This document shows positions 1-64,000 of a stretch of 64,000 bases of DNA, in pieces (positions within the stretch are counted from its first letter, which is position 1; every line of letters starts with the position of its first letter). The stretch is from Bacteroidota bacterium (lineage in GTDB: Bacteria > Bacteroidota > Ignavibacteria > Ignavibacteriales > Ignavibacteriaceae), in assembly GCA_021813585.1 (NCBI GenBank), contig JAKAJV010000022.1:1-64000 (forward strand). The letters are read 5' to 3'. The position numbers and the translations under genes are program-made. Below the pieces are notes generated by a model that was given only the letters and a program-made list of their open reading frames with translations, searched no databases and was not told the origin of the DNA.

Positions 1-67
1 TCCCACGAAAGTGGGAATCCATTTTTTATCATATTTTCGCATCTTGGATACCCGCTTTCGCGGGTAT
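1..67. repeat. REP-like pair of small palindromes
   Basis: Two compact hairpins sit side by side. Positions 1-16 form a 6-bp stem (TCCCAC/GTGGGA) with a GAAA loop. Positions 48-67 form an 8-bp stem (ATACCCGC/GCGGGTAT) with a TTTC loop. Perfect arms, four-base loops and an intergenic location are typical of dispersed REP-like elements. The window edge cuts the context, so the element may extend to the left. Confidence 0.6.
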
Positions 68-397
68 GACACTCAAGCTTTATAATTTTGCGTAACATGA
101 GTTAATAAAAAATCTTTTGAATCGGTATGCGATTTAATTATTTATTTTATAGTCCAAGTTCAAAAAAAATTGAACCGATTTAACTATTTACAAGATAGAA
201 CAAATTTCCGAATTAAAAAATGACGAGCGTAACATAAAACAATGAAGATGGGGGTAAAAAAAACTTCTCATACAATAAGTTAAATATAAAGTCATTTAAT
301 TAACGCATTACGCTGCTGAAAAAATTTATTTATAAATTTGGCTGCTAGCTATACATCAAATATTTAAAAGAATAATTAGAGAAACGGAGGATTACAT
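68..397. other. Intergenic region upstream of the DSD1-family gene
   Basis: AT-rich stretch with no convincing coding frame. It holds the leader of the gene at 398, including a good ribosome binding site (ACGGAGG, about 10 bases before the ATG). No clear promoter or structured RNA is visible. Confidence 0.4.
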
Positions 398-1510
398 ATG
401 GAAGCCAATAAAGGGAATAAATTTGAGCTGGAAACGCCCTGTATAATACTTGATCTGGAGACGGTTGAGAAAAACCTTAAGAAGATGAAGTCTCTTGCCG
501 AAAGTAAAGGTAAGAACCTCCGCCCTCATATAAAGACTCATAAATGTATAACCCTGGCAAAAAAGCAAATTGAATACGGAGCCATCGGCGTTTGTGCCGC
601 AAAGGTTTCGGAAGCAGAGAAGCTGGCCGAAGCCGGAATAAACGGGATACTATTAACCGGACCGTTCACCGGTAAGATAAATAGCGTCTTGCAAATTATT
701 TCAGTCAGTCCGGCGTTAATGGTTACGTTAGATCATCCTTCCGAAGCGGAAAATTTAAATACCGCGCTGCACAGCAAAGGCCTTAAGATTGATGTTTTGC
801 TTGATATTGATGCCGGGTTGAGAAGAACGGGCGTACAACCATCCGGTGCATTAAAACTAGCTGATTTTATCTTATCTAAAAAAAATCTGCGGCTGCGCGG
901 AATACAGGCCTATGCCGGGCATTTGCAGCATATCCTTTCCTTTAAGGAAAGAAAGGATGCTTCTTATAGAAGTCTTGGAGAAATTATTCCGATATTCAAT
1001 AAGCTGAAATCGGAGGTCGATGGCTTTTCAATATTCAGCGCATCGGGCACTGGAACATTTGAAATAGACAGCAGCATACCTGAAGTGACCGAGCATCAAG
1101 TAGGATCTTACGTATGCATGGACTCCGAATATCTTGCGGTTGATTCATCGGAAGACGGTAAGGGTTTTAAAACTTTCGATCCGGCACTAAGGCTGCTAAC
1201 GACTGTTGTAAGCGTTAACCAGAAAGGCTATGTTACGGTTGATGCCGGATTAAAATCGCTCTATAAGGACGGTGCGGTGCCGCAGGTTATTACTCCGGGA
1301 TTTTCAGAAATGAAATACGATTGGTTCGGCGATGAGTACGGGAAAATAATTTATCAAGCAGGCCAAAAAGCTCCCGTTCTTGGTACAGTACTGGAACTTA
1401 TTGTTTCCCATTGCGATCCTACCATTAATTTATTCGATCACTTTTTCATTACCCGGGGCGATAAAGTTGTAGATATCTGGCCGATTGAACTTAGGGGCTG
1501 CAGCCGTTAA
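398..1510 (+). CDS. DSD1-family PLP enzyme (D-threonine aldolase / D-serine dehydratase-like)
   Basis: A 370-residue fold-type III PLP enzyme. The N-terminal alanine-racemase-like barrel carries HIKTHK (about residue 45), whose lysine should form the PLP aldimine. The C-terminal beta domain has SHCDPT near residue 345, matching the His/Cys metal ligands of eukaryotic-type D-serine dehydratase and D-threonine aldolase. These enzymes cleave or deaminate D-3-hydroxy amino acids in the cytoplasm; which substrate is used here cannot be read from sequence. The ATG at 398 follows a strong ACGGAGG site. The gene stands alone, with a hairpin downstream and 400 bases before acsA. Confidence 0.8.
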   Translation: MEANKGNKFELETPCIILDLETVEKNLKKMKSLAESKGKNLRPHIKTHKCITLAKKQIEYGAIGVCAAKVSEAEKLAEAGINGILLTGPFTGKINSVLQIISVSPALMVTLDHPSEAENLNTALHSKGLKIDVLLDIDAGLRRTGVQPSGALKLADFILSKKNLRLRGIQAYAGHLQHILSFKERKDASYRSLGEIIPIFNKLKSEVDGFSIFSASGTGTFEIDSSIPEVTEHQVGSYVCMDSEYLAVDSSEDGKGFKTFDPALRLLTTVVSVNQKGYVTVDAGLKSLYKDGAVPQVITPGFSEMKYDWFGDEYGKIIYQAGQKAPVLGTVLELIVSHCDPTINLFDHFFITRGDKVVDIWPIELRGCSR

Positions 1511-1535
1511 CCGGAATTTATTTTAAATTGTTTGA

Positions 1536-1580
1536 TTGTTGGGCAGTATAATTTTTATCAAAGAAAAAGATGCCCAACAA
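1536..1580 (+). terminator. Hairpin after the DSD1-family gene
   Basis: A perfect 10-bp inverted repeat, TTGTTGGGCA (1536-1545) and TGCCCAACAA (1571-1580), with a 25-base loop, lies 26 bases after the stop codon. It has no run of T directly after it, so a Rho-independent terminator is possible but not certain. Confidence 0.4.
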
Positions 1581-1590
1581 AATGAATTAA

Positions 1591-1604
1591 GTAACTGAAG
1601 TTAC
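1591..1604. promoter_or_regulatory. 14-bp near-palindrome GTAACTGAAGTTAC
   Basis: Half sites GTAACT and AGTTAC are separated by GA. The same core, ACTGAAGTTAC, recurs upstream of the Hmc-like operon (32439-32452) and twice upstream of dsrM (52888-52901 and, reversed, 52994-53007). It lies about 310 bases before acsA. It could be an operator for a dimeric regulator or a dispersed repeat end. Confidence 0.4.
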
Positions 1605-1910
1605 ATTAAAATTATAAAAGGAGTCTTTAAGCTTTTTATCACAGTTAAACTATTTACTTTTATTTTTGGTATTGCTACTTTTAAAACAAAAAAGCGCTTA
1701 AAGTTGAACCGGACTTCTTACATCTCCAGTTCACGGCGAATAAGTTCAATTGACGGCGCGCTTCAGTACCATTGCGGGTTGGGAAGTTTTTACCTGCGTT
1801 TGTAGTCGGTTTAATTTTGCCTCAATGCTAATTTAAGATTAGTCGGCTGGGCATTGCATAGCAATGATTAATTTATTTTTATTTTCATAAAAGTTATTAG
1901 GAGTTATTCT
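1605..1910. other. acsA leader region
   Basis: About 300 bases without a coding frame, containing the acsA promoter region presumably. The only clear signal is the ribosome binding site AGGAGT at 1900-1905, just before the acsA ATG. No convincing -35/-10 pair can be assigned. Confidence 0.35.
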
Positions 1911-3941
1911 ATGGCTGATAAAAAAATTGAAGACGAGGTTTCGGAATCTCAAATAGCCGTCCACTGGAAAGAGGAGGATTATTTTGAGCCTGCTAAGGAC
2001 TTTAAAGCTCAAGCTAATCTTAAGGATGAAGAAATATTTAACAAATTCGGCATGGAAAATTTTCCTGAGTGCTTTACCGACTATGCCGAAATGCTCGATT
2101 GGTATAAGAAGTGGGATGCTGTTCTAGATTCAAGCAATCCTCCTTTCTTTAAGTGGTTTACCGGCGGCAAAATAAACGCTTCTTATAACTGCATCGACAG
2201 GCATCTGGCAGAATACAAAAATAAAACTGCAATTCATTTTGTGCCCGAACCCGAGGACGAAGCTATTCAGCATATTACCTTCCAGGAACTTTACATCAAA
2301 GTAAATGAGTTTGCTGCCCTGCTTAAAGACTTTTGCGGAGTTAAAGCCGGCGATACCGTAACACTCCATATGCCTATGATTCCCGAGATTGCAGTTGCAA
2401 TGCTTGCCTGCGCCAGGGTTGGCGCTATTCATTCGCAGGTATTTTCCGGCTTCTCCGGTAAGGCCTGCGGCGAAAGAGTTGCAGATGCAAAAAGCAAAGT
2501 ACTTATTACTGCCGACTCGTATTACAGAGCAGGCACACTTATAGACCATAAAGAGAAAGCAGATATAGCCTGTGAAGAAGCGTTGAAAGAAGGACAGAAA
2601 ATAGAAAAGGTTCTAATCTTCCAGCGTTATCCGGGCAAGTACTCTGCAAAAACTCCGCTTGTTGAAGGCCGGGATTATATTGTTAATGATATAATTAAAA
2701 ATTATTACCATAAAAAAGTAGAACCCGAACAGCTTCTCTCCGAGGGAACGCTTTTCATCATGTACACTTCCGGCTCAACCGGTAAGCCGAAAGGTGCTCA
2801 GCATTCCATCGGCGGATATTTATCCTATGTTACCGGGACATCAAAATATATTCAGGACATTCATCCCGAAGATGTTTACTGGTGCATGGCGGATATCGGA
2901 TGGATTACCGGACATTCTTATATTATATACGGACCGCTTGCGCTTGCCGCATCAACAGTAATCTATGAAGGCGTACCAACACATCCCGACGCAGGCAGGC
3001 CGTGGCGTATTGCCGAGGAGCTTGATGTAAATATATTCCATACTTCGCCCACTGCTATACGGGCTTTGCGGCGGGTTGGCCCGGATGAGCCTGCAAAATA
3101 CAAATATCATTTTAAGCACATGACTACAGTCGGCGAGCCCATTGAGCCTGAAGTGTGGAGATGGTACTACAATGTTGTGGGAAAGAAAGAAGCTGCTATT
3201 GTTGATACCTGGTGGCAGACTGAGACCGGCGGATTTTTGTGCTCGACAATTCCCGGTGTGCATAAAATGAAACCGGGCAGCGCCGGCCCGGGCGTACCGG
3301 GTATATATCCTATTATTTTTGATGAAGACGGAAAGCCCTTGCCTGCAGGCAGCGGTAGGGCCGGAAACATTTGTATTCAAAATCCGTGGCCCGGAAGAAT
3401 GCTTACCATTTGGGGAGATGATGAAAGGTTTATAAAGCAGTATTACCAGCGTTATAATAAGGACCCGAAAAGTAAAGACTGGCATGACTGGCCTTACTTT
3501 GCGGGTGACGGTGCGGTAGAAGCCCCTGACGGATACTTCAGGATTCTGGGAAGAATAGACGACGTAATAAACGTTGCCGGTCATCGCCTAGGCACAAAGG
3601 AATTGGAATCTGCCGCACTTATGTGTGCAGAAGTTGGAGAGGCTGCAGTTGTTCCGGTTGCGGACCCTATTAAAGGAAAAGTCCCGCATATTTTTGTTTC
3701 ATTAAAGCCGGGATTTATTCCAAGTGCCGAATTAGAAAAGAAAGTTTCCGGTACACTTGCCCGCGAAATCGGACCTATTGCTAAGCCAGGTAAAGTATGG
3801 ATTGTTTCGGATATGCCTAAGACACGTTCCGGAAAAATTATGCGCAGAATTCTATCTGCAATTGCCAACAAACAAAATGTGGGAGATATTACTACTCTTG
3901 CTAATCCGCAGGTTGTAGAAGAAATTCAAAAGATGGCGTAA
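1911..3941 (+). CDS. acsA: Acetyl-CoA synthetase (AMP-forming)
   Basis: A 676-residue ANL-superfamily enzyme converting acetate, ATP and CoA to acetyl-CoA through acetyl-AMP. The ATP-binding P-loop YTSGSTGKPKG lies near residue 285, the WWQTETGG motif near 430, and the C-terminal catalytic motif PKTRSGKIMRR near 636, whose SGK lysine is the residue known to be reversibly acetylated in Acs enzymes. Length is normal. The downstream genes are a protein acetyltransferase, an AcuB-like CBS-ACT protein and a deacetylase, so this enzyme is the likely target of that modification system. AGGAGT precedes the ATG. Confidence 0.96.
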   Translation: MADKKIEDEVSESQIAVHWKEEDYFEPAKDFKAQANLKDEEIFNKFGMENFPECFTDYAEMLDWYKKWDAVLDSSNPPFFKWFTGGKINASYNCIDRHLAEYKNKTAIHFVPEPEDEAIQHITFQELYIKVNEFAALLKDFCGVKAGDTVTLHMPMIPEIAVAMLACARVGAIHSQVFSGFSGKACGERVADAKSKVLITADSYYRAGTLIDHKEKADIACEEALKEGQKIEKVLIFQRYPGKYSAKTPLVEGRDYIVNDIIKNYYHKKVEPEQLLSEGTLFIMYTSGSTGKPKGAQHSIGGYLSYVTGTSKYIQDIHPEDVYWCMADIGWITGHSYIIYGPLALAASTVIYEGVPTHPDAGRPWRIAEELDVNIFHTSPTAIRALRRVGPDEPAKYKYHFKHMTTVGEPIEPEVWRWYYNVVGKKEAAIVDTWWQTETGGFLCSTIPGVHKMKPGSAGPGVPGIYPIIFDEDGKPLPAGSGRAGNICIQNPWPGRMLTIWGDDERFIKQYYQRYNKDPKSKDWHDWPYFAGDGAVEAPDGYFRILGRIDDVINVAGHRLGTKELESAALMCAEVGEAAVVPVADPIKGKVPHIFVSLKPGFIPSAELEKKVSGTLAREIGPIAKPGKVWIVSDMPKTRSGKIMRRILSAIANKQNVGDITTLANPQVVEEIQKMA

Positions 3942-3954
3942 GCACTTCTTCCCG

Positions 3955-4133
3955 AGGAGGTTCCTTTAACTTGCCTACCGGCAGAGCGTGTTGCAGAACT
4001 CGAGTGCAGGGCAGTCATGGTCCAAACCATGACTGAATTGTGAGTTTTTTATGTCACGGAATGGTCCGTGACATCCCAGTTTTACAGTTCTGCAACACGC
4101 TCTACCGGCAGGCAGGCTTGTTTGGAACCTCCT
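3955..4133. repeat. Nested palindromic element between acsA and the acetyltransferase gene
   Basis: A layered inverted repeat. The outer arms AGGAGGTTCC (3955-3964) and GGAACCTCCT (4124-4133) are perfect. Inside, 3973-4000 pairs with 4086-4113 at 26 of 28 positions. The centre holds two further 10-bp hairpins, 4012-4035 and 4051-4074. The whole would fold into a three-way junction. The arm end CTACCGGCAGGCAGGC is close to a sequence in the candidate 6S RNA (23814-23834). It resembles a non-autonomous mobile palindrome. Confidence 0.75.
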
Positions 4134-4177
4134 TATTTTTTATTTTCAGTTGTATTTTATTTGGAAAAGAGAATTGT

Positions 4178-6595
4178 ATGTTCCGCATAATACCGGAGGG
4201 ACTCAATTATAAAGAGCACGTTCTTTTAAAGAACGGACAGGGACTTTATTTAAAACCTGCCACACCTAAAGATATACCGATTGTTGAATCTTTTATGAAG
4301 CGAATATCCAGGGAGAGCCTTAGAATGCGCTTTATGGTCTCTATGTCCGAAGTTTCCCAGAATACGATTAAGGAACTATGCAGCGGCAACTTTACGCAGA
4401 AAGGATGCCTTCTTGCAATTACCGGTGAAGATGAAGATAAGAAGGTTGTTGGACTTAGCAATTACACTGCAATGGGCAACGGCCGTTCGGCCGAGGTTGC
4501 TTTTTTAATAGAAGATGCCTACCAGGGAAAGGGCATTGGAACACTCCTTTTGGAAAGGATGGCCGGCCTTGCCGCAGCAAACGGATTTGTTGAAATGGAA
4601 GCAGAGATCCTTCCTGAAAATCAATCGATGATAAATTTAATGAAGGACTCCGGCTTCCAGAGCCACCAGGTTTGGAGTTCCGATACGGTACATATGGAAT
4701 TACCTGTTAACGGCGCTGCAGCTTTGTGGGAACGGGCAGACCTAAGGGAAAGGATCGCAGTTGCAAATTCGCTCCTTCCGCTTCTGCGCCCTAAGGTTGT
4801 TGCAGTAGTCGGAGCTTCGAGAGATTCTTCTTCTATAGGCAACATGATTTTTAAGAATATACTTTCCGCAGGCTACAGCGGAACGGTGTATCCTGTAAAT
4901 CCCCAGGCAGTTTCCGTTAACGGAATAAAAGCCTATTCATCGGTTAAAGATTTACCCGACAATCCGGATTTGGCCGTAATAGCAGTGCGTGCTGAAAAAG
5001 TTCAGGAAGTTGCCGAGGAAGTAATAGAAGCCGGTGCAAAAGGACTTGTAGTTGTATCTGCCGGCTTTGCGGATTCCGGTAACGAAGGAATGGAAAGACA
5101 GAAAAAACTTACCGGGCTGGTTCGCGCTCGAGGAGTAAGGCTGCTGGGGCCTGGCTGCCTCGGTCTTATGAACACCGACGGCGAAGTTCGGCTTAATGCC
5201 AGTCTTGCACCTAAAATAATGCCTCCCGGTCAGGCGGGGTTCTTCTCTCACTCGGCTGCTCTCGGATTGGTTATTCTTGAATATGCCCTGGAGAAGGGAA
5301 TAGGATTTACTACGTTTGTTTCTGCAGGCAACCGGGCAGATGTTTCCGGCAACGATTTCCTTCAATACTGGGAAGAGGATTTAAACACGAAGATGGCCAT
5401 TCTCTATCTGGAAACATTCGGGAATCCCAGAAGGTTTGTACGTATTGCAAGAAGGATGACTTATAAGAAGCCTATCCTTTGTGTAAAGAGCGCAAGGAGT
5501 ATTGCAGGCCGTAAAACAGCCGAGGAGAAAAGCGGCGCCCATGCAGGCGGAGTGCAGGAAGTGGAAGCATTATTCCAGCAGACTGGAATTATACTTGCCC
5601 CTACTCTTGAAGATCTCTTTGATGTCGCTCTTGTTTTATCGTACCAGCCTTTGCCTAGAGGCAACAAGGTAAGCATTATTGCAAACTCTGCAGGTATGGC
5701 TACGCTTTTTGCAGATGCATGCGAGATGAACGATTTAAAAATAGACGGGCCGGGTGTTGTAAATCTTGGAGCTTTCACTTCTCCTGAAATGTACGAGTTC
5801 ACGGTTACGGATGCGCTTCTTAACGAGAACGTCGATTCGCTTTTGGTAGGCTTTGCCTGCGTGGGCAACTGCAGCGCAGAGACAATTGCAGAAGCAATCA
5901 AGCGGGGCGTAATTTCTGTTGAGGAAAAAACCGGAATTGAAAAGCCGGTACTGCTCTGCCTTATGGGAGCCACGGGCACTATATCGGTTTTTAACGGAGT
6001 GAAGAATAAAAATAATAAAAGGAAATTCCCTTCCTTCCGGTTCCCGGAGCTTGCCGTTAACGCTTTAAGCAGAATAGTAAGGTACGTGGAATTTAAAAAG
6101 CAGCCTCTGGGCAAGCTTATCTGGTACGAAGATGTAAAGGCGAACGATGCCAGGCAGCTTGTGCAGGAAATCCTTTCCCGCTCAGATTCAGCCCGGCAAA
6201 TTGTGGAATTAAACATCGAATCTTCGAAGCGGCTTTTAAACTGCTTCGGGATTTTAACATCGGGCAGCGTAACAAAAACATTGCAAACTATCGGCATTCA
6301 GGTTAGGCCCGATCCGCTGTTTGGACCTCTGATTGAAATTAAAATATTGGAGTCTCAAACCATCCTCCGGATTACTCCTTTAACCGATAGGGATATTGAA
6401 GAGACTATACAGGAGATGGGTATTGAAAGGCATAAAGGTGTTTGCCAGATTCTAGGCAGGCTTTCCCAGATGATAGAGGAGATACCGTGGCTTTGGTCCT
6501 TAAAAGCGGAGTTAACTCCCGGGGATAGCCCGTCATTGAGTGAAGATATTTTAATTGAAATAAAATCCGGCGGTGCTGAAAGGCCAAGTTACTGA
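4178..6595 (+). CDS. Protein lysine acetyltransferase: GNAT plus NDP-forming acyl-CoA synthetase
   Basis: A protein of about 805 residues. An N-terminal GNAT domain (about residues 20-165, acetyl-CoA loop YQGKGIGTLLLERM) precedes an acyl-CoA synthetase (NDP-forming) CoA-binding domain starting at VVAVVGASRDSSSIGN, a ligase-CoA domain and a C-terminal ATP-grasp-like remnant. Pat/PatZ-type acetyltransferases combine the same parts and inactivate Acs by acetylating its SGK lysine; here GNAT comes first, as in the type II architecture. The ATG at 4178 (behind GGAAAAGA) is preferred over an in-frame ATG at 4040, which would translate part of the palindromic element. It fills the AcuA slot of an acs-acuABC arrangement. 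Confidence 0.85.
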   Translation: MFRIIPEGLNYKEHVLLKNGQGLYLKPATPKDIPIVESFMKRISRESLRMRFMVSMSEVSQNTIKELCSGNFTQKGCLLAITGEDEDKKVVGLSNYTAMGNGRSAEVAFLIEDAYQGKGIGTLLLERMAGLAAANGFVEMEAEILPENQSMINLMKDSGFQSHQVWSSDTVHMELPVNGAAALWERADLRERIAVANSLLPLLRPKVVAVVGASRDSSSIGNMIFKNILSAGYSGTVYPVNPQAVSVNGIKAYSSVKDLPDNPDLAVIAVRAEKVQEVAEEVIEAGAKGLVVVSAGFADSGNEGMERQKKLTGLVRARGVRLLGPGCLGLMNTDGEVRLNASLAPKIMPPGQAGFFSHSAALGLVILEYALEKGIGFTTFVSAGNRADVSGNDFLQYWEEDLNTKMAILYLETFGNPRRFVRIARRMTYKKPILCVKSARSIAGRKTAEEKSGAHAGGVQEVEALFQQTGIILAPTLEDLFDVALVLSYQPLPRGNKVSIIANSAGMATLFADACEMNDLKIDGPGVVNLGAFTSPEMYEFTVTDALLNENVDSLLVGFACVGNCSAETIAEAIKRGVISVEEKTGIEKPVLLCLMGATGTISVFNGVKNKNNKRKFPSFRFPELAVNALSRIVRYVEFKKQPLGKLIWYEDVKANDARQLVQEILSRSDSARQIVELNIESSKRLLNCFGILTSGSVTKTLQTIGIQVRPDPLFGPLIEIKILESQTILRITPLTDRDIEETIQEMGIERHKGVCQILGRLSQMIEEIPWLWSLKAELTPGDSPSLSEDILIEIKSGGAERPSY

Positions 6596-6631
6596 TTGTT
6601 AAAAATTTTCAAAAAGAATTAAGAGGATTTT

Positions 6632-7261
6632 ATGTTAATACGCGAAGTAATGAAATCCGATCCGGTTTGGATTAGTCCTTCAATCAAATTATCCGACGCA
6701 TATAAGCTAATGATAGAAAAAAGTATCCGGCATATACCGGTTGTTGATAACGAGAAGCTTGCAGGTGTAGTAACGGATAGAGATCTACGGCTGGCAACAA
6801 GCACGCTTTCGGAACATCCGTTCGACCCGGAAGCTGCTGTGGGTGAAGTAATGAGTCATCCTGTAAAGACTGCTCATCCGAATGACCCGGTTGAATTAGC
6901 TACACAGACTATGAGAGAATTAAAGATAGGCTGCCTTCCGGTTATTGAGGACATGAAGCTGGTAGGCATTGTTACCGTTACTGATTTGCTGGATGCATTG
7001 CTGCTGCTTACGGGAATTCATCAGCCTTCCGGTAGGCTGGATATAAGATTACCGAACCGTCCGGGCGAGCTGGCAAGATTAGCCGCTCTACTGGCAGAAA
7101 GAAAAATAAATATTCATTCCATACTTTCTTACCCCGAGTCGGATAATAAAATGCGGCTTGTTCTAAGGGTAGGCTCAATAGAAATTAAATCTATTGCCCA
7201 AGCTTTGTGCAACGCCGGTTTCCAAGTAATATGGCCGATTCATATAGCATGTGTAAAATAA
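6632..7261 (+). CDS. acuB: AcuB-like CBS-pair and ACT domain protein
   Basis: 209 residues: two CBS motifs (about 1-125; DPVWISPSIKLSDAYKLM and HPVKTAHPNDPVELA) followed by an ACT domain (about 135-205, LDIRLPNRPGELARLAALLA). In Bacillus subtilis, AcuB is the CBS-ACT member of the acuABC operon; its biochemical role is still unclear. CBS pairs usually sense adenine nucleotides and ACT domains small metabolites, so it may report energy or carbon state to the acetylation system. It overlaps the deacetylase gene by 13 bases. Confidence 0.85.
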   Translation: MLIREVMKSDPVWISPSIKLSDAYKLMIEKSIRHIPVVDNEKLAGVVTDRDLRLATSTLSEHPFDPEAAVGEVMSHPVKTAHPNDPVELATQTMRELKIGCLPVIEDMKLVGIVTVTDLLDALLLLTGIHQPSGRLDIRLPNRPGELARLAALLAERKINIHSILSYPESDNKMRLVLRVGSIEIKSIAQALCNAGFQVIWPIHIACVK

Positions 7262-8382
7262 TTTATCATCCGGGATACTGCAAATACGATCTTGGACCCG
7301 GGCATCCGTTTGATCCGAGACGCGTGGAGATGGTGCTCGATCTGCTGAAGGAGTACGGTTATTTAAAAGAGCCGATTAAGCCGGACATAGTGCAGCCTAA
7401 TGATCTGCTTTCAATACACGATCAAACATATATTAACGTTGTTGAAGCCGCAAGCCGCGGTGAAAAAATTTTAAATATAGAAGATTACGGGCTAGGAACG
7501 ATTGACAACCCGGTTTCTTTAGGCATGGCAGTAGGCGCGCGTTACCAGGCCGGGGGCACCTTGCTGGGCGCCCGTCTTTTAATTGAAAAGAAAGCGGAAA
7601 AGGTTTTACAGCTTGGCGGCGGTTTCCATCATGCCAGAAGAAGAATGGCGGAAGGGTTTTGTATTTACAACGACGTTGCTCTGGCCATTAAAGAAATGAC
7701 AAACGCCGGATGGCATGTCGCTTATCTGGATATGGATGTGCATCACGGAGACGGTGTGCAGGAAATATTTTATGATGCTGAAAACGTAATGACAATCTCA
7801 ATCCACGAATCGGGAGAATATTTATTCCCGGGCACCGGCTGGCTTAACGAGCTGGGTAAAGGGATGGGCAGATCATTAAAGCTTAACCTGCCTCTTGAGC
7901 CTTTTACAGAAGGCGAGTCGTATATTGAAGTGCTCGACGGGATTCTGCCGAAGGCTTTATCGTGGTTTAAGCCAGATGCTATTGTTGTACAGGCAGGCGC
8001 CGATGCGCATTTCTCCGATCCTTTAGCCGACTTGCTGCTTACAACTCAAGACTTCGAAAAGTATTTCCGCAGAATAATCAGACTAACGGATGAGTATTGC
8101 CGAGGTAAGGCGTTGTTTACATTAGGCGGCGGATATTCATTAACCGCAGCTCCTAGAATATGGACAATTCTTTACATGGTTCTATTAAACATCGATATTC
8201 CCGCCGAGCTTCCTTTAAGCTGGAAGGAGCGCTGGGAGAAAAAAATAGGCAAGCAGCTCCCAGATTTTCTCCACGATGTTTATCCCGCTTTCGATCCGGT
8301 CCAAAGAAAAGAAGAGATAAGCCGGAATAACAGAGAGCTTGTTCACCGGCTGCTGGATGCGGTAATTGCCGATTGGCTTTGA
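7249..8382 (+). CDS. acuC: AcuC-like class I protein deacetylase
   Basis: A histone-deacetylase-fold enzyme of about 377 residues. The active-site signatures are present: GGFHHARRRMAEGFCIYND (catalytic His pair) and YLDMDVHHGDGVQEIF (zinc ligands), plus the glycine-rich LGGGYS near the end. It should remove acetyl groups from Acs and restore its activity. The ATG at 7249 is chosen because MCKIIYHPGYCKYDLG is the expected start of the fold. A longer start at 7207 would lie wholly inside acuB. Translational coupling with acuB is likely. Confidence 0.9.
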   Translation: MCKIIYHPGYCKYDLGPGHPFDPRRVEMVLDLLKEYGYLKEPIKPDIVQPNDLLSIHDQTYINVVEAASRGEKILNIEDYGLGTIDNPVSLGMAVGARYQAGGTLLGARLLIEKKAEKVLQLGGGFHHARRRMAEGFCIYNDVALAIKEMTNAGWHVAYLDMDVHHGDGVQEIFYDAENVMTISIHESGEYLFPGTGWLNELGKGMGRSLKLNLPLEPFTEGESYIEVLDGILPKALSWFKPDAIVVQAGADAHFSDPLADLLLTTQDFEKYFRRIIRLTDEYCRGKALFTLGGGYSLTAAPRIWTILYMVLLNIDIPAELPLSWKERWEKKIGKQLPDFLHDVYPAFDPVQRKEEISRNNRELVHRLLDAVIADWL

Positions 8383-8520
8383 TATTTAACTGCGTATTGG
8401 GCGACAATACCTTTCTGAAAAAAGTTTAAAGAAATTTTTACCTTTTAAAAAATGTTACGTATTAAAATATTTTTAACTAAATTGTTCCTGCTTTAATAAT
8501 AGCTCTAAAAATAATTGAAG

Positions 8521-9087
8521 ATGAAATTTTACTCTATACTTCTTTCGCTTTGCATTGCTGCCGTATTTGCTTTAATAGGCTGTAAAGGCAAACAAAGCGA
8601 AATACAGCGAACCGATAGTAAGCCGGACTCCACAGTTACTATCATTGATAAAATAAAACCCGATACGTTAAAAATGCCCCCGGTTAAGAATAGTGTTAAG
8701 CTGGTTGTTAAAAATAAAACGGGAAAATCTTTGTGGCTTACAAATGCCGCAGGCACATTTAACAAGAAGATAATGAAACTGGGAGATGAAGACAGCGTTT
8801 ATTCATCGGTACATTCTCCAAACGGAAAGTATTTGGCGTTTGTTGTTTACAATACTGCAGGGCATAGCCCTCTTACAACTTCGCACGTATGGATTGCCGG
8901 TACCGACGGTGAGAGTTTAAGTGAAGTTGTGCTTCCTTCACCCGGTGAAAGATTTTCAACTTATAATCCGAAGTGGAAAAATGATGATTTGTTAATCGTA
9001 ACCGGCGTAACATTAACCCGCATGGAAGGTCAAAAGTATTTATTTAATATTAATTCCAAAAAAATTGAAGTTCTAGGATCAAAATAG
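8521..9087 (+). CDS. Hypothetical lipoprotein
   Basis: About 188 residues with a lipoprotein signal: a short basic start, hydrophobic core and lipobox ALIGC, with the cysteine near residue 21. The mature part has a polar linker then a beta-rich region (SVKLVVKNKTGKSLWL, SSVHSPNGKYLAFVVYN) that resembles WD40/TolB-like beta-propeller blades, too short for a full propeller. ATG at 8521 is preferred over TTG at 8515. It sits 12 bases before the T9SS cargo gene and may be co-expressed. No function can be assigned. Confidence 0.7.
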   Translation: MKFYSILLSLCIAAVFALIGCKGKQSEIQRTDSKPDSTVTIIDKIKPDTLKMPPVKNSVKLVVKNKTGKSLWLTNAAGTFNKKIMKLGDEDSVYSSVHSPNGKYLAFVVYNTAGHSPLTTSHVWIAGTDGESLSEVVLPSPGERFSTYNPKWKNDDLLIVTGVTLTRMEGQKYLFNINSKKIEVLGSK

Positions 9088-9099
9088 AAACGAGAAATT

Positions 9100-11139
9100 A
9101 TGATGAAAAGACTGCTAAAGCTGTTAACGGTAATGATCATTTTAATTTTAAATAACGCTGCCTCGGCACAAATATACCCGGGCGCTATTTCGCCGGACTC
9201 GTTGGTGGGAAATGTATATGGCAGTGTAAAAGACTCATCAACAGGCAAGCCGATTAAAGATGCTGAAATTTTTCTTTTTACTCAATCGCTTGAAAAAAGC
9301 TCAGCCGTCAATACAATTCTTACAAATAAAGGCAGATATAAACTACCAGATATAAACCTGGCAGTTAAGCACGCAGTTTCAAATTACAGCGGGGAATTTT
9401 TAATTAACTCTGTTAAAACTCCGTCTCCTTACAAGCCTTACACAATATTGGTTAAGGCTTCAGGCTACAATGATTTTATAATTAACCTGGTGCCGGTGCT
9501 GCCGGGTGCCGTAATGTCGCTTCAGATAAATTGTTCGCTTTCGAAGTACAGCGGCCAAGCTTTGTACTATGATGGAAATGAAAAGAATGGACCGTTCATC
9601 TACAGAGATGAACTAATCGCTAAGGAATACGGCAGTAAGGTTCCCGTAAAATCCAAGTATAAGAAAACCGAAGACCTGCAGTATTCAATTTACGCAACAA
9701 GGGAAGGTTTGGTTGGCTATAGCTGCGCTAACGGACATATAATTGTTTCTCACGATCACTTTGTTGCGCTGCCTTCGTTCCTTGTTCTAAACAAGAACGA
9801 CAAGACATATGACTTCCAGGTGAAGGTGACTTACGGTAACAAGTCTGTGATTGCACCCGTATGGGATGTTGGCCCGTGGAATGTTAAAGACGATTATTGG
9901 AATCCTGACAGCCTGCGTCAAATATATGCAACGCTGCACCACGGAGGAAAGCCCGGCCTTGGCGAGGGGGTTCCAGAGTCCCAGGCTGCCTACTATTCCA
10001 ATTACAACCAGGATTGGAGCGGAGACTTTAACGGAAGCGGTAGTGATTATTACAAGGTTAAGCTTCCCGCAGGAATTGATTTGGCCGACGGTACGTTTTG
10101 GGACGATTTGAATTTGCCGGACAACGGCTGGGTGCAGGTAAATTACTTGTGGAGACCGGGCGTTAGCTTAGGTGATACCGTAAAGGCCTTAAGCCTGGCT
10201 CCCGTTGAAGTAACTCCCGGCGGAGCTAGCGCCGGCCAGGAACAGGCGGGAAGTACCGGTGTAATTGTTGACGGACCTAAAGCCGGATATTACTCGGGTA
10301 CATATTATATCTGGTGGAAGATTTACTGGAGCGACGGCTTAAGCGGCTGGACGTTTGAGAAAGTTCTGCAGAGAATAAAATCTAATTATGTTAACATAGC
10401 CTTTAACACTGAGCCGGCCGGACTGGCTGTAACTATTGACGGTAATTCATACACTACTCCATATACATACTCAACTGCAGCAGATTCTGCTCATACAATT
10501 TCTGCAGCGGCTCAAGCTACGGGAAATACAAGATACAACTGGAGCACCTGGAGCGATATGGGACAAAATCCTCACAAGATTTTTCCGTATACGGATAAAA
10601 CCTATACCGCATATTTTTCAATCCAGTACCAATTAAAGTTAATTTCTAATCCGCCGAGTGGAGGATATTTCAGCTCATTGGCGGTGATCTGGCTTAATCC
10701 CGGCGAAACTTTCTCAATTGCAGCAGTAGCAAACGACGGCTATAATTTTACGGGATGGACGGGAGATACTACAAGCTCAAACAGTACTATAACTGTAAAA
10801 GTGTGGAAGCCGATGCAGCTTACCGCAAATTTTAGCCCGGCTACTGCAGTAAGCGGCAGCGGAAACGGACTTCCTAAGAATTATTACCTTTATCAGAATT
10901 ATCCGAATCCGTTTAATCCTAGCACAATAATATATTATCAAATCCCTTCAAGCAGCATGGTAACGCTGACGGTATACGATATTCTCGGAAGGAAAGTGGA
11001 AGCTCTCGTAAACGAAATGGAGCCGGCAGGGAAATATTCAGTTAATTTCGATGCGAGTAAATTTACGAGCGGTGTATATTTTTACCGGCTTAGAGCGGGC
11101 AATTATTTGGAAAATAAAAAGATGATTCTGTCAAAATAA
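9100..11139 (+). CDS. Secreted multidomain protein with T9SS sorting domain
   Basis: 679 residues. Signal peptide (about 1-23, ending SAQ); a carboxypeptidase-regulatory-like domain (about 35-145, GSVKDSSTGKPIKDAEI); a region around 200-260 with HDHFVALPS and VWDVGPWN that looks like a double-psi barrel; repetitive beta domains near 430-580 (GYNFTGWTGD, typical of bacterial surface repeats); and a C-terminal sorting domain starting YLYQNYPNPFNPST and ending FYRLRAG. The last is recognised by the type IX secretion system, so the protein should be released or anchored on the cell surface. The double-psi assignment is tentative; carbohydrate or wall binding is a guess. This is the best taxonomic marker in the window. 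Confidence 0.85.
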   Translation: MMKRLLKLLTVMIILILNNAASAQIYPGAISPDSLVGNVYGSVKDSSTGKPIKDAEIFLFTQSLEKSSAVNTILTNKGRYKLPDINLAVKHAVSNYSGEFLINSVKTPSPYKPYTILVKASGYNDFIINLVPVLPGAVMSLQINCSLSKYSGQALYYDGNEKNGPFIYRDELIAKEYGSKVPVKSKYKKTEDLQYSIYATREGLVGYSCANGHIIVSHDHFVALPSFLVLNKNDKTYDFQVKVTYGNKSVIAPVWDVGPWNVKDDYWNPDSLRQIYATLHHGGKPGLGEGVPESQAAYYSNYNQDWSGDFNGSGSDYYKVKLPAGIDLADGTFWDDLNLPDNGWVQVNYLWRPGVSLGDTVKALSLAPVEVTPGGASAGQEQAGSTGVIVDGPKAGYYSGTYYIWWKIYWSDGLSGWTFEKVLQRIKSNYVNIAFNTEPAGLAVTIDGNSYTTPYTYSTAADSAHTISAAAQATGNTRYNWSTWSDMGQNPHKIFPYTDKTYTAYFSIQYQLKLISNPPSGGYFSSLAVIWLNPGETFSIAAVANDGYNFTGWTGDTTSSNSTITVKVWKPMQLTANFSPATAVSGSGNGLPKNYYLYQNYPNPFNPSTIIYYQIPSSSMVTLTVYDILGRKVEALVNEMEPAGKYSVNFDASKFTSGVYFYRLRAGNYLENKKMILSK

Positions 11140-11232
11140 ATTTTGTAATTAAGGAAGTATCCGCTTATTTAAGAACATTTGCTGTTGGTATCTTGAGGTT
11201 AGTTACTGAAATAAATTTTATGTGAGTAGGGT

Positions 11233-12276
11233 TTATTTTACCGCTAATGAGTGCTTAACCGGACTGAAGAATTCATTCAGCGATTGTATAATGTTCTCGG
11301 CAAGGAATTCGAACTGCCCGCTAAAAGTGCAAATATGCGGGTCGCCCGGACAGATTTGACCGCAGTAGTTCTTTTGCGGCTGAATAATTTTATGCGGATT
11401 GCCTAACGGACCCCAAAGTTTGGGAGAACATGCCGTTAAATTGCAGAACATTGAAATTGTTTTAACTCCAAGTGCAGCGGCTATATGCATGGGCCCCGTG
11501 CTTGAGGATATTAGGCAATCCAAGGAGGCAAAGTTTATAATCGAGTTGCGCAGGCTGGAAGAAATATTAGGGTACTCCACGCCTTCCAAATTTTTAAGCT
11601 TCGGAGGAATATTATTATCTGTTATGACAATCTTATAATTTTTATTCCTCCTTAATTTGTTTATTAAGTTTAAATAGTCGCTGCCTATTAAGTTAGGCGC
11701 CGAGTTGCCGCTTGAAATGTTTAGCCCGATAACATGTTTACTTCCTGCCGACCACCCCAGCTTTATCTTTTCAACATCGTCTTTTTCAGCATCCGATAAA
11801 TGAATCTCGGTCGAAATATCTTTAGCATTTATTCCTATTTTTCTTGCCTGATCCATTGAATAATCGGCTTCATGACGCAGCGGATTGTATTTATGCCTGT
11901 CCACGCTTTTTACAAAAGTTATAAACTGAAAGAATTTCTTCCCGACTCCTATCCTGTACCTTATGCCCGAGAAGAAAAGAAGGTAATTAATTTTTTTGGT
12001 AGGCAGCAGCATAAAAGCGTGGGTAAATTTATATCTGCGTATTTTTTTTACGCTTCTGAAAAATTCCTTTATCCCTTCCCATTCCAGGTCTTCTATTGGA
12101 ATTATTTCGTCGACGTATGGATTGTTAATAAAAATATCTTTCGAGTAGTTTTTTACAAGAACCGCAACAAAAGCATCCGGCCATTTCTTTTTTACCTCTC
12201 TCGGAATAGGAGTACTTACAATAACGTCTCCTATTCTGTCCTGGCGGACTATTAAAATTCTTTTCTGTATCATCAA
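11233..12276 (-). CDS. Glycosyltransferase family 9 (heptosyltransferase-like)
   Basis: 347 residues on the minus strand, the only clear minus-strand gene. The start RILIVRQDRIGDVIVSTPIP is the classic N-terminal motif of family 9 (ADP-heptose:LPS heptosyltransferase) enzymes. The C-terminal Rossmann half has SSSTGPMHIAAALGVKTISMF, the sugar-nucleotide pocket. It probably adds a sugar to lipopolysaccharide core or another surface glycan. It converges with the T9SS gene and is divergent from the membrane protein at 12427. The donor sugar is unknown. Confidence 0.85.
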   Translation of the reverse strand: MMIQKRILIVRQDRIGDVIVSTPIPREVKKKWPDAFVAVLVKNYSKDIFINNPYVDEIIPIEDLEWEGIKEFFRSVKKIRRYKFTHAFMLLPTKKINYLLFFSGIRYRIGVGKKFFQFITFVKSVDRHKYNPLRHEADYSMDQARKIGINAKDISTEIHLSDAEKDDVEKIKLGWSAGSKHVIGLNISSGNSAPNLIGSDYLNLINKLRRNKNYKIVITDNNIPPKLKNLEGVEYPNISSSLRNSIINFASLDCLISSSTGPMHIAAALGVKTISMFCNLTACSPKLWGPLGNPHKIIQPQKNYCGQICPGDPHICTFSGQFEFLAENIIQSLNEFFSPVKHSLAVK

Positions 12277-12426
12277 TCCAATACAATCATCAAAACTTTT
12301 TATTAGACTTAATTATTGAATTCCTGGTTTAAAGAAATTGAAAAATAATTGTGCAAGTGATGTTTAAAATTTTTATCTTAGAAAAGATTTTTCCGATGAA
12401 TTGTTATAACCGGGGTTATTAAACGG

Positions 12427-12924
12427 GTGAATATGGTCTTATTATTTGTTCAAAGCCAGTGTGAAATTAATTTGTCTGCACTTAAAGTTGCCGGACAGTT
12501 TTCCGGAGGATTCTTTTCCGGGATATTGGGCGCCGCTGTGGTAAATTTTCACCCGGTAACCGCAGGTCTCGGATGGATATTGGGCTCTTCTGCCGGCGTT
12601 TATTTAATCGGAAATTTTAGCGGCGGTAAAGGCAACTACTGGTGGACGGTTATTTCCGGCGCAGCGCCTTTGATTTTTTTTATTATTCCGTTAGATCAAA
12701 CTAATGATAGCTTTTCAACAGGCGCGGTTGTTTTGGGTGCTGCAGTAATAACTCTCGTTACCGAGATAGCCGGTTATTATTTAACCAAGCCTTTTGAAAG
12801 ACAAAATGAAAATTTCGGCATGGAAAATTTATTTTTGCCAATCAAGCAGAATGAATCTGGATATAACTTAAGACACGGCTGCCCGGCCGATGTATCGTTA
12901 AACTTACTTCATATAAATTTTTAA
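12427..12924 (+). CDS. Small glycine-rich membrane protein, unknown
   Basis: 165 residues with three or four hydrophobic segments (about 20-40, 43-62, 75-90, 100-120) rich in glycine and alanine, then a polar tail. No recognised family. The start is GTG at 12427 or ATG at 12433. It ends 16 bases before the M16 peptidase pair and may be transcribed with it. Glycine-zipper-like helices suggest oligomerisation in the membrane, but this is only inferred. Confidence 0.55.
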   Translation: MNMVLLFVQSQCEINLSALKVAGQFSGGFFSGILGAAVVNFHPVTAGLGWILGSSAGVYLIGNFSGGKGNYWWTVISGAAPLIFFIIPLDQTNDSFSTGAVVLGAAVITLVTEIAGYYLTKPFERQNENFGMENLFLPIKQNESGYNLRHGCPADVSLNLLHINF

Positions 12925-12940
12925 TAACAATAAAAGAGGG

Positions 12941-14314
12941 ATGGACATGAAAGCAGTTATTATTTTATTCTTAAGTTACTGCATTGCTCTGCAAGCCCAG
13001 TTGAAACAGATAAGCGTTCCATACACAAGGTACATACTACCGAACGGATTAAACGTAATCCTTCATGAAGATCATACAACACCGACGCTAACGGTTAATA
13101 TGTGGTACCACGTAGGTTCCGGATATGAGAAAGCGGGACGCACCGGCTTTGCACATTTATTCGAGCACTTAATGTTTATGGGCTCGGGCCATGTGCCGCA
13201 GGGGCAATTCGATAAATTACTTGAAGCCGCCGGAGGTGATAATAATGGTTCAACAAATACGGATAGGACAAATTATTTTGAGGATGTTCCCTCCAATGCT
13301 CTTGAACTTGCGCTTTACCTGGATTCCGATAGAATGGGATTTTTACTGGGTGCCATGTCGCCTAAAAGTGTAGATGCACAAAGAGACGTTGTTAAAAACG
13401 AAAGAAGGCAGAGCTACGAAAACCGTCCTTACGGACTTGCGTGGGAAAATATCTACAAAAATTTATATCCCGAAGGTCATCCTTACAACTGGACAACTAT
13501 TGGTTCAATGACCGACCTGAGTGCAGCATCTTATGAAGATGTAGTAGATTTTTTTAAAACATATTATACTCCCAACAACGCAAGCCTTTGCATTGCCGGT
13601 GATATAAATCCTGAAAAGACGCTTGAGCTGGTAAAGAAATGGTACGGCGGAATTCCGGCAGGTAAACCCGCACCGCCTATCGAGCCCCCGGCTGCAAAAC
13701 TTACTAAGGAAAAAGTAATAGTTCTGGAAGATAAAGTTCAGCTGCCGCGTTTGTATATGGCGTGGATTACCCCGGCGAGATTTGCCCCCGGGGATGCAGA
13801 AATGGATGTGCTTTCAAATATTTTTTCCAATGGAAAAAATTCAAGGCTCTATAAACGGCTGGTTTATGATCTGCAGATTGCGCAGGACGTGAATGCATTT
13901 CAAAACTCGAATAAGCTTTCTTCCGAGTTTATGATAATTGCAACTGCCAGAGCCGGGCATAACCTTGAGGAAATTAAAAAAATAATTCAAGAGGAAATCG
14001 ATAAGATTAAAAGTCAGCCGCCGTCGGATAGGGAAGTACAGCAGGCTGTTAATCAATTTGAAGCAGGCTATCTTGATGCTATGGAAAGATGCGGCAGCTT
14101 TGGAGGGAAAGCCGACCTGCTGAACTCCTATTATTATTATACAGGCAATCCGGATTATTTTAACGAGGATATTTCGAGATATAAAGAATTAAGCCCGGGG
14201 GATATCCGTGCAATGGCTCAAACATATTTGCCGGACAACGGCCGGGTGGTTCTAAGCATCGTTCCGAAAGGCAAGCTGAATCTTGCAGTTAATCCTAAAG
14301 AGGAGGGTAAATAA
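12941..14314 (+). CDS. M16 zinc peptidase, catalytic subunit
   Basis: 457 residues with a signal peptide (about 1-20, ending LQA). The inverted zinc motif HLFEHLMF (HxxEH) lies near residue 73, followed by the NDRTNYFE-like stretch and the distal glutamate in NERR(Q) near 150. These define the active chain of pitrilysin/MPP-type peptidases. The next gene encodes the partner lacking the zinc motif, the usual heterodimer in Bacteroidota. Expected to act in the periplasm or outer envelope on peptides. Confidence 0.9.
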   Translation: MDMKAVIILFLSYCIALQAQLKQISVPYTRYILPNGLNVILHEDHTTPTLTVNMWYHVGSGYEKAGRTGFAHLFEHLMFMGSGHVPQGQFDKLLEAAGGDNNGSTNTDRTNYFEDVPSNALELALYLDSDRMGFLLGAMSPKSVDAQRDVVKNERRQSYENRPYGLAWENIYKNLYPEGHPYNWTTIGSMTDLSAASYEDVVDFFKTYYTPNNASLCIAGDINPEKTLELVKKWYGGIPAGKPAPPIEPPAAKLTKEKVIVLEDKVQLPRLYMAWITPARFAPGDAEMDVLSNIFSNGKNSRLYKRLVYDLQIAQDVNAFQNSNKLSSEFMIIATARAGHNLEEIKKIIQEEIDKIKSQPPSDREVQQAVNQFEAGYLDAMERCGSFGGKADLLNSYYYYTGNPDYFNEDISRYKELSPGDIRAMAQTYLPDNGRVVLSIVPKGKLNLAVNPKEEGK

Positions 14315-14315
14315 A

Positions 14316-15770
14316 ATGAAACGAGAAATAATATTTTTAAGCGCAGTAATCTTAACTTTCATTCTTGCCGGCAGGATAAATTCTCAGGTAGTTAATAGAA
14401 ATCAGCCGCCATTGCTGCCTCCGCCGTCGGCACTAAACCTTCCGGCAATTCAGCAGTTTGTGCTTTCTAACGGACTGAAAGTATATTTGATGGAAAAGCA
14501 TGAAGTGCCGGTTGTTCAACTAAACGTTGTTGTAAAAGCAGGAATTGCTGATGACCCGGCCGGGAAAGACGGTGCTGCAAGCATGACTGCGGCAATGCTT
14601 ACCGAAGGTGCAGCCGGTAAGAGCTCGCTGGAAATAGCCGATGCGATAGATTTTCTGGGCGCACGAATTTACGCCGGCCCCGGCTATAATTATACGGATA
14701 TTGCACTGCATACTCCTCTTTCCAAATTTAATGATGCGCTTCGCCTGCTTGCCGATATTGTGCTTCGTCCGGATTTTCCCGCTAACGAGCTTAACAGGAA
14801 AAAGAAGGAAAGACTGACTAACATAATGCAATGGCACGACCAGCCTACGGCTATTGCCGGCATTGCCTTTAACAAACTTCTCTTCGGCAGCAATTACGCT
14901 TACGGAAAACCGGCAATAGGCAGTGAAGAAACAATTAAAGGATTTATTCCTTCAGATTTGAAAAATTTTTACGATAAGTATTTCAATTCGACTAATTCAT
15001 TCATCGTGGCTGTTGGAGATATTGATAAGGACAATTTGAAGAAAGATCTGGAAAGGGAATTCGGCGGATGGAAAACGGGAGAGGCTAATAACAATAAACT
15101 GCATGACGCACCACAAGTAGAGAAAACAACTGTATACCTAATTGATAAGCCGGCCGCTCCTCAGTCAGTAATATACATCGGGCGGATCGGCCTTCCGAGA
15201 ATAACTCCGGATTATAATGCAGTCTACGTAATGAACACAATTCTGGGAGGTTCATTTTCATCAAGGATTAACCAGAACCTAAGAGAGAAGAACGGATTTA
15301 CTTACGGTGCTTCATCTAATTTTAGCTTTAGAGTAGCCGCCGGTGCTTTTACTGCTTCTTCTTCGGTTCAGTCCGAAGTAACGGATAAAGCACTATCGGA
15401 GTTCTTTAAAGAATTAAACGGCATCAGGGAACCTGTTTCTGCTGATGAATTAGAGCGTGCTAAAAATTATGTCGCGTTGGGATATCCGGGAAATTTTCAG
15501 ACGGTAAGAAATATTGCGGCACAGCTTGAAGAAAAAATCGAGTTTAATTTGTCGGATGATTATTTCAATAAATATATTTCGAATATTCTATCCGTTTCCA
15601 ATCAGGAGATTAATACAGCGGCTCAAAAATATATCGAGCCGGGTAAGATGATAGTCGTAGTCGTCGGCGATAAAAATAAAATTGAAGACGGTATAAAGAA
15701 GTTGAATCTAGGTGAATTAAAAAACTTGTCGATTGAGGATGTCCTCGGCAAAATTCCCCAAATAGACTGA
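14316..15770 (+). CDS. M16-family peptidase, non-catalytic subunit
   Basis: About 484 residues with a signal peptide (ending about residue 24, RINSQ). The zinc site is degenerate: MLTEGAAGKSS replaces HxxEH. The C-terminal half keeps the substrate-binding LREKNGFTYGASS motif (the R/Y pair). It should pair with the catalytic chain encoded directly upstream. ATG at 14316 sits 9 bases after AGGAGG; a start at 14283 would overlap the upstream gene and lack a signal peptide at the N terminus. Confidence 0.88.
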   Translation: MKREIIFLSAVILTFILAGRINSQVVNRNQPPLLPPPSALNLPAIQQFVLSNGLKVYLMEKHEVPVVQLNVVVKAGIADDPAGKDGAASMTAAMLTEGAAGKSSLEIADAIDFLGARIYAGPGYNYTDIALHTPLSKFNDALRLLADIVLRPDFPANELNRKKKERLTNIMQWHDQPTAIAGIAFNKLLFGSNYAYGKPAIGSEETIKGFIPSDLKNFYDKYFNSTNSFIVAVGDIDKDNLKKDLEREFGGWKTGEANNNKLHDAPQVEKTTVYLIDKPAAPQSVIYIGRIGLPRITPDYNAVYVMNTILGGSFSSRINQNLREKNGFTYGASSNFSFRVAAGAFTASSSVQSEVTDKALSEFFKELNGIREPVSADELERAKNYVALGYPGNFQTVRNIAAQLEEKIEFNLSDDYFNKYISNILSVSNQEINTAAQKYIEPGKMIVVVVGDKNKIEDGIKKLNLGELKNLSIEDVLGKIPQID

Positions 15771-15819
15771 TAGTTAAAGCTTAGCGGCTTATAAGAATTC
15801 ATTCTGTGCATGTAATTAT

Positions 15820-15862
15820 CGGATTCATGGTAAAGCATTATTAAAGCTTTACCATGTGTCCG
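15820..15862 (+). terminator. Strong hairpin after the M16 genes
   Basis: An 11-bp perfect stem, CATGGTAAAGC (15826-15836) with GCTTTACCATG (15846-15856), is extended by CGGA/TCCG outside a 2x2 internal loop. It lies about 50 bases after the stop codon and is the likely 3' end of the peptidase transcript, although the T run after it is weak. Confidence 0.5.
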
Positions 15863-16133
15863 GATGGAACTTTTATTAAGCGAAAAAATTCTTAACACAA
15901 ATTTTAATTTGCTTTAAATTTTATCAAAAGGACTTTTAAAAAGTTTACTGCCTTTTATAACAAGTTCATGTTGTCATCATTTCAATTATTCCGAAAGAAT
16001 TCTTGCAAAAATATATTCGTTTCTCTATATTTACACGCTCAAAAATGAAAGTTTAATGCAGATTTGACTTATTTCCGAGTAGTCAGGAAGTGAAATTTGC
16101 ATTTTGATCTTTGATAAAAGCTGAATGAATTTT

Positions 16134-16219
16134 GCCGGGGTGGCGGAATTGGTAGACGCACAGGACTTAAAATCCTGTGGGAATTTATTCCCGTGCCGGT
16201 TCGAGTCCGGCCCTCGGTA
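16134..16219 (+). tRNA. tRNA-Leu (UAA)
   Basis: An 86-base class II tRNA. Acceptor arm GCCGGGG (16134-16140) pairs with CCTCGGT (16212-16218), with G-U pairs at 1-72 and 5-68. The anticodon stem CAGGA/TCCTG encloses loop CTTAAAA (anticodon TAA). The variable arm is GGGAA-TTTA-TTCCC, as expected for Leu. The T arm is GCCGG-TTCGAGT-CCGGC. CCA is not encoded. Confidence 0.95.
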
Positions 16220-16223
16220 CTAG

Positions 16224-16309
16224 AATCAATTAAAAATGAAAAATTCAAAATTAAAAATTATAAAGAGCAAAAAGTTTTTGAATTTTGAATTTTTCATTTT
16301 TAATTGATT
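16224..16309. repeat. 29-bp perfect inverted repeat between two tRNA genes
   Basis: Arms 16224-16252 and 16281-16309 are exact reverse complements over 29 bases (AATCAATTAAAAATG... and ...CATTTTTAATTGATT), separated by 28 bases. The element fills nearly the whole gap between tRNA-Leu and tRNA-Val. The AT-rich unit resembles the repeat before dsrK (54231-54262). It may be a MITE-like insertion or act in tRNA processing. Confidence 0.8.
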
Positions 16310-16314
16310 TCCCT

Positions 16315-16388
16315 GGGCTCTTAGCTCAGTTGGTTAGAGCGTCTGCTTGACGTGCAGAAGGTCAAAGGTTCGAATCCTTTAGAGCCCA
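16315..16388 (+). tRNA. tRNA-Val (GAC)
   Basis: A 74-base tRNA. Acceptor GGGCTCT (16315-16321) pairs with AGAGCCC (16381-16387). Anticodon stem TCTGC/GCAGA encloses TTGACGT with anticodon GAC at 16349-16351. T arm is AAAGG-TTCGAAT-CCTTT. CCA is not fully encoded. It precedes thrS by 66 bases. Confidence 0.95.
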
Positions 16389-16453
16389 CAGAAATTTACG
16401 CTATAAGCATTTGATCGGACGTAGTTCCGATTTTTTTTATTAGGCAAAATAAT

Positions 16454-18403
16454 ATGGATAAAATTAAAATAACTTTCCCGGACGGCAATGTAAAAGAATT
16501 TGAGCAGGGAATTTCTGCCTTCAAAATTGCCGAATCAATTTCTCCCCGCCTTGTGGAAGAAACTCTTGCGGTTGAATTGAACGGGACGATAAAAGATTTA
16601 TACGCGCCGATAAACAGTGACGCCTCAATTCGCTTTTTAACTTTTGACGACGATAAAGGTAAAGAAGTTTACTGGCATTCCACGTCTCACTTGATGGCTC
16701 ATGCAATCCAGGATATTTATCCGGAGGCTAAGTTCGGTGTAGGCCCCGCAATTGAAAACGGCTTTTATTACGATATCGATATCAATTCCAAGCTGACCGA
16801 AGAAGATTTAAAAGCTATTGAAAATAAAATGCAGGAATTATCCAAGGCCAATAATTCTTTCTTAAGACAGGACCTATCAAAAAAAGAAGCAGTTAACTTT
16901 TTCGAAAATAAAGGCGACCAATATAAGCTTGAGATCCTTTCCGAGATTGATGAAAATTCGGTCGGGATAAGTCTGTATAAGGAAGGTACGTTTACCGATC
17001 TTTGCCGCGGCCCTCACCTGCCTTCTACTGGAAAAATAAAATATGTTAAGCTTCTAAATATATCCGGTTCATACTGGAAAGGCGACGAACACAACAAGCA
17101 GCTTCAACGGATATACGGTGTTTCGTTCCCTAAAAAGAAAATGCTCGAAGAATATCTTACCAGACTTGAAGAAGCTAAAAAACGCGACCATAGAAAGCTA
17201 GGCAAAGAATTGGAGCTTTTCTTAATTACGCAGAGCGTGGGCAGCGGGCTGCCTATTTGGCTACCCAAGGGAACCATTCTTAGAGAAACTCTTGAAAACT
17301 ACCTGCGCGAAGAGCAAAGGAAGCGCGGTTATCAGCCGGTTATTACTCCTCATATCGGCAATATAAATCTTTATAGGACCAGCGGTCATTATCCCTACTA
17401 TAAAGACAGCCAGTTTCCACCGCTTCAGCTTGAGGATGGTAAGGAGGAATATCTGCTTAAGCCGATGAACTGCCCGCATCATTTCCAGATTTATCTTTCG
17501 AAGCCGAGAAGCTACCGCGACCTGCCGATTAGATACGCCGAGTTTGGAACCGTTTACCGGTACGAGCAGTCGGGAGAATTGAACGGGCTTACTAGGGTTA
17601 GATGCTTTTCTGTAGACGACTCGCATATGTTCGTAAGAGACGATCAGCTGAAAGACGAAGTTTGTAATGTAATTGAATTGATCCAGGTTGTCTTCAACCA
17701 GATGGGCTTTAAGGAGTTTACCACACAGCTTTCGTTTAGAGATGACAACGCTGATAAGTACGGCGGCGATGTAGCGCTCTGGGAAAAAGCTCAAAGGGAA
17801 ATTAGAGAAGCCGCAGATAAGATGCATTTAACATATTATGTTGCAGAAGGCGAAGCGGCATTTTACGGTCCGAAGATCGACTTTATGGTTAAGGATGCAC
17901 TTGGCAGAAAGTGGCAGTTGGGAACTGTTCAAATAGACTATATTAGTCCGGAGAGGTTTAACCTGGAGTATACCGGCAGCGACGGCCAGAAGCACAGGCC
18001 GGTTGTTATTCACCGGGCGCCATTCGGCTCGCTGGAAAGATTCATCGGAGTTTTAATTGAGCATTATGCCGGTGAATTTCCCCTGTGGTTAGCCCCGGTG
18101 CAGGCGGCTATAGTACCTGTCTCTCAAAACTTTTTCGAATATGGAAAGAAAGTATTTGAAGAATTCAAGCAGAGAGGCGTTAGAGTAGAATTTGACGACC
18201 GGAATGAAAAGGTAGGATATAAAATTAGGGATTGGGAGACAAAAAAGGTTCCGTATATGGTAATTGTAGGTGAAAAAGAGCAGGATGCGGGTAATATTTC
18301 TGTAAGAAAACACAAAAAAGGTGATTTAGGTTCTTTGTCTTTATCCGAATTTATTGATAATATTAAAGAAGAAATTAATAAAAAATTGGCAACAACAAAC
18401 TAG
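16454..18403 (+). CDS. thrS: Threonyl-tRNA synthetase
   Basis: 649 residues, the normal length. TGS domain (about 1-62), editing domain with HSTSHLMAHA near 75, class II catalytic core with LKPMNCPHHFQIY (motif region near 335-347), VYRYEQSGELNGLTRVR (motif 2) and IHRAPFGSLERFIGVLIEH (motif 3), and the anticodon-binding domain (about 545-645). Charges tRNA-Thr in the cytoplasm. The thrS-infC-rpmI-rplT-pheST order is a widespread conserved cluster. Confidence 0.98.
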   Translation: MDKIKITFPDGNVKEFEQGISAFKIAESISPRLVEETLAVELNGTIKDLYAPINSDASIRFLTFDDDKGKEVYWHSTSHLMAHAIQDIYPEAKFGVGPAIENGFYYDIDINSKLTEEDLKAIENKMQELSKANNSFLRQDLSKKEAVNFFENKGDQYKLEILSEIDENSVGISLYKEGTFTDLCRGPHLPSTGKIKYVKLLNISGSYWKGDEHNKQLQRIYGVSFPKKKMLEEYLTRLEEAKKRDHRKLGKELELFLITQSVGSGLPIWLPKGTILRETLENYLREEQRKRGYQPVITPHIGNINLYRTSGHYPYYKDSQFPPLQLEDGKEEYLLKPMNCPHHFQIYLSKPRSYRDLPIRYAEFGTVYRYEQSGELNGLTRVRCFSVDDSHMFVRDDQLKDEVCNVIELIQVVFNQMGFKEFTTQLSFRDDNADKYGGDVALWEKAQREIREAADKMHLTYYVAEGEAAFYGPKIDFMVKDALGRKWQLGTVQIDYISPERFNLEYTGSDGQKHRPVVIHRAPFGSLERFIGVLIEHYAGEFPLWLAPVQAAIVPVSQNFFEYGKKVFEEFKQRGVRVEFDDRNEKVGYKIRDWETKKVPYMVIVGEKEQDAGNISVRKHKKGDLGSLSLSEFIDNIKEEINKKLATTN

Positions 18404-18414
18404 TGAGGTAATCA

Positions 18415-18951
18415 ATCGCTCAAAAAGACAGTGTGAGAGTCAACGAAGAAATCAAAGCCCCTAAAATAAGAGTAATTGATGTTGACGGAACCCAGCTTGG
18501 GGTTTATACAGTAAGGGATGCATTAAAAATAGCTGCGGAAAGAGGCCAGGATTTAATTGAAATTGCACCGCAGGCAAATCCTCCCGTCTGTAAAATTATT
18601 GATTTCGGAAAATTTAAATATGAACAGCAGAAGCGGGAAAAAATTCAGAGGAAGAACCAGCAGGTTTCCCTGCTTAAGGAAATCAGGCTTCATCCGAATA
18701 CCGATATACATGATTTTGAATTTAAGGCCAAGCACGCACTAAACTTTCTCGAAGAAGGAAACAAAGTGAAGGTTGTTGTTATGTTTAAAGGCAGAGAGAT
18801 GGCCTATACCGAACAGGGCGAAGATTTGTTGAACAAGTTTGTTGAGAAGGTTCAAGACATAGCCAAGATTGAATCTCCGATAAAGATGGAAGGCAAGAAC
18901 ATGAACGTTATATTGGTGCCTTCTAAAATAAAAAGTAAAAAGAATAATTAA
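18415..18951 (+). CDS. infC: Translation initiation factor IF-3 with a likely AUC start
   Basis: About 178 residues. RVNEEIKAPKIRVIDVDG opens the N-terminal domain and the C-terminal domain follows with VSLLKEIRLHPNTDIHDFEFK. IF-3 blocks premature subunit joining and proofreads start codons. No ATG is available near the expected start. ATC at 18415 lies 6 bases after GAGG (18405-18408), the ideal distance. Alternative GTG at 18433 lacks a ribosome binding site and would cut the N-terminal tail. Non-AUG (AUU, AUC) starts in infC are known and make IF-3 repress its own synthesis. Confidence 0.93.
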   Translation: MAQKDSVRVNEEIKAPKIRVIDVDGTQLGVYTVRDALKIAAERGQDLIEIAPQANPPVCKIIDFGKFKYEQQKREKIQRKNQQVSLLKEIRLHPNTDIHDFEFKAKHALNFLEEGNKVKVVVMFKGREMAYTEQGEDLLNKFVEKVQDIAKIESPIKMEGKNMNVILVPSKIKSKKNN

Positions 18952-18964
18952 CTAGGATGGTTTT

Positions 18965-19156
18965 ATGCCGAAAATGAAAAGCAACAGCGGAGCTGGAAAA
19001 ACTTTTAGGAAAACAGCCTCCGGTCAATTTAAAAGAAAAAAAGCTTATAAGAGCCATATTCTTTCATCTAAGACCACGAAGAGAAAAAGAAAATTAAGAC
19101 GCGCTACACTGGTTTCGGCTTCCGAAACTAAACGCGTTAGAACAATGCTTCAATAA
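18965..19156 (+). CDS. rpmI: 50S ribosomal protein L35
   Basis: 63 very basic residues beginning [20 protein letters not shown], the L35 signature. It lies 13 bases after infC and 23 before rplT, its usual place. Component of the large ribosomal subunit. Confidence 0.97.
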
Positions 19157-19179
19157 GAAATCGATAAAGGATAAATACA

Positions 19180-19527
19180 ATGCCACGTTCAAAAAATAAA
19201 GTTGCTTCGCATAGAAGAAGAAAAAATATACTTAACCAAGCTAAAGGATATTGGGGTGCCAGAAGTAAGGTATATACTGTTGCCAAGAATCATGTAGAAA
19301 AAGGCCTGGTGCATGCTTACAGGGATAGAAAGCTGAAAAAGAGGACGTTTAGACAGTTGTGGATAGTTAGGATTAATGCTGCTGCCAGAGCAAACGGCAC
19401 CACATACTCCAGATTGATAAATGCTTTGGATAAGAAAGGTGTAAACATAAACAGGAAAATTCTCGCAAGTCTAGCTTTAGAAAACCCCAAGGCATTTACC
19501 GAGATAGTTAACTTTTCTGCTAATTAA
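19180..19527 (+). CDS. rplT: 50S ribosomal protein L20
   Basis: 115 basic residues, [20 protein letters not shown], with [17 protein letters not shown] and [15 protein letters not shown] typical of L20. It binds 23S rRNA and is needed for early large-subunit assembly. A terminator-like hairpin follows directly. Confidence 0.97.
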
Positions 19528-19532
19528 TTTTT

Positions 19533-19570
19533 TACCCTCCGGAAATAGTTATATCGTTTTCCGGGGGGTA
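19533..19570 (+). terminator. Terminator or attenuator between rplT and pheS
   Basis: A 13-bp stem, TACCCTCCGGAAA (19533-19545) with TTTCCGGGGGGTA (19558-19570), contains one G-U pair and is followed by TTATTTTAAAATTTTT. It lies 6 bases after the rplT stop and 30 before pheS. It probably ends or attenuates the ribosomal-protein transcript. Confidence 0.65.
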
Positions 19571-19599
19571 TTATTTTAAAATTTTTAATCTCTACTGCT

Positions 19600-20613
19600 A
19601 TGTCGGAAGTTAATATTGATAATGTTAAAGCCGGATTTGAAAAAGACATCTTGACGGTGAAAGACCTTAGACAAATCGAGGATATAAGGATCAAGTATTT
19701 AAGCCGCAACGGCTTGCTTGCCAAACTTTTTGACGAGCTGAAAAACGCCTCCCCCGATGAAAAACCGATGCTGGGCAAATCGTTAAATTCTTTAAGGAAC
19801 GAAATAACCGAAAAGTTCGTCTCATTAAAATCCGGTATTGAGTCTGCATCGCAAAAACTCGCGTCAAAAATAGACCTCTCTTTGCCCGGAGTAGAAAGAA
19901 CCATCGGCAGCAAACATCTACTTACACAAACCCTCGACGAAATAAAAACCATATTTAAGGGATTAGGATTCTCTGTATTCGAAGGCCCAGAGCTCGAATC
20001 GGATTACAACAATTTTGAGGCGTTGAATTTCCCTTTCGATCATCCCGCTAGAGATATGCAGGATACGTATTTTATTAATAAGGACTTTCTGTTAAGGACT
20101 CACACTTCCCCGGTTCAAATTAGGGTAATGACCGAACAGAAGCCGCCGGTTAGGGTAATTATGCCGGGGCGCGTATACAGGAACGAAGCGGTTAGTTCCA
20201 GAAGCTACTGCATGTTCCACCAGGTGGAAGGACTTTACGTTGATACCGATGTTACGTTTGCCGAGCTGAAGGGAACTCTAGTTTCGTTCGCAAGGCTTTT
20301 TTACGGCGATGATTTTAAGTACAGGTTCCGCCCAAGCTTTTTCCCTTTTACGGAACCTAGCGCCGAAATGGATATTACATGCTTCTTATGCCATGGTGAA
20401 GGATGCAAAGTTTGCAAGCAGACCGGCTGGCTGGAAATTCTTGGCTGCGGTATGGTAGACCCGAATGTTTTTAAATATGTTAATTACGATCCGGAAAAAT
20501 ATACCGGCTACGCATTCGGTATGGGAATAGAAAGAACTGCCATGCTTAAATACGGAATTGACGACATAAGAGTATTTTTTGATAACGACCTTAGATTCCT
20601 AAAACAGTTTTGA
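19600..20613 (+). CDS. pheS: Phenylalanyl-tRNA synthetase alpha chain
   Basis: 337 residues: N-terminal coiled coil (about 1-85) and a class II catalytic core with HPARDMQDTYF, RTHTSPVQIRVM, VYRNEAVSSRSYCMFHQVEG and FGMGIERTAMLKYGI (motifs 2 and 3). A CLCHGEGCKVC stretch near 266 gives four cysteines, a zinc-like insertion seen in some bacterial PheS proteins. Forms the alpha2beta2 enzyme with PheT, encoded 15 bases downstream. Confidence 0.97.
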   Translation: MSEVNIDNVKAGFEKDILTVKDLRQIEDIRIKYLSRNGLLAKLFDELKNASPDEKPMLGKSLNSLRNEITEKFVSLKSGIESASQKLASKIDLSLPGVERTIGSKHLLTQTLDEIKTIFKGLGFSVFEGPELESDYNNFEALNFPFDHPARDMQDTYFINKDFLLRTHTSPVQIRVMTEQKPPVRVIMPGRVYRNEAVSSRSYCMFHQVEGLYVDTDVTFAELKGTLVSFARLFYGDDFKYRFRPSFFPFTEPSAEMDITCFLCHGEGCKVCKQTGWLEILGCGMVDPNVFKYVNYDPEKYTGYAFGMGIERTAMLKYGIDDIRVFFDNDLRFLKQF

Positions 20614-20628
20614 TCAGGAGATTTTGAA

Positions 20629-23037
20629 TTGAAAGTTTCGTTAAACTGGCTGAAAGATTACGTCGACTTAAAGAATATTAAGACGAAAGATATTGTAGAG
20701 CAATTAACAATGTCCGGCCTCGAAGTTGAAGAATTCACGGATGAGAACGAGGTTTATAAAGATTTTATTATTGGATTTGTTAAAGAGAAAAACAAGCATC
20801 CGAATGCCGATAAGCTGTCTGTCTGCACTGTTTCAACAGGGAAGGAAGAGCTTCAGGTTATTTGCGGCGCGCCTAACGTTGAAGCCGGACAAAAGGTTGT
20901 ATTCGCACCTATCGGCTCGGTAATTCCGAAGGGGAATTTTAAAATCGGGAAAGCGAAGATAAGAGGCGTTGAATCCTCAGGGATGATTTGTTCCGAAGAC
21001 GAGCTTGAGCTTAGCGATGACCATACAGGGATTATGGTGCTGGATAAAGATTTAACTGCCGGCCAATCAATTACCGGGGCTCTATTGCTTAACGATGTAA
21101 TAATGGAAATTGCCATTACTCCCAACCGGTCGGATGCGCTTTCTCATTTGGGTGTTGCCAGAGACCTAGCTGCCATGTTCAATGCCGAATTAAATCTTCC
21201 TGCAATAAATCTCTCCGAATCATCTAAAAAGATAAAGGACTTTGCTTCAATTGAGGTAAAGGATACCGAAAACTGTCCGAGGTACTCTGCAAAGGTAGTT
21301 CTGAACGTGGAAGTTAAAGAATCTCCGGAATGGCTAAAGAAGAAATTAACCAAGATCGGTCTGCGCCCGATAAATAATATTGTTGACGTAACAAACTTTG
21401 TAATGTACGAGACGGGGCAGCCTTTACACGCTTTTGACCTTGATAACCTGGGCGGCAATAAAATTATTGTTAAGAGCACCGAGGAAGTTTCATCTTTTAC
21501 CACATTGGATTCAAAGGAAAGAAAGCTGCAGCCCGGAACGCTGATGATTTGCGACGGCGAAAAGCCTGTAGCTGTTGCCGGAGTAATGGGCGGCGAGAAT
21601 TCCGAAATTACCAACTCGACAAAGAATATTTTAATTGAAAGCGCTCACTTTAATCCTTCGAGCATAAGAAGGACTGCAAGAAGCCTCGGATTAAGTACGG
21701 AAGCCTCGTATCGATTTGAAAGATGGGTAGACCCCAACGGAACTCTTTACTCCGCTGAGCGGGCAGCACAGCTGATTGCCGAGTTGAGCGGCGGTATTAT
21801 TGCTTCAGGCTCGATTGATGTTTACCCGGATACGGTAAAGCAGAAAGAAGTGCCGCTGCGATTTGCAAGAGTGAAAAAGCTGCTGGGCTACGAAATACCA
21901 GATGAAAAAATGGTTGAGATACTTAAAAGACTCGGGCTGCAGGTTATATTCGAGTCGGATAAGGAAATTAGATTTTCTGTTCCCACATTCCGGCCTGACC
22001 TTGAAAGAGAGGTCGACTTGATTGAAGAGATTGCCAGGATTTACGGGTATAACAACATACCCACAATTTCGAAAATTTCCATTTCACTCGGCGGGAGAAT
22101 TGATCATTCGGAATTTGCAGATAGGATTAGGCAGTACGCAACCGGGCTTGGATTTTATGAGATGATTAATAATCCTTTGCAGAGCGAAAAAGCTGCGGGA
22201 CTGATTGGAGAAAAGATCGCTCTGCTTAATCCTCAAAGTCTGGATATGGCATATCTCAGGACTTCATTAATTCCCGGCGCATTGCTTACTGTTGCTAAAA
22301 ATATAAATGCCGGCGAAAAGAATGTGGCCCTTTTTGAAATTGGAAACGTTTTTAACAGCAGAGCGGGGAGCTCCGAGATAAGGAGTTTCGAAGATTTTAC
22401 GGAAAATCAGAACTTGATTTTCCTGCTGACCGGTAAGAAAACAGAAAAAACCTGGCTGAGTGATGAAAAATTTGTCGATTTTTACGATTTGAAAGGCGCA
22501 ATAAATAGTATACTTTTTAAAATTTCGCTTGACAATGTTTTAAATGATTCATATTATCACGGTGAAAATACTATATTCGATTTCAGTTTCGACAAAAAAG
22601 TGGAAAACACGGTAGTTGGTAGCGGCGGTAAAATAAAAAAAGAAGTTCTTAAGCAGTTCGATATACAGCAGGATGTTTATTGTTTTGAATTTAATCTTGA
22701 TTCGCTGAAAAGTATTAAGACCGCAGCTAAGAAGTATGCCGAGCCTTTAAAGTTTCCTAAATCGATAAGAGATTTTGCTTTTGTATTTGATAAAGAAGTC
22801 GAATACGGAGAAGTTCAAAGGTTTATAAAGAAATCGGGCTACGGCCTGTTAAAAGAAGTTTCTTTGTTCGATCTTTTTGAAAGTGAAGCGCTGGGTGAAA
22901 ACAAGAAGAGTATGGCATTTACACTCGAGTATTATTCGCCGGACAGAACATTGACCGAGGAAGAAGTAGAGAAAGATTTTTTAAATTTAATTGAAGCAGT
23001 AAGTAAAAAATTTAACGCAAAGCTAAGAGGTAAGTAA
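20629..23037 (+). CDS. pheT: Phenylalanyl-tRNA synthetase beta chain
   Basis: 802 residues. Contains the EMAP/tRNA-binding domain (about 40-150), B3/B4 editing domains (about 210-390, HAFDLDNLGG, TLDSKERKL), B5 and the C-terminal ferredoxin-fold anticodon-binding domain (about 710-800, KFPKSIRDFAFVFDKEV). Translation starts at TTG 20629, 8 bases after AGGAG; the next candidates lack a ribosome binding site. Partner of pheS. Confidence 0.97.
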   Translation: MKVSLNWLKDYVDLKNIKTKDIVEQLTMSGLEVEEFTDENEVYKDFIIGFVKEKNKHPNADKLSVCTVSTGKEELQVICGAPNVEAGQKVVFAPIGSVIPKGNFKIGKAKIRGVESSGMICSEDELELSDDHTGIMVLDKDLTAGQSITGALLLNDVIMEIAITPNRSDALSHLGVARDLAAMFNAELNLPAINLSESSKKIKDFASIEVKDTENCPRYSAKVVLNVEVKESPEWLKKKLTKIGLRPINNIVDVTNFVMYETGQPLHAFDLDNLGGNKIIVKSTEEVSSFTTLDSKERKLQPGTLMICDGEKPVAVAGVMGGENSEITNSTKNILIESAHFNPSSIRRTARSLGLSTEASYRFERWVDPNGTLYSAERAAQLIAELSGGIIASGSIDVYPDTVKQKEVPLRFARVKKLLGYEIPDEKMVEILKRLGLQVIFESDKEIRFSVPTFRPDLEREVDLIEEIARIYGYNNIPTISKISISLGGRIDHSEFADRIRQYATGLGFYEMINNPLQSEKAAGLIGEKIALLNPQSLDMAYLRTSLIPGALLTVAKNINAGEKNVALFEIGNVFNSRAGSSEIRSFEDFTENQNLIFLLTGKKTEKTWLSDEKFVDFYDLKGAINSILFKISLDNVLNDSYYHGENTIFDFSFDKKVENTVVGSGGKIKKEVLKQFDIQQDVYCFEFNLDSLKSIKTAAKKYAEPLKFPKSIRDFAFVFDKEVEYGEVQRFIKKSGYGLLKEVSLFDLFESEALGENKKSMAFTLEYYSPDRTLTEEEVEKDFLNLIEAVSKKFNAKLRGK

Positions 23038-23361
23038 TTGGCCGAATTGTCTAAACAAGAAATATTGTTGAACGATTTGGGAACAATTGAAACACAAATT
23101 TCGATTTTAGTTCATAAGGACCAGGAACTGCAGACTTCCAACAGTGAACTGGCAAAATTAGTGGAAACCTTGAGAAAAGAAAATATGAATTTAATTCATA
23201 GAATAGAGGAACTGGAGAGCAAAGACAAGGCAGCACCAGAGAGTGCTGAGTCGAATTTATTTAATTCATTAAATCAAAAGGAGAGGGAAAACTTAAAAGT
23301 TAGGTTACAAGGTTTGATATCAAAAATAGATAATCATTTATCTGCCGAAAGACAGATATAA
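23038..23361 (+). CDS. Coiled-coil protein next to zapA
   Basis: 107 residues starting at TTG directly after the pheT stop. Most of the protein (about 15-65, LVHKDQELQTSNSELAKLVETLRKENMN...) is a heptad-rich coiled coil, resembling ZapB-like division proteins in size and pattern but with no diagnostic motif. The pheT/coiled-coil/zapA order suggests a partner of ZapA at the division ring. Confidence 0.7.
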   Translation: MAELSKQEILLNDLGTIETQISILVHKDQELQTSNSELAKLVETLRKENMNLIHRIEELESKDKAAPESAESNLFNSLNQKERENLKVRLQGLISKIDNHLSAERQI

Positions 23362-23398
23362 GTTCTTAGAATTATTGTATGTTTGATGGAAAAGAGAT

Positions 23399-23695
23399 AT
23401 GACCGATAAAAAGAAGCTGAAAATTAAAATATTTGATAAAGAATATTCTTTACTGGTTGAAAACGAAGAGATAGCCAAAGAGCTGGCTATTTATGTGAAT
23501 AAAGTAATGGTAGAAACAAAGGACGAGCTTCCCGATCAACCTGCGCAAACTATTGCGATTATTGCATGCTTGAATATTGCCTATGATTTATTTTTGGAAA
23601 AAAATAAGAATAGGGAATTCTTAATCCAAGCTACCGATAAGGTAAAAAAAATTAAGCTTCTTATCAATGAATCGATTATGTCTGTCCCATCTTAA
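23399..23695 (+). CDS. zapA: Cell division protein ZapA
   Basis: 98 residues. The ZapA beta-strand opener LKIKIFDKEYSLLVENEE is followed by a helical region with IAIIACLNIAYDLFLEKNKN, which forms the coiled-coil dimer. ZapA crosslinks FtsZ filaments. It is followed by the candidate 6S RNA, as in many bacteria. Confidence 0.88.
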   Translation: MTDKKKLKIKIFDKEYSLLVENEEIAKELAIYVNKVMVETKDELPDQPAQTIAIIACLNIAYDLFLEKNKNREFLIQATDKVKKIKLLINESIMSVPS

Positions 23696-23700
23696 TATTT

Positions 23701-23936
23701 TATATACCGCGCTGTCAGTCCATAATAAAATGAAAAACTAACCTTCATAGAATAGGGAGTTTGACTTACGGCGTCTATTACAGGCCTCATCCCGAATGCT
23801 TTCGGGAATCCGACCTACCTGCCGGCAGGCAGGCTTATCGGAACAGAGGAAGTAAAAAGCGTTCGGGCAGATTCCCACACTGAATCAATAGGGTTTTTCC
23901 CCTTATTATTCAGTGACTGACAGATGCGGTTATATA
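23701..23936 (+). ncRNA. ssrS: Candidate 6S RNA with a palindromic insertion
   Basis: No gene lies between zapA and rny, but the two ends form a long closing stem: ACCGC (23706-23710) with GCGGT (23926-23930), CTGTCAGTC (23712-23720) with GACTGACAG (23915-23923), then ATAATAA with TTATTAT, and an AT-rich extension outside. A large closing stem, internal loop and position after zapA are hallmarks of 6S RNA, which binds RNA polymerase. At about 236 bases it is longer than the usual 180-200. The apex holds CCCGAA/TTCGGG (23791-23806) and the palindrome CCTGCCGGCAGG (23818-23829), probably an inserted repeat. A mobile palindrome alone is the alternative. Confidence 0.6.
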
Positions 23937-24074
23937 TTTAACTGATGTTATGCAACCATGAAGAACTTGGAGTAATGGATCGATGCAATAAGCTGTGTTT
24001 CCGTTTTCCGGCATTCCATTATTCCCAGGGGTTGTTTTGCGTAGGGCAAATTATTATTCCACATTGGAGGCAAA

Positions 24075-25637
24075 ATGGATGTGATTTTGTTAATACCCAT
24101 GGTTATTGTCCTCGTAGTATTATTCTTCTATTTAGGCTGGCTATTCAATTCCAGGATTGGCAAGAAAAGCCTGGTATCAGCCGAAGAAAGAGCAAAGCAT
24201 ATTCTGGCAGAAGCTCAAAAGGAAGCAAATAATATTAAGAGAGAAAAATTACTTGAGGTAAAAGACGAATGGTATAAAAAGAAGGTTGAGTTCGATAATG
24301 AGGTTAATCAAAAAAGACAAAAGATCGGTAATCTTGAGAAGCAGTTAAACGTTAGGGAAGAAAATATTGAAAAGAAATTCGATTTGGTGATTAAGAAAGA
24401 AAAGGAAAACAAACAGTTCGAGAAGGAACTTAGTGATCAAAGAAAAAATATCGAGCTTAAAGTTTCCGAAATAGGAAAGCTGGAAGAAGAACAGAATACC
24501 AAGCTTGAAAAAATTTCCGGGCTTACCGCCGAAGAAGCAAAAAAAATGCTGGTTGAAAACCTGATTAACCAGGCCAAAGCCGACGTATCTCATATTGTTA
24601 AGGAAATACACGACCAGGCGAAGGCAGATGCCAAAAAGGAAGCTCAGAAAATTATTGTTCAAGCAATTCAAAGAACTGCTGCTGATCATTCTATAGAAAC
24701 AACCGTCTCGGTTGTTCAAATACAAAACGACGAACTTAAGGGAAGAATTATAGGCAAGGAAGGCCGGAACATTCGCGCCTTTGAAGCCGCTACTGGTGTG
24801 GATGTAATTGTTGACGACACGCCCGAAGCCGTTATTTTATCCTCATTCGATCAGTTCAGGAGAGAGGTTGCAAGAGTTTCTCTTGAAAGATTAATAACCG
24901 ACGGCAGAATTCACCCTGCAAGGATTGAGGAAGTGGTAGAAAAGGTTCGCCAGGAACTGGAAGAAGAAATGGTGCGCGAAGGCGAGAATACCATTCTTCA
25001 ACTCGGCCTCCATAACATGCACCAGGAACTGATAAAGCACATCGGCCGGATGAAATACCGCTCTAGCTACGGTCAAAATTTACTCCAGCACAGTATAGAG
25101 GTCGCCTACCTTACCGGTATAATGGCTGCGGAAGTAGGACTCGATACAACGCTTGCAAAGCGGGCAGGACTATTGCACGACATAGGCAAGACGGTAGACA
25201 AAAGCGTTGAAGGCCCGCATGCACTTCTTGGATACGAACTGACAAAAAAATATAAAGAACACCCCATTGTTATAAACGCCGTTGGATCTCATCATGAAGA
25301 TATTGAGATGGAACATCCTATTGCACCGCTTGTGCAGGCTGCCGATGCAATAAGCGGAGCCAGACCGGGCGCCAGAAGAGAGCCGCTTGAAGGTTATGTT
25401 AAAAGACTGGAAAACCTGGAGGCCCTGGCAAAGTCCTTTGAAGGTGTTGCAAAAACTTATGCAATACAGGCCGGCAGGGAAGTTAGGGTAGTTGTTGAGC
25501 ACGATAAGATTGATGATGTAGTAGCCGAAAAACTAGCCCACGATATTGCATCTAAAATTGAAGGCGAAATGGAATACCCCGGACAAATTAAAGTTACGGT
25601 TATAAGGGAAGTAAGAAAAATAAGCTATGCAAGGTAG
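24075..25637 (+). CDS. rny: Ribonuclease Y
   Basis: 520 residues. N-terminal membrane helix (about 3-25), long coiled coil (about 30-200), KH domain (about 210-275, LKGRIIGKEGRNIRAFEAATG) and HD domain (about 335-430, AGLLHDIGKTVD). A membrane-anchored endonuclease that starts mRNA decay. Length is normal. A longer reading frame in another phase (23945-24232) overlaps its start and is not credible. Confidence 0.97.
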   Translation: MDVILLIPMVIVLVVLFFYLGWLFNSRIGKKSLVSAEERAKHILAEAQKEANNIKREKLLEVKDEWYKKKVEFDNEVNQKRQKIGNLEKQLNVREENIEKKFDLVIKKEKENKQFEKELSDQRKNIELKVSEIGKLEEEQNTKLEKISGLTAEEAKKMLVENLINQAKADVSHIVKEIHDQAKADAKKEAQKIIVQAIQRTAADHSIETTVSVVQIQNDELKGRIIGKEGRNIRAFEAATGVDVIVDDTPEAVILSSFDQFRREVARVSLERLITDGRIHPARIEEVVEKVRQELEEEMVREGENTILQLGLHNMHQELIKHIGRMKYRSSYGQNLLQHSIEVAYLTGIMAAEVGLDTTLAKRAGLLHDIGKTVDKSVEGPHALLGYELTKKYKEHPIVINAVGSHHEDIEMEHPIAPLVQAADAISGARPGARREPLEGYVKRLENLEALAKSFEGVAKTYAIQAGREVRVVVEHDKIDDVVAEKLAHDIASKIEGEMEYPGQIKVTVIREVRKISYAR

Positions 25638-25684
25638 TTTTTATATTTACGGTTTAGTTCAATTCCCTTAGCCGGAATTTGTCG

Positions 25685-26305
25685 ATGGAAAAAAGAAGGA
25701 AAATAAAAGTCGCGGTTACCGGCGGAATTGGCTCGGGTAAAACGCTGTTCTGCGAATTTTTATCCGGCATCGGAATACCTGTTATAAATGTAGATGAGGT
25801 TTCTAAAGAGCTGCTAGACACTAATCCTGAAATCCGCTCCGCCATAATTAAGGAATTCGGAAGCCAGTCCTTTAACGGCAATACCGCAAACAGGCAGTAC
25901 CTTGCCGAAGCTGTTTTCTCTAATCCCCGGAATGTAATTAAGATAAATTCAATAATTCACCCCCATGTTATAAAAAAAGTTAATATTTTAGCAGACGAAA
26001 AATTGAAGAGCTTTGACATAGTGGTTGCCGAGGCGGCTTTAATTTATGAAGCCGGTATGGAAAAATATTTTGACTATGTCGTGCTGGTTTCGTCTGAACT
26101 AAATTTAAGAATGAAGCGGAAAGTGGAAGGCAACAGGTTAACCGAAGAACAGTTTTACAGTAGAAATGAAAACCAGATACCTGATGAGGAAAAGAAGAAG
26201 CGTGCGGATTTTATATTTGAAAATAACGGCAGTGCCGAAGAGCTGCAGGCCAAAGCCTTTCTACTCGCAAATATTCTGAAAGGATTATCGACAGGAAATG
26301 TATAA
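25685..26305 (+). CDS. coaE: Dephospho-CoA kinase
   Basis: About 206 residues. P-loop VTGGIGSGKTLFCEFL at the N terminus, VDEVSKELL and the lid region with LRMKRKVEGNRLTEEQFYSR. It performs the last step of coenzyme A synthesis. ATG at 25685 is preferred to TTG at 25679. It overlaps pheA by 8 bases. Confidence 0.95.
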   Translation: MEKRRKIKVAVTGGIGSGKTLFCEFLSGIGIPVINVDEVSKELLDTNPEIRSAIIKEFGSQSFNGNTANRQYLAEAVFSNPRNVIKINSIIHPHVIKKVNILADEKLKSFDIVVAEAALIYEAGMEKYFDYVVLVSSELNLRMKRKVEGNRLTEEQFYSRNENQIPDEEKKKRADFIFENNGSAEELQAKAFLLANILKGLSTGNV

Positions 26306-27131
26306 AATTGCCTTCCAGGGCGAGCGCGGCGCCTTTAGCGAAATTGCCGCTAAGAAGATGTTCGGAGACAGCATTATAATCTCTCCATCGTTTTCATTTG
26401 AAGAAGTATTTGTAAAAGTAAAAAACGGGAGCGTAAATTTCGGCGTACTGCCTATCGAGAACTCGCTGTACGGCAGTATTTTTGAGACTTACGATTTGCT
26501 GCTTAAGTACTCGCTTACAATTGCCGGAGAGCTGAACCTGCAGATAAACCATCATCTTCTGGCAAAAAAGAATTTTAAGTTAAGCGAGATAAAAAAAGTT
26601 TTTTCCCATCCGCAGGCTCTCGGCCAGTGTTCGGACTTCTTAAAGAAATTAAAAAACGCAGCGGCGGTTCCGGCTTATGACACCGCCGGCTCTGCTATAC
26701 TTGCGCTTAAGGAAAACGGCGTACCGGCTGCGGTAATTGCAAGCAGGGAAGCCTCGGAAATTTACGACTTCAAAATCCTTAAGAGCAATATTCAGAACAA
26801 CAGGGAGAACTATACAAGGTTCCTGGTTATAAGTAAAAGCAGGGTTAAAAAGCAGTTCGCTGTTCCTAAGACTTCAATTTGCTTTGAGCTGAAGAGCATA
26901 CCCGGTGCTTTATTTAAGGCGCTGAGTGTTTTTGCCTTAAGAGATATTGACCTGCTTAAAATTGAGTCCCGCCCGATTCCTCACAAGCCGTTCCAGTACA
27001 TGTTTTATACTGACCTGTATGGGAGCCTGGATGACGGCAGAATAAAGAAAGCGATAAGCCATCTGTCGGAAATATCGCTTAGCATTAAAAAGTTCGGTAC
27101 GTATGAAGCAGGAAAAACTTACAAAAGTTAA
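26298..27131 (+). CDS. pheA: Prephenate dehydratase (no chorismate mutase domain)
   Basis: 277 residues. The dehydratase domain (about 1-180) opens FQGERGAFSEIAAKKMFG and contains GVLPIENSLYGSI; the ACT domain (about 190-275) has KIESRPIPHKPFQYMFYTDL, the ESRP phenylalanine-binding motif. It converts prephenate to phenylpyruvate and is expected to be inhibited by phenylalanine. It lacks the chorismate mutase domain of enteric PheA; a mutase domain is instead found fused to MltG 2 kb downstream. Part of a coaE-pheA unit. Confidence 0.95.
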   Translation: MYKIAFQGERGAFSEIAAKKMFGDSIIISPSFSFEEVFVKVKNGSVNFGVLPIENSLYGSIFETYDLLLKYSLTIAGELNLQINHHLLAKKNFKLSEIKKVFSHPQALGQCSDFLKKLKNAAAVPAYDTAGSAILALKENGVPAAVIASREASEIYDFKILKSNIQNNRENYTRFLVISKSRVKKQFAVPKTSICFELKSIPGALFKALSVFALRDIDLLKIESRPIPHKPFQYMFYTDLYGSLDDGRIKKAISHLSEISLSIKKFGTYEAGKTYKS

Positions 27132-27200
27132 AATGCATTCATCGCCGGTAAAACATTTTTTGTACAACAATAAAGAGCATTTATCGATAGGAGTAATACA

Positions 27201-28100
27201 GTGTCGTTCTTTAATAAAATTATTGTAGCGATTGTCCAGCTAATGCCAAAAGCAATAGTCGGGATTTTCTCTAGAAGATATATTGCCGGAGAAACACTCG
27301 GTGAGGCGATTGATCTGGTTAAAAATTTGAATTCAAAAGGTATTTATGCAACCATAGATGTTTTAGGTGAAGCGATAAAAAACAAAGACGAGGCAATAAC
27401 CTCTAAAAAGAAGGCGCTCCAGGTATTTGATTCAATTATTCAAAATAATCTGAAGGCGAACCTATCTATTAAGCCTACGCAGATGGGCTTAAGCATAGAT
27501 GAAGATTTTGCATATGAACAGATATCGGAGCTTGTGGAAAGAGCAAAGCAAATCGACAACTTTGTCCGCATCGATATGGAAGACTCTCCCTTTACAGATG
27601 CTACCTTTAAGCTCTACAAAAGGCTTAGAGAAAATTATGATAACACCGGTGTAGTAGTTCAGGCGTATCTAAAACGTACCTACGATGATGTTGTAGTACT
27701 GAATAAGCTGGGCACCAACTACAGGCTTTGCAAAGGAATTTATATAGAGTCGCCGAATATTGCGTACAAAGATAAGCAGGTTATAAGAGATAATTATTTA
27801 AAGATACTTGAGACGATCCTGAAATCCGGTAATTACGTGGGCATTGCAACTCATGATGAGCATCTTATTAAAGGCGCCTACAAGCTGATTAAGGATTTGA
27901 ATATACTGAAAGATAAGTTTGAGTTCCAGATGCTTCTCGGCGTAAGAGAAGACCTCCGCGATAGGATAAATAAAGACGGTTACAAGATCAGGGTATACGT
28001 ACCGTTCGGCAAGGACTGGTATCCATATTCTATCAGAAGATTAAAAGAAAATCCGCAGATAGCCGGATACATTTTTAAAAGTTTGTTTTTAATAAAGTAA
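27201..28100 (+). CDS. Proline dehydrogenase
   Basis: 299 residues forming a PRODH (beta-alpha)8 barrel; the C-terminal motif YPYSIRRLKENPQIAGYIF matches the substrate-binding YxxRRLxEN helix of PutA/PRODH enzymes. It oxidises proline to pyrroline-5-carboxylate with FAD, passing electrons to quinone. It starts at GTG 27201, 8 bases after AGGAG. The monofunctional size implies a separate P5C dehydrogenase elsewhere. It overlaps tsaD by one base. Confidence 0.9.
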   Translation: MSFFNKIIVAIVQLMPKAIVGIFSRRYIAGETLGEAIDLVKNLNSKGIYATIDVLGEAIKNKDEAITSKKKALQVFDSIIQNNLKANLSIKPTQMGLSIDEDFAYEQISELVERAKQIDNFVRIDMEDSPFTDATFKLYKRLRENYDNTGVVVQAYLKRTYDDVVVLNKLGTNYRLCKGIYIESPNIAYKDKQVIRDNYLKILETILKSGNYVGIATHDEHLIKGAYKLIKDLNILKDKFEFQMLLGVREDLRDRINKDGYKIRVYVPFGKDWYPYSIRRLKENPQIAGYIFKSLFLIK

Positions 28101-29113
28101 TGAATGTGCTAGGAATAGAAAGCTCGTGCGATGAAACATCAGTCGCTATAATTTCCAATGAGAAGTTGACCGCTAATTTAATCTCCTCCCAGGATTTCCA
28201 TTCGAAATACGGCGGCGTTGTGCCAGAGCTTTCCAGCCGTGCCCATTTGCAGATTGTTATCCCCTTGGTGAAGGATGCACTAAAAAAATCCGGTTTAAAT
28301 TTGAACGACATCGATGTTATTTGCTCGACTGCAGGGCCCGGTTTAATTGGCGCTTTGCTAGTGGGACTTACTTTTGCCAAAGGGCTTTCATATTCTTTAA
28401 ACAAGCCGTTTGTTGCGGTCAACCATATTGAGGGTCATATTTTTTCCGGCTTCTTAATGGAAGACAAACCGGAGTTTCCGTTTCTTGCTTTGGTAGTTTC
28501 CGGCGGGCATACTTTGCTGCTTCTTGTTGAAAGCTTTACCGTGGTAAAAAAGCTGGGAACCACTGTGGACGATGCTGCCGGCGAAGCGTTTGATAAGGTT
28601 GCCAAGATGCTGGGGTTCGGCTATCCTGGCGGGCCTAAAATTCAAACGGCAGCCTTAGACGGAGATGCCGGAAAAATTAATTTCCCGGTTGCGGAATTAA
28701 AAGATCCGTATAACTTTTCTTTTAGCGGATTAAAGACTGCGGTGCTTAGGTATATTCAAAAGAACTATCCGGGCGTTCAAAACATTCCCGGAAACGATTT
28801 GAAGGATATAGCTGCCTCTTTTCAAAATGCGGTTGTTAAAGCATTAATAAGAAATACCGAGAAGGCATTAAATAATTATGATGTAAATTCGGTTTCTTTG
28901 GTAGGCGGAGTGGCTGCCAACAAGGCGCTAAGGGAATCGATGATTGGCCTGGCCGGAAAATACGGGAAGAAAATTGTAATACCCGGGCTGGAATTCTGCG
29001 GCGACAATGCAGCAATGATCGCATTTAGAGGAGCCAGGCTCTATGAAACCGGCTACCGGTCGGGATTGGATTACAGCCCGTTCCCCGGATTATCGAGTGA
29101 GCATTTTTCGTAA
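28100..29113 (+). CDS. tsaD: tRNA N6-threonylcarbamoyladenosine synthase TsaD
   Basis: 337 residues, ASKHA fold. LGIESSCDETSVAI at the N terminus, metal ligands in VNHIEGHIFSGF (HxxxH) and the nucleotide-binding VVSGGHTLL; a GGVAANKALRE motif near 273. It transfers the threonylcarbamoyl group to A37 of ANN-decoding tRNAs, with TsaB/C/E encoded elsewhere. Confidence 0.97.
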   Translation: MNVLGIESSCDETSVAIISNEKLTANLISSQDFHSKYGGVVPELSSRAHLQIVIPLVKDALKKSGLNLNDIDVICSTAGPGLIGALLVGLTFAKGLSYSLNKPFVAVNHIEGHIFSGFLMEDKPEFPFLALVVSGGHTLLLLVESFTVVKKLGTTVDDAAGEAFDKVAKMLGFGYPGGPKIQTAALDGDAGKINFPVAELKDPYNFSFSGLKTAVLRYIQKNYPGVQNIPGNDLKDIAASFQNAVVKALIRNTEKALNNYDVNSVSLVGGVAANKALRESMIGLAGKYGKKIVIPGLEFCGDNAAMIAFRGARLYETGYRSGLDYSPFPGLSSEHFS

Positions 29114-29153
29114 CCTTTTTCTCTTCATCTAATTTCCTTATTTTTTGAAACCG

Positions 29154-30551
29154 ATGGATAATATTTATAAGAAAATTGAACTTGAACTCGACTCGCTCTC
29201 AAAGGAAGAGAGGAACGAAATCCTTTTAAGGCTGAGAGACGAAATTGATATAATTGATAGGCAGATTGTTCACCTGTTAAGCAAGCGTACGCTCCATTCG
29301 GTTTTAATAGGCAGGGTAAAGAGGACTTTAAATCTTCCAACGTATAACCCCGTAAGGGAAAAGCAGGTAAGCGAAAGGATAGGCTCGTTTGTGGAAGAGC
29401 CGCTAAGCAAGGAAGCGCTGCTTAGGATTTACGAGAGGATACTCGATGAGTCGCGCGCAATTCAGCGCGAGGAATCGGATAAGGGAAATATTTTTAACGT
29501 TTCGCAGGCGAAGATGAAAATTAAGTTGAGTCAGCTTCTTTCTAAAAAAGAATTTCTTGTTGTCTTTGCGTTCTTCATTATAGTCTTGAGCATTTTATAT
29601 TACACCTTCTTTACACCAAATTATTATAAGGGCTCTTCACCCGTAAAGATTGAAGTAAGACGAGGAGAAGCCTTTTCCGAGATAGTAGATGACCTTTATG
29701 CTAAAGGGATAATCCCTAGTAAAGCCAATATGAAGATAGCCAGTTTTATGTACGGCGCTGAAAAGAAAATTAAAGCTGCCCGCTACAGCGTTCCGAACGG
29801 CCTAAGTTACCTTGGTCTGGTAAATTTTCTTTTGACTGATCAGTCTGGTCTATTAAAGTCTGTTACGGTTTTAGACGGCTCGACGTTGGGCTGGATAGCA
29901 TTAAAGCTAAAAGACGATATACATGCCGATTCGCTAGAAGTTATTAGGCTGTGCAGCGATAAAGAATTCCTGGACTCTCTCGGGCTGAATGCGCAATCTC
30001 TTTTAGGCTACCTGCTGCCTCAAAAATATGATATCTATGCCGACAGTTCCCCACGGGAAGCGCTTAAAAAGATGTATGACGGATATAAATATTTTATGAC
30101 TGATTCCTTAAAGGCAAGGGCAAGGCAGCTCGGCTATTCGGTTCCTCAAATTATAACCATGGCCTCTATTATTGAAGGCGAGACGAACAATAAGCCCGAG
30201 ATGCCTGTTATTGCAGGCGTTTATTATAACAGGCTGAAAAAAGGCATGAAGCTGCAGGCGGACCCCACTATTGAATTTGCCAGGAAAGGGAAATGGGTTA
30301 GGCTTAACCATAATGATTTAAAGATAAATTCTCCGTATAATACGTACGAGCATTTCGGGCTTCCGCCGGGACCGATTGATAACCCAGGCAAGGCGGCAAT
30401 ACTGGCTGCCCTTTACCCGGACAAAAACGATTATCTATACTTCGTTGCCAACGGAGACGGCGGGCACCACTTCTCTTCAAATTTTCAAGAGCACGTACGC
30501 AATGCCGATAAATATAGAAAATGGCTGGATACATCAAAGAAAAAAAGGTAG
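29154..30551 (+). CDS. mltG: Chorismate mutase-MltG fusion (endolytic transglycosylase)
   Basis: 465 residues. Residues 21-106 match an AroQ-type chorismate mutase: R28, R45, K56, R68/E69, S100 and Q104 align with the E. coli catalytic R11, R28, K39, R51/E52, S84 and Q88. A membrane helix follows (132-150), then the MltG/YceG domain with the LysM-like part and catalytic glutamate in ASIIEGETNNKPE. The topology is consistent: mutase in the cytoplasm, glycan lyase in the periplasm, where MltG trims nascent peptidoglycan. ATG at 29154 is preferred to TTG at 29145. Confidence 0.92.
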   Translation: MDNIYKKIELELDSLSKEERNEILLRLRDEIDIIDRQIVHLLSKRTLHSVLIGRVKRTLNLPTYNPVREKQVSERIGSFVEEPLSKEALLRIYERILDESRAIQREESDKGNIFNVSQAKMKIKLSQLLSKKEFLVVFAFFIIVLSILYYTFFTPNYYKGSSPVKIEVRRGEAFSEIVDDLYAKGIIPSKANMKIASFMYGAEKKIKAARYSVPNGLSYLGLVNFLLTDQSGLLKSVTVLDGSTLGWIALKLKDDIHADSLEVIRLCSDKEFLDSLGLNAQSLLGYLLPQKYDIYADSSPREALKKMYDGYKYFMTDSLKARARQLGYSVPQIITMASIIEGETNNKPEMPVIAGVYYNRLKKGMKLQADPTIEFARKGKWVRLNHNDLKINSPYNTYEHFGLPPGPIDNPGKAAILAALYPDKNDYLYFVANGDGGHHFSSNFQEHVRNADKYRKWLDTSKKKR

Positions 30552-30617
30552 ACGAAAAACGATAAACGTAAGACGAAATACGTTAAACGTTAAACGGAAG
30601 ACGATAAACGACGGACA
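30550..30617. repeat. Short degenerate tandem repeat (GACGAAAAACGATAAACG-like)
   Basis: Variants of an AC-GATAAACG / AC-GTTAAACG unit (about 8-18 bases) are repeated from the mltG stop into the 5' part of the next reading frame. It looks like expanded low-complexity DNA that has replaced the natural start region of the lipoprotein gene. Confidence 0.6.
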
Positions 30618-30672
30618 ACATTTCTTTACGTCTTTCGACTTTCATTTAACTGACAGACAGTTAAAGTTCAAA

Positions 30673-32352
30673 TTGTTTCTGCAGTACCTACTGTTATTTT
30701 CTAGCGGATATATCTTATCCGGATGCGCAAACCAGCTGCCCCCCGGCGGGGGTGCCATAGACACAGTGCCGCCGAAAATTGTTAAGGTAACACCTGCCGA
30801 CGGTACAACAAATTTCTCCGGAGGTCATTTTGAGCTTGAGTTTTCTAAGTATGTTGATAAAAGAACCCTTAAAGATGCGTTGTTCATTTCTCCCGCTGTA
30901 GAAGGCGACCTGGAATTTGACTGGACAGGCACAACTGTAGATGTAACATTCCCGGGTAAGCTTCAAAAAAACAAAACTTATGTGGTAACTGTCGGTACCG
31001 ATCTTGTTGATTACAACAACCATAACCGCATGGCCCAGTCGTTTACTTTTAGATTTTCTACCGGAAACAAAATTGATAAAGGCGAAATTAACGGGAAGGT
31101 ATACAGCGATAAGCCGGACGGCATTATGATCTTTGCTTATACAAAAGGAGACAGCGCAATAAACCCTATGAAGAACAAACCTGATTATATCTCTCAGACC
31201 GGCAAAGACGGCTCTTACAAATTACTGGGACTTGCACCCGCCGTTTACAGGGTTTTTGCTGTTAGAGATCAATACGGAGACCTTATATACCAGCCTGAGC
31301 AGGATGAGATAGGAATTCCCGACGGCGATATAAGAATTACAGATACCGATACTTTATACTCCGGTATGGATTTCTTCTTAACCAAAATGGATACGGTTAA
31401 GCCCAGGCTTACAAGCGCCGTAATGACGGATAAATACCATCTGCTGGTAGGCTTTACAAAGGAGGTTGATTCGCTTACAATTCGTGCCGGTAACTTTTTT
31501 TTAATCGACTCCACTACTAAGAAATCCGTTAAGCCGGTATACGCGTTCAAAGGCAATACTAAGCCTACAGAAATTGTTCTCGTAACAAACGGCGGCTTCC
31601 CGTTAAAAGATGAAGTATATTTATTCGCCGATACCATACGGGATAAGCTGGGCAACATTTTTACAAATGATTATACCTCTCTTACATTAAGCGATAAGCC
31701 AGATACTACAAAGCCCGAGATAGTTAAAATAAATCCTCCCAACGGATCGCGCGACGTTGATTTTGTGGACACCCGAATTTCGTTTTACTTTAACGATGCA
31801 TTCGATTCATCCGCAGCTAAGAACGGAATTGCATTTACGGACACTTCCGGCAATAGGATTTTATACAGCATCTATTTTATAGATGATGCATCATTTAGAA
31901 TTTTACCGGCAGGAAACCTTGAGGCGAACAAGGATTATTTGATAAAAATTAACCTTAGCGGCTTTAAGGATGCTGCCGGCAATTCATATACCGATTCAGT
32001 TTATACTTATAAATTTAGAACCATAAACGGCCTGGATTTTACCGGAGTATCCGGCTCGGTTATAGATGCAGATTATAAAAATAACCCTTACCTGGTATTG
32101 CAGAGTTTAGATCAAAATAAAATTACATATAATAAAGAACTGAGCAACTCCTCCAAATACAGCTTTGAAAGAATACAGCCGGGCAAATATTTTCTGTGGG
32201 GTTATTACGATACCGACAGCAGCAAGACTTATTCCTACGGCAAGCCGTTCCCTTACAAGCCTTCCGAAAAGTTTTTTTATTATCCCGATACTCTAAACCT
32301 TCGCCCCCGGTGGACAATTACAAATATCGACTTTTCATTCGGCAGAAAATAA
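30673..32352 (+). CDS. Ig-like domain lipoprotein of the outer envelope
   Basis: About 559 residues. Lipobox ILSGCANQLPPGGG is followed by TVPPKIVKVTPADGTTNFSG, the start of a bacterial Ig-like (SbsA Big_5-type) domain; a second begins at TKPEIVKINPPNGSRDV (about 350). Proteins with this SCANQxPPxGG plus Ig layout are common in Bacteroidota; function unknown. The start is uncertain: the frame is open back to an ATG at 30376 inside mltG, but TTG at 30673 gives a lipoprotein signal (FLQYLLLFSSGYILSGC). No ribosome binding site supports either. Confidence 0.7.
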   Translation: MFLQYLLLFSSGYILSGCANQLPPGGGAIDTVPPKIVKVTPADGTTNFSGGHFELEFSKYVDKRTLKDALFISPAVEGDLEFDWTGTTVDVTFPGKLQKNKTYVVTVGTDLVDYNNHNRMAQSFTFRFSTGNKIDKGEINGKVYSDKPDGIMIFAYTKGDSAINPMKNKPDYISQTGKDGSYKLLGLAPAVYRVFAVRDQYGDLIYQPEQDEIGIPDGDIRITDTDTLYSGMDFFLTKMDTVKPRLTSAVMTDKYHLLVGFTKEVDSLTIRAGNFFLIDSTTKKSVKPVYAFKGNTKPTEIVLVTNGGFPLKDEVYLFADTIRDKLGNIFTNDYTSLTLSDKPDTTKPEIVKINPPNGSRDVDFVDTRISFYFNDAFDSSAAKNGIAFTDTSGNRILYSIYFIDDASFRILPAGNLEANKDYLIKINLSGFKDAAGNSYTDSVYTYKFRTINGLDFTGVSGSVIDADYKNNPYLVLQSLDQNKITYNKELSNSSKYSFERIQPGKYFLWGYYDTDSSKTYSYGKPFPYKPSEKFFYYPDTLNLRPRWTITNIDFSFGRK

Positions 32353-32438
32353 AACAAATTGTTTTTATTAAGCCCTTCTCATATCGTTCAATATGAATTA
32401 AATCCCCAAAGTATTTTTGCGCTAGCAGAAAATCTTAT

Positions 32439-32452
32439 TTAACTGAAGTTAC
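32439..32452. promoter_or_regulatory. 14-bp element TTAACTGAAGTTAC
   Basis: Matches 13 of 14 positions of the element upstream of acsA (1591-1604). It lies about 225 bases before the Hmc-like operon, 6 bases before a strong hairpin. Confidence 0.4.
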
Positions 32453-32458
32453 GTATTA

Positions 32459-32493
32459 AACCTTCAACGTCGCTGCCTTGGGCGTTGAAGGTT
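32459..32493 (+). terminator. 11-bp hairpin upstream of the Hmc/Tmc-like operon
   Basis: AACCTTCAACG (32459-32469) and CGTTGAAGGTT (32483-32493) form a perfect stem with a 13-base loop, about 105 bases after the lipoprotein stop. It could end that transcript or act in the leader of the downstream operon. Confidence 0.45.
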
Positions 32494-32677
32494 GCATAAT
32501 TAGTCAATAGAATCTGATCATTTTTCCCCGGTTAATAGCTCTATCCGTTAGTCTAAGGTCTCAGTCCGGCAGTTCTTATACCAACAATTAGAATACAAAT
32601 TAATTTATATGCTTGTTTATTCTTTCTGTGTTAACAAGTTTTTAGCAGTAATTTTATATTGAATTGACGGCAGTAGA

Positions 32678-34159
32678 ATGAGAACAAATCAAATTACAGA
32701 TGAAGAGAGGCTTAAGGCTTTTAAATCGGTTAAAAAGCCAGAAGTAATTGATAAGCAAAAACTTGGTGTCCGGTACCATGTTGAAGACTTTGATGTAAAT
32801 GATAGGCCTAGAGGATTCCTTGAAGCCTTTGCTGCTATACTGAAGCATTCGAATTATAGAATGGTACTGGAACATTTTTCAAGGGTGAGTGCTAGGTGCT
32901 CTCACTGTGCAGTTGCCTGCCAGGTTTACCAGGCAACCGGCCGAAGGGAAGATATTCCATGCTACAGGTCAGAGCTTTTATTAAATGTTTACCGCCGTCA
33001 TTTTACGCTGGGCGGCTTGTTAAAAGGAAGGATCGCATCGGGCGATTATTTAACCGATGAAAAGATCCGGGAGATGGCGGAAAGCTTTTGGAACTGTACC
33101 GCGTGCAGAAGGTGCGCGCTCGAATGCCCCATGGGTATCGACCATGGATTAATTACTCACCTGGGCAGGTATATTTTAAGCGAGATAGGAATAGTGCCGC
33201 GGGCACTTGTAGTAAGCACAAGAGAGCAGCTGGAAGGCCCTACAAGAAATACTTCCGCCGTGCCTGTGCCGGCATTGAAAGATACGCTTGAATTTCTTGA
33301 AGACGACATGTTTGAAGAGAAATCGGTTAAAATAAGCTTTCCCCTGGATGTTCAGAATGCAGATTATGTTTTCTTCCCGGCCGTAAGCGACTTCCTTATG
33401 GAGGCCGAAACCTTAATGGGAATAGCAGCAGTTTTTAGAGCTACGGGCGACAAATGGACAATCGGTACCGGATATTATGACGGCATAAACTACGGGCTGT
33501 TTTACAGCGACCGTATTTTGGAACGGGTAATTAAAAATATAGATGTAGAAACAAAGAGGCTGAACGGAAAGAGCGTTCTTATAGGAGAATGCGGTCACGC
33601 CTCGCGGTCGGCTAAATATTTTTTACCTACCTTCTGCTGCGATAAAACCGCTTCACCGGTTTTAAATATAATTGAATATACATATAAAGCATGGAAAGAC
33701 GGCAAGATAAAGATTAAACCGGATGTTATAACCGAAAAAGTTGCTTATCACGATCCTTGTAATCTGGCAAGGCAGAGATGGATAATAAACCAGCCGCGCG
33801 AAATGCTGAAATCTTTCTGTAAGAATTATGTGGAAATGACTCCTTCCGGCGAAAATAATATTTGCTGCGGCGGCGGAGGCGGCACGGTTTCTATCGATGA
33901 GATTAGACCGTACAGAACAACTGTAGGCGGCAAGCTTAAAGCGGACCAGATAAGAAAATCCGGCTGCGAGGTACTGGTTGCACCGTGCGCTAACTGCAAA
34001 AAGCAATTAAGGGAACTGGTTGAAGATCAGGGAATAAACTGCCAGATAGTAGGTCTGCACGATTTGATTTATAAAGCGATAGAATTTGATGTTCCGCAGC
34101 CTGCAGATACTGAAGAATTATCTAACGGTAAGGGCGTAGCTCAAAAGGAGGGAAAATAA
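32678..34159 (+). CDS. HmcF-like iron-sulfur protein with heterodisulfide-type CCG domains
   Basis: 493 residues, cytoplasmic. Two ferredoxin motifs, RCSHCAVACQVY (about 68) and CTACRRCALECPMGID (about 139), precede two CCG domains ending in DPCNLARQRW, NNICCGGGGG and APCANCKKQL. This is the HdrD/DsrK/HmcF/TmcB family, which carries a special [4Fe-4S] site able to handle disulfides or thiols. The first motif has only three of the four usual cysteines; C in DIPCYRSE may complete it. The HmcE-like membrane partner follows 2 bases later. Assignment to Hmc rather than Tmc rests on neighbours, not on a tree. Confidence 0.8.
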   Translation: MRTNQITDEERLKAFKSVKKPEVIDKQKLGVRYHVEDFDVNDRPRGFLEAFAAILKHSNYRMVLEHFSRVSARCSHCAVACQVYQATGRREDIPCYRSELLLNVYRRHFTLGGLLKGRIASGDYLTDEKIREMAESFWNCTACRRCALECPMGIDHGLITHLGRYILSEIGIVPRALVVSTREQLEGPTRNTSAVPVPALKDTLEFLEDDMFEEKSVKISFPLDVQNADYVFFPAVSDFLMEAETLMGIAAVFRATGDKWTIGTGYYDGINYGLFYSDRILERVIKNIDVETKRLNGKSVLIGECGHASRSAKYFLPTFCCDKTASPVLNIIEYTYKAWKDGKIKIKPDVITEKVAYHDPCNLARQRWIINQPREMLKSFCKNYVEMTPSGENNICCGGGGGTVSIDEIRPYRTTVGGKLKADQIRKSGCEVLVAPCANCKKQLRELVEDQGINCQIVGLHDLIYKAIEFDVPQPADTEELSNGKGVAQKEGK

Positions 34160-34161
34160 TT

Positions 34162-34866
34162 ATGAGTTCTATTTTGGAATTTGCCCGCGGACCGTTATTC
34201 AGGCTTTGCTTTGCGTTAATGATACTCGGCCTGGCAAGAATTTTATTCCTGGATGTTTGGGGGGCGTACAAAGCTTTAAGAAAAGCCGGCGATAAAAAAA
34301 TGCCGTGGAAATTAATCTTAAGCCGCACATGGGAATGGATTTTTCCCTTAAAGAGGATGAAGAATAATTTCCATTTCTATTCACTCCTCTCCATTCTGTT
34401 CCATGTAGGTTTAATAATCGTCCCGGTATTTTTATTTGCTCATATTCAGCTCTGGAAAATTTCGGTAGGAATTTTCTGGCCGTCGCTTCCGTTTAATTGG
34501 GCGCTTATCCTAACTGTAAGTACTATTGTCTTTGCATTTCTAATGCTGTTGGGGCGCATTATAATTAAGCCTATAAAAGAATTAAGCAAAGGTCAGGATT
34601 ATCTCTGGCTGCTTTTACTGCTAGTGCCTTTTACCACCGGATTCATATGCGTTAATTTCAGCATAAGCCCGGGTACATATCAGCTTCTAATGCTTTTTCA
34701 TGTTCTATCTGCCGATGTAATATTTCTGCTTATTCCTTTTTCAAAGATAGCGCACTGTGTTCTGGTGCCGTTATCTCAAATTATAAGTGGATTAGCCTGG
34801 AAATTTCCGCCTAGAACAGATGATGATATTTGCACAACTTTAAATAAAAAAGGAGCTCCGGTTTGA
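34162..34866 (+). CDS. HmcE-like membrane cytochrome b subunit
   Basis: 234 residues with about five membrane helices and histidines in or near them (SILFHVGLI, MLFHVLSAD, KIAHCVLV), as in the NarI/HmcE/DsrM family that binds heme b and exchanges electrons with quinones. GGAGGGA precedes the ATG. It sits between the HmcF-like and HmcB-like genes and should anchor the cytoplasmic iron-sulfur subunit. Size matches HmcE. Confidence 0.8.
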   Translation: MSSILEFARGPLFRLCFALMILGLARILFLDVWGAYKALRKAGDKKMPWKLILSRTWEWIFPLKRMKNNFHFYSLLSILFHVGLIIVPVFLFAHIQLWKISVGIFWPSLPFNWALILTVSTIVFAFLMLLGRIIIKPIKELSKGQDYLWLLLLLVPFTTGFICVNFSISPGTYQLLMLFHVLSADVIFLLIPFSKIAHCVLVPLSQIISGLAWKFPPRTDDDICTTLNKKGAPV

Positions 34867-35645
34867 GTAAAGGAATTTTAACCGATGTAACCAAATGCAT
34901 CGGCTGTCTTAAATGTGTATCCGCTTGCAAGGAAGTCAACCATCTGGAGATGGACGTCCCGAGAATATGGCAAAAGAACGACGGCCTGTCTGCAGAGAAT
35001 TGGACTTCGGTAATTCAAAGGACCGGCAACAGGTATGTAAGAAAACAATGCAGGCATTGCATCGAGCCGGCCTGCGCTTCTGTTTGCCTGGTTGGCGCAT
35101 TGCACAAAACCAGTATCGGGGCTGTAGTATACGACAGCAATAAGTGTCTCGGCTGCCGGTACTGCATGATGGCCTGTCCGTTCGGCATTCCGCGTTATGA
35201 TTGGGACAAGACAGTCCCCCATGTAGAAAAGTGCATACTTTGTTATGATAGGATTAAAGACGGCGAACAGCCTGCTTGTACAAAGGCTTGTCCTACGGGA
35301 GCTACAATTTTTGGAGACCGCTCCACACTTTTAGCCGTTGCACATAAAAGAATTAAAGATAATCCCGGAAAGTATATAAATAAAGTATGGGGCGAGCACG
35401 AAATAGGCGGAACCTCCGTAATGTATCTTTCAGATATCGATCTTGGATTTCTTCAATACCAAACGAATATGGGAACAAAGCCGCTGCCGGCAGATACCGC
35501 ACCTGCAATGAAATCGGTTCCGTTTGCTTTTGTAGGAATGGGCGGAGTAATGCTGGGGCTTAACTGGATAATCCGCAGGCGGATGGAACTAAGCAAAGAA
35601 CAAAGCGAGGAAAAAAGCAAGAAGAAGGAATCTGCAGATGAATAG
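34863..35645 (+). CDS. HmcB-like four-cluster ferredoxin subunit
   Basis: 260 residues with four [4Fe-4S] motifs: CIGCLKCVSACKEVNH, CRHCIEPACASVCLVGAL, CLGCRYCMMACPFGIP and CILCYDR...ACTKACPTGA. A C-terminal membrane helix (about 217-233) and charged tail follow. It has no Tat signal, so this wire is probably cytoplasmic, unlike DsrO at 56921. It starts at TTG 34863 overlapping the previous stop, and overlaps the NrfD-like gene by 8 bases. It should relay electrons between the membrane subunit and the HmcF-like protein. Confidence 0.82.
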   Translation: MSKGILTDVTKCIGCLKCVSACKEVNHLEMDVPRIWQKNDGLSAENWTSVIQRTGNRYVRKQCRHCIEPACASVCLVGALHKTSIGAVVYDSNKCLGCRYCMMACPFGIPRYDWDKTVPHVEKCILCYDRIKDGEQPACTKACPTGATIFGDRSTLLAVAHKRIKDNPGKYINKVWGEHEIGGTSVMYLSDIDLGFLQYQTNMGTKPLPADTAPAMKSVPFAFVGMGGVMLGLNWIIRRRMELSKEQSEEKSKKKESADE

Positions 35646-37512
35646 AGTACATAACGCCAAACTAATTTTGTGGATTATTACCGGGCTAGCGGCAGCCGTT
35701 GCGCTCAACCGGTATATTTTCGGTCTGGGTGTTACAACAAACCTAAACGACTCAACACCCTGGGGCTTTTGGATTGGCTTTGATGTAATGGGCGGAGTAG
35801 CGCTTGCAGCTGGCGGGTTTGTTATTACTTCAATCTTTTATATTATGAAGAGGGAAGAATTCCATTCTCTTGTAAAGCCGGCGGTATTAACTGCATTCCT
35901 CGGTTACCTTGCCGTTATTTTCGGATTGCTGGTAGATTTAGGCTTGCCGTGGAATATCTGGCACATGATAATTTATTGGAACCCTCATTCACCTCTGTTT
36001 GAAGTAGGCTGGTGCGTAATGCTTTACACTGCGGTTCTGATTTTGGAGTTCAGCCCGGTGCCGCTGGAGAAGTTTAGCAGGTACGCTAAAATAAGAAGCT
36101 TCCTTATGAAGTTCCGGTTTGTTTTTGTACTGCTCGGCATTATGCTTTCTACTTTGCATCAATCTTCGCTAGGCACTTTATTTTTGATTATGCCGTTTAA
36201 GCTTTATCCTCTCTGGTATTCGAACATTCTGCCGGTTCAATTTTTTATTTCGGCAGTATCGATCGGCTTAATGATGGTTGCTTTTGAGAGCCTGGTTTCT
36301 CACTGGCTTTATAGGCGCAAGCCGGAAACCGATCTGGTTGCCAAGCTTTGCAGGGCTGTTGTTTGGGTGCTGGCCTTGTACTTCTTAGTAAAGATGATTG
36401 ATATTATTGCCGAAGGTAAATTTGGTCTTATTTTTAACGGAACCTGGCAGAGCAATCTTTTTATTTTTGAAGTTCTGATCTCCACTATAATTCCATCGGC
36501 AATATTCTCCGCACCTAAGTTATGCAAGAACGTAAAAGCTCAGTGGATTGGTTCATTCATGGTAATTGCCGGCATGGTGCTAAACCGGTTGGATGTGGGC
36601 GGGTTAGTTATGCTCGGCGCTACCGGCGATTCATACACCCCGGCGTGGACGGAAATAATTATCAGTCTCGGAATTGTTTCTATTGCTGCATTGGTCTTTT
36701 TATTTGTTATCGAGAACTTCCATATCTGGGATATTCAACCAGAGGACCCGGAGGCGAATCCTCATGCCTTGCCGACATTCGATTATTCATCCAGAGCTTG
36801 GCTGGGCAACCCGAATGTTTCTTCAATTACAAAGCACTCGCTTGCATTTATAATAAGCTTTGCCGCCGGTATGGCATTAATGCCGGGTAATCATTTGTAC
36901 AGCAAGGGCATTGATAGTATTAAAGTAAGCCGGGCAACAGGGGTGGACACTTTATACATCAACGGCAACCGGGATGATCAGTACGTTAAATTCCCGCATC
37001 AGGCACACATTGAAAAGCTCGGCAAAGACAGTTGTAATTATTGTCATCACTTAAATCTCCCTGATGAAAAACTAAGCATGTGCTGGGAATGCCATTCTAG
37101 TATGTATGCTAAAGTAAATTTCTTTAGGCACGATTGGCATGCATCAGCAAAAGGAGCGAACCTAAGGTGCAATGATTGCCATAAGCCGGGTGAAGCACGG
37201 AGTGTCAAATCCGCAAAGAGTTGCACCTCTTGCCATCCTACTTATAATTTTGCTGATACAACCAATACTCACCTAAAGCATTATATCCTTTCTTATACGG
37301 ATGCAATGCACAATTTATGTGTCTCGTGCCATCTAATTGAATTGAAAAAACAGCTTGTTAAAGATAAGCCTAATCTTGCTCAATGTTCGACTTGTCATAA
37401 AGCGGGCCTTCACCAAATTATAACGGAAGATATAAATTGGAAAATTAAATTACCGCATTTTAATAATGTAATTCTTCCGAATGCTAAGCAGGTAGAAATG
37501 GAAATGAAATGA
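35638..37512 (+). CDS. HmcC/NrfD-like membrane protein fused to a hexaheme cytochrome c
   Basis: 624 residues. About residues 1-370 form the polytopic NrfD/PsrC/HmcC fold (quinone-reactive, ten helices or so). An extra helix near 400-420 (SLAFIISFAAGMALM) leads to a C-terminal domain with six CxxCH heme sites: CNYCH (466), CWECH, CNDCH, CTSCH, CVSCH and CSTCH. The extra helix would place the hemes in the periplasm, where cytochrome c is matured. In known Hmc the cytochrome is a separate protein (HmcA); here it appears fused. It would connect periplasmic electron donors to the quinone pool or cytoplasm. Confidence 0.85.
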   Translation: MNRVHNAKLILWIITGLAAAVALNRYIFGLGVTTNLNDSTPWGFWIGFDVMGGVALAAGGFVITSIFYIMKREEFHSLVKPAVLTAFLGYLAVIFGLLVDLGLPWNIWHMIIYWNPHSPLFEVGWCVMLYTAVLILEFSPVPLEKFSRYAKIRSFLMKFRFVFVLLGIMLSTLHQSSLGTLFLIMPFKLYPLWYSNILPVQFFISAVSIGLMMVAFESLVSHWLYRRKPETDLVAKLCRAVVWVLALYFLVKMIDIIAEGKFGLIFNGTWQSNLFIFEVLISTIIPSAIFSAPKLCKNVKAQWIGSFMVIAGMVLNRLDVGGLVMLGATGDSYTPAWTEIIISLGIVSIAALVFLFVIENFHIWDIQPEDPEANPHALPTFDYSSRAWLGNPNVSSITKHSLAFIISFAAGMALMPGNHLYSKGIDSIKVSRATGVDTLYINGNRDDQYVKFPHQAHIEKLGKDSCNYCHHLNLPDEKLSMCWECHSSMYAKVNFFRHDWHASAKGANLRCNDCHKPGEARSVKSAKSCTSCHPTYNFADTTNTHLKHYILSYTDAMHNLCVSCHLIELKKQLVKDKPNLAQCSTCHKAGLHQIITEDINWKIKLPHFNNVILPNAKQVEMEMK

Positions 37513-37515
37513 ATC

Positions 37516-37902
37516 ATGTCTTCAAAGAAAATATTAATAATAGACGATGAGCCTGATGTTGTTGCTTACTTAAAGGTTTTGTTGGAATCGAACGGATATA
37601 AATCGTACTCTGCTCGTGATATTAAAACTGCCTTGCAGTTGGTAAAAGAAATAAATCCAGACCTTATATGCTTGGATATTGTAATGCCTAACGAAACCGG
37701 AATATCGTTTTACATGAAGCTTCAACAGGAAAAGAAATTTAGAAAGATACCGGTTATAATTATCAGCGGAATTATTGAATCTGAAAAATTCGACTTTCAT
37801 TCTTATGTTAAAGATTCATCGATACCTGCACCAAAGTGTTATATGGAAAAACCGCTGGACATAAAAAAATTTATTCAAAATATTAAACGGCTGACTAATT
37901 AA
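37516..37902 (+). CDS. Receiver-only response regulator (first)
   Basis: 128 residues containing only a CheY-like receiver: acidic pocket DDEPD, phospho-acceptor D in LICLDIVMPNE (about 54), conserved S/T region IISGI and K in MEKPLD. No DNA-binding domain. It begins 3 bases after the cytochrome fusion and 5 before the kinase. Hmc operons of Desulfovibrio carry a response regulator (Rrf1), which offers a precedent. It probably signals by protein contact. Confidence 0.9.
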   Translation: MSSKKILIIDDEPDVVAYLKVLLESNGYKSYSARDIKTALQLVKEINPDLICLDIVMPNETGISFYMKLQQEKKFRKIPVIIISGIIESEKFDFHSYVKDSSIPAPKCYMEKPLDIKKFIQNIKRLTN

Positions 37903-37906
37903 AAAA

Positions 37907-39007
37907 ATGGCACAGTTTAACAACCGTTGGCAGAAGGAATATGAGACTCTATTTGACAGAGTTCCCTGTTATGTTACTGTTATCGATAAGAATTTTAAAA
38001 TAGTAAGAGCCAATGACGCTTTTCGCGATAGTTTCGGCGATGCATTGAAACATCATTGCTATAAAATTTACAAACGAAACGACAGAAAATGCTATAATTG
38101 TCCGGCGGAAAAAACTTTTAAGGACGGAAAAGTTCACCGCTCAAACCAGCAGGGAATAGGCAAGCATAATGAAAAGATTTTTTATGCGGTTTCTACATCG
38201 GCACTTATTAAGGATGCAAAAAATATTAATTACGTAATCGAAATCTCCAGCGATATTACAGCGATGAAAAAACTGGAGGAAAAGGTAATTGAAGCTAAAA
38301 GACTAAGCGCTGTTGGGCAAACCGTTGCCGGTCTAGCGCACAGCATAAAAAATATTTTGATGGGCCTTGAGGGGGGGAAATACATTGTCAGTCTCGGCTT
38401 AAAGAAAAACGACCAAGCAATGATAAATCAAGGCTGGGAAATGCTTGAGAGAAATTTTGATAAAACCACTTCGCTTGTTAAGGACTTTCTCAGCTTTTCC
38501 AAGGGCAGAATTCCCGAACTGGAAATGGTAAGCCCCGGTGATCTTGTCTTGGAAATTGTAGATTTATACAAAGACGTTGCAGCACAATCTGGAATAGAAC
38601 TGGCTGCGGAGATTGACGAAAAGATAAAGCAGGTACCGTTAGACAAAGCAGGAATTCACACTTGTTTAACAAACCTCGTTTCAAATGCAATTGATGCATG
38701 CTTGATGTCGGTACAAAAAGGCAACATGGTAACAATTAAATTGTCCGAGAAGAAAAGTAAACTTATCTTTGAAGTACATGACAACGGCAGCGGCATCGAT
38801 TATGAGATTAAGAAAAAAATATTCACTACATTTTTTACAACCAAAGGCGGAGGCGGTACCGGGCTTGGTTTGCTTACTACAAGAAAGATTGTTGAAGAAC
38901 ATGGCGGTAAAATAACCGTTGAATCGAAAAGAGGTAAAGGAGCCGTTTTTAGAATAGAATTACTACCGGCAAGACTGATGGCATTGTATAAAGAATCCAA
39001 GAAATAA
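37907..39007 (+). CDS. PAS-domain sensor histidine kinase
   Basis: 366 residues, no membrane helix. PAS domain (about 1-125) with a cysteine group HHCYKIYKRNDRKCYNCPAE; short coiled coil; phospho-acceptor helix with GLAHSIKNILMGLEGG (His about 145); ATPase domain with LVSNAIDAC (N box), DNGSGID and GTGLGLLTT. The PAS cysteines could hold a cofactor or sense redox state. It is encoded inside the redox-complex operon with receiver-only partners on both sides, so it likely senses the state of the complex or its carriers in the cytoplasm. Confidence 0.9.
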   Translation: MAQFNNRWQKEYETLFDRVPCYVTVIDKNFKIVRANDAFRDSFGDALKHHCYKIYKRNDRKCYNCPAEKTFKDGKVHRSNQQGIGKHNEKIFYAVSTSALIKDAKNINYVIEISSDITAMKKLEEKVIEAKRLSAVGQTVAGLAHSIKNILMGLEGGKYIVSLGLKKNDQAMINQGWEMLERNFDKTTSLVKDFLSFSKGRIPELEMVSPGDLVLEIVDLYKDVAAQSGIELAAEIDEKIKQVPLDKAGIHTCLTNLVSNAIDACLMSVQKGNMVTIKLSEKKSKLIFEVHDNGSGIDYEIKKKIFTTFFTTKGGGGTGLGLLTTRKIVEEHGGKITVESKRGKGAVFRIELLPARLMALYKESKK

Positions 39008-39027
39008 TAATTTTAAAGGAGCTAAAC

Positions 39028-39552
39028 ATGCCTGAGACATCAAAAAAGAAAATTCTCGTCGTTGATGATGAGCAGGATATTAGAAATTTTTTATCTGCTG
39101 CGCTTAATGAAGCGGGATTTGACGTTGCATTAGCATCTGACGGAGACGACGCTTTGGAAAAAATTAAAAAGCAAATCCCCGATTTAATATCTCTAGATCT
39201 TGTAATGCCGCATAAATCCGGCGCAAGATTGTACCATGAATTACTAAAACATAAGGCTTGGTCCAAAATTCCGGTTATTATTGTTACCGGGCATGCTAGA
39301 GATGAATTCGGCAAATCGGATTTGAAAGATTTAACTATGTCCGGGCCGGGGCTTTACCTGGAGAAGCCTGTTAAGCCGGATAACTATATTGCCGCTGTTA
39401 AAAATATTTTAAAAATGGATACGACGGAAGAAGAAAAGAAGACGGCTGAAATGATCCGGCTTCAGAATGAATTAAAAAATATTATAGACGGCGCCGATAA
39501 TGAAACTTTAAAGAAACTTAAAGAAGAATTAACCGGTAAAAAAAATAGGTAG
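39028..39552 (+). CDS. Receiver-only response regulator with helical tail (second)
   Basis: 174 residues. CheY-like receiver (about 1-130; DDEQD, D in LISLDLVMPHK, K in LEKPVKPD) followed by a charged helical tail of about 40 residues (TEEEKKTAEMIRLQNELKN...). No DNA-binding motif. It sits between the kinase and the DsrM-like gene. The tail may mediate dimerisation or docking. Confidence 0.88.
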   Translation: MPETSKKKILVVDDEQDIRNFLSAALNEAGFDVALASDGDDALEKIKKQIPDLISLDLVMPHKSGARLYHELLKHKAWSKIPVIIVTGHARDEFGKSDLKDLTMSGPGLYLEKPVKPDNYIAAVKNILKMDTTEEEKKTAEMIRLQNELKNIIDGADNETLKKLKEELTGKKNR

Positions 39553-39582
39553 CGGCTATAATCTTTATAATAAGGAGAAATA

Positions 39583-40521
39583 ATGATGATAATACTTTAT
39601 CTATTTGCTTATTTTTCTATACTGACTTTTTGTGGCCTGGTTATAAAAAGAATACTTAAATACAAAAATATGCCCGTACATCTAAGATGGGAATTATACC
39701 CTGTGGCTCACGAGCCGTTTAGAAATAAGTATGGCGGTTCCTATTACGAAGAGGTTGAATGGTGGAATAAAAAAAATAAAAAAGATCACCTGGCCGAGTT
39801 TTGGGTGATGTTTGAAGAGATATTCTTATTAAAGGGAGTATATGTTCATAATAAAAAATTGTGGCTTTTCAGCTTTCCGTTCCATCTTGGGTTGTATTTA
39901 ATATCTGCTACCGCAATTATTATTACATGTTCAGCTGTTTTAGATTTAAGCTCTATCATCAGTATATTGAATGCACAAAATATCTTTGGGAAAATTATTT
40001 TATATCTTACCAAAGTAACCGCATATTCGGGGCTTGCTTTAACATTCATCGGCGGCATAGGGTTGCTGATAAAAAGACTTTCGGAAAAAAAATACAAGTT
40101 CTATAATACACCGCTGGACATTATCAACTTGCTCTTTATTTTAATACTAACAATTAGCATTTCCGCTACTCTTATTTTTTCCAATTCTTCCTTTACCTTA
40201 AGCGAAGAATTTGTTAAAAATCTTTTTTCGTTTAACTTCGCTGCAATTTCCAACAAGTTATTTATCATTCATATAGTTCTTATTTCTATATTCCTTTTAT
40301 ATTTCCCTTTAACTAAGATGATGCACCTATTTGCAAAATATTTTACATACCATAATGTAAGGTGGGAAGACGAGCCCAATTATAAAGGCGGGAAACTTGA
40401 AAGAAGAATTAAAGAAGCCTTAAACTTTGACATTGGCTGGTCTGCGCCTCATGTAAGAACCGGAAAGACATGGGCAGAGGCAGCCACCACATTACCACCG
40501 GAGATGAAAAATGTCGAATAA
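39583..40521 (+). CDS. DsrM/TmcC-like membrane cytochrome b subunit
   Basis: 312 residues with about five or six membrane helices and heme-ligand-like histidines (FPFHLGLYL, IIHIVLIS, LTKMMHLFAKYF). The same fold as DsrM (53072-54082), which is longer at the N terminus of its core. It overlaps the DsrK-like gene by 11 bases, giving a tight MK pair. In sulfate reducers the equivalent pair in the Tmc complex is TmcC-TmcB, next to a kinase and regulators as here. Expected to exchange electrons with menaquinone. Confidence 0.78.
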   Translation: MMIILYLFAYFSILTFCGLVIKRILKYKNMPVHLRWELYPVAHEPFRNKYGGSYYEEVEWWNKKNKKDHLAEFWVMFEEIFLLKGVYVHNKKLWLFSFPFHLGLYLISATAIIITCSAVLDLSSIISILNAQNIFGKIILYLTKVTAYSGLALTFIGGIGLLIKRLSEKKYKFYNTPLDIINLLFILILTISISATLIFSNSSFTLSEEFVKNLFSFNFAAISNKLFIIHIVLISIFLLYFPLTKMMHLFAKYFTYHNVRWEDEPNYKGGKLERRIKEALNFDIGWSAPHVRTGKTWAEAATTLPPEMKNVE

Positions 40522-42151
40522 TAAAAATATGCGGGAAACAAGATATAGCCCGGGAATAAATTCAATTAAAGAATTTGCCGAAGCTGATGAGAGGCTAGCT
40601 GCGCTGGACCCGGAAAAATATTTAAAGCTTCCTTACCCTTATGATGATTGGGTTGATCCTCCTATTAAAGAGCTAACCGACGAACAGAAGAACAGGCTGG
40701 AACATTCGCTCGACGGCTTATCGGCTGTTTCAATCCCCAAGCCGGAAACTTCGAAAGATAAAGAAGAACTCGTTGCAAAATTTCTTGCCGGCTTAAAAAA
40801 ATTATTCAGTAAAGAAAATAATTGGACGTTCGTTCAGCCGTTTACACTTTCAATGGAAAATTGTATGAAGTGCCAAACTTGTTCGGATGAGTGCCCTATC
40901 TACATCTCTAGCGGAAAGGAAGAAATTTACCGGCCGATGTTCCGCGGGGAAATATTAAGAAGAATAATTGATAAATACCTTAAGCCCGGCGGCAAGTTCT
41001 TTCAGAAATTAACCGGCTCTGAATTTGAACTAAACTGGGAAACTGTGGCTAGACTTGCAGAGCTTTCTTACCGGTGTACACTTTGCAGGCGCTGTGCACA
41101 GGCCTGTCCTATTGGAATAGATAATGCCCTAATTACGCGCGAGATTAGAGTGCTTTTTAGTGAAGAGCTGGGAATTGCTCCTGCCGAACTGCATTCCGCC
41201 GGCACAGTTAAGCAACTTAAAACCGGTTCCTCTACCGGTACTAATCCTACTGCAATGCGCGATATTGTTGAGTTCATAGAGGAAGATTTAAAGGATTTGT
41301 ATGATGTAGATATTAAGCTGCCGGTTGATAAGGAAGGAGCGGAAATTCTACTCCTTCATAATTTCGGCGAGTATCTTTCATGGCCGGAAAATATTATGGC
41401 TTTTGCTATTATTTTTGAGAAGGCAGGGATCAACTGGACTTTGTCTTCAGAGATGGGCGCATACGACTCGGTGAATTACGGCCTGTTCTACGATGACGTG
41501 CAATTTGCCCGGGTAGCACTCGATCATGTTGCAAAGGCTAAAAAGCTAGGAGTAAAAAAGCTTGTGGTAAGCGAATGCGGTCATGCTCATAAATCGCTAA
41601 TACCTATTGCCGATCGAATATTGGTAGACGATAATATTATTTTCAGGGAAAGTGTTTTCCCCCTTCTTGAAGAAATAGTATTTAACGGCAAAATAAAATT
41701 TAATCCGAAAAAAAACGACTTCCCCGTTACTTTGCACGACCCTTGCAACATTGTAAGAGCGATGGGAATTGTAGAGCCGCAGAGAAGAATCCTTCGCAAA
41801 CTGTGTCCGCAGTTTATCGAAATGGAACCTCACGGCGTAAACAACTATTGCTGCGGCGGCGGAAGCGGCTTTGCTATCTTTCAAGGAAAAAACTTTCCCG
41901 AATGGAGAAATAAAATTTCATTCAGAATGAAATTCAAACAAACATTGGAAGCTTTTAAGGATAATATTGATCCTTCAATTAAAAAATATGTTTGCGCGCC
42001 TTGCTCTAATTGTAAAGGAGCTTTTAGGGACGGCTTAACATATTATAACGCTTTTGAAAAATGTGGAATTATTTACGGCGGCCTAGTTGAACTTATTGTG
42101 AATGCAATGGAAGATATGGAAAAGCCATTCATCCAATGGGAGCTTAAATAG
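40511..42151 (+). CDS. DsrK/TmcB-like iron-sulfur protein with CCG domains
   Basis: 546 residues, cytoplasmic. After a 100-residue N-terminal extension come two ferredoxin motifs, CMKCQTCSDECPIY and CTLCRRCAQACPIGID, then CCG domains with SECGHAHKSL, DPCNIVRAMG, YCCGGGSGF and APCSNCKGAF. It is a paralogue of DsrK (54269) and of the HmcF-like protein (32678). The catalytic [4Fe-4S] site suggests a thiol/disulfide substrate such as DsrC, but the true partner is unknown. Confidence 0.82.
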   Translation: MSNNKNMRETRYSPGINSIKEFAEADERLAALDPEKYLKLPYPYDDWVDPPIKELTDEQKNRLEHSLDGLSAVSIPKPETSKDKEELVAKFLAGLKKLFSKENNWTFVQPFTLSMENCMKCQTCSDECPIYISSGKEEIYRPMFRGEILRRIIDKYLKPGGKFFQKLTGSEFELNWETVARLAELSYRCTLCRRCAQACPIGIDNALITREIRVLFSEELGIAPAELHSAGTVKQLKTGSSTGTNPTAMRDIVEFIEEDLKDLYDVDIKLPVDKEGAEILLLHNFGEYLSWPENIMAFAIIFEKAGINWTLSSEMGAYDSVNYGLFYDDVQFARVALDHVAKAKKLGVKKLVVSECGHAHKSLIPIADRILVDDNIIFRESVFPLLEEIVFNGKIKFNPKKNDFPVTLHDPCNIVRAMGIVEPQRRILRKLCPQFIEMEPHGVNNYCCGGGSGFAIFQGKNFPEWRNKISFRMKFKQTLEAFKDNIDPSIKKYVCAPCSNCKGAFRDGLTYYNAFEKCGIIYGGLVELIVNAMEDMEKPFIQWELK

Positions 42152-42170
42152 AAAAACCGGGAGTGAAGAA

Positions 42171-42554
42171 ATGAAAAATCAAAAAAAGATTTTAATTATT
42201 GATGACGAAAAAGACGTGGTAGCTTATCTTTCCGCTTTCTTCGCAGATAATGGTTTCCTTGTTATCTCTGCTTCTAACGGAATGGAAGGTATTCAAAAAG
42301 CCATTACAGAGAAACCTGATATTATTACTCTGGATATTTCTATGCCGAAGGAATCAGGTGTTAAAGCGCTGCGCCAATTACAAAATGATAACCTGACAAA
42401 AGATATTCCAGTTATAATTATTACAGGGCTAGCCTCGGACTTTAAGCGATTTATAGGATCGCGAAAGCAAGTTAAGATGCCGGAGGGTTATTTCGAAAAG
42501 CCTGTAGATAGAAACTTGCTTCTAGTAAAGGTAAAAGAACTGCTGCGTATCTAA
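42171..42554 (+). CDS. Receiver-only response regulator (third)
   Basis: 127 residues with a bare CheY-like receiver: DDEKD, D in IITLDISMPKE, T in IIITGL, K in FEKPVD. Closest in the window to the first receiver (37516). ATG at 42171 follows GGGAGTGAAG; an upstream in-frame ATG at 42102 lies inside the DsrK-like gene. Last gene of the operon. Confidence 0.9.
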   Translation: MKNQKKILIIDDEKDVVAYLSAFFADNGFLVISASNGMEGIQKAITEKPDIITLDISMPKESGVKALRQLQNDNLTKDIPVIIITGLASDFKRFIGSRKQVKMPEGYFEKPVDRNLLLVKVKELLRI

Positions 42555-42891
42555 TTGCGTTAAGCTGAAGCGGCTAGAATTAAATACAATCATTTACTCG
42601 AGCAAAGCATCTTAAAATAAAAAGTTTTTCATTTTCGGAAATGCGTGTTAATTTTTTATGCAGTAGATAAACTTAAAAACAGTCACTTGCTTTTCCTTCC
42701 GAACTTTTTCTGAGTAATTCCAAATCAGATCAAACCTTTCTTAAATAGTAAATCTCTCAAATAAGGCAATAAGATTTTCAATAGTGATAATTTTTTACTC
42801 CGGCTATAATAAATAGCGGCAATTAAATGTGTTTTTACTGGTATAAAAATTGTCTTTTCGGGAAAATAATTGCATGGACTGAAAAAGATTT
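42555..42891. other. Intergenic region between the redox operon and the transposase-derived gene
   Basis: 337 AT-rich bases without a coding frame. Only a small hairpin GCTAT-AATAA-ATAGC (about 42804-42818) is visible. No terminal inverted repeats are seen that would frame the next gene as an insertion sequence. Confidence 0.4.
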
Positions 42892-44028
42892 ATGATATGT
42901 CAGATCAGTCAGCCTAGTATAAATCCAAGTATAACTTCCGGTATAACATGCCCGTTTTGCAATAGCTCCAGGATAATAAAGCACGGCAAAACTACGGCGG
43001 ATATACAGCGTTTTAGATGTATGTTCTGCCAGAGGACTTGGGTCCAGAATAAAATCCCGAAGCAGTCGCCGGATATAGGTGCACTAACAGAGGCTTATCT
43101 TAGCGGCTATTCCTACAGAGACCTTCGCTCAATCTACCACAGTTCACCCACAAGGATAAATCAGAAAATAAGAGAATATTTACTCGGCTGCTCATCATGG
43201 GAAGATTACCTGGATGCATGCACGCCTAAGCACGAAGCCCGTTTGATACATCTTGTGGGTAAAAAATTTAAATGCAACCTTGGCAGCAATAAAGAGCACC
43301 TAATGTTCTTAGCTTTGGCAATAGATGCGCTTTCAACGGTAGTGCTCGGTTATGAGCTGGCTGAGGCTGAATCTACGGATGTTTGGATTACCCTGCTAGA
43401 TAGAATGAACTGCAGGGGGTTTGTATGCCCTACGTTTATGTCTTACGGCTTCAAAACAGTTGATGAAGCCTTGAAAGTTGTCTTTCCATATGCAACTACT
43501 TTTAATAATTTTACCAGAGCCTGTTACGATAAGCAGCTGAAAAATGAAATATACTTTTCGCCGGATATAAAAAAATTAATTATGGAAGCGATTAACGCGT
43601 ATAAAATAAATGAATCCAACCGGCTTGCGAATTACCTGGTGATATTTAAAGACAAGCGCATGAAACAGATTGTACTGGATTCCAAAGATTATTTCATCAA
43701 CCGGCTGCAGGACAGAATAAGTAAAAAGCCGACAATCCGCTTCGAGGGTCTTTTAAACGCTTTCCAAACAAGGTTCGAAAAGTTTCATATGATTAAATAC
43801 GATCCTCTGCCCATTATAAACGGATGGATCGCCTGGTGGATGCTGGTGCCGCTGCAAATCGGCTTCAGCAGGCTTTCGCTGTATCTGCAATGCCCGTGTC
43901 AAACTCATTTCAAAAACTTTAACTGCGGCACTCTGCCGGTTCCTTTAAACCTTCCTATTAACAGCGCAGAGATGAGAACTTTTATAGTCGAGCTTGCGGT
44001 CAGATCGATTCATATTCCCATAAAATAA
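42892..44028 (+). CDS. Transposase-derived protein with IS1-type zinc ribbon
   Basis: 378 residues. An N-terminal zinc ribbon (CPFCNSSRIIKHGKT...RCMFCQRTW) and helix-turn-helix (LTEAYLSGYSYRDLRSIY) resemble InsA-type IS proteins. The central part keeps an RNase H-like layout: D in FLALAIDALS fits the first catalytic Asp, but the second position reads FMSYGFKTV where SDG would be expected. It has no obvious terminal repeats. This suggests a domesticated, inactive transposase kept for DNA binding, or a decaying insertion sequence. It lies between the Hmc/Tmc-like operon and yeiH-dsrAB. Confidence 0.6.
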   Translation: MICQISQPSINPSITSGITCPFCNSSRIIKHGKTTADIQRFRCMFCQRTWVQNKIPKQSPDIGALTEAYLSGYSYRDLRSIYHSSPTRINQKIREYLLGCSSWEDYLDACTPKHEARLIHLVGKKFKCNLGSNKEHLMFLALAIDALSTVVLGYELAEAESTDVWITLLDRMNCRGFVCPTFMSYGFKTVDEALKVVFPYATTFNNFTRACYDKQLKNEIYFSPDIKKLIMEAINAYKINESNRLANYLVIFKDKRMKQIVLDSKDYFINRLQDRISKKPTIRFEGLLNAFQTRFEKFHMIKYDPLPIINGWIAWWMLVPLQIGFSRLSLYLQCPCQTHFKNFNCGTLPVPLNLPINSAEMRTFIVELAVRSIHIPIK

Positions 44029-44176
44029 AAAAAATTTCCGGCTTAAATCCGCCTTCCTCTTAATGCATTCTTAATGCAACACAAAGATTACAAAACCCAA
44101 TTTCATATTGTTTTTACTTTAGTGCTTCTTTAAGTTCGTTCAGAATTTCGATTTAGATTTTTTACAGAGCAGTACA

Positions 44177-45625
44177 ATGAACATTGCAAAAAAGACCTTG
44201 TTTAATGAAGACTGGCTATCGTTGTATATCGGTCTTTTTGTCTTTATTCTTTCATTAGGACTGTTTGTTGATATTGATGTTTTAGGCTGGGGAATTAAGA
44301 CCGATGTATGGAGTAACATCTCAACATCACTATCGTCGGTATCAAAAGCATATCAAAACCTGCCCGGCGTCGTTTCGCTTTTTTTTACCTACATTTTTCT
44401 ATTAGCTATTGTCGGGATCGGCATTAAGACAACCGGTGCTAATCTTAAAAAATTCCTTCTCCCGTTTACTCTCGTATTTTTTATCAGCTATATTTGTTGG
44501 CTGGCAGGGCATTATTCATACATCGCAGCTACTTTGGACAGCTTGCATAAATTCAATATATCGTGGTCTTTAAATTTAACTGGGGAAGCCGGTTTTATTG
44601 TTGCCTTACTTGCCGGACTGCTGGTAGGAAATTTTTTACCCGGTATTGTCGATAAATTGAAGGAAGCTATTAGACCTGAACTTTATATTAAAACCGGTAT
44701 TGTAATTTTGGGTGCGGGTCTTGGCGTTAAGGCTGCCGAATCACTAAGATTAGCTTCAACAGTAATGTTTCTAGGTCTCTGTGCGATTATTGTAGCGTAC
44801 CTCATCTTCTGGGCGCTGGTATACTTTGTTGCAAGAAAATATTTTAAGTTCAGCAGAGAATGGGCTGCACCTTTAGCATCGGGCATTTCAATCTGCGGCG
44901 TTTCTGCTGCAATTGCAACCGGCAGTGCAATAAGAGCAAGACCAGTAATCCCGATAATGGTTTCTTCATTGGTAGTTGTATTTGCAGTACTGGAATTAAT
45001 TCTCCTTCCATTTCTTGCACAGATCTTTTTATGGACTCAGCCTATGGTGGCTGCTGCATGGATGGGATTGGCGGTTAAAACAGACGGGGCAGCAGTTGCC
45101 AGCGGCGCAATTACCGAAGCTTTAATCAGAGCCAAAACTCTTGCTGCAACCGGAGTTAACTTTCAAGAAGGGTGGATGGTAATGACAACTACTACTATAA
45201 AAGTTTTTATCGATGTCTTTATCGGCATCTGGGCTTTTATACTTGCAGTTATCTGGTGCACCAAAATTGAAGTTCGAAATAAAATTGAAAAAGTAAAAGC
45301 GTATGAAATTTGGGAACGATTCCCCAAGTTTATAATCGGCTATGTATTAACCTTCGTTGTCTTTCTAGTTGTATGCTGGGTCTTTCCTAATCTGATAAGA
45401 ACCTCTTCCTCAGCAGCTCAGGAAGCCGATACGTTCCGCATGCTGTTTTTCTCATTTACTTTTTTTACGATAGGTGTTTTATCGGATTTCAGAAAGCTTA
45501 AAGAGGAAGGCATAGGTAAGCTGGCTGCCGTTTATCTGATTTGTTTATTCGGCTTTATAATCTGGATCGGGTTGTTTATTTCATGGATCTTTTTCCACGG
45601 TATAACGCCGCCGGTTTTAAATTGA
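44177..45625 (+). CDS. YeiH-family (UPF0324) membrane transporter
   Basis: 482 residues, about ten membrane helices. GEAGFIVALLAGLLVGNFLP, KTGIVILGAGLGVKAAES and AAPLASGISICGVSAAIATG are the conserved repeats of the YeiH/Cons_hypoth698 family, often annotated as putative sulfate exporters. Longer than the usual 330-350 residues because of about 120 extra N-terminal residues with two or three helices. Its position 266 bases before dsrA suggests a role with sulfite, sulfate or another sulfur anion; direction and substrate are unproven. Confidence 0.82.
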   Translation: MNIAKKTLFNEDWLSLYIGLFVFILSLGLFVDIDVLGWGIKTDVWSNISTSLSSVSKAYQNLPGVVSLFFTYIFLLAIVGIGIKTTGANLKKFLLPFTLVFFISYICWLAGHYSYIAATLDSLHKFNISWSLNLTGEAGFIVALLAGLLVGNFLPGIVDKLKEAIRPELYIKTGIVILGAGLGVKAAESLRLASTVMFLGLCAIIVAYLIFWALVYFVARKYFKFSREWAAPLASGISICGVSAAIATGSAIRARPVIPIMVSSLVVVFAVLELILLPFLAQIFLWTQPMVAAAWMGLAVKTDGAAVASGAITEALIRAKTLAATGVNFQEGWMVMTTTTIKVFIDVFIGIWAFILAVIWCTKIEVRNKIEKVKAYEIWERFPKFIIGYVLTFVVFLVVCWVFPNLIRTSSSAAQEADTFRMLFFSFTFFTIGVLSDFRKLKEEGIGKLAAVYLICLFGFIIWIGLFISWIFFHGITPPVLN

Positions 45626-45646
45626 AATTGAATTCGGATTGACGAT

Positions 45647-45796
45647 ATGCAAAACGAAAATAAAATAATAGACGAACTGAAAAAGATGGAGTATGAGCCT
45701 TTGATGCCGGTAGAGAAAAAGCTCATATCGTGGAGTATAGGCCTTGGTATTATTCTGCTTGCCGTACTCATGTGGATCAGCTTTACTTTCTTCTAA
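45647..45796 (+). CDS. Small single-helix membrane protein
   Basis: 49 residues: a charged N-terminal half (MQNENKIIDELKKMEYEPL), then one membrane helix (about 29-47, SWSIGLGIILLAVLMWISF). It begins 21 bases after the YeiH-like gene and is in the same direction. It could be an accessory subunit of the transporter. No family recognised; the strong helix and good position support a real gene, though the ribosome binding site is weak. Confidence 0.55.
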   Translation: MQNENKIIDELKKMEYEPLMPVEKKLISWSIGLGIILLAVLMWISFTFF

Positions 45797-45891
45797 CAAT
45801 TTAGCATAGAGCAAAGCCGGATTATTAAATAATATTAGGTTGAAATTTTAAAACATTTATTCTAGTTAATTAAAAAATAATAGGAGTTAAA

Positions 45892-47112
45892 ATGGCTGAA
45901 AAAGAACGCAAGACACCCAAGCTGGACGAGCTGGAAAAAGGTGCCTGGCCAAGTTTCGTAAAGGAAATAAAAAGCGCAGCCGGAAAAAATCCAATGGCAA
46001 ATGATCTTTTAGGGCAGCTTGAGCGCTCTTATGAGGAGAAGATAGGCCACTGGAAGCATGGCGGTATAGTAGGAGTTCTTGGATACGGTGGAGGAGTTAT
46101 CGGTAGGTATTCGGATCTACCCGAAGAATTTCCAAATGTTTCTCACTTCCACACCATGCGTATAAACCAACCCGCCGGGTGGTTTTATACTTCCGATGTT
46201 TTAAGAAAGCTCTGCGACATCTGGGAAAAGCACGGTTCCGGATTAACTAATATGCACGGCTCTACCGGGGATATGATCTTCCTGGGAACCCGTACGGATG
46301 AACTGGAACCGATATTCAGCGAGTTGACAAAACTAGGCTTCGACCTGGGCGGCTCAGGCTCGGATGTAAGAACTCCAAGCTGCTGCTGCGGCAAGGCACG
46401 CTGCGAATGGGCATGCTACGATACGATGGCTCTTACATACTTCTTAACAATGCACTACCAGGATGAGCTCCACAGGCCGGCTTTCCCGTATAAATGGAAA
46501 TTCAAAATGTCCGGCTGCCCTAATGATTGCGTAGCTTCCGTTGCAAGGGCAGATATGTCGATCATCGGAACATGGAGAGATGATATCCAGATAGACAAGT
46601 CGGCAGTTACGGAATATGCCGGAAAAGGAATGAATATCCAGAGAGATGTTGTAGGCAACTGCCCGGCTAAATGTATGGAATGGGACGGCACGGAACTAAA
46701 GATAGACAACAAAGCTTGCGTTAAATGTATGCACTGCATAAACGCGATGCCTAAGGCTCTTTCTCCGGGCAACGACCGGGGCGCTTGTATTCTTATCGGT
46801 TCCAAGGCACCCATTGTAGAAGGAGCGCTGCTTTCATCGGTTCTGGTTCCGTTTATTAAACTTGAACCGCCTTATACCGAACTGATAGACCTGATTGATA
46901 GGATACACGAGGTCTGGTCGGAAAACGGAAAGAACCGAGAAAGAGTAGGCGAATTTATTCAGCGCGTAGGCATGGGTAATTTCCTGGAAGCAATAGAAGT
47001 TGAGCCTGTACCGGAAATGGTTGCGCATCCGAGAGAAAATCCTTATGTGTTTTATGAGGAATTCTTTGAAGACGAATCCGAAGAACAGGAAGAATCGGAA
47101 GAAGAAAAGTAA
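45892..47112 (+). CDS. dsrA: Dissimilatory sulfite reductase alpha subunit
   Basis: 406 residues. The siroheme-[4Fe-4S] ligands appear as C165-x5-C171 ([14 protein letters not shown]) and C209-x3-C213 (SGCPNDC). A ferredoxin domain follows ([10 protein letters not shown]...CVKCMHC). With DsrB it forms the alpha2beta2 enzyme that reduces sulfite to a DsrC-bound trisulfide in the cytoplasm. The tail [14 protein letters not shown] is strikingly acidic. dsrD lies directly downstream of dsrB, which favours the reductive type. AGGAGT precedes the ATG. First gene of the dsrABD unit. Confidence 0.97.
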
Positions 47113-47167
47113 TTTTTATCTGCAATAAGACTATTACTAAGAAATTATTTTTAAAAGGAATAATAAA

Positions 47168-48250
47168 ATGGCTGAAGAAAAAAAGAAAAGATTAACGGAT
47201 ATAGGTCCGCCTCATTACGAAAAATTTTTACCACCAATTATAAAAGAGAACTACGGTAAGTGGAAATACCATGAAATAATAAAGCCCGGCGTAATGGTAC
47301 ACGTATCCCACAGCGGTGCTAAATTATATACTGTACGCGCCGCTTCCCCCAGGCTTTTGAGCATTGACAAGATTAGAATTTATGCCGACCTGGCGGATAA
47401 ATATTGCGGCGGGTATTTAAGATTTACAAGCCGCAACAATGTTGAATTCCTGCTGTCGGACGCATCTAAGATCGATCCTCTTATAGAAGATCTGCGCGCG
47501 CTGGGTCATCCGGTCGGCGGTATGGGCAATTCAATCTCAAGTATTGTTCATACTCAAGGCTGGGTACACTGCCACTCTGCAGCAACCGATGCATCGGGTC
47601 TTGTAAAATCTGTAATGGATGAATTGATAGAGTATTTTACGCAGATGAAGCTGCCTGCCAAGCTGCGCATTGCTCTTGCATGCTGCTTAAACATGTGCGG
47701 TGCGGTTCATTGTTCGGATATAGCTATACTCGGCATTCACAGGCGTCCGCCCAAAGTTAACCGTGATAAACTGAAAGCTATGTGCGAAATTCCATCGCTG
47801 GTTTCTGCTTGTCCTACTGCAGCAATTAAGCCTGCTACAATAAATGAAAAGCCTTCGGTAGAAGTAATAGAGGAGCGGTGTATGTTCTGCGCAAACTGCT
47901 ACACTGTTTGCCCTGCAATGCCGTTGAACGATCCGTTAAACGACGGAGTTTCAATTTGGGTAGGTGGAAAAGTATCCAACGCAAGAAGCGAACCTATGTT
48001 CTCCAAGCTGGCAATTCCGTTCTTGCCGAACGACCCGCCGAGATGGCCGGAAGTAGTTAACGCCGTAAAAAATCTGGTTGAAGTTTGGGCGCAGAATGCC
48101 AGGCCGTATGAAAGGATGGGAGAGTGGATAAATAGAATCGGGTGGCCGAGATTTTTCCAGCTTACTGGCATCCCGTTCCAGAAGGAACACATTGATGATT
48201 TTAAGCATGCCGGCTTAACATTTAAACGTTCGGTTCATTTGACTTATTAA
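47168..48250 (+). CDS. dsrB: Dissimilatory sulfite reductase beta subunit
   Basis: 360 residues. Contains [19 protein letters not shown], the siroheme-binding [13 protein letters not shown] (C-x3-C) and a ferredoxin motif [18 protein letters not shown]. The beta subunit holds the catalytically active siroheme in characterised DsrAB. Length is normal, and the gene lies 55 bases after dsrA. Confidence 0.97.
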
Positions 48251-48262
48251 AAGGAGAATATT

Positions 48263-48511
48263 ATGGCTGAGTTAGTAAAAGTTGAAGAGGTGGCCGACTC
48301 TATGTTTACCATGATAAAAGACACCATGGGTCAGAAGAAATGGAAAGCTACCGATCTGACCAAGGCGGTTTTGGAATTATACGGAGACAGATGCGATAAG
48401 ACACTGGCTAAGTCCGCTATTAGAGAACTAATTGAAAGCGGGAAATGCGTCTATACTTACTTCGGCGGCAGCTTTATAGAGATACCTCATAAAGAAGGCG
48501 CCGAGAATTAG
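48263..48511 (+). CDS. dsrD: DsrD, activator of sulfite reductase
   Basis: 82 residues with a winged-helix layout (MGQKKWKATDLTKAVLELYG...CVYTYFGGSFIEIPHKEG). DsrD is found with reductive DsrAB and has been shown to stimulate sulfite reduction by allosteric activation. Its presence is the main argument in the window for sulfite/sulfate reduction rather than sulfur oxidation. It follows dsrB by 12 bases behind AAGGAG. Confidence 0.93.
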   Translation: MAELVKVEEVADSMFTMIKDTMGQKKWKATDLTKAVLELYGDRCDKTLAKSAIRELIESGKCVYTYFGGSFIEIPHKEGAEN

Positions 48512-48513
48512 GA

Positions 48514-48643
48514 TTAACCGGGATAAAGGTAGAATCTATTAGAAAGTTTTGTTGGCTAAGGTAAATCAAAATCTTTTTTTGAACTATAAGATATTGGTAG
48601 CCCATTTATTCTTAAAACTTTTTTTGTGCCTTTATTCCGGTTA
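48514..48643 (+). ncRNA. Structured intergenic element between dsrD and dsrN
   Basis: Nested complementary segments would fold the whole gap into one long hairpin: TAACCGGGATAAAGG (48515-48529) with CCTTTATTCCGGTTA (48629-48643), 14 of 15 plus a G-U pair; AAAGTTTT (48543-48550) with AAAACTTT (48614-48621); then GGCTA with TAGCC and ATCTT with AAGAT inside. It starts 3 bases after the dsrD stop and ends 20 bases before dsrN. It may protect the dsrABD mRNA, attenuate dsrN, or be an inserted palindrome. Confidence 0.5.
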
Positions 48644-48662
48644 CCCGGATAAAAACTAGAAG

Positions 48663-50108
48663 GTGAAGTTGAATAATTATCCCAGAATTGTAATAGGAGG
48701 TTTATCGGGAGACTCGGGCAAGACAATGATTACCTGCGGATTGCTCGAGTGTCTAAGGGCGAGCGGAGTTAATGTTGCGGCTTTTAAAAAAGGACCGGAC
48801 TATATAGACGCCGCCTGGCTGAGTTTATCCTCCGGTAAGCTTACCAGGAATCTTGATACCTATTTAATGGGTACGCAAAAGGTTAAAGGCTCTTTTTTAA
48901 GAAATGCTTCTGCCGAGGGGATAAATATTATTGAAGGTAACCGGGGTCTATTTGACGGAGTAGACAGCCAGGGTACACACAGCACCGCTGAACTGGCAAA
49001 GCTTTTGCAGGCGCCGGTTATAATAGTTCTTAATGTTTCAAAGATGACGCGCACAGCCGCAGCGCTTGTTTTCGGCTGTAAATTTCTAGATTCCGAGCTG
49101 AATATACTTGGAGTAATTCTAAACAGGGTTGCCGGCAAGAGGCACATAGAAATAGCAAAGGAATCGATTGAAGGAGAAACCGGGATACCTGTATTAGGAA
49201 CAATTCCGAAACTGCCGGCAAAATTTATTTTACCGGAGCGGCACCTGGGATTAATAACTCCCGCTGAATTTGAAAAGAGGTCTTCTTTCTTGAAAGATAT
49301 GAGGTGCATAATAAAGGACAATGTCGACATCCCGAAGATAAAGGAGATAGCCTTTAATGCGCCTTCAATAAGTTACGATCCCGTTGAAGCTGAAGCCGAA
49401 CCAGGCACCGGCACCACGAATAAATTTACCGGCGAAGCTCCCGGTAGAGTTAAAATAGGATTTTTTAGAGACAAGTCATTTTCTTTTTATTACCCAGAAA
49501 ATTTGGAGGCCCTTGAAATGGCCGGGGCAGAGCTTATACCTGTCTCTTCTACGGAACATTTTGAGCCCGATGATATTGATGCCTTTTATATCGGTGGCGG
49601 ATTCCCCGAATTGAACCTGCCCGGCCTTTCGTCTAATAAAGAAATGACGACAACAATTAAAAGGCTGGCGGAAGGCGGCCTGCCGATTTATGCCGAGTGC
49701 GGCGGGTTAATCTATCTTGCCGAAGAGATAATCTATAAAGGCAAGAAATACTCACTCTCAGGCGTACTGCCGGTCTCTATCAATTTGCATAATAAGCCGC
49801 AGGGACACGGCTACTGTGAAATGACAGTGGACAGAGAAAATCCGTTCTATAATACCGGGACAAAAATTAAAGGACACGAGTTTCATTACTCGAAGATTTT
49901 TAAACACGATCCGGATATAAAAAGTTGTTTATCGGTCTCCCGCGGCTACGGATGTTATGACGGAAGGGACGGCCTATCGTACAAAAATGTTTTTGCAAGT
50001 TATGTCCACATCCATGCATTGGCTACACCGGAGTGGGCGGGGGGAATGATTAGGTGTGCACAGAATTATAAGGAAGCCAAGACAACAAGCTTGGCAGGTA
50101 CAAATTAA
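48663..50108 (+). CDS. dsrN: DsrN, siroheme amidase (cobyrinate diamide synthase family)
   Basis: 481 residues, same architecture as CbiA/CobB. The N-terminal ATPase domain has GGLSGDSGKTMITCGLLE and KKGPDYIDAAWLS; the C-terminal glutamine amidotransferase domain has the catalytic cysteine in PIYAECGGLIYLAEE and the histidine in GHEFHYSKIF. In dsr clusters this enzyme amidates siroheme to the form used in DsrAB. The start is GTG 48663 or TTG 48669; the latter is 5 bases after AGAAGG and may be the true one. Confidence 0.9.
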   Translation: MKLNNYPRIVIGGLSGDSGKTMITCGLLECLRASGVNVAAFKKGPDYIDAAWLSLSSGKLTRNLDTYLMGTQKVKGSFLRNASAEGINIIEGNRGLFDGVDSQGTHSTAELAKLLQAPVIIVLNVSKMTRTAAALVFGCKFLDSELNILGVILNRVAGKRHIEIAKESIEGETGIPVLGTIPKLPAKFILPERHLGLITPAEFEKRSSFLKDMRCIIKDNVDIPKIKEIAFNAPSISYDPVEAEAEPGTGTTNKFTGEAPGRVKIGFFRDKSFSFYYPENLEALEMAGAELIPVSSTEHFEPDDIDAFYIGGGFPELNLPGLSSNKEMTTTIKRLAEGGLPIYAECGGLIYLAEEIIYKGKKYSLSGVLPVSINLHNKPQGHGYCEMTVDRENPFYNTGTKIKGHEFHYSKIFKHDPDIKSCLSVSRGYGCYDGRDGLSYKNVFASYVHIHALATPEWAGGMIRCAQNYKEAKTTSLAGTN

Positions 50109-50120
50109 GAGGAGAATAAA

Positions 50121-51827
50121 ATGGCAAAACTGGTAAAGAAAGTAAAGAAACCTTTAAGCGCATTAAGCTCTCGTTCATCCGGCAGTTCTTCTGTGGAGAC
50201 TTCACCGCTTAGGCCGGTGCAGGTTAAAAAAACCGCACCATGCTCTAACGGCTGCCCGAACGAAACTAACATAAGAGAAATTATTACTACGCTAAGTCAG
50301 TCCGAAGACTGCGGTAGAACGAACAAAGAATCTTTGGAAGCAGCCTGGAAAATACTTACCGAGAAAAATCCGTTCCCTTCAACATGCGGCAGGGTTTGCC
50401 CGCATCCGTGCGAGGCGGAATGCAACAGAAATTATAAAGACGGTGCAGTAGGTATAAACAATATTGAAAGGTTTATAGGCGACTACGCTTTAGAAAGCGG
50501 CTTTAAATTTCAGAAATTATCCGGCGAAGCTTACGGGCAAAAAGTTGCCGTTATCGGTTCGGGCCCGGCGGGACTTTCGTGCGCTTATCAACTGGCAAGA
50601 AAAGGATACAGTGTAAAGGTATTCGAAGCATTCAGCAAGCCCGGCGGTATGTTGAGATATGGAATACCGGATTACAGACTGCCGCAGAATATTCTGGACC
50701 AAGAAATAAAGCGCATTGAAGACCTTGGTGTTGAAATACAATGCAACTGCATAATCGGGAAAGACATTCCTTATGAAGAGCTGCAAAAAAGTTACGACGC
50801 AATATTTGTAGGCATCGGCGCACATAAAGGCAAGCTGCTAGGCATACCGAACGAAGAAGCAACAAACGTATTTACGGGGACGGAGTTTCTTAACAAGATA
50901 AATTCGGGTGAAAAGATTGATGTCGGTAAAAGCGTTCTTGTAGTTGGCGGCGGCGATACCGCAATAGATGCCGCGCGGGTATCTAAACGTCTGGGCGCAG
51001 ATGTAGCCATTGTTTACAGGCGGACGAGAAAAGAAATGCCGGCAATTGAAGAAGAAATTTTGGGCGCTGAGGAAGAAGGAATTAAAATAGAATTTTTGGC
51101 CGCACCCGTAAGCTTTGAAAGAAGCGGCGAGGTGATTACTAAAATGAAGTGCCAGCGTATGGAACTGGGAGAGCCTGACGAATCGGGCAGAAGAAAGCCG
51201 GTGCCGGTGCCCGATGCGTTTTTTGATCTGGACGCAACTACCGTTATTGCCGCAATAAGCCAGGAACCTGATTTTACCGGGCTGGATATGCTGCTAGAAG
51301 GGAAGGACCTGCCTGACGGCAAGGCAGGCTGGATTAAAACAGACGAAAGCTTCTCAACCAAAGTAGCGGGCACTTATTCTGGCGGAGACGATATTGAACT
51401 CGGCTTGGTAACCATTGCTATCTTTAATGGAAGAAAAGCAGCCGAAACTATGCACAACAGATTCCAGAATATCGCTCCCGAACCTGTGGTAAAGCCGCCA
51501 GTGATAACTCATGATAAGATTATTCTTAGATATTATGAGAGCAAGCTTAGGAACGAACCCTTTAAGCTTAAGCCGGAAGAAAGGCTGGCCGTATTAGATA
51601 CTGAAATTACTTCTACTCTTACTGAAGAGCAGGTTATGGATGAAGCTAAGAGATGTATGAGCTGCGGATCGTGCTTTGACTGCGGTACATGCTGGAGCTA
51701 CTGCCAGGATCAGGTAATAGTTAAGCCCGTTATTAAGCATCAAGCGTACAAGTTTAAGCTTGACTTTTGCAACGGATGTAAAAAGTGCGCGGAGAATTGT
51801 CCGTGCGGTTACATCGAGATGAGGTAG
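50121..51827 (+). CDS. dsrL: DsrL, NAD(P)H-dependent iron-sulfur flavoprotein
   Basis: 568 residues. A basic N-terminal tail is followed by the cysteine domain of GltD-type proteins (CSNGCPNETNIREI, CGRVCPHPCEAEC), an FAD site (VAVIGSGPAGLSCAYQLA, about 135), an NAD(P)H site (VLVVGGGDTAIDAARV, about 275) and a C-terminal ferredoxin domain (CMSCGSCFDCGTCWSYC, CNGCKKCAENCPCG). This matches DsrL, shown in other bacteria to connect NAD(P)H with DsrAB; the DsrD neighbour suggests the reductive DsrL-2 group. A palindromic repeat is inserted in frame at 51308-51328. Confidence 0.88.
   Translation: MAKLVKKVKKPLSALSSRSSGSSSVETSPLRPVQVKKTAPCSNGCPNETNIREIITTLSQSEDCGRTNKESLEAAWKILTEKNPFPSTCGRVCPHPCEAECNRNYKDGAVGINNIERFIGDYALESGFKFQKLSGEAYGQKVAVIGSGPAGLSCAYQLARKGYSVKVFEAFSKPGGMLRYGIPDYRLPQNILDQEIKRIEDLGVEIQCNCIIGKDIPYEELQKSYDAIFVGIGAHKGKLLGIPNEEATNVFTGTEFLNKINSGEKIDVGKSVLVVGGGDTAIDAARVSKRLGADVAIVYRRTRKEMPAIEEEILGAEEEGIKIEFLAAPVSFERSGEVITKMKCQRMELGEPDESGRRKPVPVPDAFFDLDATTVIAAISQEPDFTGLDMLLEGKDLPDGKAGWIKTDESFSTKVAGTYSGGDDIELGLVTIAIFNGRKAAETMHNRFQNIAPEPVVKPPVITHDKIILRYYESKLRNEPFKLKPEERLAVLDTEITSTLTEEQVMDEAKRCMSCGSCFDCGTCWSYCQDQVIVKPVIKHQAYKFKLDFCNGCKKCAENCPCGYIEMR
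51308..51328. repeat. Palindrome inside dsrL
   Basis: CCTGCCT (51308-51314) and AGGCAGG (51322-51328) form a 7-bp stem around GACGGCA within the coding sequence, translated as DLPDGKAGW (about residues 396-404). The GC-rich core resembles the CCTGCCGGCAGG palindrome in the candidate 6S RNA and the arms near acsA. It looks like an in-frame repeat insertion in a surface loop of the enzyme. Confidence 0.6.
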
Positions 51828-51925
51828 AATGTTCTCAAGAAAAAAAATCAATTTTTAGCAAGGTTAATGTTCGAGAAAAATAATTTATTAAACACATAAT
51901 TACCAACTAATAATAGGACAATGTT

Positions 51926-52243
51926 ATGCCAATCTTTGAATATAAAGAACTGAAGATTGAAGTTGACGAAGACGGCTTCATTCAGAAACCGGAAGAATGG
52001 AACGAAGACATAGCTAAGGCATTAGCTACCACAGAAGACGTTGCAGAAATGTCTGAAGCGCATTGGAAGATAGTTTATTACTTGCGCGATTATTATAAGA
52101 AATTCGGGATAGCTCCGATGATCCGTAAGCTCTGCAAGGAAACAGGCTTTTCACTTAAAGATATATATGAATTGTACCCGTCGGGCCCGGCTAAAGGTGC
52201 TTGCAAAGTAGCCGGCTTAACAAAGCCCACTGGGTGCGTATAA
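51926..52243 (+). CDS. dsrC: DsrC sulfur carrier
   Basis: 105 residues, the normal length. The flexible C-terminal arm GACKVAGLTKPTGCV carries both redox cysteines (the penultimate one and the one 11 residues before it), so this is a true DsrC and not a one-cysteine TusE. DsrAB loads sulfite sulfur on it as a trisulfide, which DsrMKJOP is thought to reduce. It sits between dsrL and the membrane-complex genes. Confidence 0.97.
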   Translation: MPIFEYKELKIEVDEDGFIQKPEEWNEDIAKALATTEDVAEMSEAHWKIVYYLRDYYKKFGIAPMIRKLCKETGFSLKDIYELYPSGPAKGACKVAGLTKPTGCV

Positions 52244-52415
52244 AAGCTTAAGCATATAAAATTTTATCCTTAAAAAAACAGCCGGCTGCAGATGGTTCGA
52301 TCGGTTAATCATCCGTTGGATCCGGAAGCTTGCTCGATACAAAATTAAAACCGGCAAGTTGAATGAAGGATTTCAAATCCGGTAATTCGTAATCGGATTA
52401 ATTTGAAAAGCATAT

Positions 52416-52895
52416 ATGATAAAAGAATTATTAATAAAGAATAAATCAAAGATCGTTGATAAATGGATTCAATCCATTTATAACAGCTATCCGCCGGAGG
52501 CCTCAAAGTTCTTAGGTAATAGGAAGGACAGGTTCGGCAACCCGGTAGGATATATTATTGCCGATAGCGCAGAAAAAATTTTTGATGAGTTTGTTAATAA
52601 TAACAACAATGAAAGGATAAAATTGTTATTGAAAGAAATTATTAAGATAAGAGCCGTGCAAGACTTTACTCCGTCTCAAGCTGCCGGCTTTATCCTTTCA
52701 TTGAAGGAAGTAATTTACAAAGAGCTTGAGCTAGAGGTTAAGTCGGGTAATTATTTTAACGAATTTATTCTTATTGATGTTGGAATAGATAATATAGCCT
52801 TAATGTCGTTCGACTTGTTTATGGAAGCCAGAGAAAAAATATTTCAACTCCGCACCAATGAGATTAGATCGAGATCAATGAAAATTATTGACTGA
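52416..52895 (+). CDS. RsbRD_N-like domain protein upstream of dsrM
   Basis: 159 residues, all helical. It resembles the N-terminal sensor domain of RsbR-type stressosome proteins (KNKSKIVDKWIQSIYNSYPPE, then DFTPSQAAGFILSLKEVIYKE), which has a globin-like fold without an obvious heme site. Such proteins are found beside dsrMKJOP in some sulfate reducers, so a sensory or assembly role at this complex is likely. Its stop codon lies inside the first 14-bp regulatory element (52888-52901). Confidence 0.7.
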   Translation: MIKELLIKNKSKIVDKWIQSIYNSYPPEASKFLGNRKDRFGNPVGYIIADSAEKIFDEFVNNNNNERIKLLLKEIIKIRAVQDFTPSQAAGFILSLKEVIYKELELEVKSGNYFNEFILIDVGIDNIALMSFDLFMEAREKIFQLRTNEIRSRSMKIID

Positions 52896-53007
52896 AGTTA
52901 CTCAAATAAATAATACATAGGTGAAAATATTTTTGTCTTATCGTTTCCGTTAATTCTTTCAAATCACCGGTACGATAGTGTCTCCAAAATAAGGTAACTT
53001 CAGTCAT
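52888..53007. promoter_or_regulatory. Facing pair of 14-bp elements upstream of dsrM
   Basis: TTGACTGAAGTTAC (52888-52901) and its reverse-oriented partner GTAACTTCAGTCAT (52994-53007) face each other across 92 bases. With flanking ATTAT the match reaches about 17 bases. The same core occurs before acsA and before the Hmc-like operon. The pair could loop DNA around a regulator or be the ends of a tiny mobile element. dsrM starts 65 bases later. Confidence 0.45.
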
Positions 53008-53071
53008 AATGTTTTAATTAAGCAAGAGCAGCAGAATTTTTTTCAAACTTACTCTACAGTAGGAAAGATTG

Positions 53072-54082
53072 ATGAACATCATTTTTTCATTGCTTACAAT
53101 TGCAGTACTAATAGTATTAGCAGTATTAGGTGCAGGCACAATAAAGCTGGATTTTCTTTTCGGAATTATTTTCCCTTATGCTGCCGTATCGGTTTTTATC
53201 GTCGGTATTATATCCCGTGTAATCAAGTGGGCCAAATCGCCCGTACCGTTTCATATTCCAACTGTTGCAGGCCAGCAGAAATCCCTTCCCTGGATTAAGA
53301 GCAGTAAATTGGAAAGTCCGAGTTCAACTCCGGGAGTAATTGGAAGGATGGCCCTGGAAATTTTATTATTCAGATCATTATTCAGGAATACCAAATCCGG
53401 GTTAATAGACGGACAAAAATTAGTATACGGCAGCAGTAAATATCTGTGGCTGGGTGCAATATTGTTTCACTGGTCGCTGCTCGTAATTTTCCTTAGGCAC
53501 TTTAGGCTATTCATGCAACCGGTGCCTTCCTTTGTTTTGATGCTTCAGAATATAGACGGCTTTTTCCAGATTGGAGTGCCGGAATTATATGTTACCGATA
53601 TTCTTATAACCGCCGCTTTGCTTTATTTAATCTATAGAAGGCTGGCCGACGCCAAATTGAGATATATTTCGTTGGCATCGGATTATTTTCCGCTCTTCTT
53701 AATCCTAAGCATTGCTGCTACCGGAATTCTGATGCGGTACTTCTACAGGATAGACATTCTGAAGATAAAAGAATTCGCAGTCGGTTTGTTCAGCTTTCAT
53801 CCCTCGGTCCCGCAAGGCATCGGAATATTGTTTTACATTCACCTGTTTTTGGTTTGCGTCCTGGTTTCTTATTTCCCGTTCAGCAAACTGCTGCACATGG
53901 CAGGAATTTTTCTTACGCCGACTAGAAACCTGGCAAACAACAGCCGGATGAAGAGACATGTAAATCCTTGGAACCGGCCTGTAAGAGTTCATACTTATGA
54001 TGAATACGAGGACGAATTTAGAGATAAGATGGAAGACTCGGGACTGCCTGTGGAAAAAAGTAACAGCTTAGAACGTAACTAA
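53072..54082 (+). CDS. dsrM: DsrM, membrane cytochrome b subunit
   Basis: About 336 residues with six membrane helices and histidines suited to bind two hemes b (LFHWSLLVIFLRHFRLF, FYIHLFLVCVLVSYFPFSKLLHMAGIF). DsrM links the menaquinone pool with cytoplasmic DsrK. A hydrophilic loop after helix 2 (about 65-95) is typical. ATG at 53072 (behind AGGAAAG) is used; the codon before it is TTG. The dsrK gene follows after a 186-base gap. Confidence 0.93.
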   Translation: MNIIFSLLTIAVLIVLAVLGAGTIKLDFLFGIIFPYAAVSVFIVGIISRVIKWAKSPVPFHIPTVAGQQKSLPWIKSSKLESPSSTPGVIGRMALEILLFRSLFRNTKSGLIDGQKLVYGSSKYLWLGAILFHWSLLVIFLRHFRLFMQPVPSFVLMLQNIDGFFQIGVPELYVTDILITAALLYLIYRRLADAKLRYISLASDYFPLFLILSIAATGILMRYFYRIDILKIKEFAVGLFSFHPSVPQGIGILFYIHLFLVCVLVSYFPFSKLLHMAGIFLTPTRNLANNSRMKRHVNPWNRPVRVHTYDEYEDEFRDKMEDSGLPVEKSNSLERN

Positions 54083-54230
54083 ATATTGGGTATCGAAGGA
54101 ACATTCTTCCGCCGTAAAAAAGTACTTTCTGATAACAACAGCCTTTATTAACGAGCACAGGCAATGGAAAAGGATGAGTGAGAAAGCCGGTTTAAGCAAT
54201 AAGAAATGAAAAGATAAGACGTAACCGGAA

Positions 54231-54262
54231 AATTTTTAATTTCTAATTTTTAATTTTTAATT
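54231..54262. repeat. AT-rich tandem repeat just before dsrK
   Basis: About three to four copies of an AATTTTTAATT unit end 6 bases before the dsrK ATG. No Shine-Dalgarno sequence is visible in the remaining space. The unit resembles the arms of the inverted repeat between the tRNA genes. It may have displaced the original ribosome binding site. Confidence 0.6.
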
Positions 54263-54268
54263 GATAAA

Positions 54269-55870
54269 ATGTCTGAATCAAAATTGAAGCCGGAAGAATT
54301 AGCCGGTAATATTAAATACGAGCCTAAGGAAAAAGACTGGCTCGATCCCTCGGTGGAATTTAAGCACGGCGTTTTTAATTACAGCGGCATACCTAAAAAT
54401 GTTGAATACCTTCAGCAGCCCAATCCCAGAAAATGGCAGCCTACCGATAAGGACTGGCAGCTTCCGGAGAACTGGAAGCAAATAATTCTGGAAGGATTAA
54501 GAGACAGGCTGCACCGCTTCCGGTCGTTGCAGATTTTTATGGATATCTGCGTAAGGTGCGGCGCCTGTGCCGATAAATGTCATTTTTTCCTGGGCTCCGG
54601 CGATCCTAAAAATATGCCCGTCTTAAGGGCCGAGCTTTTAAGATCGGTTTATAGAAATGATTTTACCCTTGCCTCAAAGCTCTTCGGAAAATTTTCCGGC
54701 TCACGGGAATTAACAGTCGATGTTATTAAGGAATGGTTTTATTATTTCTTCCAGTGTACACAATGCAGGCGGTGCTCTGTATTTTGTCCCTACGGCATCG
54801 ATACGGCAGAAATTACTCTGCTTGTTAGAGAGCTTCTTAACTTGATAGGGATTAATATTGATTGGATTATTACGCCGGTTGCAAACAGCTTTAGGACCGG
54901 CAACCACCTGGGAATACAGCCGCACGGGTTTAAAGACAGCATCGACTTTGCCGTTGATGAACTGGAACAGATAACAGGAATAAAGGTAGACGCACCGATA
55001 AATAAAAAAGGAGCGGAGATACTTTTCATTACTCCGTCTGCCGACTATTTTGGTACGCCGCACTATTATACTCTGCTGGGGTATCTGGCGTTGTTCCATG
55101 AAATAGGATTGGATTATACATGGAGCTCATATGCGTCCGAAGGCGGCAACTTCGGTTCATTCATCTCTCACGATCTAATGAAAAGCTTAAATGCAAAAAT
55201 ATATGCAGAGGCTAAGCGGCTTGGTGTAAAGTGGATACTCGGCGGCGAATGCGGACATATGTGGAGAGTGATTCATCAGTATATGGATACACTGAACGGG
55301 CCGGCCGACTTTCTGGAAGTACCCGTTTCTCCGGTTACGGGTACAAGGTTCGAAAATACAAGATCAACAAAGATGGTTCACATCTGTGAGTTTACCGCCG
55401 ATCTGATTAAGAACAACAAAATTAAGTTAGATAAAAGCAGGAACGACCACCGGAAAATAACATTCCACGATTCGTGCAATCCGGCTCGTGCCCTTGGTCT
55501 AATTGAAGAGCCGAGATATATAATTAAGAATGTTTGCAATAATTTTTTCGAAATGCCGGAGAATACCATTAAAGAGCAAACCTTCTGCTGCGGTAGCGGC
55601 TCCGGCCTAGGTACGGATGAAAATTTTGAGATGAGAATGAGAGGCGGACTGCCCAGGGCAAACGCAGTAAAGTTTGTTAAAGAAAAACACGGTGTTAATT
55701 TTCTCGGCTGCATATGTGCCATCGATAAAGCTACTCTGCCGCCGTTAATCGATTATTGGGTAGGCGGCGTAGATGTAGGCGGAGTTCATGAACTGGTTGG
55801 CAACGCTTTAATTATGAACGGCGAAAAAGAAAGGACAACTGACTTGCGTGGAGAACCGTTCTCCGAATAA
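54269..55870 (+). CDS. dsrK: DsrK, catalytic iron-sulfur subunit
   Basis: 533 residues, cytoplasmic. Two ferredoxin motifs, CVRCGACADKCHFF (about 91) and CTQCRRCSVFCPYGID (about 165), then CCG domains with GECGHMWRV, DSCNPARALGL and TFCCGSGSGLG. The special [4Fe-4S] site of this family is thought to reduce the DsrC trisulfide or disulfide. It is one of three such paralogues in the window. Followed by heptamer repeats and the four-helix-bundle gene instead of directly by dsrJ. Confidence 0.95.
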   Translation: MSESKLKPEELAGNIKYEPKEKDWLDPSVEFKHGVFNYSGIPKNVEYLQQPNPRKWQPTDKDWQLPENWKQIILEGLRDRLHRFRSLQIFMDICVRCGACADKCHFFLGSGDPKNMPVLRAELLRSVYRNDFTLASKLFGKFSGSRELTVDVIKEWFYYFFQCTQCRRCSVFCPYGIDTAEITLLVRELLNLIGINIDWIITPVANSFRTGNHLGIQPHGFKDSIDFAVDELEQITGIKVDAPINKKGAEILFITPSADYFGTPHYYTLLGYLALFHEIGLDYTWSSYASEGGNFGSFISHDLMKSLNAKIYAEAKRLGVKWILGGECGHMWRVIHQYMDTLNGPADFLEVPVSPVTGTRFENTRSTKMVHICEFTADLIKNNKIKLDKSRNDHRKITFHDSCNPARALGLIEEPRYIIKNVCNNFFEMPENTIKEQTFCCGSGSGLGTDENFEMRMRGGLPRANAVKFVKEKHGVNFLGCICAIDKATLPPLIDYWVGGVDVGGVHELVGNALIMNGEKERTTDLRGEPFSE

Positions 55871-55960
55871 CTCGATACTCGATGCTGGATGCTCGATGCT
55901 GGATGCTCGATGCTGGATGCTGGATGCTGGATACTGGATGCTGGATACTTGATGCTCGAT
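55871..55960. repeat. Left heptamer array (GATGCTC/GATGCTG)
   Basis: About twelve tandem 7-base units of the form GAT(G/A)CT(C/G), starting right at the dsrK stop. The reverse complement of the same unit makes up the array at 56374-56471, so the two arrays form large inverted repeats around the four-helix-bundle gene. Confidence 0.85.
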
Positions 55961-55985
55961 AATGTAAAATTATTTGGAGTTAAAA

Positions 55986-56363
55986 ATGAATTATAAAGAC
56001 CTTGAAATTTGGCAAATTGCAAGAGAAGCAGTTATTGAAATTCATGAGATGACTCTTATGAAATTACCAAAATTCGAAATGTTAGAAGAAGGCTGCCAAA
56101 TTAGAAGATCGTCAAAAACGGTTAAATCAACTATTGTAGAAGGATATGGCAGAAGAAATTACAAACAAGATTTTATAAAGTATTTAATATATGCTCTTTC
56201 TTCAAATGATGAAACAATTGATCATCTTGAAACTCTTTTTGAAACTAAATCACTAACCGATCAAATTATTTATGATGATTTAAAGGAAAAGCTCGATTTA
56301 CTTGGAAAGAAATTAAATAACTTTATTCAAAGTGTAGAACAACAACATAAGAGTAAAAAATAA
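55986..56363 (+). CDS. Four-helix-bundle protein of the 23S rRNA intervening-sequence family
   Basis: 125 residues: [40 protein letters not shown] and a helical C terminus with a lysine-rich end. This is the S23/four-helix-bundle family, first seen in intervening sequences of 23S rRNA and widespread in Bacteroidota near short repeats. Its role is unknown; it forms pentamers and probably binds nucleic acid. ATG at 55986 follows GGAG. Inserted between dsrK and dsrJ in the same direction, with heptamer arrays in opposite orientation on both sides. It has no expected role in sulfite reduction. Confidence 0.9.
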
Positions 56364-56373
56364 TCTATGAAAA

Positions 56374-56471
56374 TTGAGAATCGAGTATCCAGAATCGAGC
56401 ATCGAGAATCGAGCATCGAGCATCCAGAATCGAGCATCCAGAATCGAGCATCCAGAATCGAGCATCCAGAA
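56374..56471. repeat. Right heptamer array (CAGAATC/GAGCATC)
   Basis: Fourteen tandem 7-base units of (G/C)AG(A/C/T)ATC. Read on the other strand they become GAT(T/G)CT(C/G), the same unit as the left array. They end 24 bases before the dsrJ start. Pairing of the arrays would put the four-helix-bundle gene in the loop of a large hairpin. Confidence 0.85.
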
Positions 56472-56495
56472 TCAGTCTTAGAATAGGAATAAACA

Positions 56496-56921
56496 ATGTA
56501 CGATAAAGGAAAAATAATTATCGGCTTAATAATATTTGCCGGATTCTTTACCGCACCGTTCTGGTATAACATATCGAACGGCAAAGAGGCACTTAAAAAA
56601 CCGGAATTGGTTCTGCCTACAAAGGAAGGCCAGACGGAATGCGTGGAGCCGGTAACCTTTATGCGCGCAGACCATATGGTTCTGCTGAATGACTGGAGAT
56701 ATCTGGTAGTTCGAAAGGGCGAGAGAAATTATGTCTCCGGTACCGGTAAAGATTTTAATATGAGTCTTACCAACACGTGTCTCAACTGCCACTCCAACAC
56801 GGCGCAGTTCTGCGATAAGTGCCATACTTATGTTGGTGTTACGCCCTATTGCTGGGATTGCCACGAAAAATCTATCACCCCTGGCACGGGGATGGTTTCT
56901 CAGAATTCGGAGATTAAATAA
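56496..56921 (+). CDS. dsrJ: DsrJ, triheme periplasmic cytochrome c
   Basis: 141 residues. An N-terminal membrane anchor (about 6-24, KIIIGLIIFAGFFTAPFW) and three CxxCH sites, CLNCH (89), CDKCH and CWDCH, toward the C terminus. DsrJ is the periplasmic cytochrome of DsrMKJOP, with unusual heme ligation in studied examples. It overlaps dsrO by one base. Length is normal. Confidence 0.94.
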   Translation: MYDKGKIIIGLIIFAGFFTAPFWYNISNGKEALKKPELVLPTKEGQTECVEPVTFMRADHMVLLNDWRYLVVRKGERNYVSGTGKDFNMSLTNTCLNCHSNTAQFCDKCHTYVGVTPYCWDCHEKSITPGTGMVSQNSEIK

Positions 56922-57727
56922 TGGATAAAAGCAGAAGAAATTTTTTAAAGATAGCGGGGATAACAGCGCTCGGAATTACCGCCGACAAATTAGTAAACAT
57001 TCGCGCTCAGCAAGCCGTCCCTAAACAAAATGTTAAAGACTCCGTCGCTTCGAAGAATATAATAAAAGCCCAAAAGCCCGGTCCCGCGGCAGAAGTAAGA
57101 TTGGCTATGGTGGTTGACTTGAGGAAGTGCAAACAAGGCTGCACAAAGTGCATTGATGCCTGCAATAAGATACATAACATACCCGACTTCGGCGAACCGA
57201 AAGATGAGATTAAGTGGATATGGAAAGAGCCTTACGAAGATGCGTTTCTCGATCAGGAAAATTATTATATGAAAGATGAATTTAAAAATAAGTCCGTGCC
57301 GGTATTCTGCAATAACTGCGACAGCCCGCCGTGCGTTGAAGTCTGTCCTACCCAGGCAACTTTTAAGCGTGATGACGGAATAGTAATGATGGACTGGCAC
57401 CGCTGCATAGGCTGCAGGTACTGTATGGCTGCGTGTCCCTACGGCTCAAGGAGTTTCAACTGGAGAGACCCCAGGCCGTTCATCAAAAACATTAACCCGG
57501 ATTTTCCTACAAGGATGAAAGGCGTTGTTGAAAAATGCGAGTTCTGCGATGAGAGGTTATCTAAAGGTCTGCTGCCAGCTTGCGTGGAAGTATGCCCTGA
57601 GAAGGCATTGACGTTCGGGAACCTGAACGATCCGCAGGCTGATGTGAGAAAGTTATTAAAAGAAAATTTTTCAGTTAGAAGAAAGCCCGGCTTGGGAACA
57701 AACCCCGAAATCTATTATCTCGTATAA
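56921..57727 (+). CDS. dsrO: DsrO, periplasmic ferredoxin subunit
   Basis: 268 residues. A Tat signal (KSRRNFLKIAGITALG) precedes the iron-sulfur motifs CKQGCTKCIDAC, CNNCDSPPCVEVC, CIGCRYCMAAC and CEFCDER...ACVEVCPEKA, for up to four [4Fe-4S] clusters. It transfers electrons between DsrJ and DsrP on the periplasmic side. It resembles the HmcB-like protein at 34863 but that one has no signal peptide. Confidence 0.94.
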   Translation: MDKSRRNFLKIAGITALGITADKLVNIRAQQAVPKQNVKDSVASKNIIKAQKPGPAAEVRLAMVVDLRKCKQGCTKCIDACNKIHNIPDFGEPKDEIKWIWKEPYEDAFLDQENYYMKDEFKNKSVPVFCNNCDSPPCVEVCPTQATFKRDDGIVMMDWHRCIGCRYCMAACPYGSRSFNWRDPRPFIKNINPDFPTRMKGVVEKCEFCDERLSKGLLPACVEVCPEKALTFGNLNDPQADVRKLLKENFSVRRKPGLGTNPEIYYLV

Positions 57728-57737
57728 GGTTTAAAAT

Positions 57738-58895
57738 ATGTTAGAGCATGCATTAAAAGGAAACAAGAAATATTGGAGCTGGCTGCTTTTTCTGGCAGCG
57801 GTAATATTAATCGGATTTTATTTCTATCTAAAACAGTTTGATTACGGTCTGGGGATTACCGGAATGAGCAGGAATGTAAGCTGGGGACTTTACATAGCCC
57901 AGTTTACTTTTATAGTGGGTGTGGCTGCCTCTGCAGTTATGGTTGTGCTTCCGTATTACCTTCACAACTATAAAGCCTTCGGAAAAATTACCATACTCGG
58001 CGAGTTCCTGGCCATCTCTTCCGTAATTATGTGCATGATGTTTGTCTTTGTGGATTTAGGCCAGCCGTTCAGAGTGGCAAATATTTTTCTCTACCCAACT
58101 GTACATTCGTTAATGTTCTGGGATGTAATTGCATTAAGCGGCTACCTGGTATTAAATGTTATTATTACGCGGGTAACTTTGGATGCAGAGCATAAATCAA
58201 TAGCGCCGCCTAAATGGATAAGACCTGTAATAGTAATTTCAATACCCTGGGCTGTAAGCATACACACGGTTACCGCATTTTTATTTTCAGGGCTGGGCGG
58301 CAGGCCTTTTTGGCTAACTGCAATACTAGCTCCCAGGTTCCTGGCTTCCGCATTTTCTGCCGGCCCCGCACTGCTGGTTATACTTTGCCTGTTATTAAAA
58401 AGATTGACAAAGTTCGATGCGGGAACGGAAGCGATAAAAAAGCTGGGATTGATAATTACGTACGCAATGTGCGCAAATGTTTTCTTCATACTGATGGAAT
58501 TCTTTACCACTTTCTACAGCGGCATCCCGGATCATGTAGCCCATATGCAGTATCTTTATATCGGACTCGATGGAAAAACAAGACTGGTGCCCTGGATGTG
58601 GACTTCGGCTTTCCTTTCGGTTTTGTCATTGGTTTTTCTGGTTGTACCAAAGCTGCGCAATAATACAAGGATGCTGTTAGTAACATGCATAATAGTCTTT
58701 TTATCTATCTGGATTGACAAGGGCCTGGGACTGGTTATTACCGGATTTATTCCTACGCCTTTCGGTAAAATTATCCAATATTGGCCTACGGTTCCCGAGT
58801 CATTTATATCTGTCGGTATTTGGGCGATAGGAGTTTTCCTGATAACGGTATTTTACAAGATCGCTCTCTCGGTAAGGAGAGAAATAGAAGCTTAA
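57738..58895 (+). CDS. dsrP: DsrP, NrfD-type quinone-reactive membrane subunit
   Basis: 385 residues with about ten membrane helices. FDYGLGITGMSRNVSWGLYIAQ, FVFVDLGQPFRV and LHNYKAFGK are typical of the DsrP branch of NrfD proteins. It is thought to react with menaquinol and pass electrons to DsrO and DsrJ. Completes the DsrMKJOP complex. It ends 9 bases before the flavoprotein gene. Confidence 0.94.
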   Translation: MLEHALKGNKKYWSWLLFLAAVILIGFYFYLKQFDYGLGITGMSRNVSWGLYIAQFTFIVGVAASAVMVVLPYYLHNYKAFGKITILGEFLAISSVIMCMMFVFVDLGQPFRVANIFLYPTVHSLMFWDVIALSGYLVLNVIITRVTLDAEHKSIAPPKWIRPVIVISIPWAVSIHTVTAFLFSGLGGRPFWLTAILAPRFLASAFSAGPALLVILCLLLKRLTKFDAGTEAIKKLGLIITYAMCANVFFILMEFFTTFYSGIPDHVAHMQYLYIGLDGKTRLVPWMWTSAFLSVLSLVFLVVPKLRNNTRMLLVTCIIVFLSIWIDKGLGLVITGFIPTPFGKIIQYWPTVPESFISVGIWAIGVFLITVFYKIALSVRREIEA

Positions 58896-58904
58896 AATGT
58901 TAAG

Positions 58905-60644
58905 ATGAAGAATGTAATTATAATCGGCGGTATGGCGGCGGGATGCAAGACGGCTGCAAGATTAAGCAGGCTGTGCCCTGATTATCAAATTACCTTAATT
59001 GAAAAAAGTCCGTTCATTTCATTCAGCAGCTGCGGCCTGCCTTTATATGCCTCCGGCGAAATTAACGATCTGTCTGAACTAAATAAGACTCCTTACGGCG
59101 CTGTAAGAGACAAAAAATATTTCAGCCAAGTTAAGGGCGTTAAGGTTTTAACCGAGACTGAAGTTAACGAAATAAATGCAGATAAAAAGGAATTAACTTG
59201 TAGAAGTATTCAGAATGGTGATGTCTTTAAATTAAATTACGACTGCCTTGTTATAGCCACCGGCTCGGAAACAATTAAACCGGGTTTCCCTTTCCCTGCG
59301 TCGCCTTTAGTCTCGTCTTTTCATTCTCCTGCAGATGTAAAATATTTCAGGCAGTCGGCACAAAAAGGTGAAATTGAAAAAGCAGTTATCATCGGCGGCG
59401 GTTTTATCGGATGTGAAATGCTTGAAGCTTTAAGTTCGCTCTGGGGAATAGAAACTGTGCTTATAGAAAGCAAAGCTTCGCTGCTAAGCTCCGTTCTCGA
59501 CTCTGAAATTTCCGGCTATGTTGAAAATGAAATACCCGCCGGCAAAATTCAATTGATGCTTTCGACTACTGTAAAGAAAATAGAAATCAACAGCATCGGT
59601 GCGCCGGTAGTTTATCTGGATAACGGTAAAGAAATAATTACGGATTTTGTTTTTTATTGCCTCGGTGTAAAACCGGATGCTGGCCTGGCAAAGGCTTCCG
59701 GTGCGGCTTGCGGCATGTACGGCGGAATTTTAGTAGATGAGCAGATGAGAACCAGTTTGCCGGATGTTTGGGCGGCAGGCGACTGCGTCGAAATAAAAAA
59801 TTTAGTTACCGGCAGGTACGATTACTTCTCGTTCGGTTCGTTATCAAACAGGATGGGAAGAGTAGCTGCTGATTCTATTGCAGGCCTTTCTTACGGCGGC
59901 AATAATATTTCTTTTAATGGTTCGGCGGGCAGCATTTCCTTAAAGCTGTTCGATAACATAATCTGCGCAGCGGGACTTACCGAAGCAAGGGCCGGAAGGC
60001 TGGGATATGAGACCGGCAGCGTTATCGGCTGCTGGTACGATAGGCCGGATTATTATCCCGAAGCGAAAAATATTTTCGGCAAGCTTGTTTATGAAAAAAG
60101 AACACTCAAGCTGCTCGGCCTCCAGCTATCGGGAGAAGGAGAAGTAACAAGGTACGCCGATGTTTTTTCTGAGCTGCTTTCACAGAATAAAAATGTTGAA
60201 GACCTGATGAACCTTGAGCACGGTTATACACCGGCTCATTCGTCTCCGCTTTCTCCTCTTAACTATCTCGGATACATGGCCGTTAACCAGGAGACGGACG
60301 GAGTAAAGAATTGCAGTCCGGCGATGCTTTCTTCATTTAATGGTAGCTTAATTGATGTAAGAGAGCCTGTAGAGGTCGAGGCGGCTACTGTTGATCTGCC
60401 TGCTTTAAGCAGTGGCGTAAGAATTATTCAAGTACCGTTATCGCAGCTTAGGTTAAGGTTGAATGAGCTCGATCTTAATAAGCCGGCTATGTGTGTTTGT
60501 GAAAGAGGTACGAGAGCTTATGAAGCCGCTAGATTACTTATGAACAAGGGTTTCAAAAATGTTTCCTATTTAGGCGGCGGCCTATTGCTGTGCAACAAGA
60601 TAAATAAGTTCTCCGGCTTTATGGAGAAAAGTTATGAGCGATGA
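58905..60644 (+). CDS. CoA-disulfide/persulfide reductase-like flavoprotein with rhodanese domain
   Basis: 579 residues. FAD-binding start NVIIIGGMAAGCKTAARLSR, active-site cysteine in FISFSSCGLPLYASGEI (about 43), NADH-binding VIIGGGFIGCEMLEAL, and a C-terminal rhodanese domain (about 480-570, LIDVREPVE) with its cysteine in CVCERGTRAYEAARLL. This layout matches CoA-disulfide reductases fused to rhodanese, such as the NADH-dependent persulfide/polysulfide reductase Npsr of Shewanella. It could reduce zero-valent or DsrC-related persulfides with NADH. It overlaps hemA by 11 bases. Confidence 0.85.
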   Translation: MKNVIIIGGMAAGCKTAARLSRLCPDYQITLIEKSPFISFSSCGLPLYASGEINDLSELNKTPYGAVRDKKYFSQVKGVKVLTETEVNEINADKKELTCRSIQNGDVFKLNYDCLVIATGSETIKPGFPFPASPLVSSFHSPADVKYFRQSAQKGEIEKAVIIGGGFIGCEMLEALSSLWGIETVLIESKASLLSSVLDSEISGYVENEIPAGKIQLMLSTTVKKIEINSIGAPVVYLDNGKEIITDFVFYCLGVKPDAGLAKASGAACGMYGGILVDEQMRTSLPDVWAAGDCVEIKNLVTGRYDYFSFGSLSNRMGRVAADSIAGLSYGGNNISFNGSAGSISLKLFDNIICAAGLTEARAGRLGYETGSVIGCWYDRPDYYPEAKNIFGKLVYEKRTLKLLGLQLSGEGEVTRYADVFSELLSQNKNVEDLMNLEHGYTPAHSSPLSPLNYLGYMAVNQETDGVKNCSPAMLSSFNGSLIDVREPVEVEAATVDLPALSSGVRIIQVPLSQLRLRLNELDLNKPAMCVCERGTRAYEAARLLMNKGFKNVSYLGGGLLLCNKINKFSGFMEKSYER

Positions 60645-61848
60645 AAAATTACAATTGGCTGTTGTTGGTATAAGCTATAAGACTTCGACCGTTACGGAAA
60701 GAGAGATTTATCAAATTAATAAAAAAGAACTGAAGCAGGCGTTAATTTGTTTTAAGAGTATTGAAGGAGTTGAAGGTGTTGTTATAGTATCAACATGCAA
60801 CCGGCTTGAATTTTATCTGGCATTAAAGCCAGGTGTCGATCCTTTCTCTGTGTTAAATAATTTCTACAGCGTTGGCAAAATTATAAATGCCAAATTGGAT
60901 AAAGGAAGCTTCTACCGGTACGACGGCATTGATGCTGCAAAACATTTATGCAGCGTTGCGGCAGGGCTCGATTCTATGCTTACGGGTGAGTACCAGATAC
61001 AAGGCCAGATAAAAGATGCTTACAGTCTAGCCTGCTCGGAAAAGACAGCCGAAAAAATTTTGCACAAGCTCTTCCATGCAGCTTTTAGAGCCGGTAAGGA
61101 AGTAAGGACGAAAACACGAATCGGTTGCGGCAGCCAATCATTAAGCGGTATAGCTTTCAAAATAATCCAGGACAAATTGAAGAAGGAAGATGTAATAACG
61201 ATTATCGGAGTAAACCAGAATACCAAGATAATGGCCGAGAAATTAAACAAGTCGGGTTTTTCGCATCTATTGTTTGTTAATAGAACTCTGCACAAGGCCG
61301 AAGAATTGGCGGAAAATTACAACGGCGTCGCCTTCGGCCTGGATTATATCGAAGAGTCGCTTATCAGTTCTAAATGCATATTCAGCTGCACCGGCGCACC
61401 GGGGTTTATTTTAAAACCGGATACGATAAATAGGAACTACTCCAGAACAAAGCTCCCAAAATTAATAATCGATATGGCAGTACCGCGCGACGTGAATACG
61501 AATGGACTAAATAGGGAAATTGAAGTTATAGATATTGAAGGATTAAAAAAATATCTGGAAGACGGGAAGAAAGAAATTACTTCCGACCTGCCCGAAGCGG
61601 AAAGAATTATTAAATGCGAAGCAGAAGTTTTCGGGGCATGGTATGAATCGCAGCAAGACTTAAGCGCCAGCATGTTCAATGAGAAAATCGAACTCGTCCG
61701 GTCCCAGATGCTGGAAGAAGCCAGGCCTCAAATTTCAGGAGGCGAGCTTGAGCTATTGGATAACTTCTCGCGGACTCTTGCGCACAGGATGAAATCAATA
61801 ATTATACAGGCAATAAAAACATCGCAGCCGGAAAACAGGAAGATTTAA
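60634..61848 (+). CDS. hemA: Glutamyl-tRNA reductase
   Basis: 404 residues. VVGISYKTSTVTEREIYQI at the N terminus, catalytic cysteine in VVIVSTCNRLEFYLAL (about 50), NADPH-binding GVNQNTKIMAEKL and a C-terminal dimerisation helix. It makes glutamate-1-semialdehyde, the first step to siroheme and heme by the C5 route. Placement in the dsr cluster suggests a dedicated supply for DsrAB siroheme and the many cytochromes. The glycine-rich NADPH motif reads IGVNQN, not the usual GxGxMG, a mild deviation. Confidence 0.9.
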   Translation: MSDEKLQLAVVGISYKTSTVTEREIYQINKKELKQALICFKSIEGVEGVVIVSTCNRLEFYLALKPGVDPFSVLNNFYSVGKIINAKLDKGSFYRYDGIDAAKHLCSVAAGLDSMLTGEYQIQGQIKDAYSLACSEKTAEKILHKLFHAAFRAGKEVRTKTRIGCGSQSLSGIAFKIIQDKLKKEDVITIIGVNQNTKIMAEKLNKSGFSHLLFVNRTLHKAEELAENYNGVAFGLDYIEESLISSKCIFSCTGAPGFILKPDTINRNYSRTKLPKLIIDMAVPRDVNTNGLNREIEVIDIEGLKKYLEDGKKEITSDLPEAERIIKCEAEVFGAWYESQQDLSASMFNEKIELVRSQMLEEARPQISGGELELLDNFSRTLAHRMKSIIIQAIKTSQPENRKI

Positions 61849-61875
61849 TAGGTTTAACAAAAGAGGAAATGTTTT

Positions 61876-62706
61876 ATGAATATAATAACAATCTCAAGAG
61901 GTTCGTTAAGCGCCACGGAAAAGCTTTCTGAAAAGATTTCCGAAAAGCTTAAATGTCCGGTCGTAACAAGGGAAGACGTTATAAAAGCCGCGGAAAAATA
62001 CGGTATAAAAGAAACCGGGCTCGGAGACACAACATTCATCGATAAGTCGCCTTCAATTTGGGATAAGTTAAGCGACAGGAAGAAACAATATCTTTGCTGC
62101 TTTCAAGCCTCGCTGCTGGATATTGCGCTTAAAGGCAGCTTTATATACCACGGCCATCTTGCACAATTTCTTCTGAAAGATATACCCTTCGTGCTTCGCG
62201 TTCTGCTTACCGCCCCACTGGAATTTAGAGTCGATACCATAATGAAAGAAGGCGGCAAAACAAAGGAACAAGCACAATCCTATATCAATCTTATAGATGA
62301 AAGAAGAGAGAAATGGTCTCATTTCCTGTACGGGGTCGATTGGAAGGACCCAGCTCATTACGATGTGGTTTTTAATCTTAAAAAAATGAACCTTGATATT
62401 GTTTCGGATCTATTAGTTAATCTCGCTTCCAGCGGCGAATTTCAATCCGGTCCCGAATCATTAAAGATTCTGAAGAACTTGAACCTTGCTGCAAAAGCGA
62501 ATATCTCTCTGCAGCAATCTACGCGCACTAAAGGCAGCGATGTGGAGATTGAAGCAGACGCCGATTCCGGCTTATTGATAGTAAGAGGCAATACCCCTAA
62601 GGTTGGCTCCAGGATGTGGGAGAACGATATAAGGAACGTACTGTCAAAAGTTGAAGGCGTTAAAGAGATTAATGTTATTAAATCGGTAATCAGTTATTAC
62701 GAGTAA
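61876..62706 (+). CDS. Cytidylate-kinase-like protein with C-terminal BON-like domain
   Basis: 276 residues. The N terminus (MNIITISRGSLSATEKLSEK) resembles the cytidylate-kinase-like family but its P-loop lacks the GSGG/GK pattern, so kinase activity is doubtful. The middle (FIYHGHLAQFLLKDIPFVLRVLLTAPLEFRV) keeps the family core. Residues about 205-275 (DVEIEADADSGLLIVRGNTP, VEGVKEINVIKSV) look like a BON-type binding domain. It lies between hemA and qmoA in the same direction; a regulatory role is possible but nothing in the sequence fixes it. Confidence 0.65.
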   Translation: MNIITISRGSLSATEKLSEKISEKLKCPVVTREDVIKAAEKYGIKETGLGDTTFIDKSPSIWDKLSDRKKQYLCCFQASLLDIALKGSFIYHGHLAQFLLKDIPFVLRVLLTAPLEFRVDTIMKEGGKTKEQAQSYINLIDERREKWSHFLYGVDWKDPAHYDVVFNLKKMNLDIVSDLLVNLASSGEFQSGPESLKILKNLNLAAKANISLQQSTRTKGSDVEIEADADSGLLIVRGNTPKVGSRMWENDIRNVLSKVEGVKEINVIKSVISYYE

Positions 62707-62821
62707 AATTCAGTATGCGGAACTTGGATACGGAGTAACGGATGTATTCTCAATACCCGGTCTTCATGCCTTGAATCTTTTCGTAATCAGGTAAATTAAA
62801 AATCTTTTTATGGAATAAATT

Positions 62822-64000
62822 ATGAGCACTAACGAAATATCAGCCGATCTTCTTGTTGTAGGAGCCGGGATAGCCGGAATAACTGCAGCGGTTGAAGCCG
62901 CCGAGACTGGGCTGAGTGTAATTCTAGTTGAGAAGCGGCCTTACATAGGCGGTAAGGTGGCCCAGTTCAGTAAATATTTTCCCAAGCTGTGCCCGCCTGC
63001 ATGCGGTCTGGAAATAAATATTCGCAGACTGCGGTCGAATCCATTAATCAGGCTGTACACTATGGCAGAAGTAAGCACAAATATTTTGAACGACTCGGGC
63101 AAGCATGAAGTGAACATTCATTTGAAGCCGAGATATGTTAATAATAAATGTACCGCCTGCGGCGAGTGTGTAAAGGTATGCCAGGGCAGAAGAAAAAATG
63201 AATTCAATTTTAATATGGATGAAACAACATGCATCTATATCCCATACGAAAATGCCTATCCTCAAAAATATATTATTGACAAAAAGAACTGCGAGGGAAG
63301 ATGCTGCAGCAAATGTGCCGAGGTGTGCAAATACGGTGCGATCGATCTTGAAGATGAAGGGGCAGTTATTCCGGCTGTGGTGGATTCGATAATCTGGGCT
63401 GCCGGCTGGGAACCGTATGATGCCAAGAATCTGGATGTCCTAGGCTTCGGCAGGTTTCCGGACGTTATTACAAACGTAATGATGGAAAGGCTTGCATCGC
63501 CCGACGGTCCGACAAAGGGTAAAATACTTAGGCCGTCCACAAATGAAAAGATCAACAGCGTTGCCTTTGTTCAATGCGCAGGCTCAAGAGATGAGAACCA
63601 TCTGGAATATTGTTCTTCTGTTTGCTGTATGGCTTCGCTTAAGCATATCAAATATGTAAGGGAACAGTACCCGGATGCCGAAGTTCATTTCCATTATATC
63701 GATGTTCGTGCAAGCGGAATGCTGGAAGATTTTTACCGCAGCATACAAAGCGATAATAAAGTGCACTTCCACAAAGGTAAAGTAGGAAAGGTAACCGGAA
63801 GCGTGTCAGGTAAATTAATCGTCCACTCCGAAGATACTTTAACGGGCAAACTAATTCAAAATGAAGTTGAGCTTGTGGTTTTAGCAACCGGCATGAAGCC
63901 GTCAACTGCAGGCCTGCCTATAGAAAGCTCTGCAATAGATAAGAACGGCTTTATCAGCTTTAACGGCAGCTTATCTAGCCAATCATCAGGGCTTACTGGA
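62822..64000 (+). CDS. qmoA: QmoA, HdrA-like flavoprotein (partial, runs off the edge)
   Basis: The first 393 codons are in the window; the 3' end is missing. FAD site LLVVGAGIAGITAAVEAAE, then KRPYIGGKVAQFSKYFPKLCPPACGLEI and ITNVMMERLASPDGPT, VAFVQCAGSRDENHLEYCSSVCCMASLKH, which are characteristic of QmoA rather than full-length HdrA. QmoABC takes electrons from menaquinol to APS reductase. An internal ferredoxin-like insertion has two complete cysteine groups, C110/113/116/120 and C157/161/162/165/169. Neighbouring qmoB, qmoC, aprAB and sat are expected beyond the window. Confidence 0.9.
   Translation, partial: MSTNEISADLLVVGAGIAGITAAVEAAETGLSVILVEKRPYIGGKVAQFSKYFPKLCPPACGLEINIRRLRSNPLIRLYTMAEVSTNILNDSGKHEVNIHLKPRYVNNKCTACGECVKVCQGRRKNEFNFNMDETTCIYIPYENAYPQKYIIDKKNCEGRCCSKCAEVCKYGAIDLEDEGAVIPAVVDSIIWAAGWEPYDAKNLDVLGFGRFPDVITNVMMERLASPDGPTKGKILRPSTNEKINSVAFVQCAGSRDENHLEYCSSVCCMASLKHIKYVREQYPDAEVHFHYIDVRASGMLEDFYRSIQSDNKVHFHKGKVGKVTGSVSGKLIVHSEDTLTGKLIQNEVELVVLATGMKPSTAGLPIESSAIDKNGFISFNGSLSSQSSGLTG

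Follow-up and report, generated by a model that had tools for sequence, protein, structure and literature searches.

A chorismate mutase domain on a cell-wall enzyme

Which protein produces prephenate in a bacterium whose prephenate dehydratase carries no mutase domain, and why would this step be joined to a cell-wall enzyme? The question is raised by positions 29154-30551 (+) of the window (the whole stretch of 64,000 nucleotides that was analysed), where an earlier note had proposed a chorismate mutase (CM) fused to MltG. The fusion is confirmed. The region is one uninterrupted ORF with an ATG start at 29154 and a product of 465 amino acids, Pfam finds exactly two domains in this product (CM_2 and YceG), and the same fusion, with its start and length kept, is present in relatives. 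An in-frame TTG at 29145 lies nine bases 5' of the ATG at 29154, with which the starts of relatives align. We regard it as very probable that the product is a membrane-anchored bifunctional protein that holds both the sole CM and MltG, that it derives from merged neighbouring genes, and that its two activities are probably independent.

From N to C terminus, the protein consists of an AroQ-type CM, a transmembrane helix and a complete MltG. The AroQ (CM_2) domain occupies aa 27-105 (29232-29468, +). A variable linker of about aa 111-133 (29484-29552, +) connects it to a predicted transmembrane helix at aa 134-152 (29553-29609, +), for which hydrophobicity, charge and an AlphaFold2 (AF2) model agree, and the YceG/MltG endolytic transglycosylase domain follows at aa 166-453 (29649-30512, +). 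Because five K/R residues precede the transmembrane segment and two follow it, the N terminus is predicted to lie inside the cell, in keeping with the proposal that the CM is the cytoplasmic part of a membrane-anchored protein. A single N-terminal transmembrane anchor with a periplasmic catalytic domain, as predicted here, is the layout of MltG-type proteins.

The window gene also contains a possible internal start (ATG at aa 121) that could yield some free MltG. A conserved start of this kind is rejected, since this ATG is not kept in relatives, and two fused relatives (G038 and G072) have no start codon in the 40 codons preceding the membrane helix. A scan for promoters and terminators gave results at chance level.

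Active site and fold of the two domains

The CM_2 profile (PF01817) matches aa 27-105 over 80/80 positions (E=1.1e-19; 70.8 bits vs a cut-off of 27). Several CM equivalog models of NCBIfam match the same part, all below their own cut-offs, which places it outside every named CM sub-group. The catalytic residues of E. coli AroQ are Arg11', Arg28, Lys39, Arg51, Glu52, Ser84 and Gln88. In the fusion this set corresponds to R28, R45, K56, R68, E69, S100 and Q104, exactly as had been read from the window earlier, and N65 stands where E. coli has Asp48. Among 46 CM domains that are fused to MltG or adjoin it, the Arg/Arg/Lys/Arg/Glu set is invariant and Ser is replaced by Thr in one. The last catalytic site is Gln in families f1 and f3 and Glu in f5, f7, f10, f18 and f19; Glu in place of the Gln88 equivalent occurs in other active CMs (PMC7762937).

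Structure comparisons lead to the same assignment. Sequence matches of the N-terminal part in the PDB are CMs of Pyrococcus furiosus, Thermus thermophilus, Bartonella, Helicobacter pylori and E. coli. In the AF2 model, a long first helix (residues 17-58) is followed by helices at 66-77 and 86-110, as in the three-helix AroQ protomer. Foldseek aligns this part with T. thermophilus CM (2d8e) at an rmsd of 1.0 and a TM score (target) of 0.88; over 2d8e, 5gmu, 6al9 and 1ecm the TM score (target) is 0.83-0.91, and for 2d8e, 5gmu and 1ecm the rmsd is about 1-1.5 Å. Judged from its sequence, the CM domain of the fusion is almost certainly catalytically active. The model, a monomer of the full fusion with the membrane helix at 131-153, has a mean pLDDT of 81.8, with low values at aa 117-124 and poor modelling of residues 368-405; its pTM is only 0.59, so that it does not fix the mutual placement of CM and MltG.

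The C-terminal part is an MltG by profile and by fold. PF02618 (YceG/MltG) matches aa 166-453 (E=8.1e-77; 258.8 bits), TIGR00247 (the NCBIfam MltG model) scores 216.6 bits vs a cut-off of 103.4, the PDB sequence matches are the MltG/YceG structures 8yq7, 4iiw and 2r1f, and the AF2 model of this part shows the MltG fold and matches MltG structures in Foldseek. The catalytic Glu is E343, which is invariant in 24 fusions and presumably corresponds to E218 of E. coli, as placed by a motif alignment with the E. coli sequence. E. coli MltG E218Q is an inactive mutant (PMC8135044).

The only chorismate mutase of the genome

The source genome (4.54 Mb in 142 contigs, 99.95% complete) contains one CM_2 match and one YceG match, and both are the fusion gene. 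Searches of this genome found no second AroQ-type CM (CM_2), no AroH-type CM (CM_1) and no second MltG (YceG). TyrA (PDH_N), PheA and chorismate synthase (AroC) are all present, the gene for the last being split across two contig ends, and TyrA, chorismate synthase and PheA are also present in most of the fused relatives tested. The next enzyme of the pathway is encoded 2 kb upstream of the fusion by pheA (26298-27131, +), which specifies a prephenate dehydratase (PDT) and an ACT domain alone, as had been noted before. As there is no other CM, the Phe/Tyr branch would seem to have a gap unless the fused domain works, and this domain should be the chorismate mutase of the source genome. The suggestion that the fusion supplies the missing step thus gains support from the sole copy, the presence of PheA, TyrA and AroC, and the conserved active site; neither a second CM in this genome nor loss of the catalytic residues in orthologues was seen.

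In the mechanism that we propose, the cytoplasmic AroQ domain would act as the cell's only chorismate mutase and convert chorismate to prephenate, which would feed the CM-less PheA and a separate TyrA, while the periplasmic MltG domain would cut nascent glycan strands. The two activities probably work independently on one polypeptide. AroQ is an intertwined dimer, and for this reason the fusion probably makes MltG a dimer too.

Distribution among relatives

A search for the architecture of CM, membrane helix and MltG recovered it well beyond the source genome. In a survey of 80 genomes of the family, an uninterrupted fusion occurs in 21, namely 12 genomes of the genus (source included) and 9 others. 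Uninterrupted fusions are also found in two further families and in two further MAG contigs, JARLHB010000549.1 (Ignavibacteriaceae) and PLNZ01000127.1 (Ignavibacteriales), whose genes are close relatives of the window gene. Among the matches listed from 395 genomes of the phylum, in which fused genes rank first, no uninterrupted fusion lies outside the class.

In each of the 21 family genomes with a fusion, the fused copy is the single CM_2 match, and 31 of the 59 non-fused genomes have a CM located elsewhere (Fisher p=4e-6, with kinship ignored). The forms of CM elsewhere that were examined are a CM-PDT-ACT-DAHPS protein of about 690 aa and a DAHPS-CM protein of about 360 aa. The former, a trifunctional CM-PDT-ACT-DAHP synthase (for example L071:195-2210, - strand, and L073:1726-3822, + strand), stands in for the MltG-linked CM in genomes of sister family f2 and in some of f1.

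Gene neighbourhood and origin of the fusion

The fusion gene ends a same-strand run that begins with coaE (25679-26305, +), which overlaps pheA, and continues through pheA, a proline dehydrogenase gene (27201-28100, +) and tsaD (28100-29113, +). The whole genus and a large part of the family share this run, and tsaD is conserved immediately upstream of the fusion in most relatives examined. Relatives in families f1, f3, f5, f7, f10 and f19 have a separate aroQ directly upstream of mltG, and the same arrangement is found in Chlorobiaceae-like genomes outside the class. In unfused pairs there is either an overlap of a few bases or a shared frame with a single stop between the genes; in L003, L005, L007 and L015 of family f7, the aroQ stop codon is followed directly by the mltG ATG. 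In families f10 and f19, trpA (tryptophan synthase alpha; L075:8181-8975 and L080:1464-2249) lies between tsaD and the aroQ/CM-mltG unit, and is a second aromatic gene of this neighbourhood.

In a tree of 60 MltG domains, fused genes occur in f1, f10 and f18, and unfused members fall inside f1 and f10. Well-supported branches force at least seven changes of the fused label, in which fusion and re-splitting are not separable case by case. Read from gene order and from this tree, the pairing of aroQ with mltG is old in Ignavibacteria and Chlorobiaceae-like lineages, and the pair became fused in at least three families. That aroQ often stands as a gene of its own immediately before mltG points to a fusion of neighbours, and the present gene most likely arose by the merging of two adjacent genes and not as a regulatory switch. 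The stop/start boundary between these tightly packed genes would have been lost on at least three occasions, each an independent origin of the fusion from the same conserved pair.

For relatives in which a single stop intervenes (families f7 and f37), programmed readthrough of this stop was also weighed. The stop varies among TAG, TAA and TGA and a start codon is usually close behind, the frames of the two genes differ in other relatives, and ordinary adjacent genes suffice; readthrough was therefore rejected.

Selection and loss

Constraint falls most heavily on the CM part of the protein. Pairwise dN/dS, from pairs with unsaturated synonymous sites, is 0.025-0.034 for CM, about 0.03-0.095 for MltG (lowest 0.029) and 0.079-0.31 for the linker, although several dS values exceed 1 and the ratios are rough. 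By this measure, constraint on the CM equals or exceeds that on the transglycosylase, and the linker evolves as a spacer would.

Losses give a complementary view. G180, a genome in one closed contig, has neither CM, PDT nor PDH_N and retains AroC together with a CM-less MltG; pheA is absent from the same gene run, and all six genomes of its genus have no CM_2. This suggests a loss of Phe/Tyr synthesis with chorismate synthase retained. In two genomes with other CMs (G165 and G125), the MltG-linked copies are diverged, scoring 98 and 112 bits where sole copies score 119-137 bits; in a third such genome (G130), the linked copy is not diverged (123 bits). Divergence among fused CMs is greatest in G157 (95.8 bits), in which PDT and PDH_N were not detected; the domain there retains almost every active-site residue and might serve a different function. 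PDT was likewise not detected in G248, although its aroQ adjoins mltG, and the sole PDH_N match of G251 is below the family cut-off. In genomes that have lost pheA and tyrA or that possess another CM, the MltG-linked copy is absent or inclined to diverge, which supports a conventional metabolic role for it. The pattern fits a CM kept for Phe/Tyr synthesis, imperfectly in view of G157 and G248.

Other explanations for the fusion

The earlier note had supposed that the fusion could tie wall synthesis and growth rate together. In principle, AroQ occupied by chorismate, by prephenate or by an aromatic end product could alter the activity or dimer state of MltG and so tune glycan length, and the repeated origin of the fusion seen in the MltG tree and the retention of a CM without PDT and PDH_N in G157 are in favour of this. 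The MltG proteins of Streptococcus pneumoniae and Enterococcus faecalis also combine a transmembrane segment and a periplasmic YceG domain with a cytoplasmic N-terminal extension, and that of E. faecalis, a predicted disordered segment, is a target of phosphorylation that affects function (PMC8135044, PMC12369325). In the fusion, however, the extension comprises an entire metabolic enzyme, and the E. faecalis case is a precedent for regulation of MltG through a cytoplasmic part, not evidence for such a role of CM. Many close relatives have the pair unfused or an MltG with no CM at all, and the CM has been lost or moved while MltG stays. Moreover, the linker evolves fast and is disordered-like at aa 117-124, making it a poor signal path, and neither an ACT or other effector domain nor any ligand-binding or regulatory element was found in the protein. 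The proposed link is thus unsupported, and we consider a regulatory fusion unlikely. It is quite unlikely, too, that AroQ is both mutase and sensor, with its occupancy or dimer state relayed via the membrane helix so that aromatic flux sets glycan length.

The CM domain might instead be a dead relic, or serve merely as a dimerisation or membrane-topology module for MltG. An intertwined AroQ dimer could act as a clamp, and the G157 domain persists despite its divergence and the lack of detectable PDT/PDH. The conservation of catalytic residues in 46 sequences, the strongest purifying selection of the whole protein on CM and its status as sole CM in prototrophic-looking genomes make this very unlikely. 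An assembly or frameshift artefact that joined two genes might seem plausible in that many relatives have the pair in one frame with one stop, where a single base error could join them. It is ruled out, to a negligible residual probability, by the uninterrupted fusion in independent genomes (the 21 of the family, the two further families and the two separate MAGs), and in some fused genes the stretch from CM to the membrane helix contains no start codon. We therefore retain the bifunctional protein with probably independent activities as the best explanation.

Relation to known proteins

By every feature that could be compared, the fusion belongs to both AroQ and MltG, and in its domain content it is a new combination outside the described bifunctional CM families. 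Those families (the PheA P-protein CM-PDT, the TyrA T-protein CM-PDH, and DAHPS-CM) resemble it in fold, catalytic residues, the often N-terminal CM and the cytoplasmic supply of prephenate. Their hallmark is a second domain from the aromatic pathway, whereas the only partner here is YceG, a predicted periplasmic cell-wall enzyme that shares no metabolite with the CM and would tie it to the membrane. Exported fusions of CM and cyclohexadienyl dehydratase (CDT) are likewise unusual and outside the standard set; unlike the present CM, which is predicted to be cytoplasmic and is the sole copy, they are exported, rare and found beside a cytoplasmic CM-PDT (PMC10520331). In that study, fusion gave no catalytic benefit, and coordinated expression was discussed instead (PMC10520331).

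We found no description of a CM-MltG architecture in the openly licensed literature, searching for CM in combination with MltG (also as YceG or endolytic transglycosylase) or with Ignavibacteria. Within that literature, no earlier case would be on record of a central amino-acid enzyme whose sole copy is attached to a cell-wall enzyme. The fused CM would close an apparent missing-mutase gap in genomes of an uncultured group of Ignavibacteria, and annotation of the protein as just "MltG" would lead to these organisms being reported as Phe/Tyr auxotrophs.

A proteobacterial pabC-mltG neighbourhood (PA2964-PA2963 of Pseudomonas) also places mltG next to a gene of a chorismate-derived pathway, although PabC is unrelated to AroQ, acts in folate synthesis and is encoded by a separate gene (PMC11898565). 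Together with the long-lived aroQ-mltG pair, this makes it worth asking whether there is some reason for mltG to lie beside genes of chorismate enzymes. Further downstream in the window, 32678-37512 contains iron-sulfur/NrfD-like and cytochrome-like genes that, by sequence only, resemble DsrMKJOP-type membrane redox complexes.

Follow-up and report, generated by a model that had tools for sequence, protein, structure and literature searches.

Ten genes upstream of dsrAB

The window, by which we mean the whole stretch of 64,000 nucleotides analysed, carries at positions 32678 to 42554 on the + strand ten confirmed ORFs for Hmc-like, DsrMK-like and phosphorelay proteins, in the order HmcF-, E-, B- and C-like, receiver, PAS kinase, receiver, DsrM-like, DsrK-like, receiver. 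The set lies upstream of dsrAB. Its intergenic gaps are 2, -4, -8, 3, 4, 20, 30, -11 and 19 bases, the last being taken from an ATG at 42171, and this agrees with the earlier note, which had described ten adjoining genes at most about 30 bases apart or overlapping. Domains were called with Pfam and NCBIfam.

The first gene (32678..34159) encodes a 493 aa CCG iron-sulfur protein of the HmcF/DsrK/TmcB type with Pfam CCG and Fer4_8 domains, which scored 258 bits against NCBIfam DsrK, 200 against TmcB (cut-off 735) and 196 against HmcF (cut-off 750), each below the cut-off. It is followed by an HmcE/TmcC-type membrane subunit of 234 aa (34162..34866; TmcC 102 of 240 and HmcE 97 of 275 bits), an HmcB-type 4Fe-4S protein of 260 aa with a TTG start (34863..35645; 258 of 420 bits), and an HmcC/NrfD-type membrane subunit of 624 aa with a C-terminal six-heme cytochrome domain (35638..37512). 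In the latter, NCBIfam HmcC matched residues 8-369 with 300 bits (cut-off 550), and Cytochrom_CIII matched residues 446-533 in a class III-type cytochrome domain, with six CxxCH motifs in the protein; a sequence search of the PDB with the HmcC-cytochrome gave no match at E 0.001. The HmcC of the earlier note is, more precisely, an HmcC-multiheme fusion. None of the Hmc subunits reaches its NCBIfam equivalog cut-off, and we regard them as homologous and not as the equivalog. The second redox module consists of DsrM', a DsrM-like (NarI-type) membrane subunit of 312 aa (39583..40521; Nitrate_red_gam, NCBIfam DsrM 33 bits, cut-off 300), and DsrK', a DsrK-like CCG iron-sulfur protein of 546 aa with CCG and Fer4_8 domains (40511..42151; NCBIfam DsrK 337 bits, cut-off 400).

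Between and after these modules lie a stand-alone receiver of 128 aa (REC1, 37516..37902), a soluble PAS histidine kinase of 366 aa (37907..39007; PAS_9, HATPase_c), a receiver of 174 aa with a helical C-terminal tail (REC2, 39028..39552) and a third receiver (REC3, 42171..42554), whose longest ORF starts at 42102 within the DsrK-like gene, with the internal ATG at 42171 as the likely start. In alignments, the kinase displays a C-x(10)-CxxC motif in its PAS domain and the H-box GLAHSIKNILMGLEGG. The acidic pair, phospho-Asp, Thr/Ser and Lys are intact in all three receivers, and Pfam found Response_reg only, with no DNA-binding output domain in any of them. The earlier note was right that none of the ten genes encodes a DNA-binding output.

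Further downstream on the same strand (45892..58895) are dsrA, dsrB, dsrD, dsrN, a dsrL-like gene, dsrC, an RsbRD_N gene and a full dsrMKJOP (53069-58895). This context rests on Pfam for the genes at 52416-58895, where the DsrJ candidate had no Pfam match, and on names assigned by reading of the sequence at 45892-52243; its order is repeated in other genomes.

Kinase neighbourhoods in other genomes

A scan with the kinase alone gave 99 relatives, of which the best 80, from about ten phyla, were kept as loci. Two of these (L146 and L157) had no readable kinase ORF and were left out of all kinase counts, leaving 78; counts throughout ignore kinship among genomes, and order strings ignore unmatched ORFs shorter than 150 aa. 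Among these 78 loci from the best 80 of 99 relatives, a receiver lay no more than 7 kb from the kinase in 76 and an HmcC-type gene in 65, this gene having at least five CxxCH in 61; 54 loci had a fused HmcC immediately upstream, and the kinase was followed by a receiver in 70 and directly preceded by one in 37. All 78 kinases of this set had the PAS cysteine motif, 61 of them without the cysteine pattern of the scan. Because a scan that used only the kinase brings up the F-E-B-C-(receiver)-kinase-receiver core again and again, its order reflects more than chance, and the partners are kept together in both divergent and co-directional arrangements.

The full operon has a narrower distribution. 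The earlier note had proposed a neighbourhood search for the ten-gene order across genomes. That order proved nearly private to the window's genome, and its exact conservation was rejected: among the genomes read only G340, with nine of the ten genes in order and no REC1 in place, and the permuted L083 come close, so the merged form is local. By the strict count, 7 of the 78 loci have DsrM'/K' orthologues no further than 7 kb from the kinase (a wider count of 12 includes five weaker CCG matches), a result that does not bear out the merged Hmc and DsrMK form as a general one. What stands of the merged operon is that kinase and receivers accompany Hmc-type modules in about ten phyla. Assigning the relay to DsrM'K' in place of Hmc was likewise rejected as a general rule, those 7 loci comparing with 65 for the HmcC-type gene; in five loci (L115, L143, L158 and one each of G437 and G473) the kinase occurs with DsrM'K' and with no Hmc gene in view.

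The association is not strict. In eight relatives HmcFEBC is retained where the whole genome has no close kinase (best match 27-34% identity), and the same holds for DsrM'K' in five genomes (31-33%). Among the 78 loci from the best 80 of 99 relatives, seven had no redox gene near the kinase; of these, the contigs of L086, L108 and L162 start less than 0.6 kb from the kinase and L120 is a 4.8-kb contig, leaving L121, L130 and L140 as true exceptions with a kinase away from recognisable redox genes. In a dsrB/dsrC test on 26 kinase carriers, namely the window's genome and 25 picked from the 80 loci, dsrB was present in 25, compared to 17 of 294 genomes of the class. The kinase itself occurred in six of those 294 genomes, all six dsrB-positive.

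Stand-alone and CCG-fused receivers

The best NCBIfam family for REC1, REC2 and REC3 was DVU0259 (NF045717), with 108, 90 and 103 bits against a cut-off of 160. The tail of REC2, about 46 residues long, is conserved and was predicted by AF2 (pLDDT 83) to form two helices at 134-155 and 158-173, and the nearest solved folds in a Foldseek search with REC2 were ordinary receivers such as RR468, PhoB and CheY. Across the kinase loci (best 80 of 99 relatives), 159 stand-alone receivers ranged from 114 to 209 aa, with the phospho-Asp in 158 and the Lys in all 159. Eight receiver ORFs of at least 215 aa or below 110 aa were left out of these counts: a sigma-54 response regulator of 450 aa in L089, a REC2-REC3 tandem of 305 aa in L158, an ORF of 997 aa in L102, two that look over-long (230 aa in L111, 312 aa in L116), and short ones in L108, L119 and L145. 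No DNA-binding family was found in the receivers of three relatives that were scanned, those of the other relatives being judged by length only.

A paralogous CCG iron-sulfur subunit that carries, fused at its C-terminus, a receiver from the same family was found in 23 distinct genomes (G531 and G448, apparently one genome with the same contig coordinates, and L132, which lies in G529, were each counted once). A TmcC-like gene lies upstream of the fusion in 23 of 23 genomes and a kinase of the same family downstream in 22. This TmcC-like, CCG-receiver, kinase arrangement is a separate paralogous operon, and the window's genome lacks it. In a midpoint-rooted tree, all eight fused receivers tested fell in a clade with 27 of 28 REC1 and 56 of 57 REC3 sequences (support 0.88), and none of six control receivers did; one control, the L138 receiver at 15487, is also among the 159 and is probably unrelated. 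Both fusions that were scanned had DVU0259 as their best response-regulator family. Since these receivers are covalently joined to CCG subunits with a kinase of the same family adjacent, the fusions favour control by contact, as the earlier note had proposed for the relay. That proposal is supported only in part. Against it stand the eight relatives that have the Hmc core but no relay, an AF2 model of the fusion from an 8-row alignment in which no docking was predicted with confidence (pTM 0.51, linker pLDDT below 50), and the presence of transcriptional activators in some of the loci.

Relation to known systems and possible mode of control

The window shares homologues of HmcF, E, B and C with the Hmc complex (HmcABCDEF), and REC1 follows HmcC just as a CheY-like receiver, Rrf1, adjoins Desulfovibrio hmc. 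PMC4162548 describes a CheY-like receiver that is adjacent to hmc and co-regulated with it. Unlike the Desulfovibrio operon, the window has the six-heme domain fused to HmcC and a kinase and three receivers inside the operon, and neither a 16-heme HmcA ORF nor HmcD was found among the ten genes. The TmcB/TmcC-type subunits and the DVU0259-like receivers recall Tmc (TmcABCD), whose associated regulators in D. vulgaris are DVU0258-0260; the window receivers, however, sit with an Hmc-like and a DsrMK-like module, and the ten genes include no TmcA, the cytochrome c3 of that complex. DsrK' resembles DsrK of DsrMKJOP and the same CCG chemistry is expected, whereas the DsrM'K' pair has no J, O or P in the operon. 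CheY, DivK and Spo0F are single-domain response regulators that work by touching other proteins, and the window receivers are likewise receiver-only with an intact phosphorylation site, but their proposed target is a respiratory iron-sulfur subunit, to which natural fusions exist.

We believe that the operon probably serves electron transfer in sulfate respiration and has a built-in two-component switch acting on redox proteins and not on DNA, a reading from sequence to which we would give a probability of nearly 60%. What is observed is which genes are present and in what order, how widely they are conserved, that the receivers retain their phosphorylation residues, that dsr genes accompany them, and that CCG-receiver fusions exist in nature. 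The Hmc-like module with its fused periplasmic multiheme domain, together with DsrM'K', would carry electrons, by way of the CCG-type iron-sulfur subunits, between the periplasm or quinone pool and an acceptor in the cytoplasm, which is probably DsrC or a ferredoxin. The soluble kinase may sense a cytoplasmic redox or thiol signal with its conserved cysteine motif and phosphorylate the stand-alone receivers, which would then bind one or more cytoplasmic CCG subunits and change their activity, choice of partner or attachment to the membrane subunit. We infer which way the electrons flow, what is sensed, that phosphate is transferred, which surface is bound and whether the effect is positive or negative.

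The receivers could instead act as a relay or sink to a DNA-binding regulator elsewhere, with control at transcription and contact with the complex irrelevant, which we consider unlikely, if the most serious of the alternatives. The rrf1/rrf2 deletion in D. vulgaris reportedly altered hmc expression, and 21 of the 78 loci (best 80 of 99 relatives) have a co-directional sigma-54-type activator upstream. In D. hydrothermalis the transcript levels of hmc, of a CheY-like gene and of a UspA gene change together (PMC4162548), and response regulators and kinases adjoin the hmc/tmc genes of D. multivorans, the regulators being called DNA-binding (PMC5109826). The three upstream activators scanned (L085, L083, L129), however, bear PAS and no receiver, the ten genes include neither an Hpt protein nor a receiver with a DNA-binding domain, and it is difficult to see how a receiver that is part of a CCG protein would relay a signal to DNA. 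Receivers with a DNA-binding domain do occur nearby on the opposite strand in L089 (sigma-54 type) and L179 (OmpR type).

Indirect action on the complex, in which the receivers are adaptors that help the CCG subunit to assemble, to reach a cell pole, to attach to the membrane or to be degraded, following RssB- or DivK-like logic, would suit the conserved two-helix tail of REC2 and the variable, poorly predicted linker of the fusions. We hold it to be improbable; among the ORFs identified in the loci no recurring adaptor gene was seen, a weak argument against it. Mere co-transcription, with kinase and receivers serving another process and riding in a sulfate-respiration cluster, would account for the eight relatives that dispense with the relay and for the kinases of L121, L130 and L140; it fits poorly with an order common to about ten phyla, with partners that stay together in divergent as well as co-directional layouts and with the covalent fusion, and seems very improbable to us.

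Control of the redox proteins by contact may extend beyond this operon. It is conceivable, at just under even odds and judging from gene arrangements, that a phosphorylation-gated electron valve is general to sulfate respiration, Hmc-, Tmc- and DsrMK-type complexes being switched through docked or fused receivers, with cysteine-motif PAS kinases sensing cytoplasmic redox. Bacterial respiration is usually seen as regulated by the amount of each complex made; such a valve, if true, would be a two-component system with a respiratory complex as its output in sulfate reducers of about ten phyla, and a receiver acting directly on a respiratory iron-sulfur subunit would let the cell adjust electron flow quickly and post-translationally in a process of global importance. 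Thanks to the natural fusions, one purified protein would be enough to test the idea. Our literature searches found no paper on DVU0259/DVU0260, on the CCG-receiver fusion or on conservation across phyla; receivers beside hmc or tmc have been published before for some sulfate reducers, and direct switching could explain the receivers and kinases beside hmc and tmc in some Desulfobacterota.

The ten-gene operon and its order within the class

Ten genes occupy 32678-42554 of the window on the + strand as the earlier note had described them, and successive genes are separated by -11 to +30 bases. According to Pfam and NCBIfam, an Hmc-like module of HmcF, E, B and HmcC, the last ending in a C-terminal cytochrome domain with six CxxCH motifs, is followed by a receiver (REC1), a PAS kinase, another receiver extended by a helical tail (REC2), a DsrM-like/DsrK-like pair (DsrM' and DsrK') and a third receiver (REC3). 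The claim that these receivers have no DNA-binding output was borne out, as Pfam detected no DNA-binding or other domain besides the receiver in any of the three. The best match of each was the NCBIfam family named after DVU0259, a gene of the tmc locus.

The exact ten-gene order is not a conserved unit. Searching the class, 294 genomes in all, for DsrK' gave 20 neighbourhoods from 18 genomes, and the arrangement recurred only in G340, with nine of the ten genes, the receiver between HmcC and the kinase being absent. After REC3, that genome has an extra receiver-like ORF (L063:3346-3789), degenerate and without the phospho-Asp, which is possibly a decaying REC1. Another locus, L083, holds all ten genes in permuted order, with DsrM' cut by the contig end. 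HmcFEBC stands before an InsA-type gene and dsrA, without the block from REC1 through REC3, in G480 and in six genomes of genus g29 (G374, G368, G364, G356, G333 and G371); in G474 the contig stops shortly past hmcC. Between hmcC and the InsA-type gene, G356 retains a scar (L079, about 11716-12322) consisting of the C-terminal end of DsrK', with 77% identity and one internal TAG, and a truncated REC3, and thus lost the six-gene block by deletion. No close kinase was found elsewhere in G480, G474 or the six g29 genomes, where the best matches reached 27-34% identity; the Hmc core can therefore dispense with the relay of kinase and receivers. In family f11 (L064-L068, L073), DsrM'K' comes immediately after dsrC and the window's kinase family is not represented nearby, so the pair has a tie to sulfate reduction that does not depend on Hmc.

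Kinase loci and stand-alone receivers across phyla

Genome contigs were searched with an alignment of five kinases, with selection on the kinase only; 171 stretches matched, 99 were relatives, and the best 80 of these were retained, 78 with a readable kinase. Among these 78 loci from the best 80 of 99 relatives, a receiver lay within 7 kb of the kinase in 76, an HmcC-type gene in 65 and a gene for an iron-sulfur subunit of the CCG type (HmcF/TmcB/DsrK) in 61. The HmcC-type gene had at least five CxxCH motifs in 61, the F, E, B, C set was complete in 47, and a DsrM' or DsrK' orthologue stood near the kinase in 7. An HmcC-cytochrome fusion was the next matched gene upstream in 54, with 0-2 receivers between, and 45 of those had HmcF within the same run; at least one receiver followed the kinase in 70 loci and at least two in 42. 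Within the same best 80 of 99, the closest loci carry the record labels Ignavibacteriaceae, Zixiibacteriota and Melioribacteraceae, and record titles name Zixibacteria, Ignavibacteria, Calditrichaeota, Acidobacteria, Gemmatimonadota, Planctomycetota, Latescibacterota, Armatimonadetes, Myxococcota, Electryonea, Omnitrophota and Deltaproteobacteria. The kinase gene is arranged divergently from Hmc/Tmc-type genes in six deltaproteobacterial loci (L123, L136, L137, L141, L142, L145), four of which have a cytochrome with 15-17 CxxCH. Seven of the 78 showed no redox gene near the kinase: in L086, L108 and L162 the contig starts less than 0.6 kb from it, and the L120 contig is 4.8 kb long; the true exceptions are L121, L130 and L140. 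All 78 kinases carry a C-x(6-17)-CxxC motif, 61 of them not fitting the scan's own cysteine pattern; from its sequence, the kinase may be a redox or metal sensor.

The 159 stand-alone receivers, 3 from the window and 156 from kinase loci, are 114-209 aa long, with the phospho-Asp in 158 and the Lys in all. No DNA-binding domain was found in the three relatives' receivers scanned, and the length of the remainder suggests that they lack one as well. Common to the 42 aligned REC2 orthologues are a tail and, in the alpha4-beta5 region, a conserved patch; the predicted REC2 model comprises a receiver and two helices, and its best solved structural matches are receivers. In L158:10482-11399, REC2 and REC3 are joined as a tandem receiver protein with two Response_reg stretches.

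A receiver fused to the CCG subunit

Some CCG proteins in kinase loci were first seen to run on into a receiver. Pfam placed Fer4_8, CCG and Response_reg within one ORF in L132, L133 and L117, and CCG with Response_reg in L083, whose ORF is cut; BLAST added four further class genomes. Among 29 genomes searched, the fusion was full length in 18, split over two contig ends in one more and not found in ten, including the window's genome, G340 and G480. With duplicates removed, 23 genomes have the fusion; a TmcC-like gene is next upstream in all 23 and a same-family kinase next downstream in 22, L117 having a receiver instead. Before the TmcC-like gene, Pfam identified a macro-domain protein in all three loci tested (L221:10097-10633, L132:16268-16810, L133:11641-12288); other fusion loci have ORFs of similar size at that position. 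Six fusion operons lie within or close to dsr genes (L221, L227, L228, L230, L181/L225, L182), that of L221 between dsrC and dsrMKJOP and that of L227 directly before dsrAB.

The CCG part of the L132 fusion was nearest to HmcF (336 bits) and TmcB (328 bits), both below cut-offs, and the receiver part of both fusions scanned was nearest to the DVU0259 family. In a midpoint-rooted tree, eight fused receivers grouped with REC1/REC3 (support 0.88), apart from six control receivers. For two of the genomes with the fusion (L125/G517 and L129/G518) the record is a chromosome, which argues against a binning error.

Proposed control of the CCG subunit and the link to sulfate reduction

Direct control of the CCG subunit is the reading favoured by receivers without DNA-binding domains, by their regular association with CCG-containing complexes, and by the fusion of a same-family receiver to CCG beside its own kinase. 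Against this reading stand the eight genomes whose Hmc core has no relay, and the model of the fused protein, in which the receiver folds well and the linker poorly, and no docking of the receiver is predicted. Genes that join a receiver to a DNA-binding domain, located in the vicinity of L089 and L179 on the opposite strand, also speak against direct control. Where a sigma-54-type activator lies upstream on the same strand (21 of the 78 loci from the best 80 of 99 relatives, found by motif), transcription seems to have a separate regulator, since the three scanned by Pfam (L085, L083, L129) have PAS and HTH domains and no receiver.

In L085, a PAS-sigma54-Fis activator (L085:2240-3589) is accompanied by a weakly FeMo-Co-family-like protein (L085:3955-4725, below cut-off). 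Similar genes lie upstream of HmcF in many other relatives, with PAS-sigma54-Fis assigned by Pfam in L085, L083 and L129, and a kinase-like cysteine motif occurs in 5 of 25 candidate activators. Neither gene was found directly upstream of the window operon.

Earlier papers describe receivers, UspA and kinases beside hmc/tmc, with the D. multivorans regulators termed DNA-binding (PMC5109826), a CheY-like gene of D. hydrothermalis changing together with hmc transcripts (PMC4162548), the function of Tmc and of Hmc in D. alaskensis (PMC4215793), and a D. vulgaris regulator survey in which the 29 of 72 with a DNA-binding domain were mapped (PMC3333781). Our search of the open-access literature found no report of CCG-receiver fusions or cross-phylum conservation.

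An InsA-type zinc-ribbon gene (42892-44028, 378 aa) starts 0.3 kb past the end of the ten-gene block and is followed by a YeiH-like gene, dsrABDN, a dsrL-like gene, dsrC, an RsbRD_N-domain gene and dsrMKJOP, the names from dsrA to dsrC being assigned from sequence and not from family search. As aprA is on the same contig, just past the window end (G000:C63:68465-70300), these genes together make up a sulfate-reduction island. In 26 locus carriers, namely the window's genome and 25 chosen from the best 80 of 99 kinase loci, dsrB was present in 25 and dsrC in 23; G536, the sole carrier without dsrB, has aprA. Nine of ten genomes tested have aprA, which is absent from G518. Class-wide, dsrB occurs in 17 of 294 genomes and the kinase in 6, all among those 17. 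Because the genomes are related to one another, neither the carrier counts nor the class-wide ones represent independent events.

The InsA-type gene, which looks like a transposase relative, was found in 25 of the 294 genomes, including all 17 with dsrB, with one match per genome and two in G374. It precedes dsrA in the f1/f8 genomes read, the window having the YeiH-like gene between, and lies away from dsrB in f11. Its product is a candidate domesticated regulator of sulfate reduction. The RsbRD_N-domain gene (52416-52895), between dsrC and dsrM, also adjoins dsrMKJOP in other loci read and is a possible further regulator.
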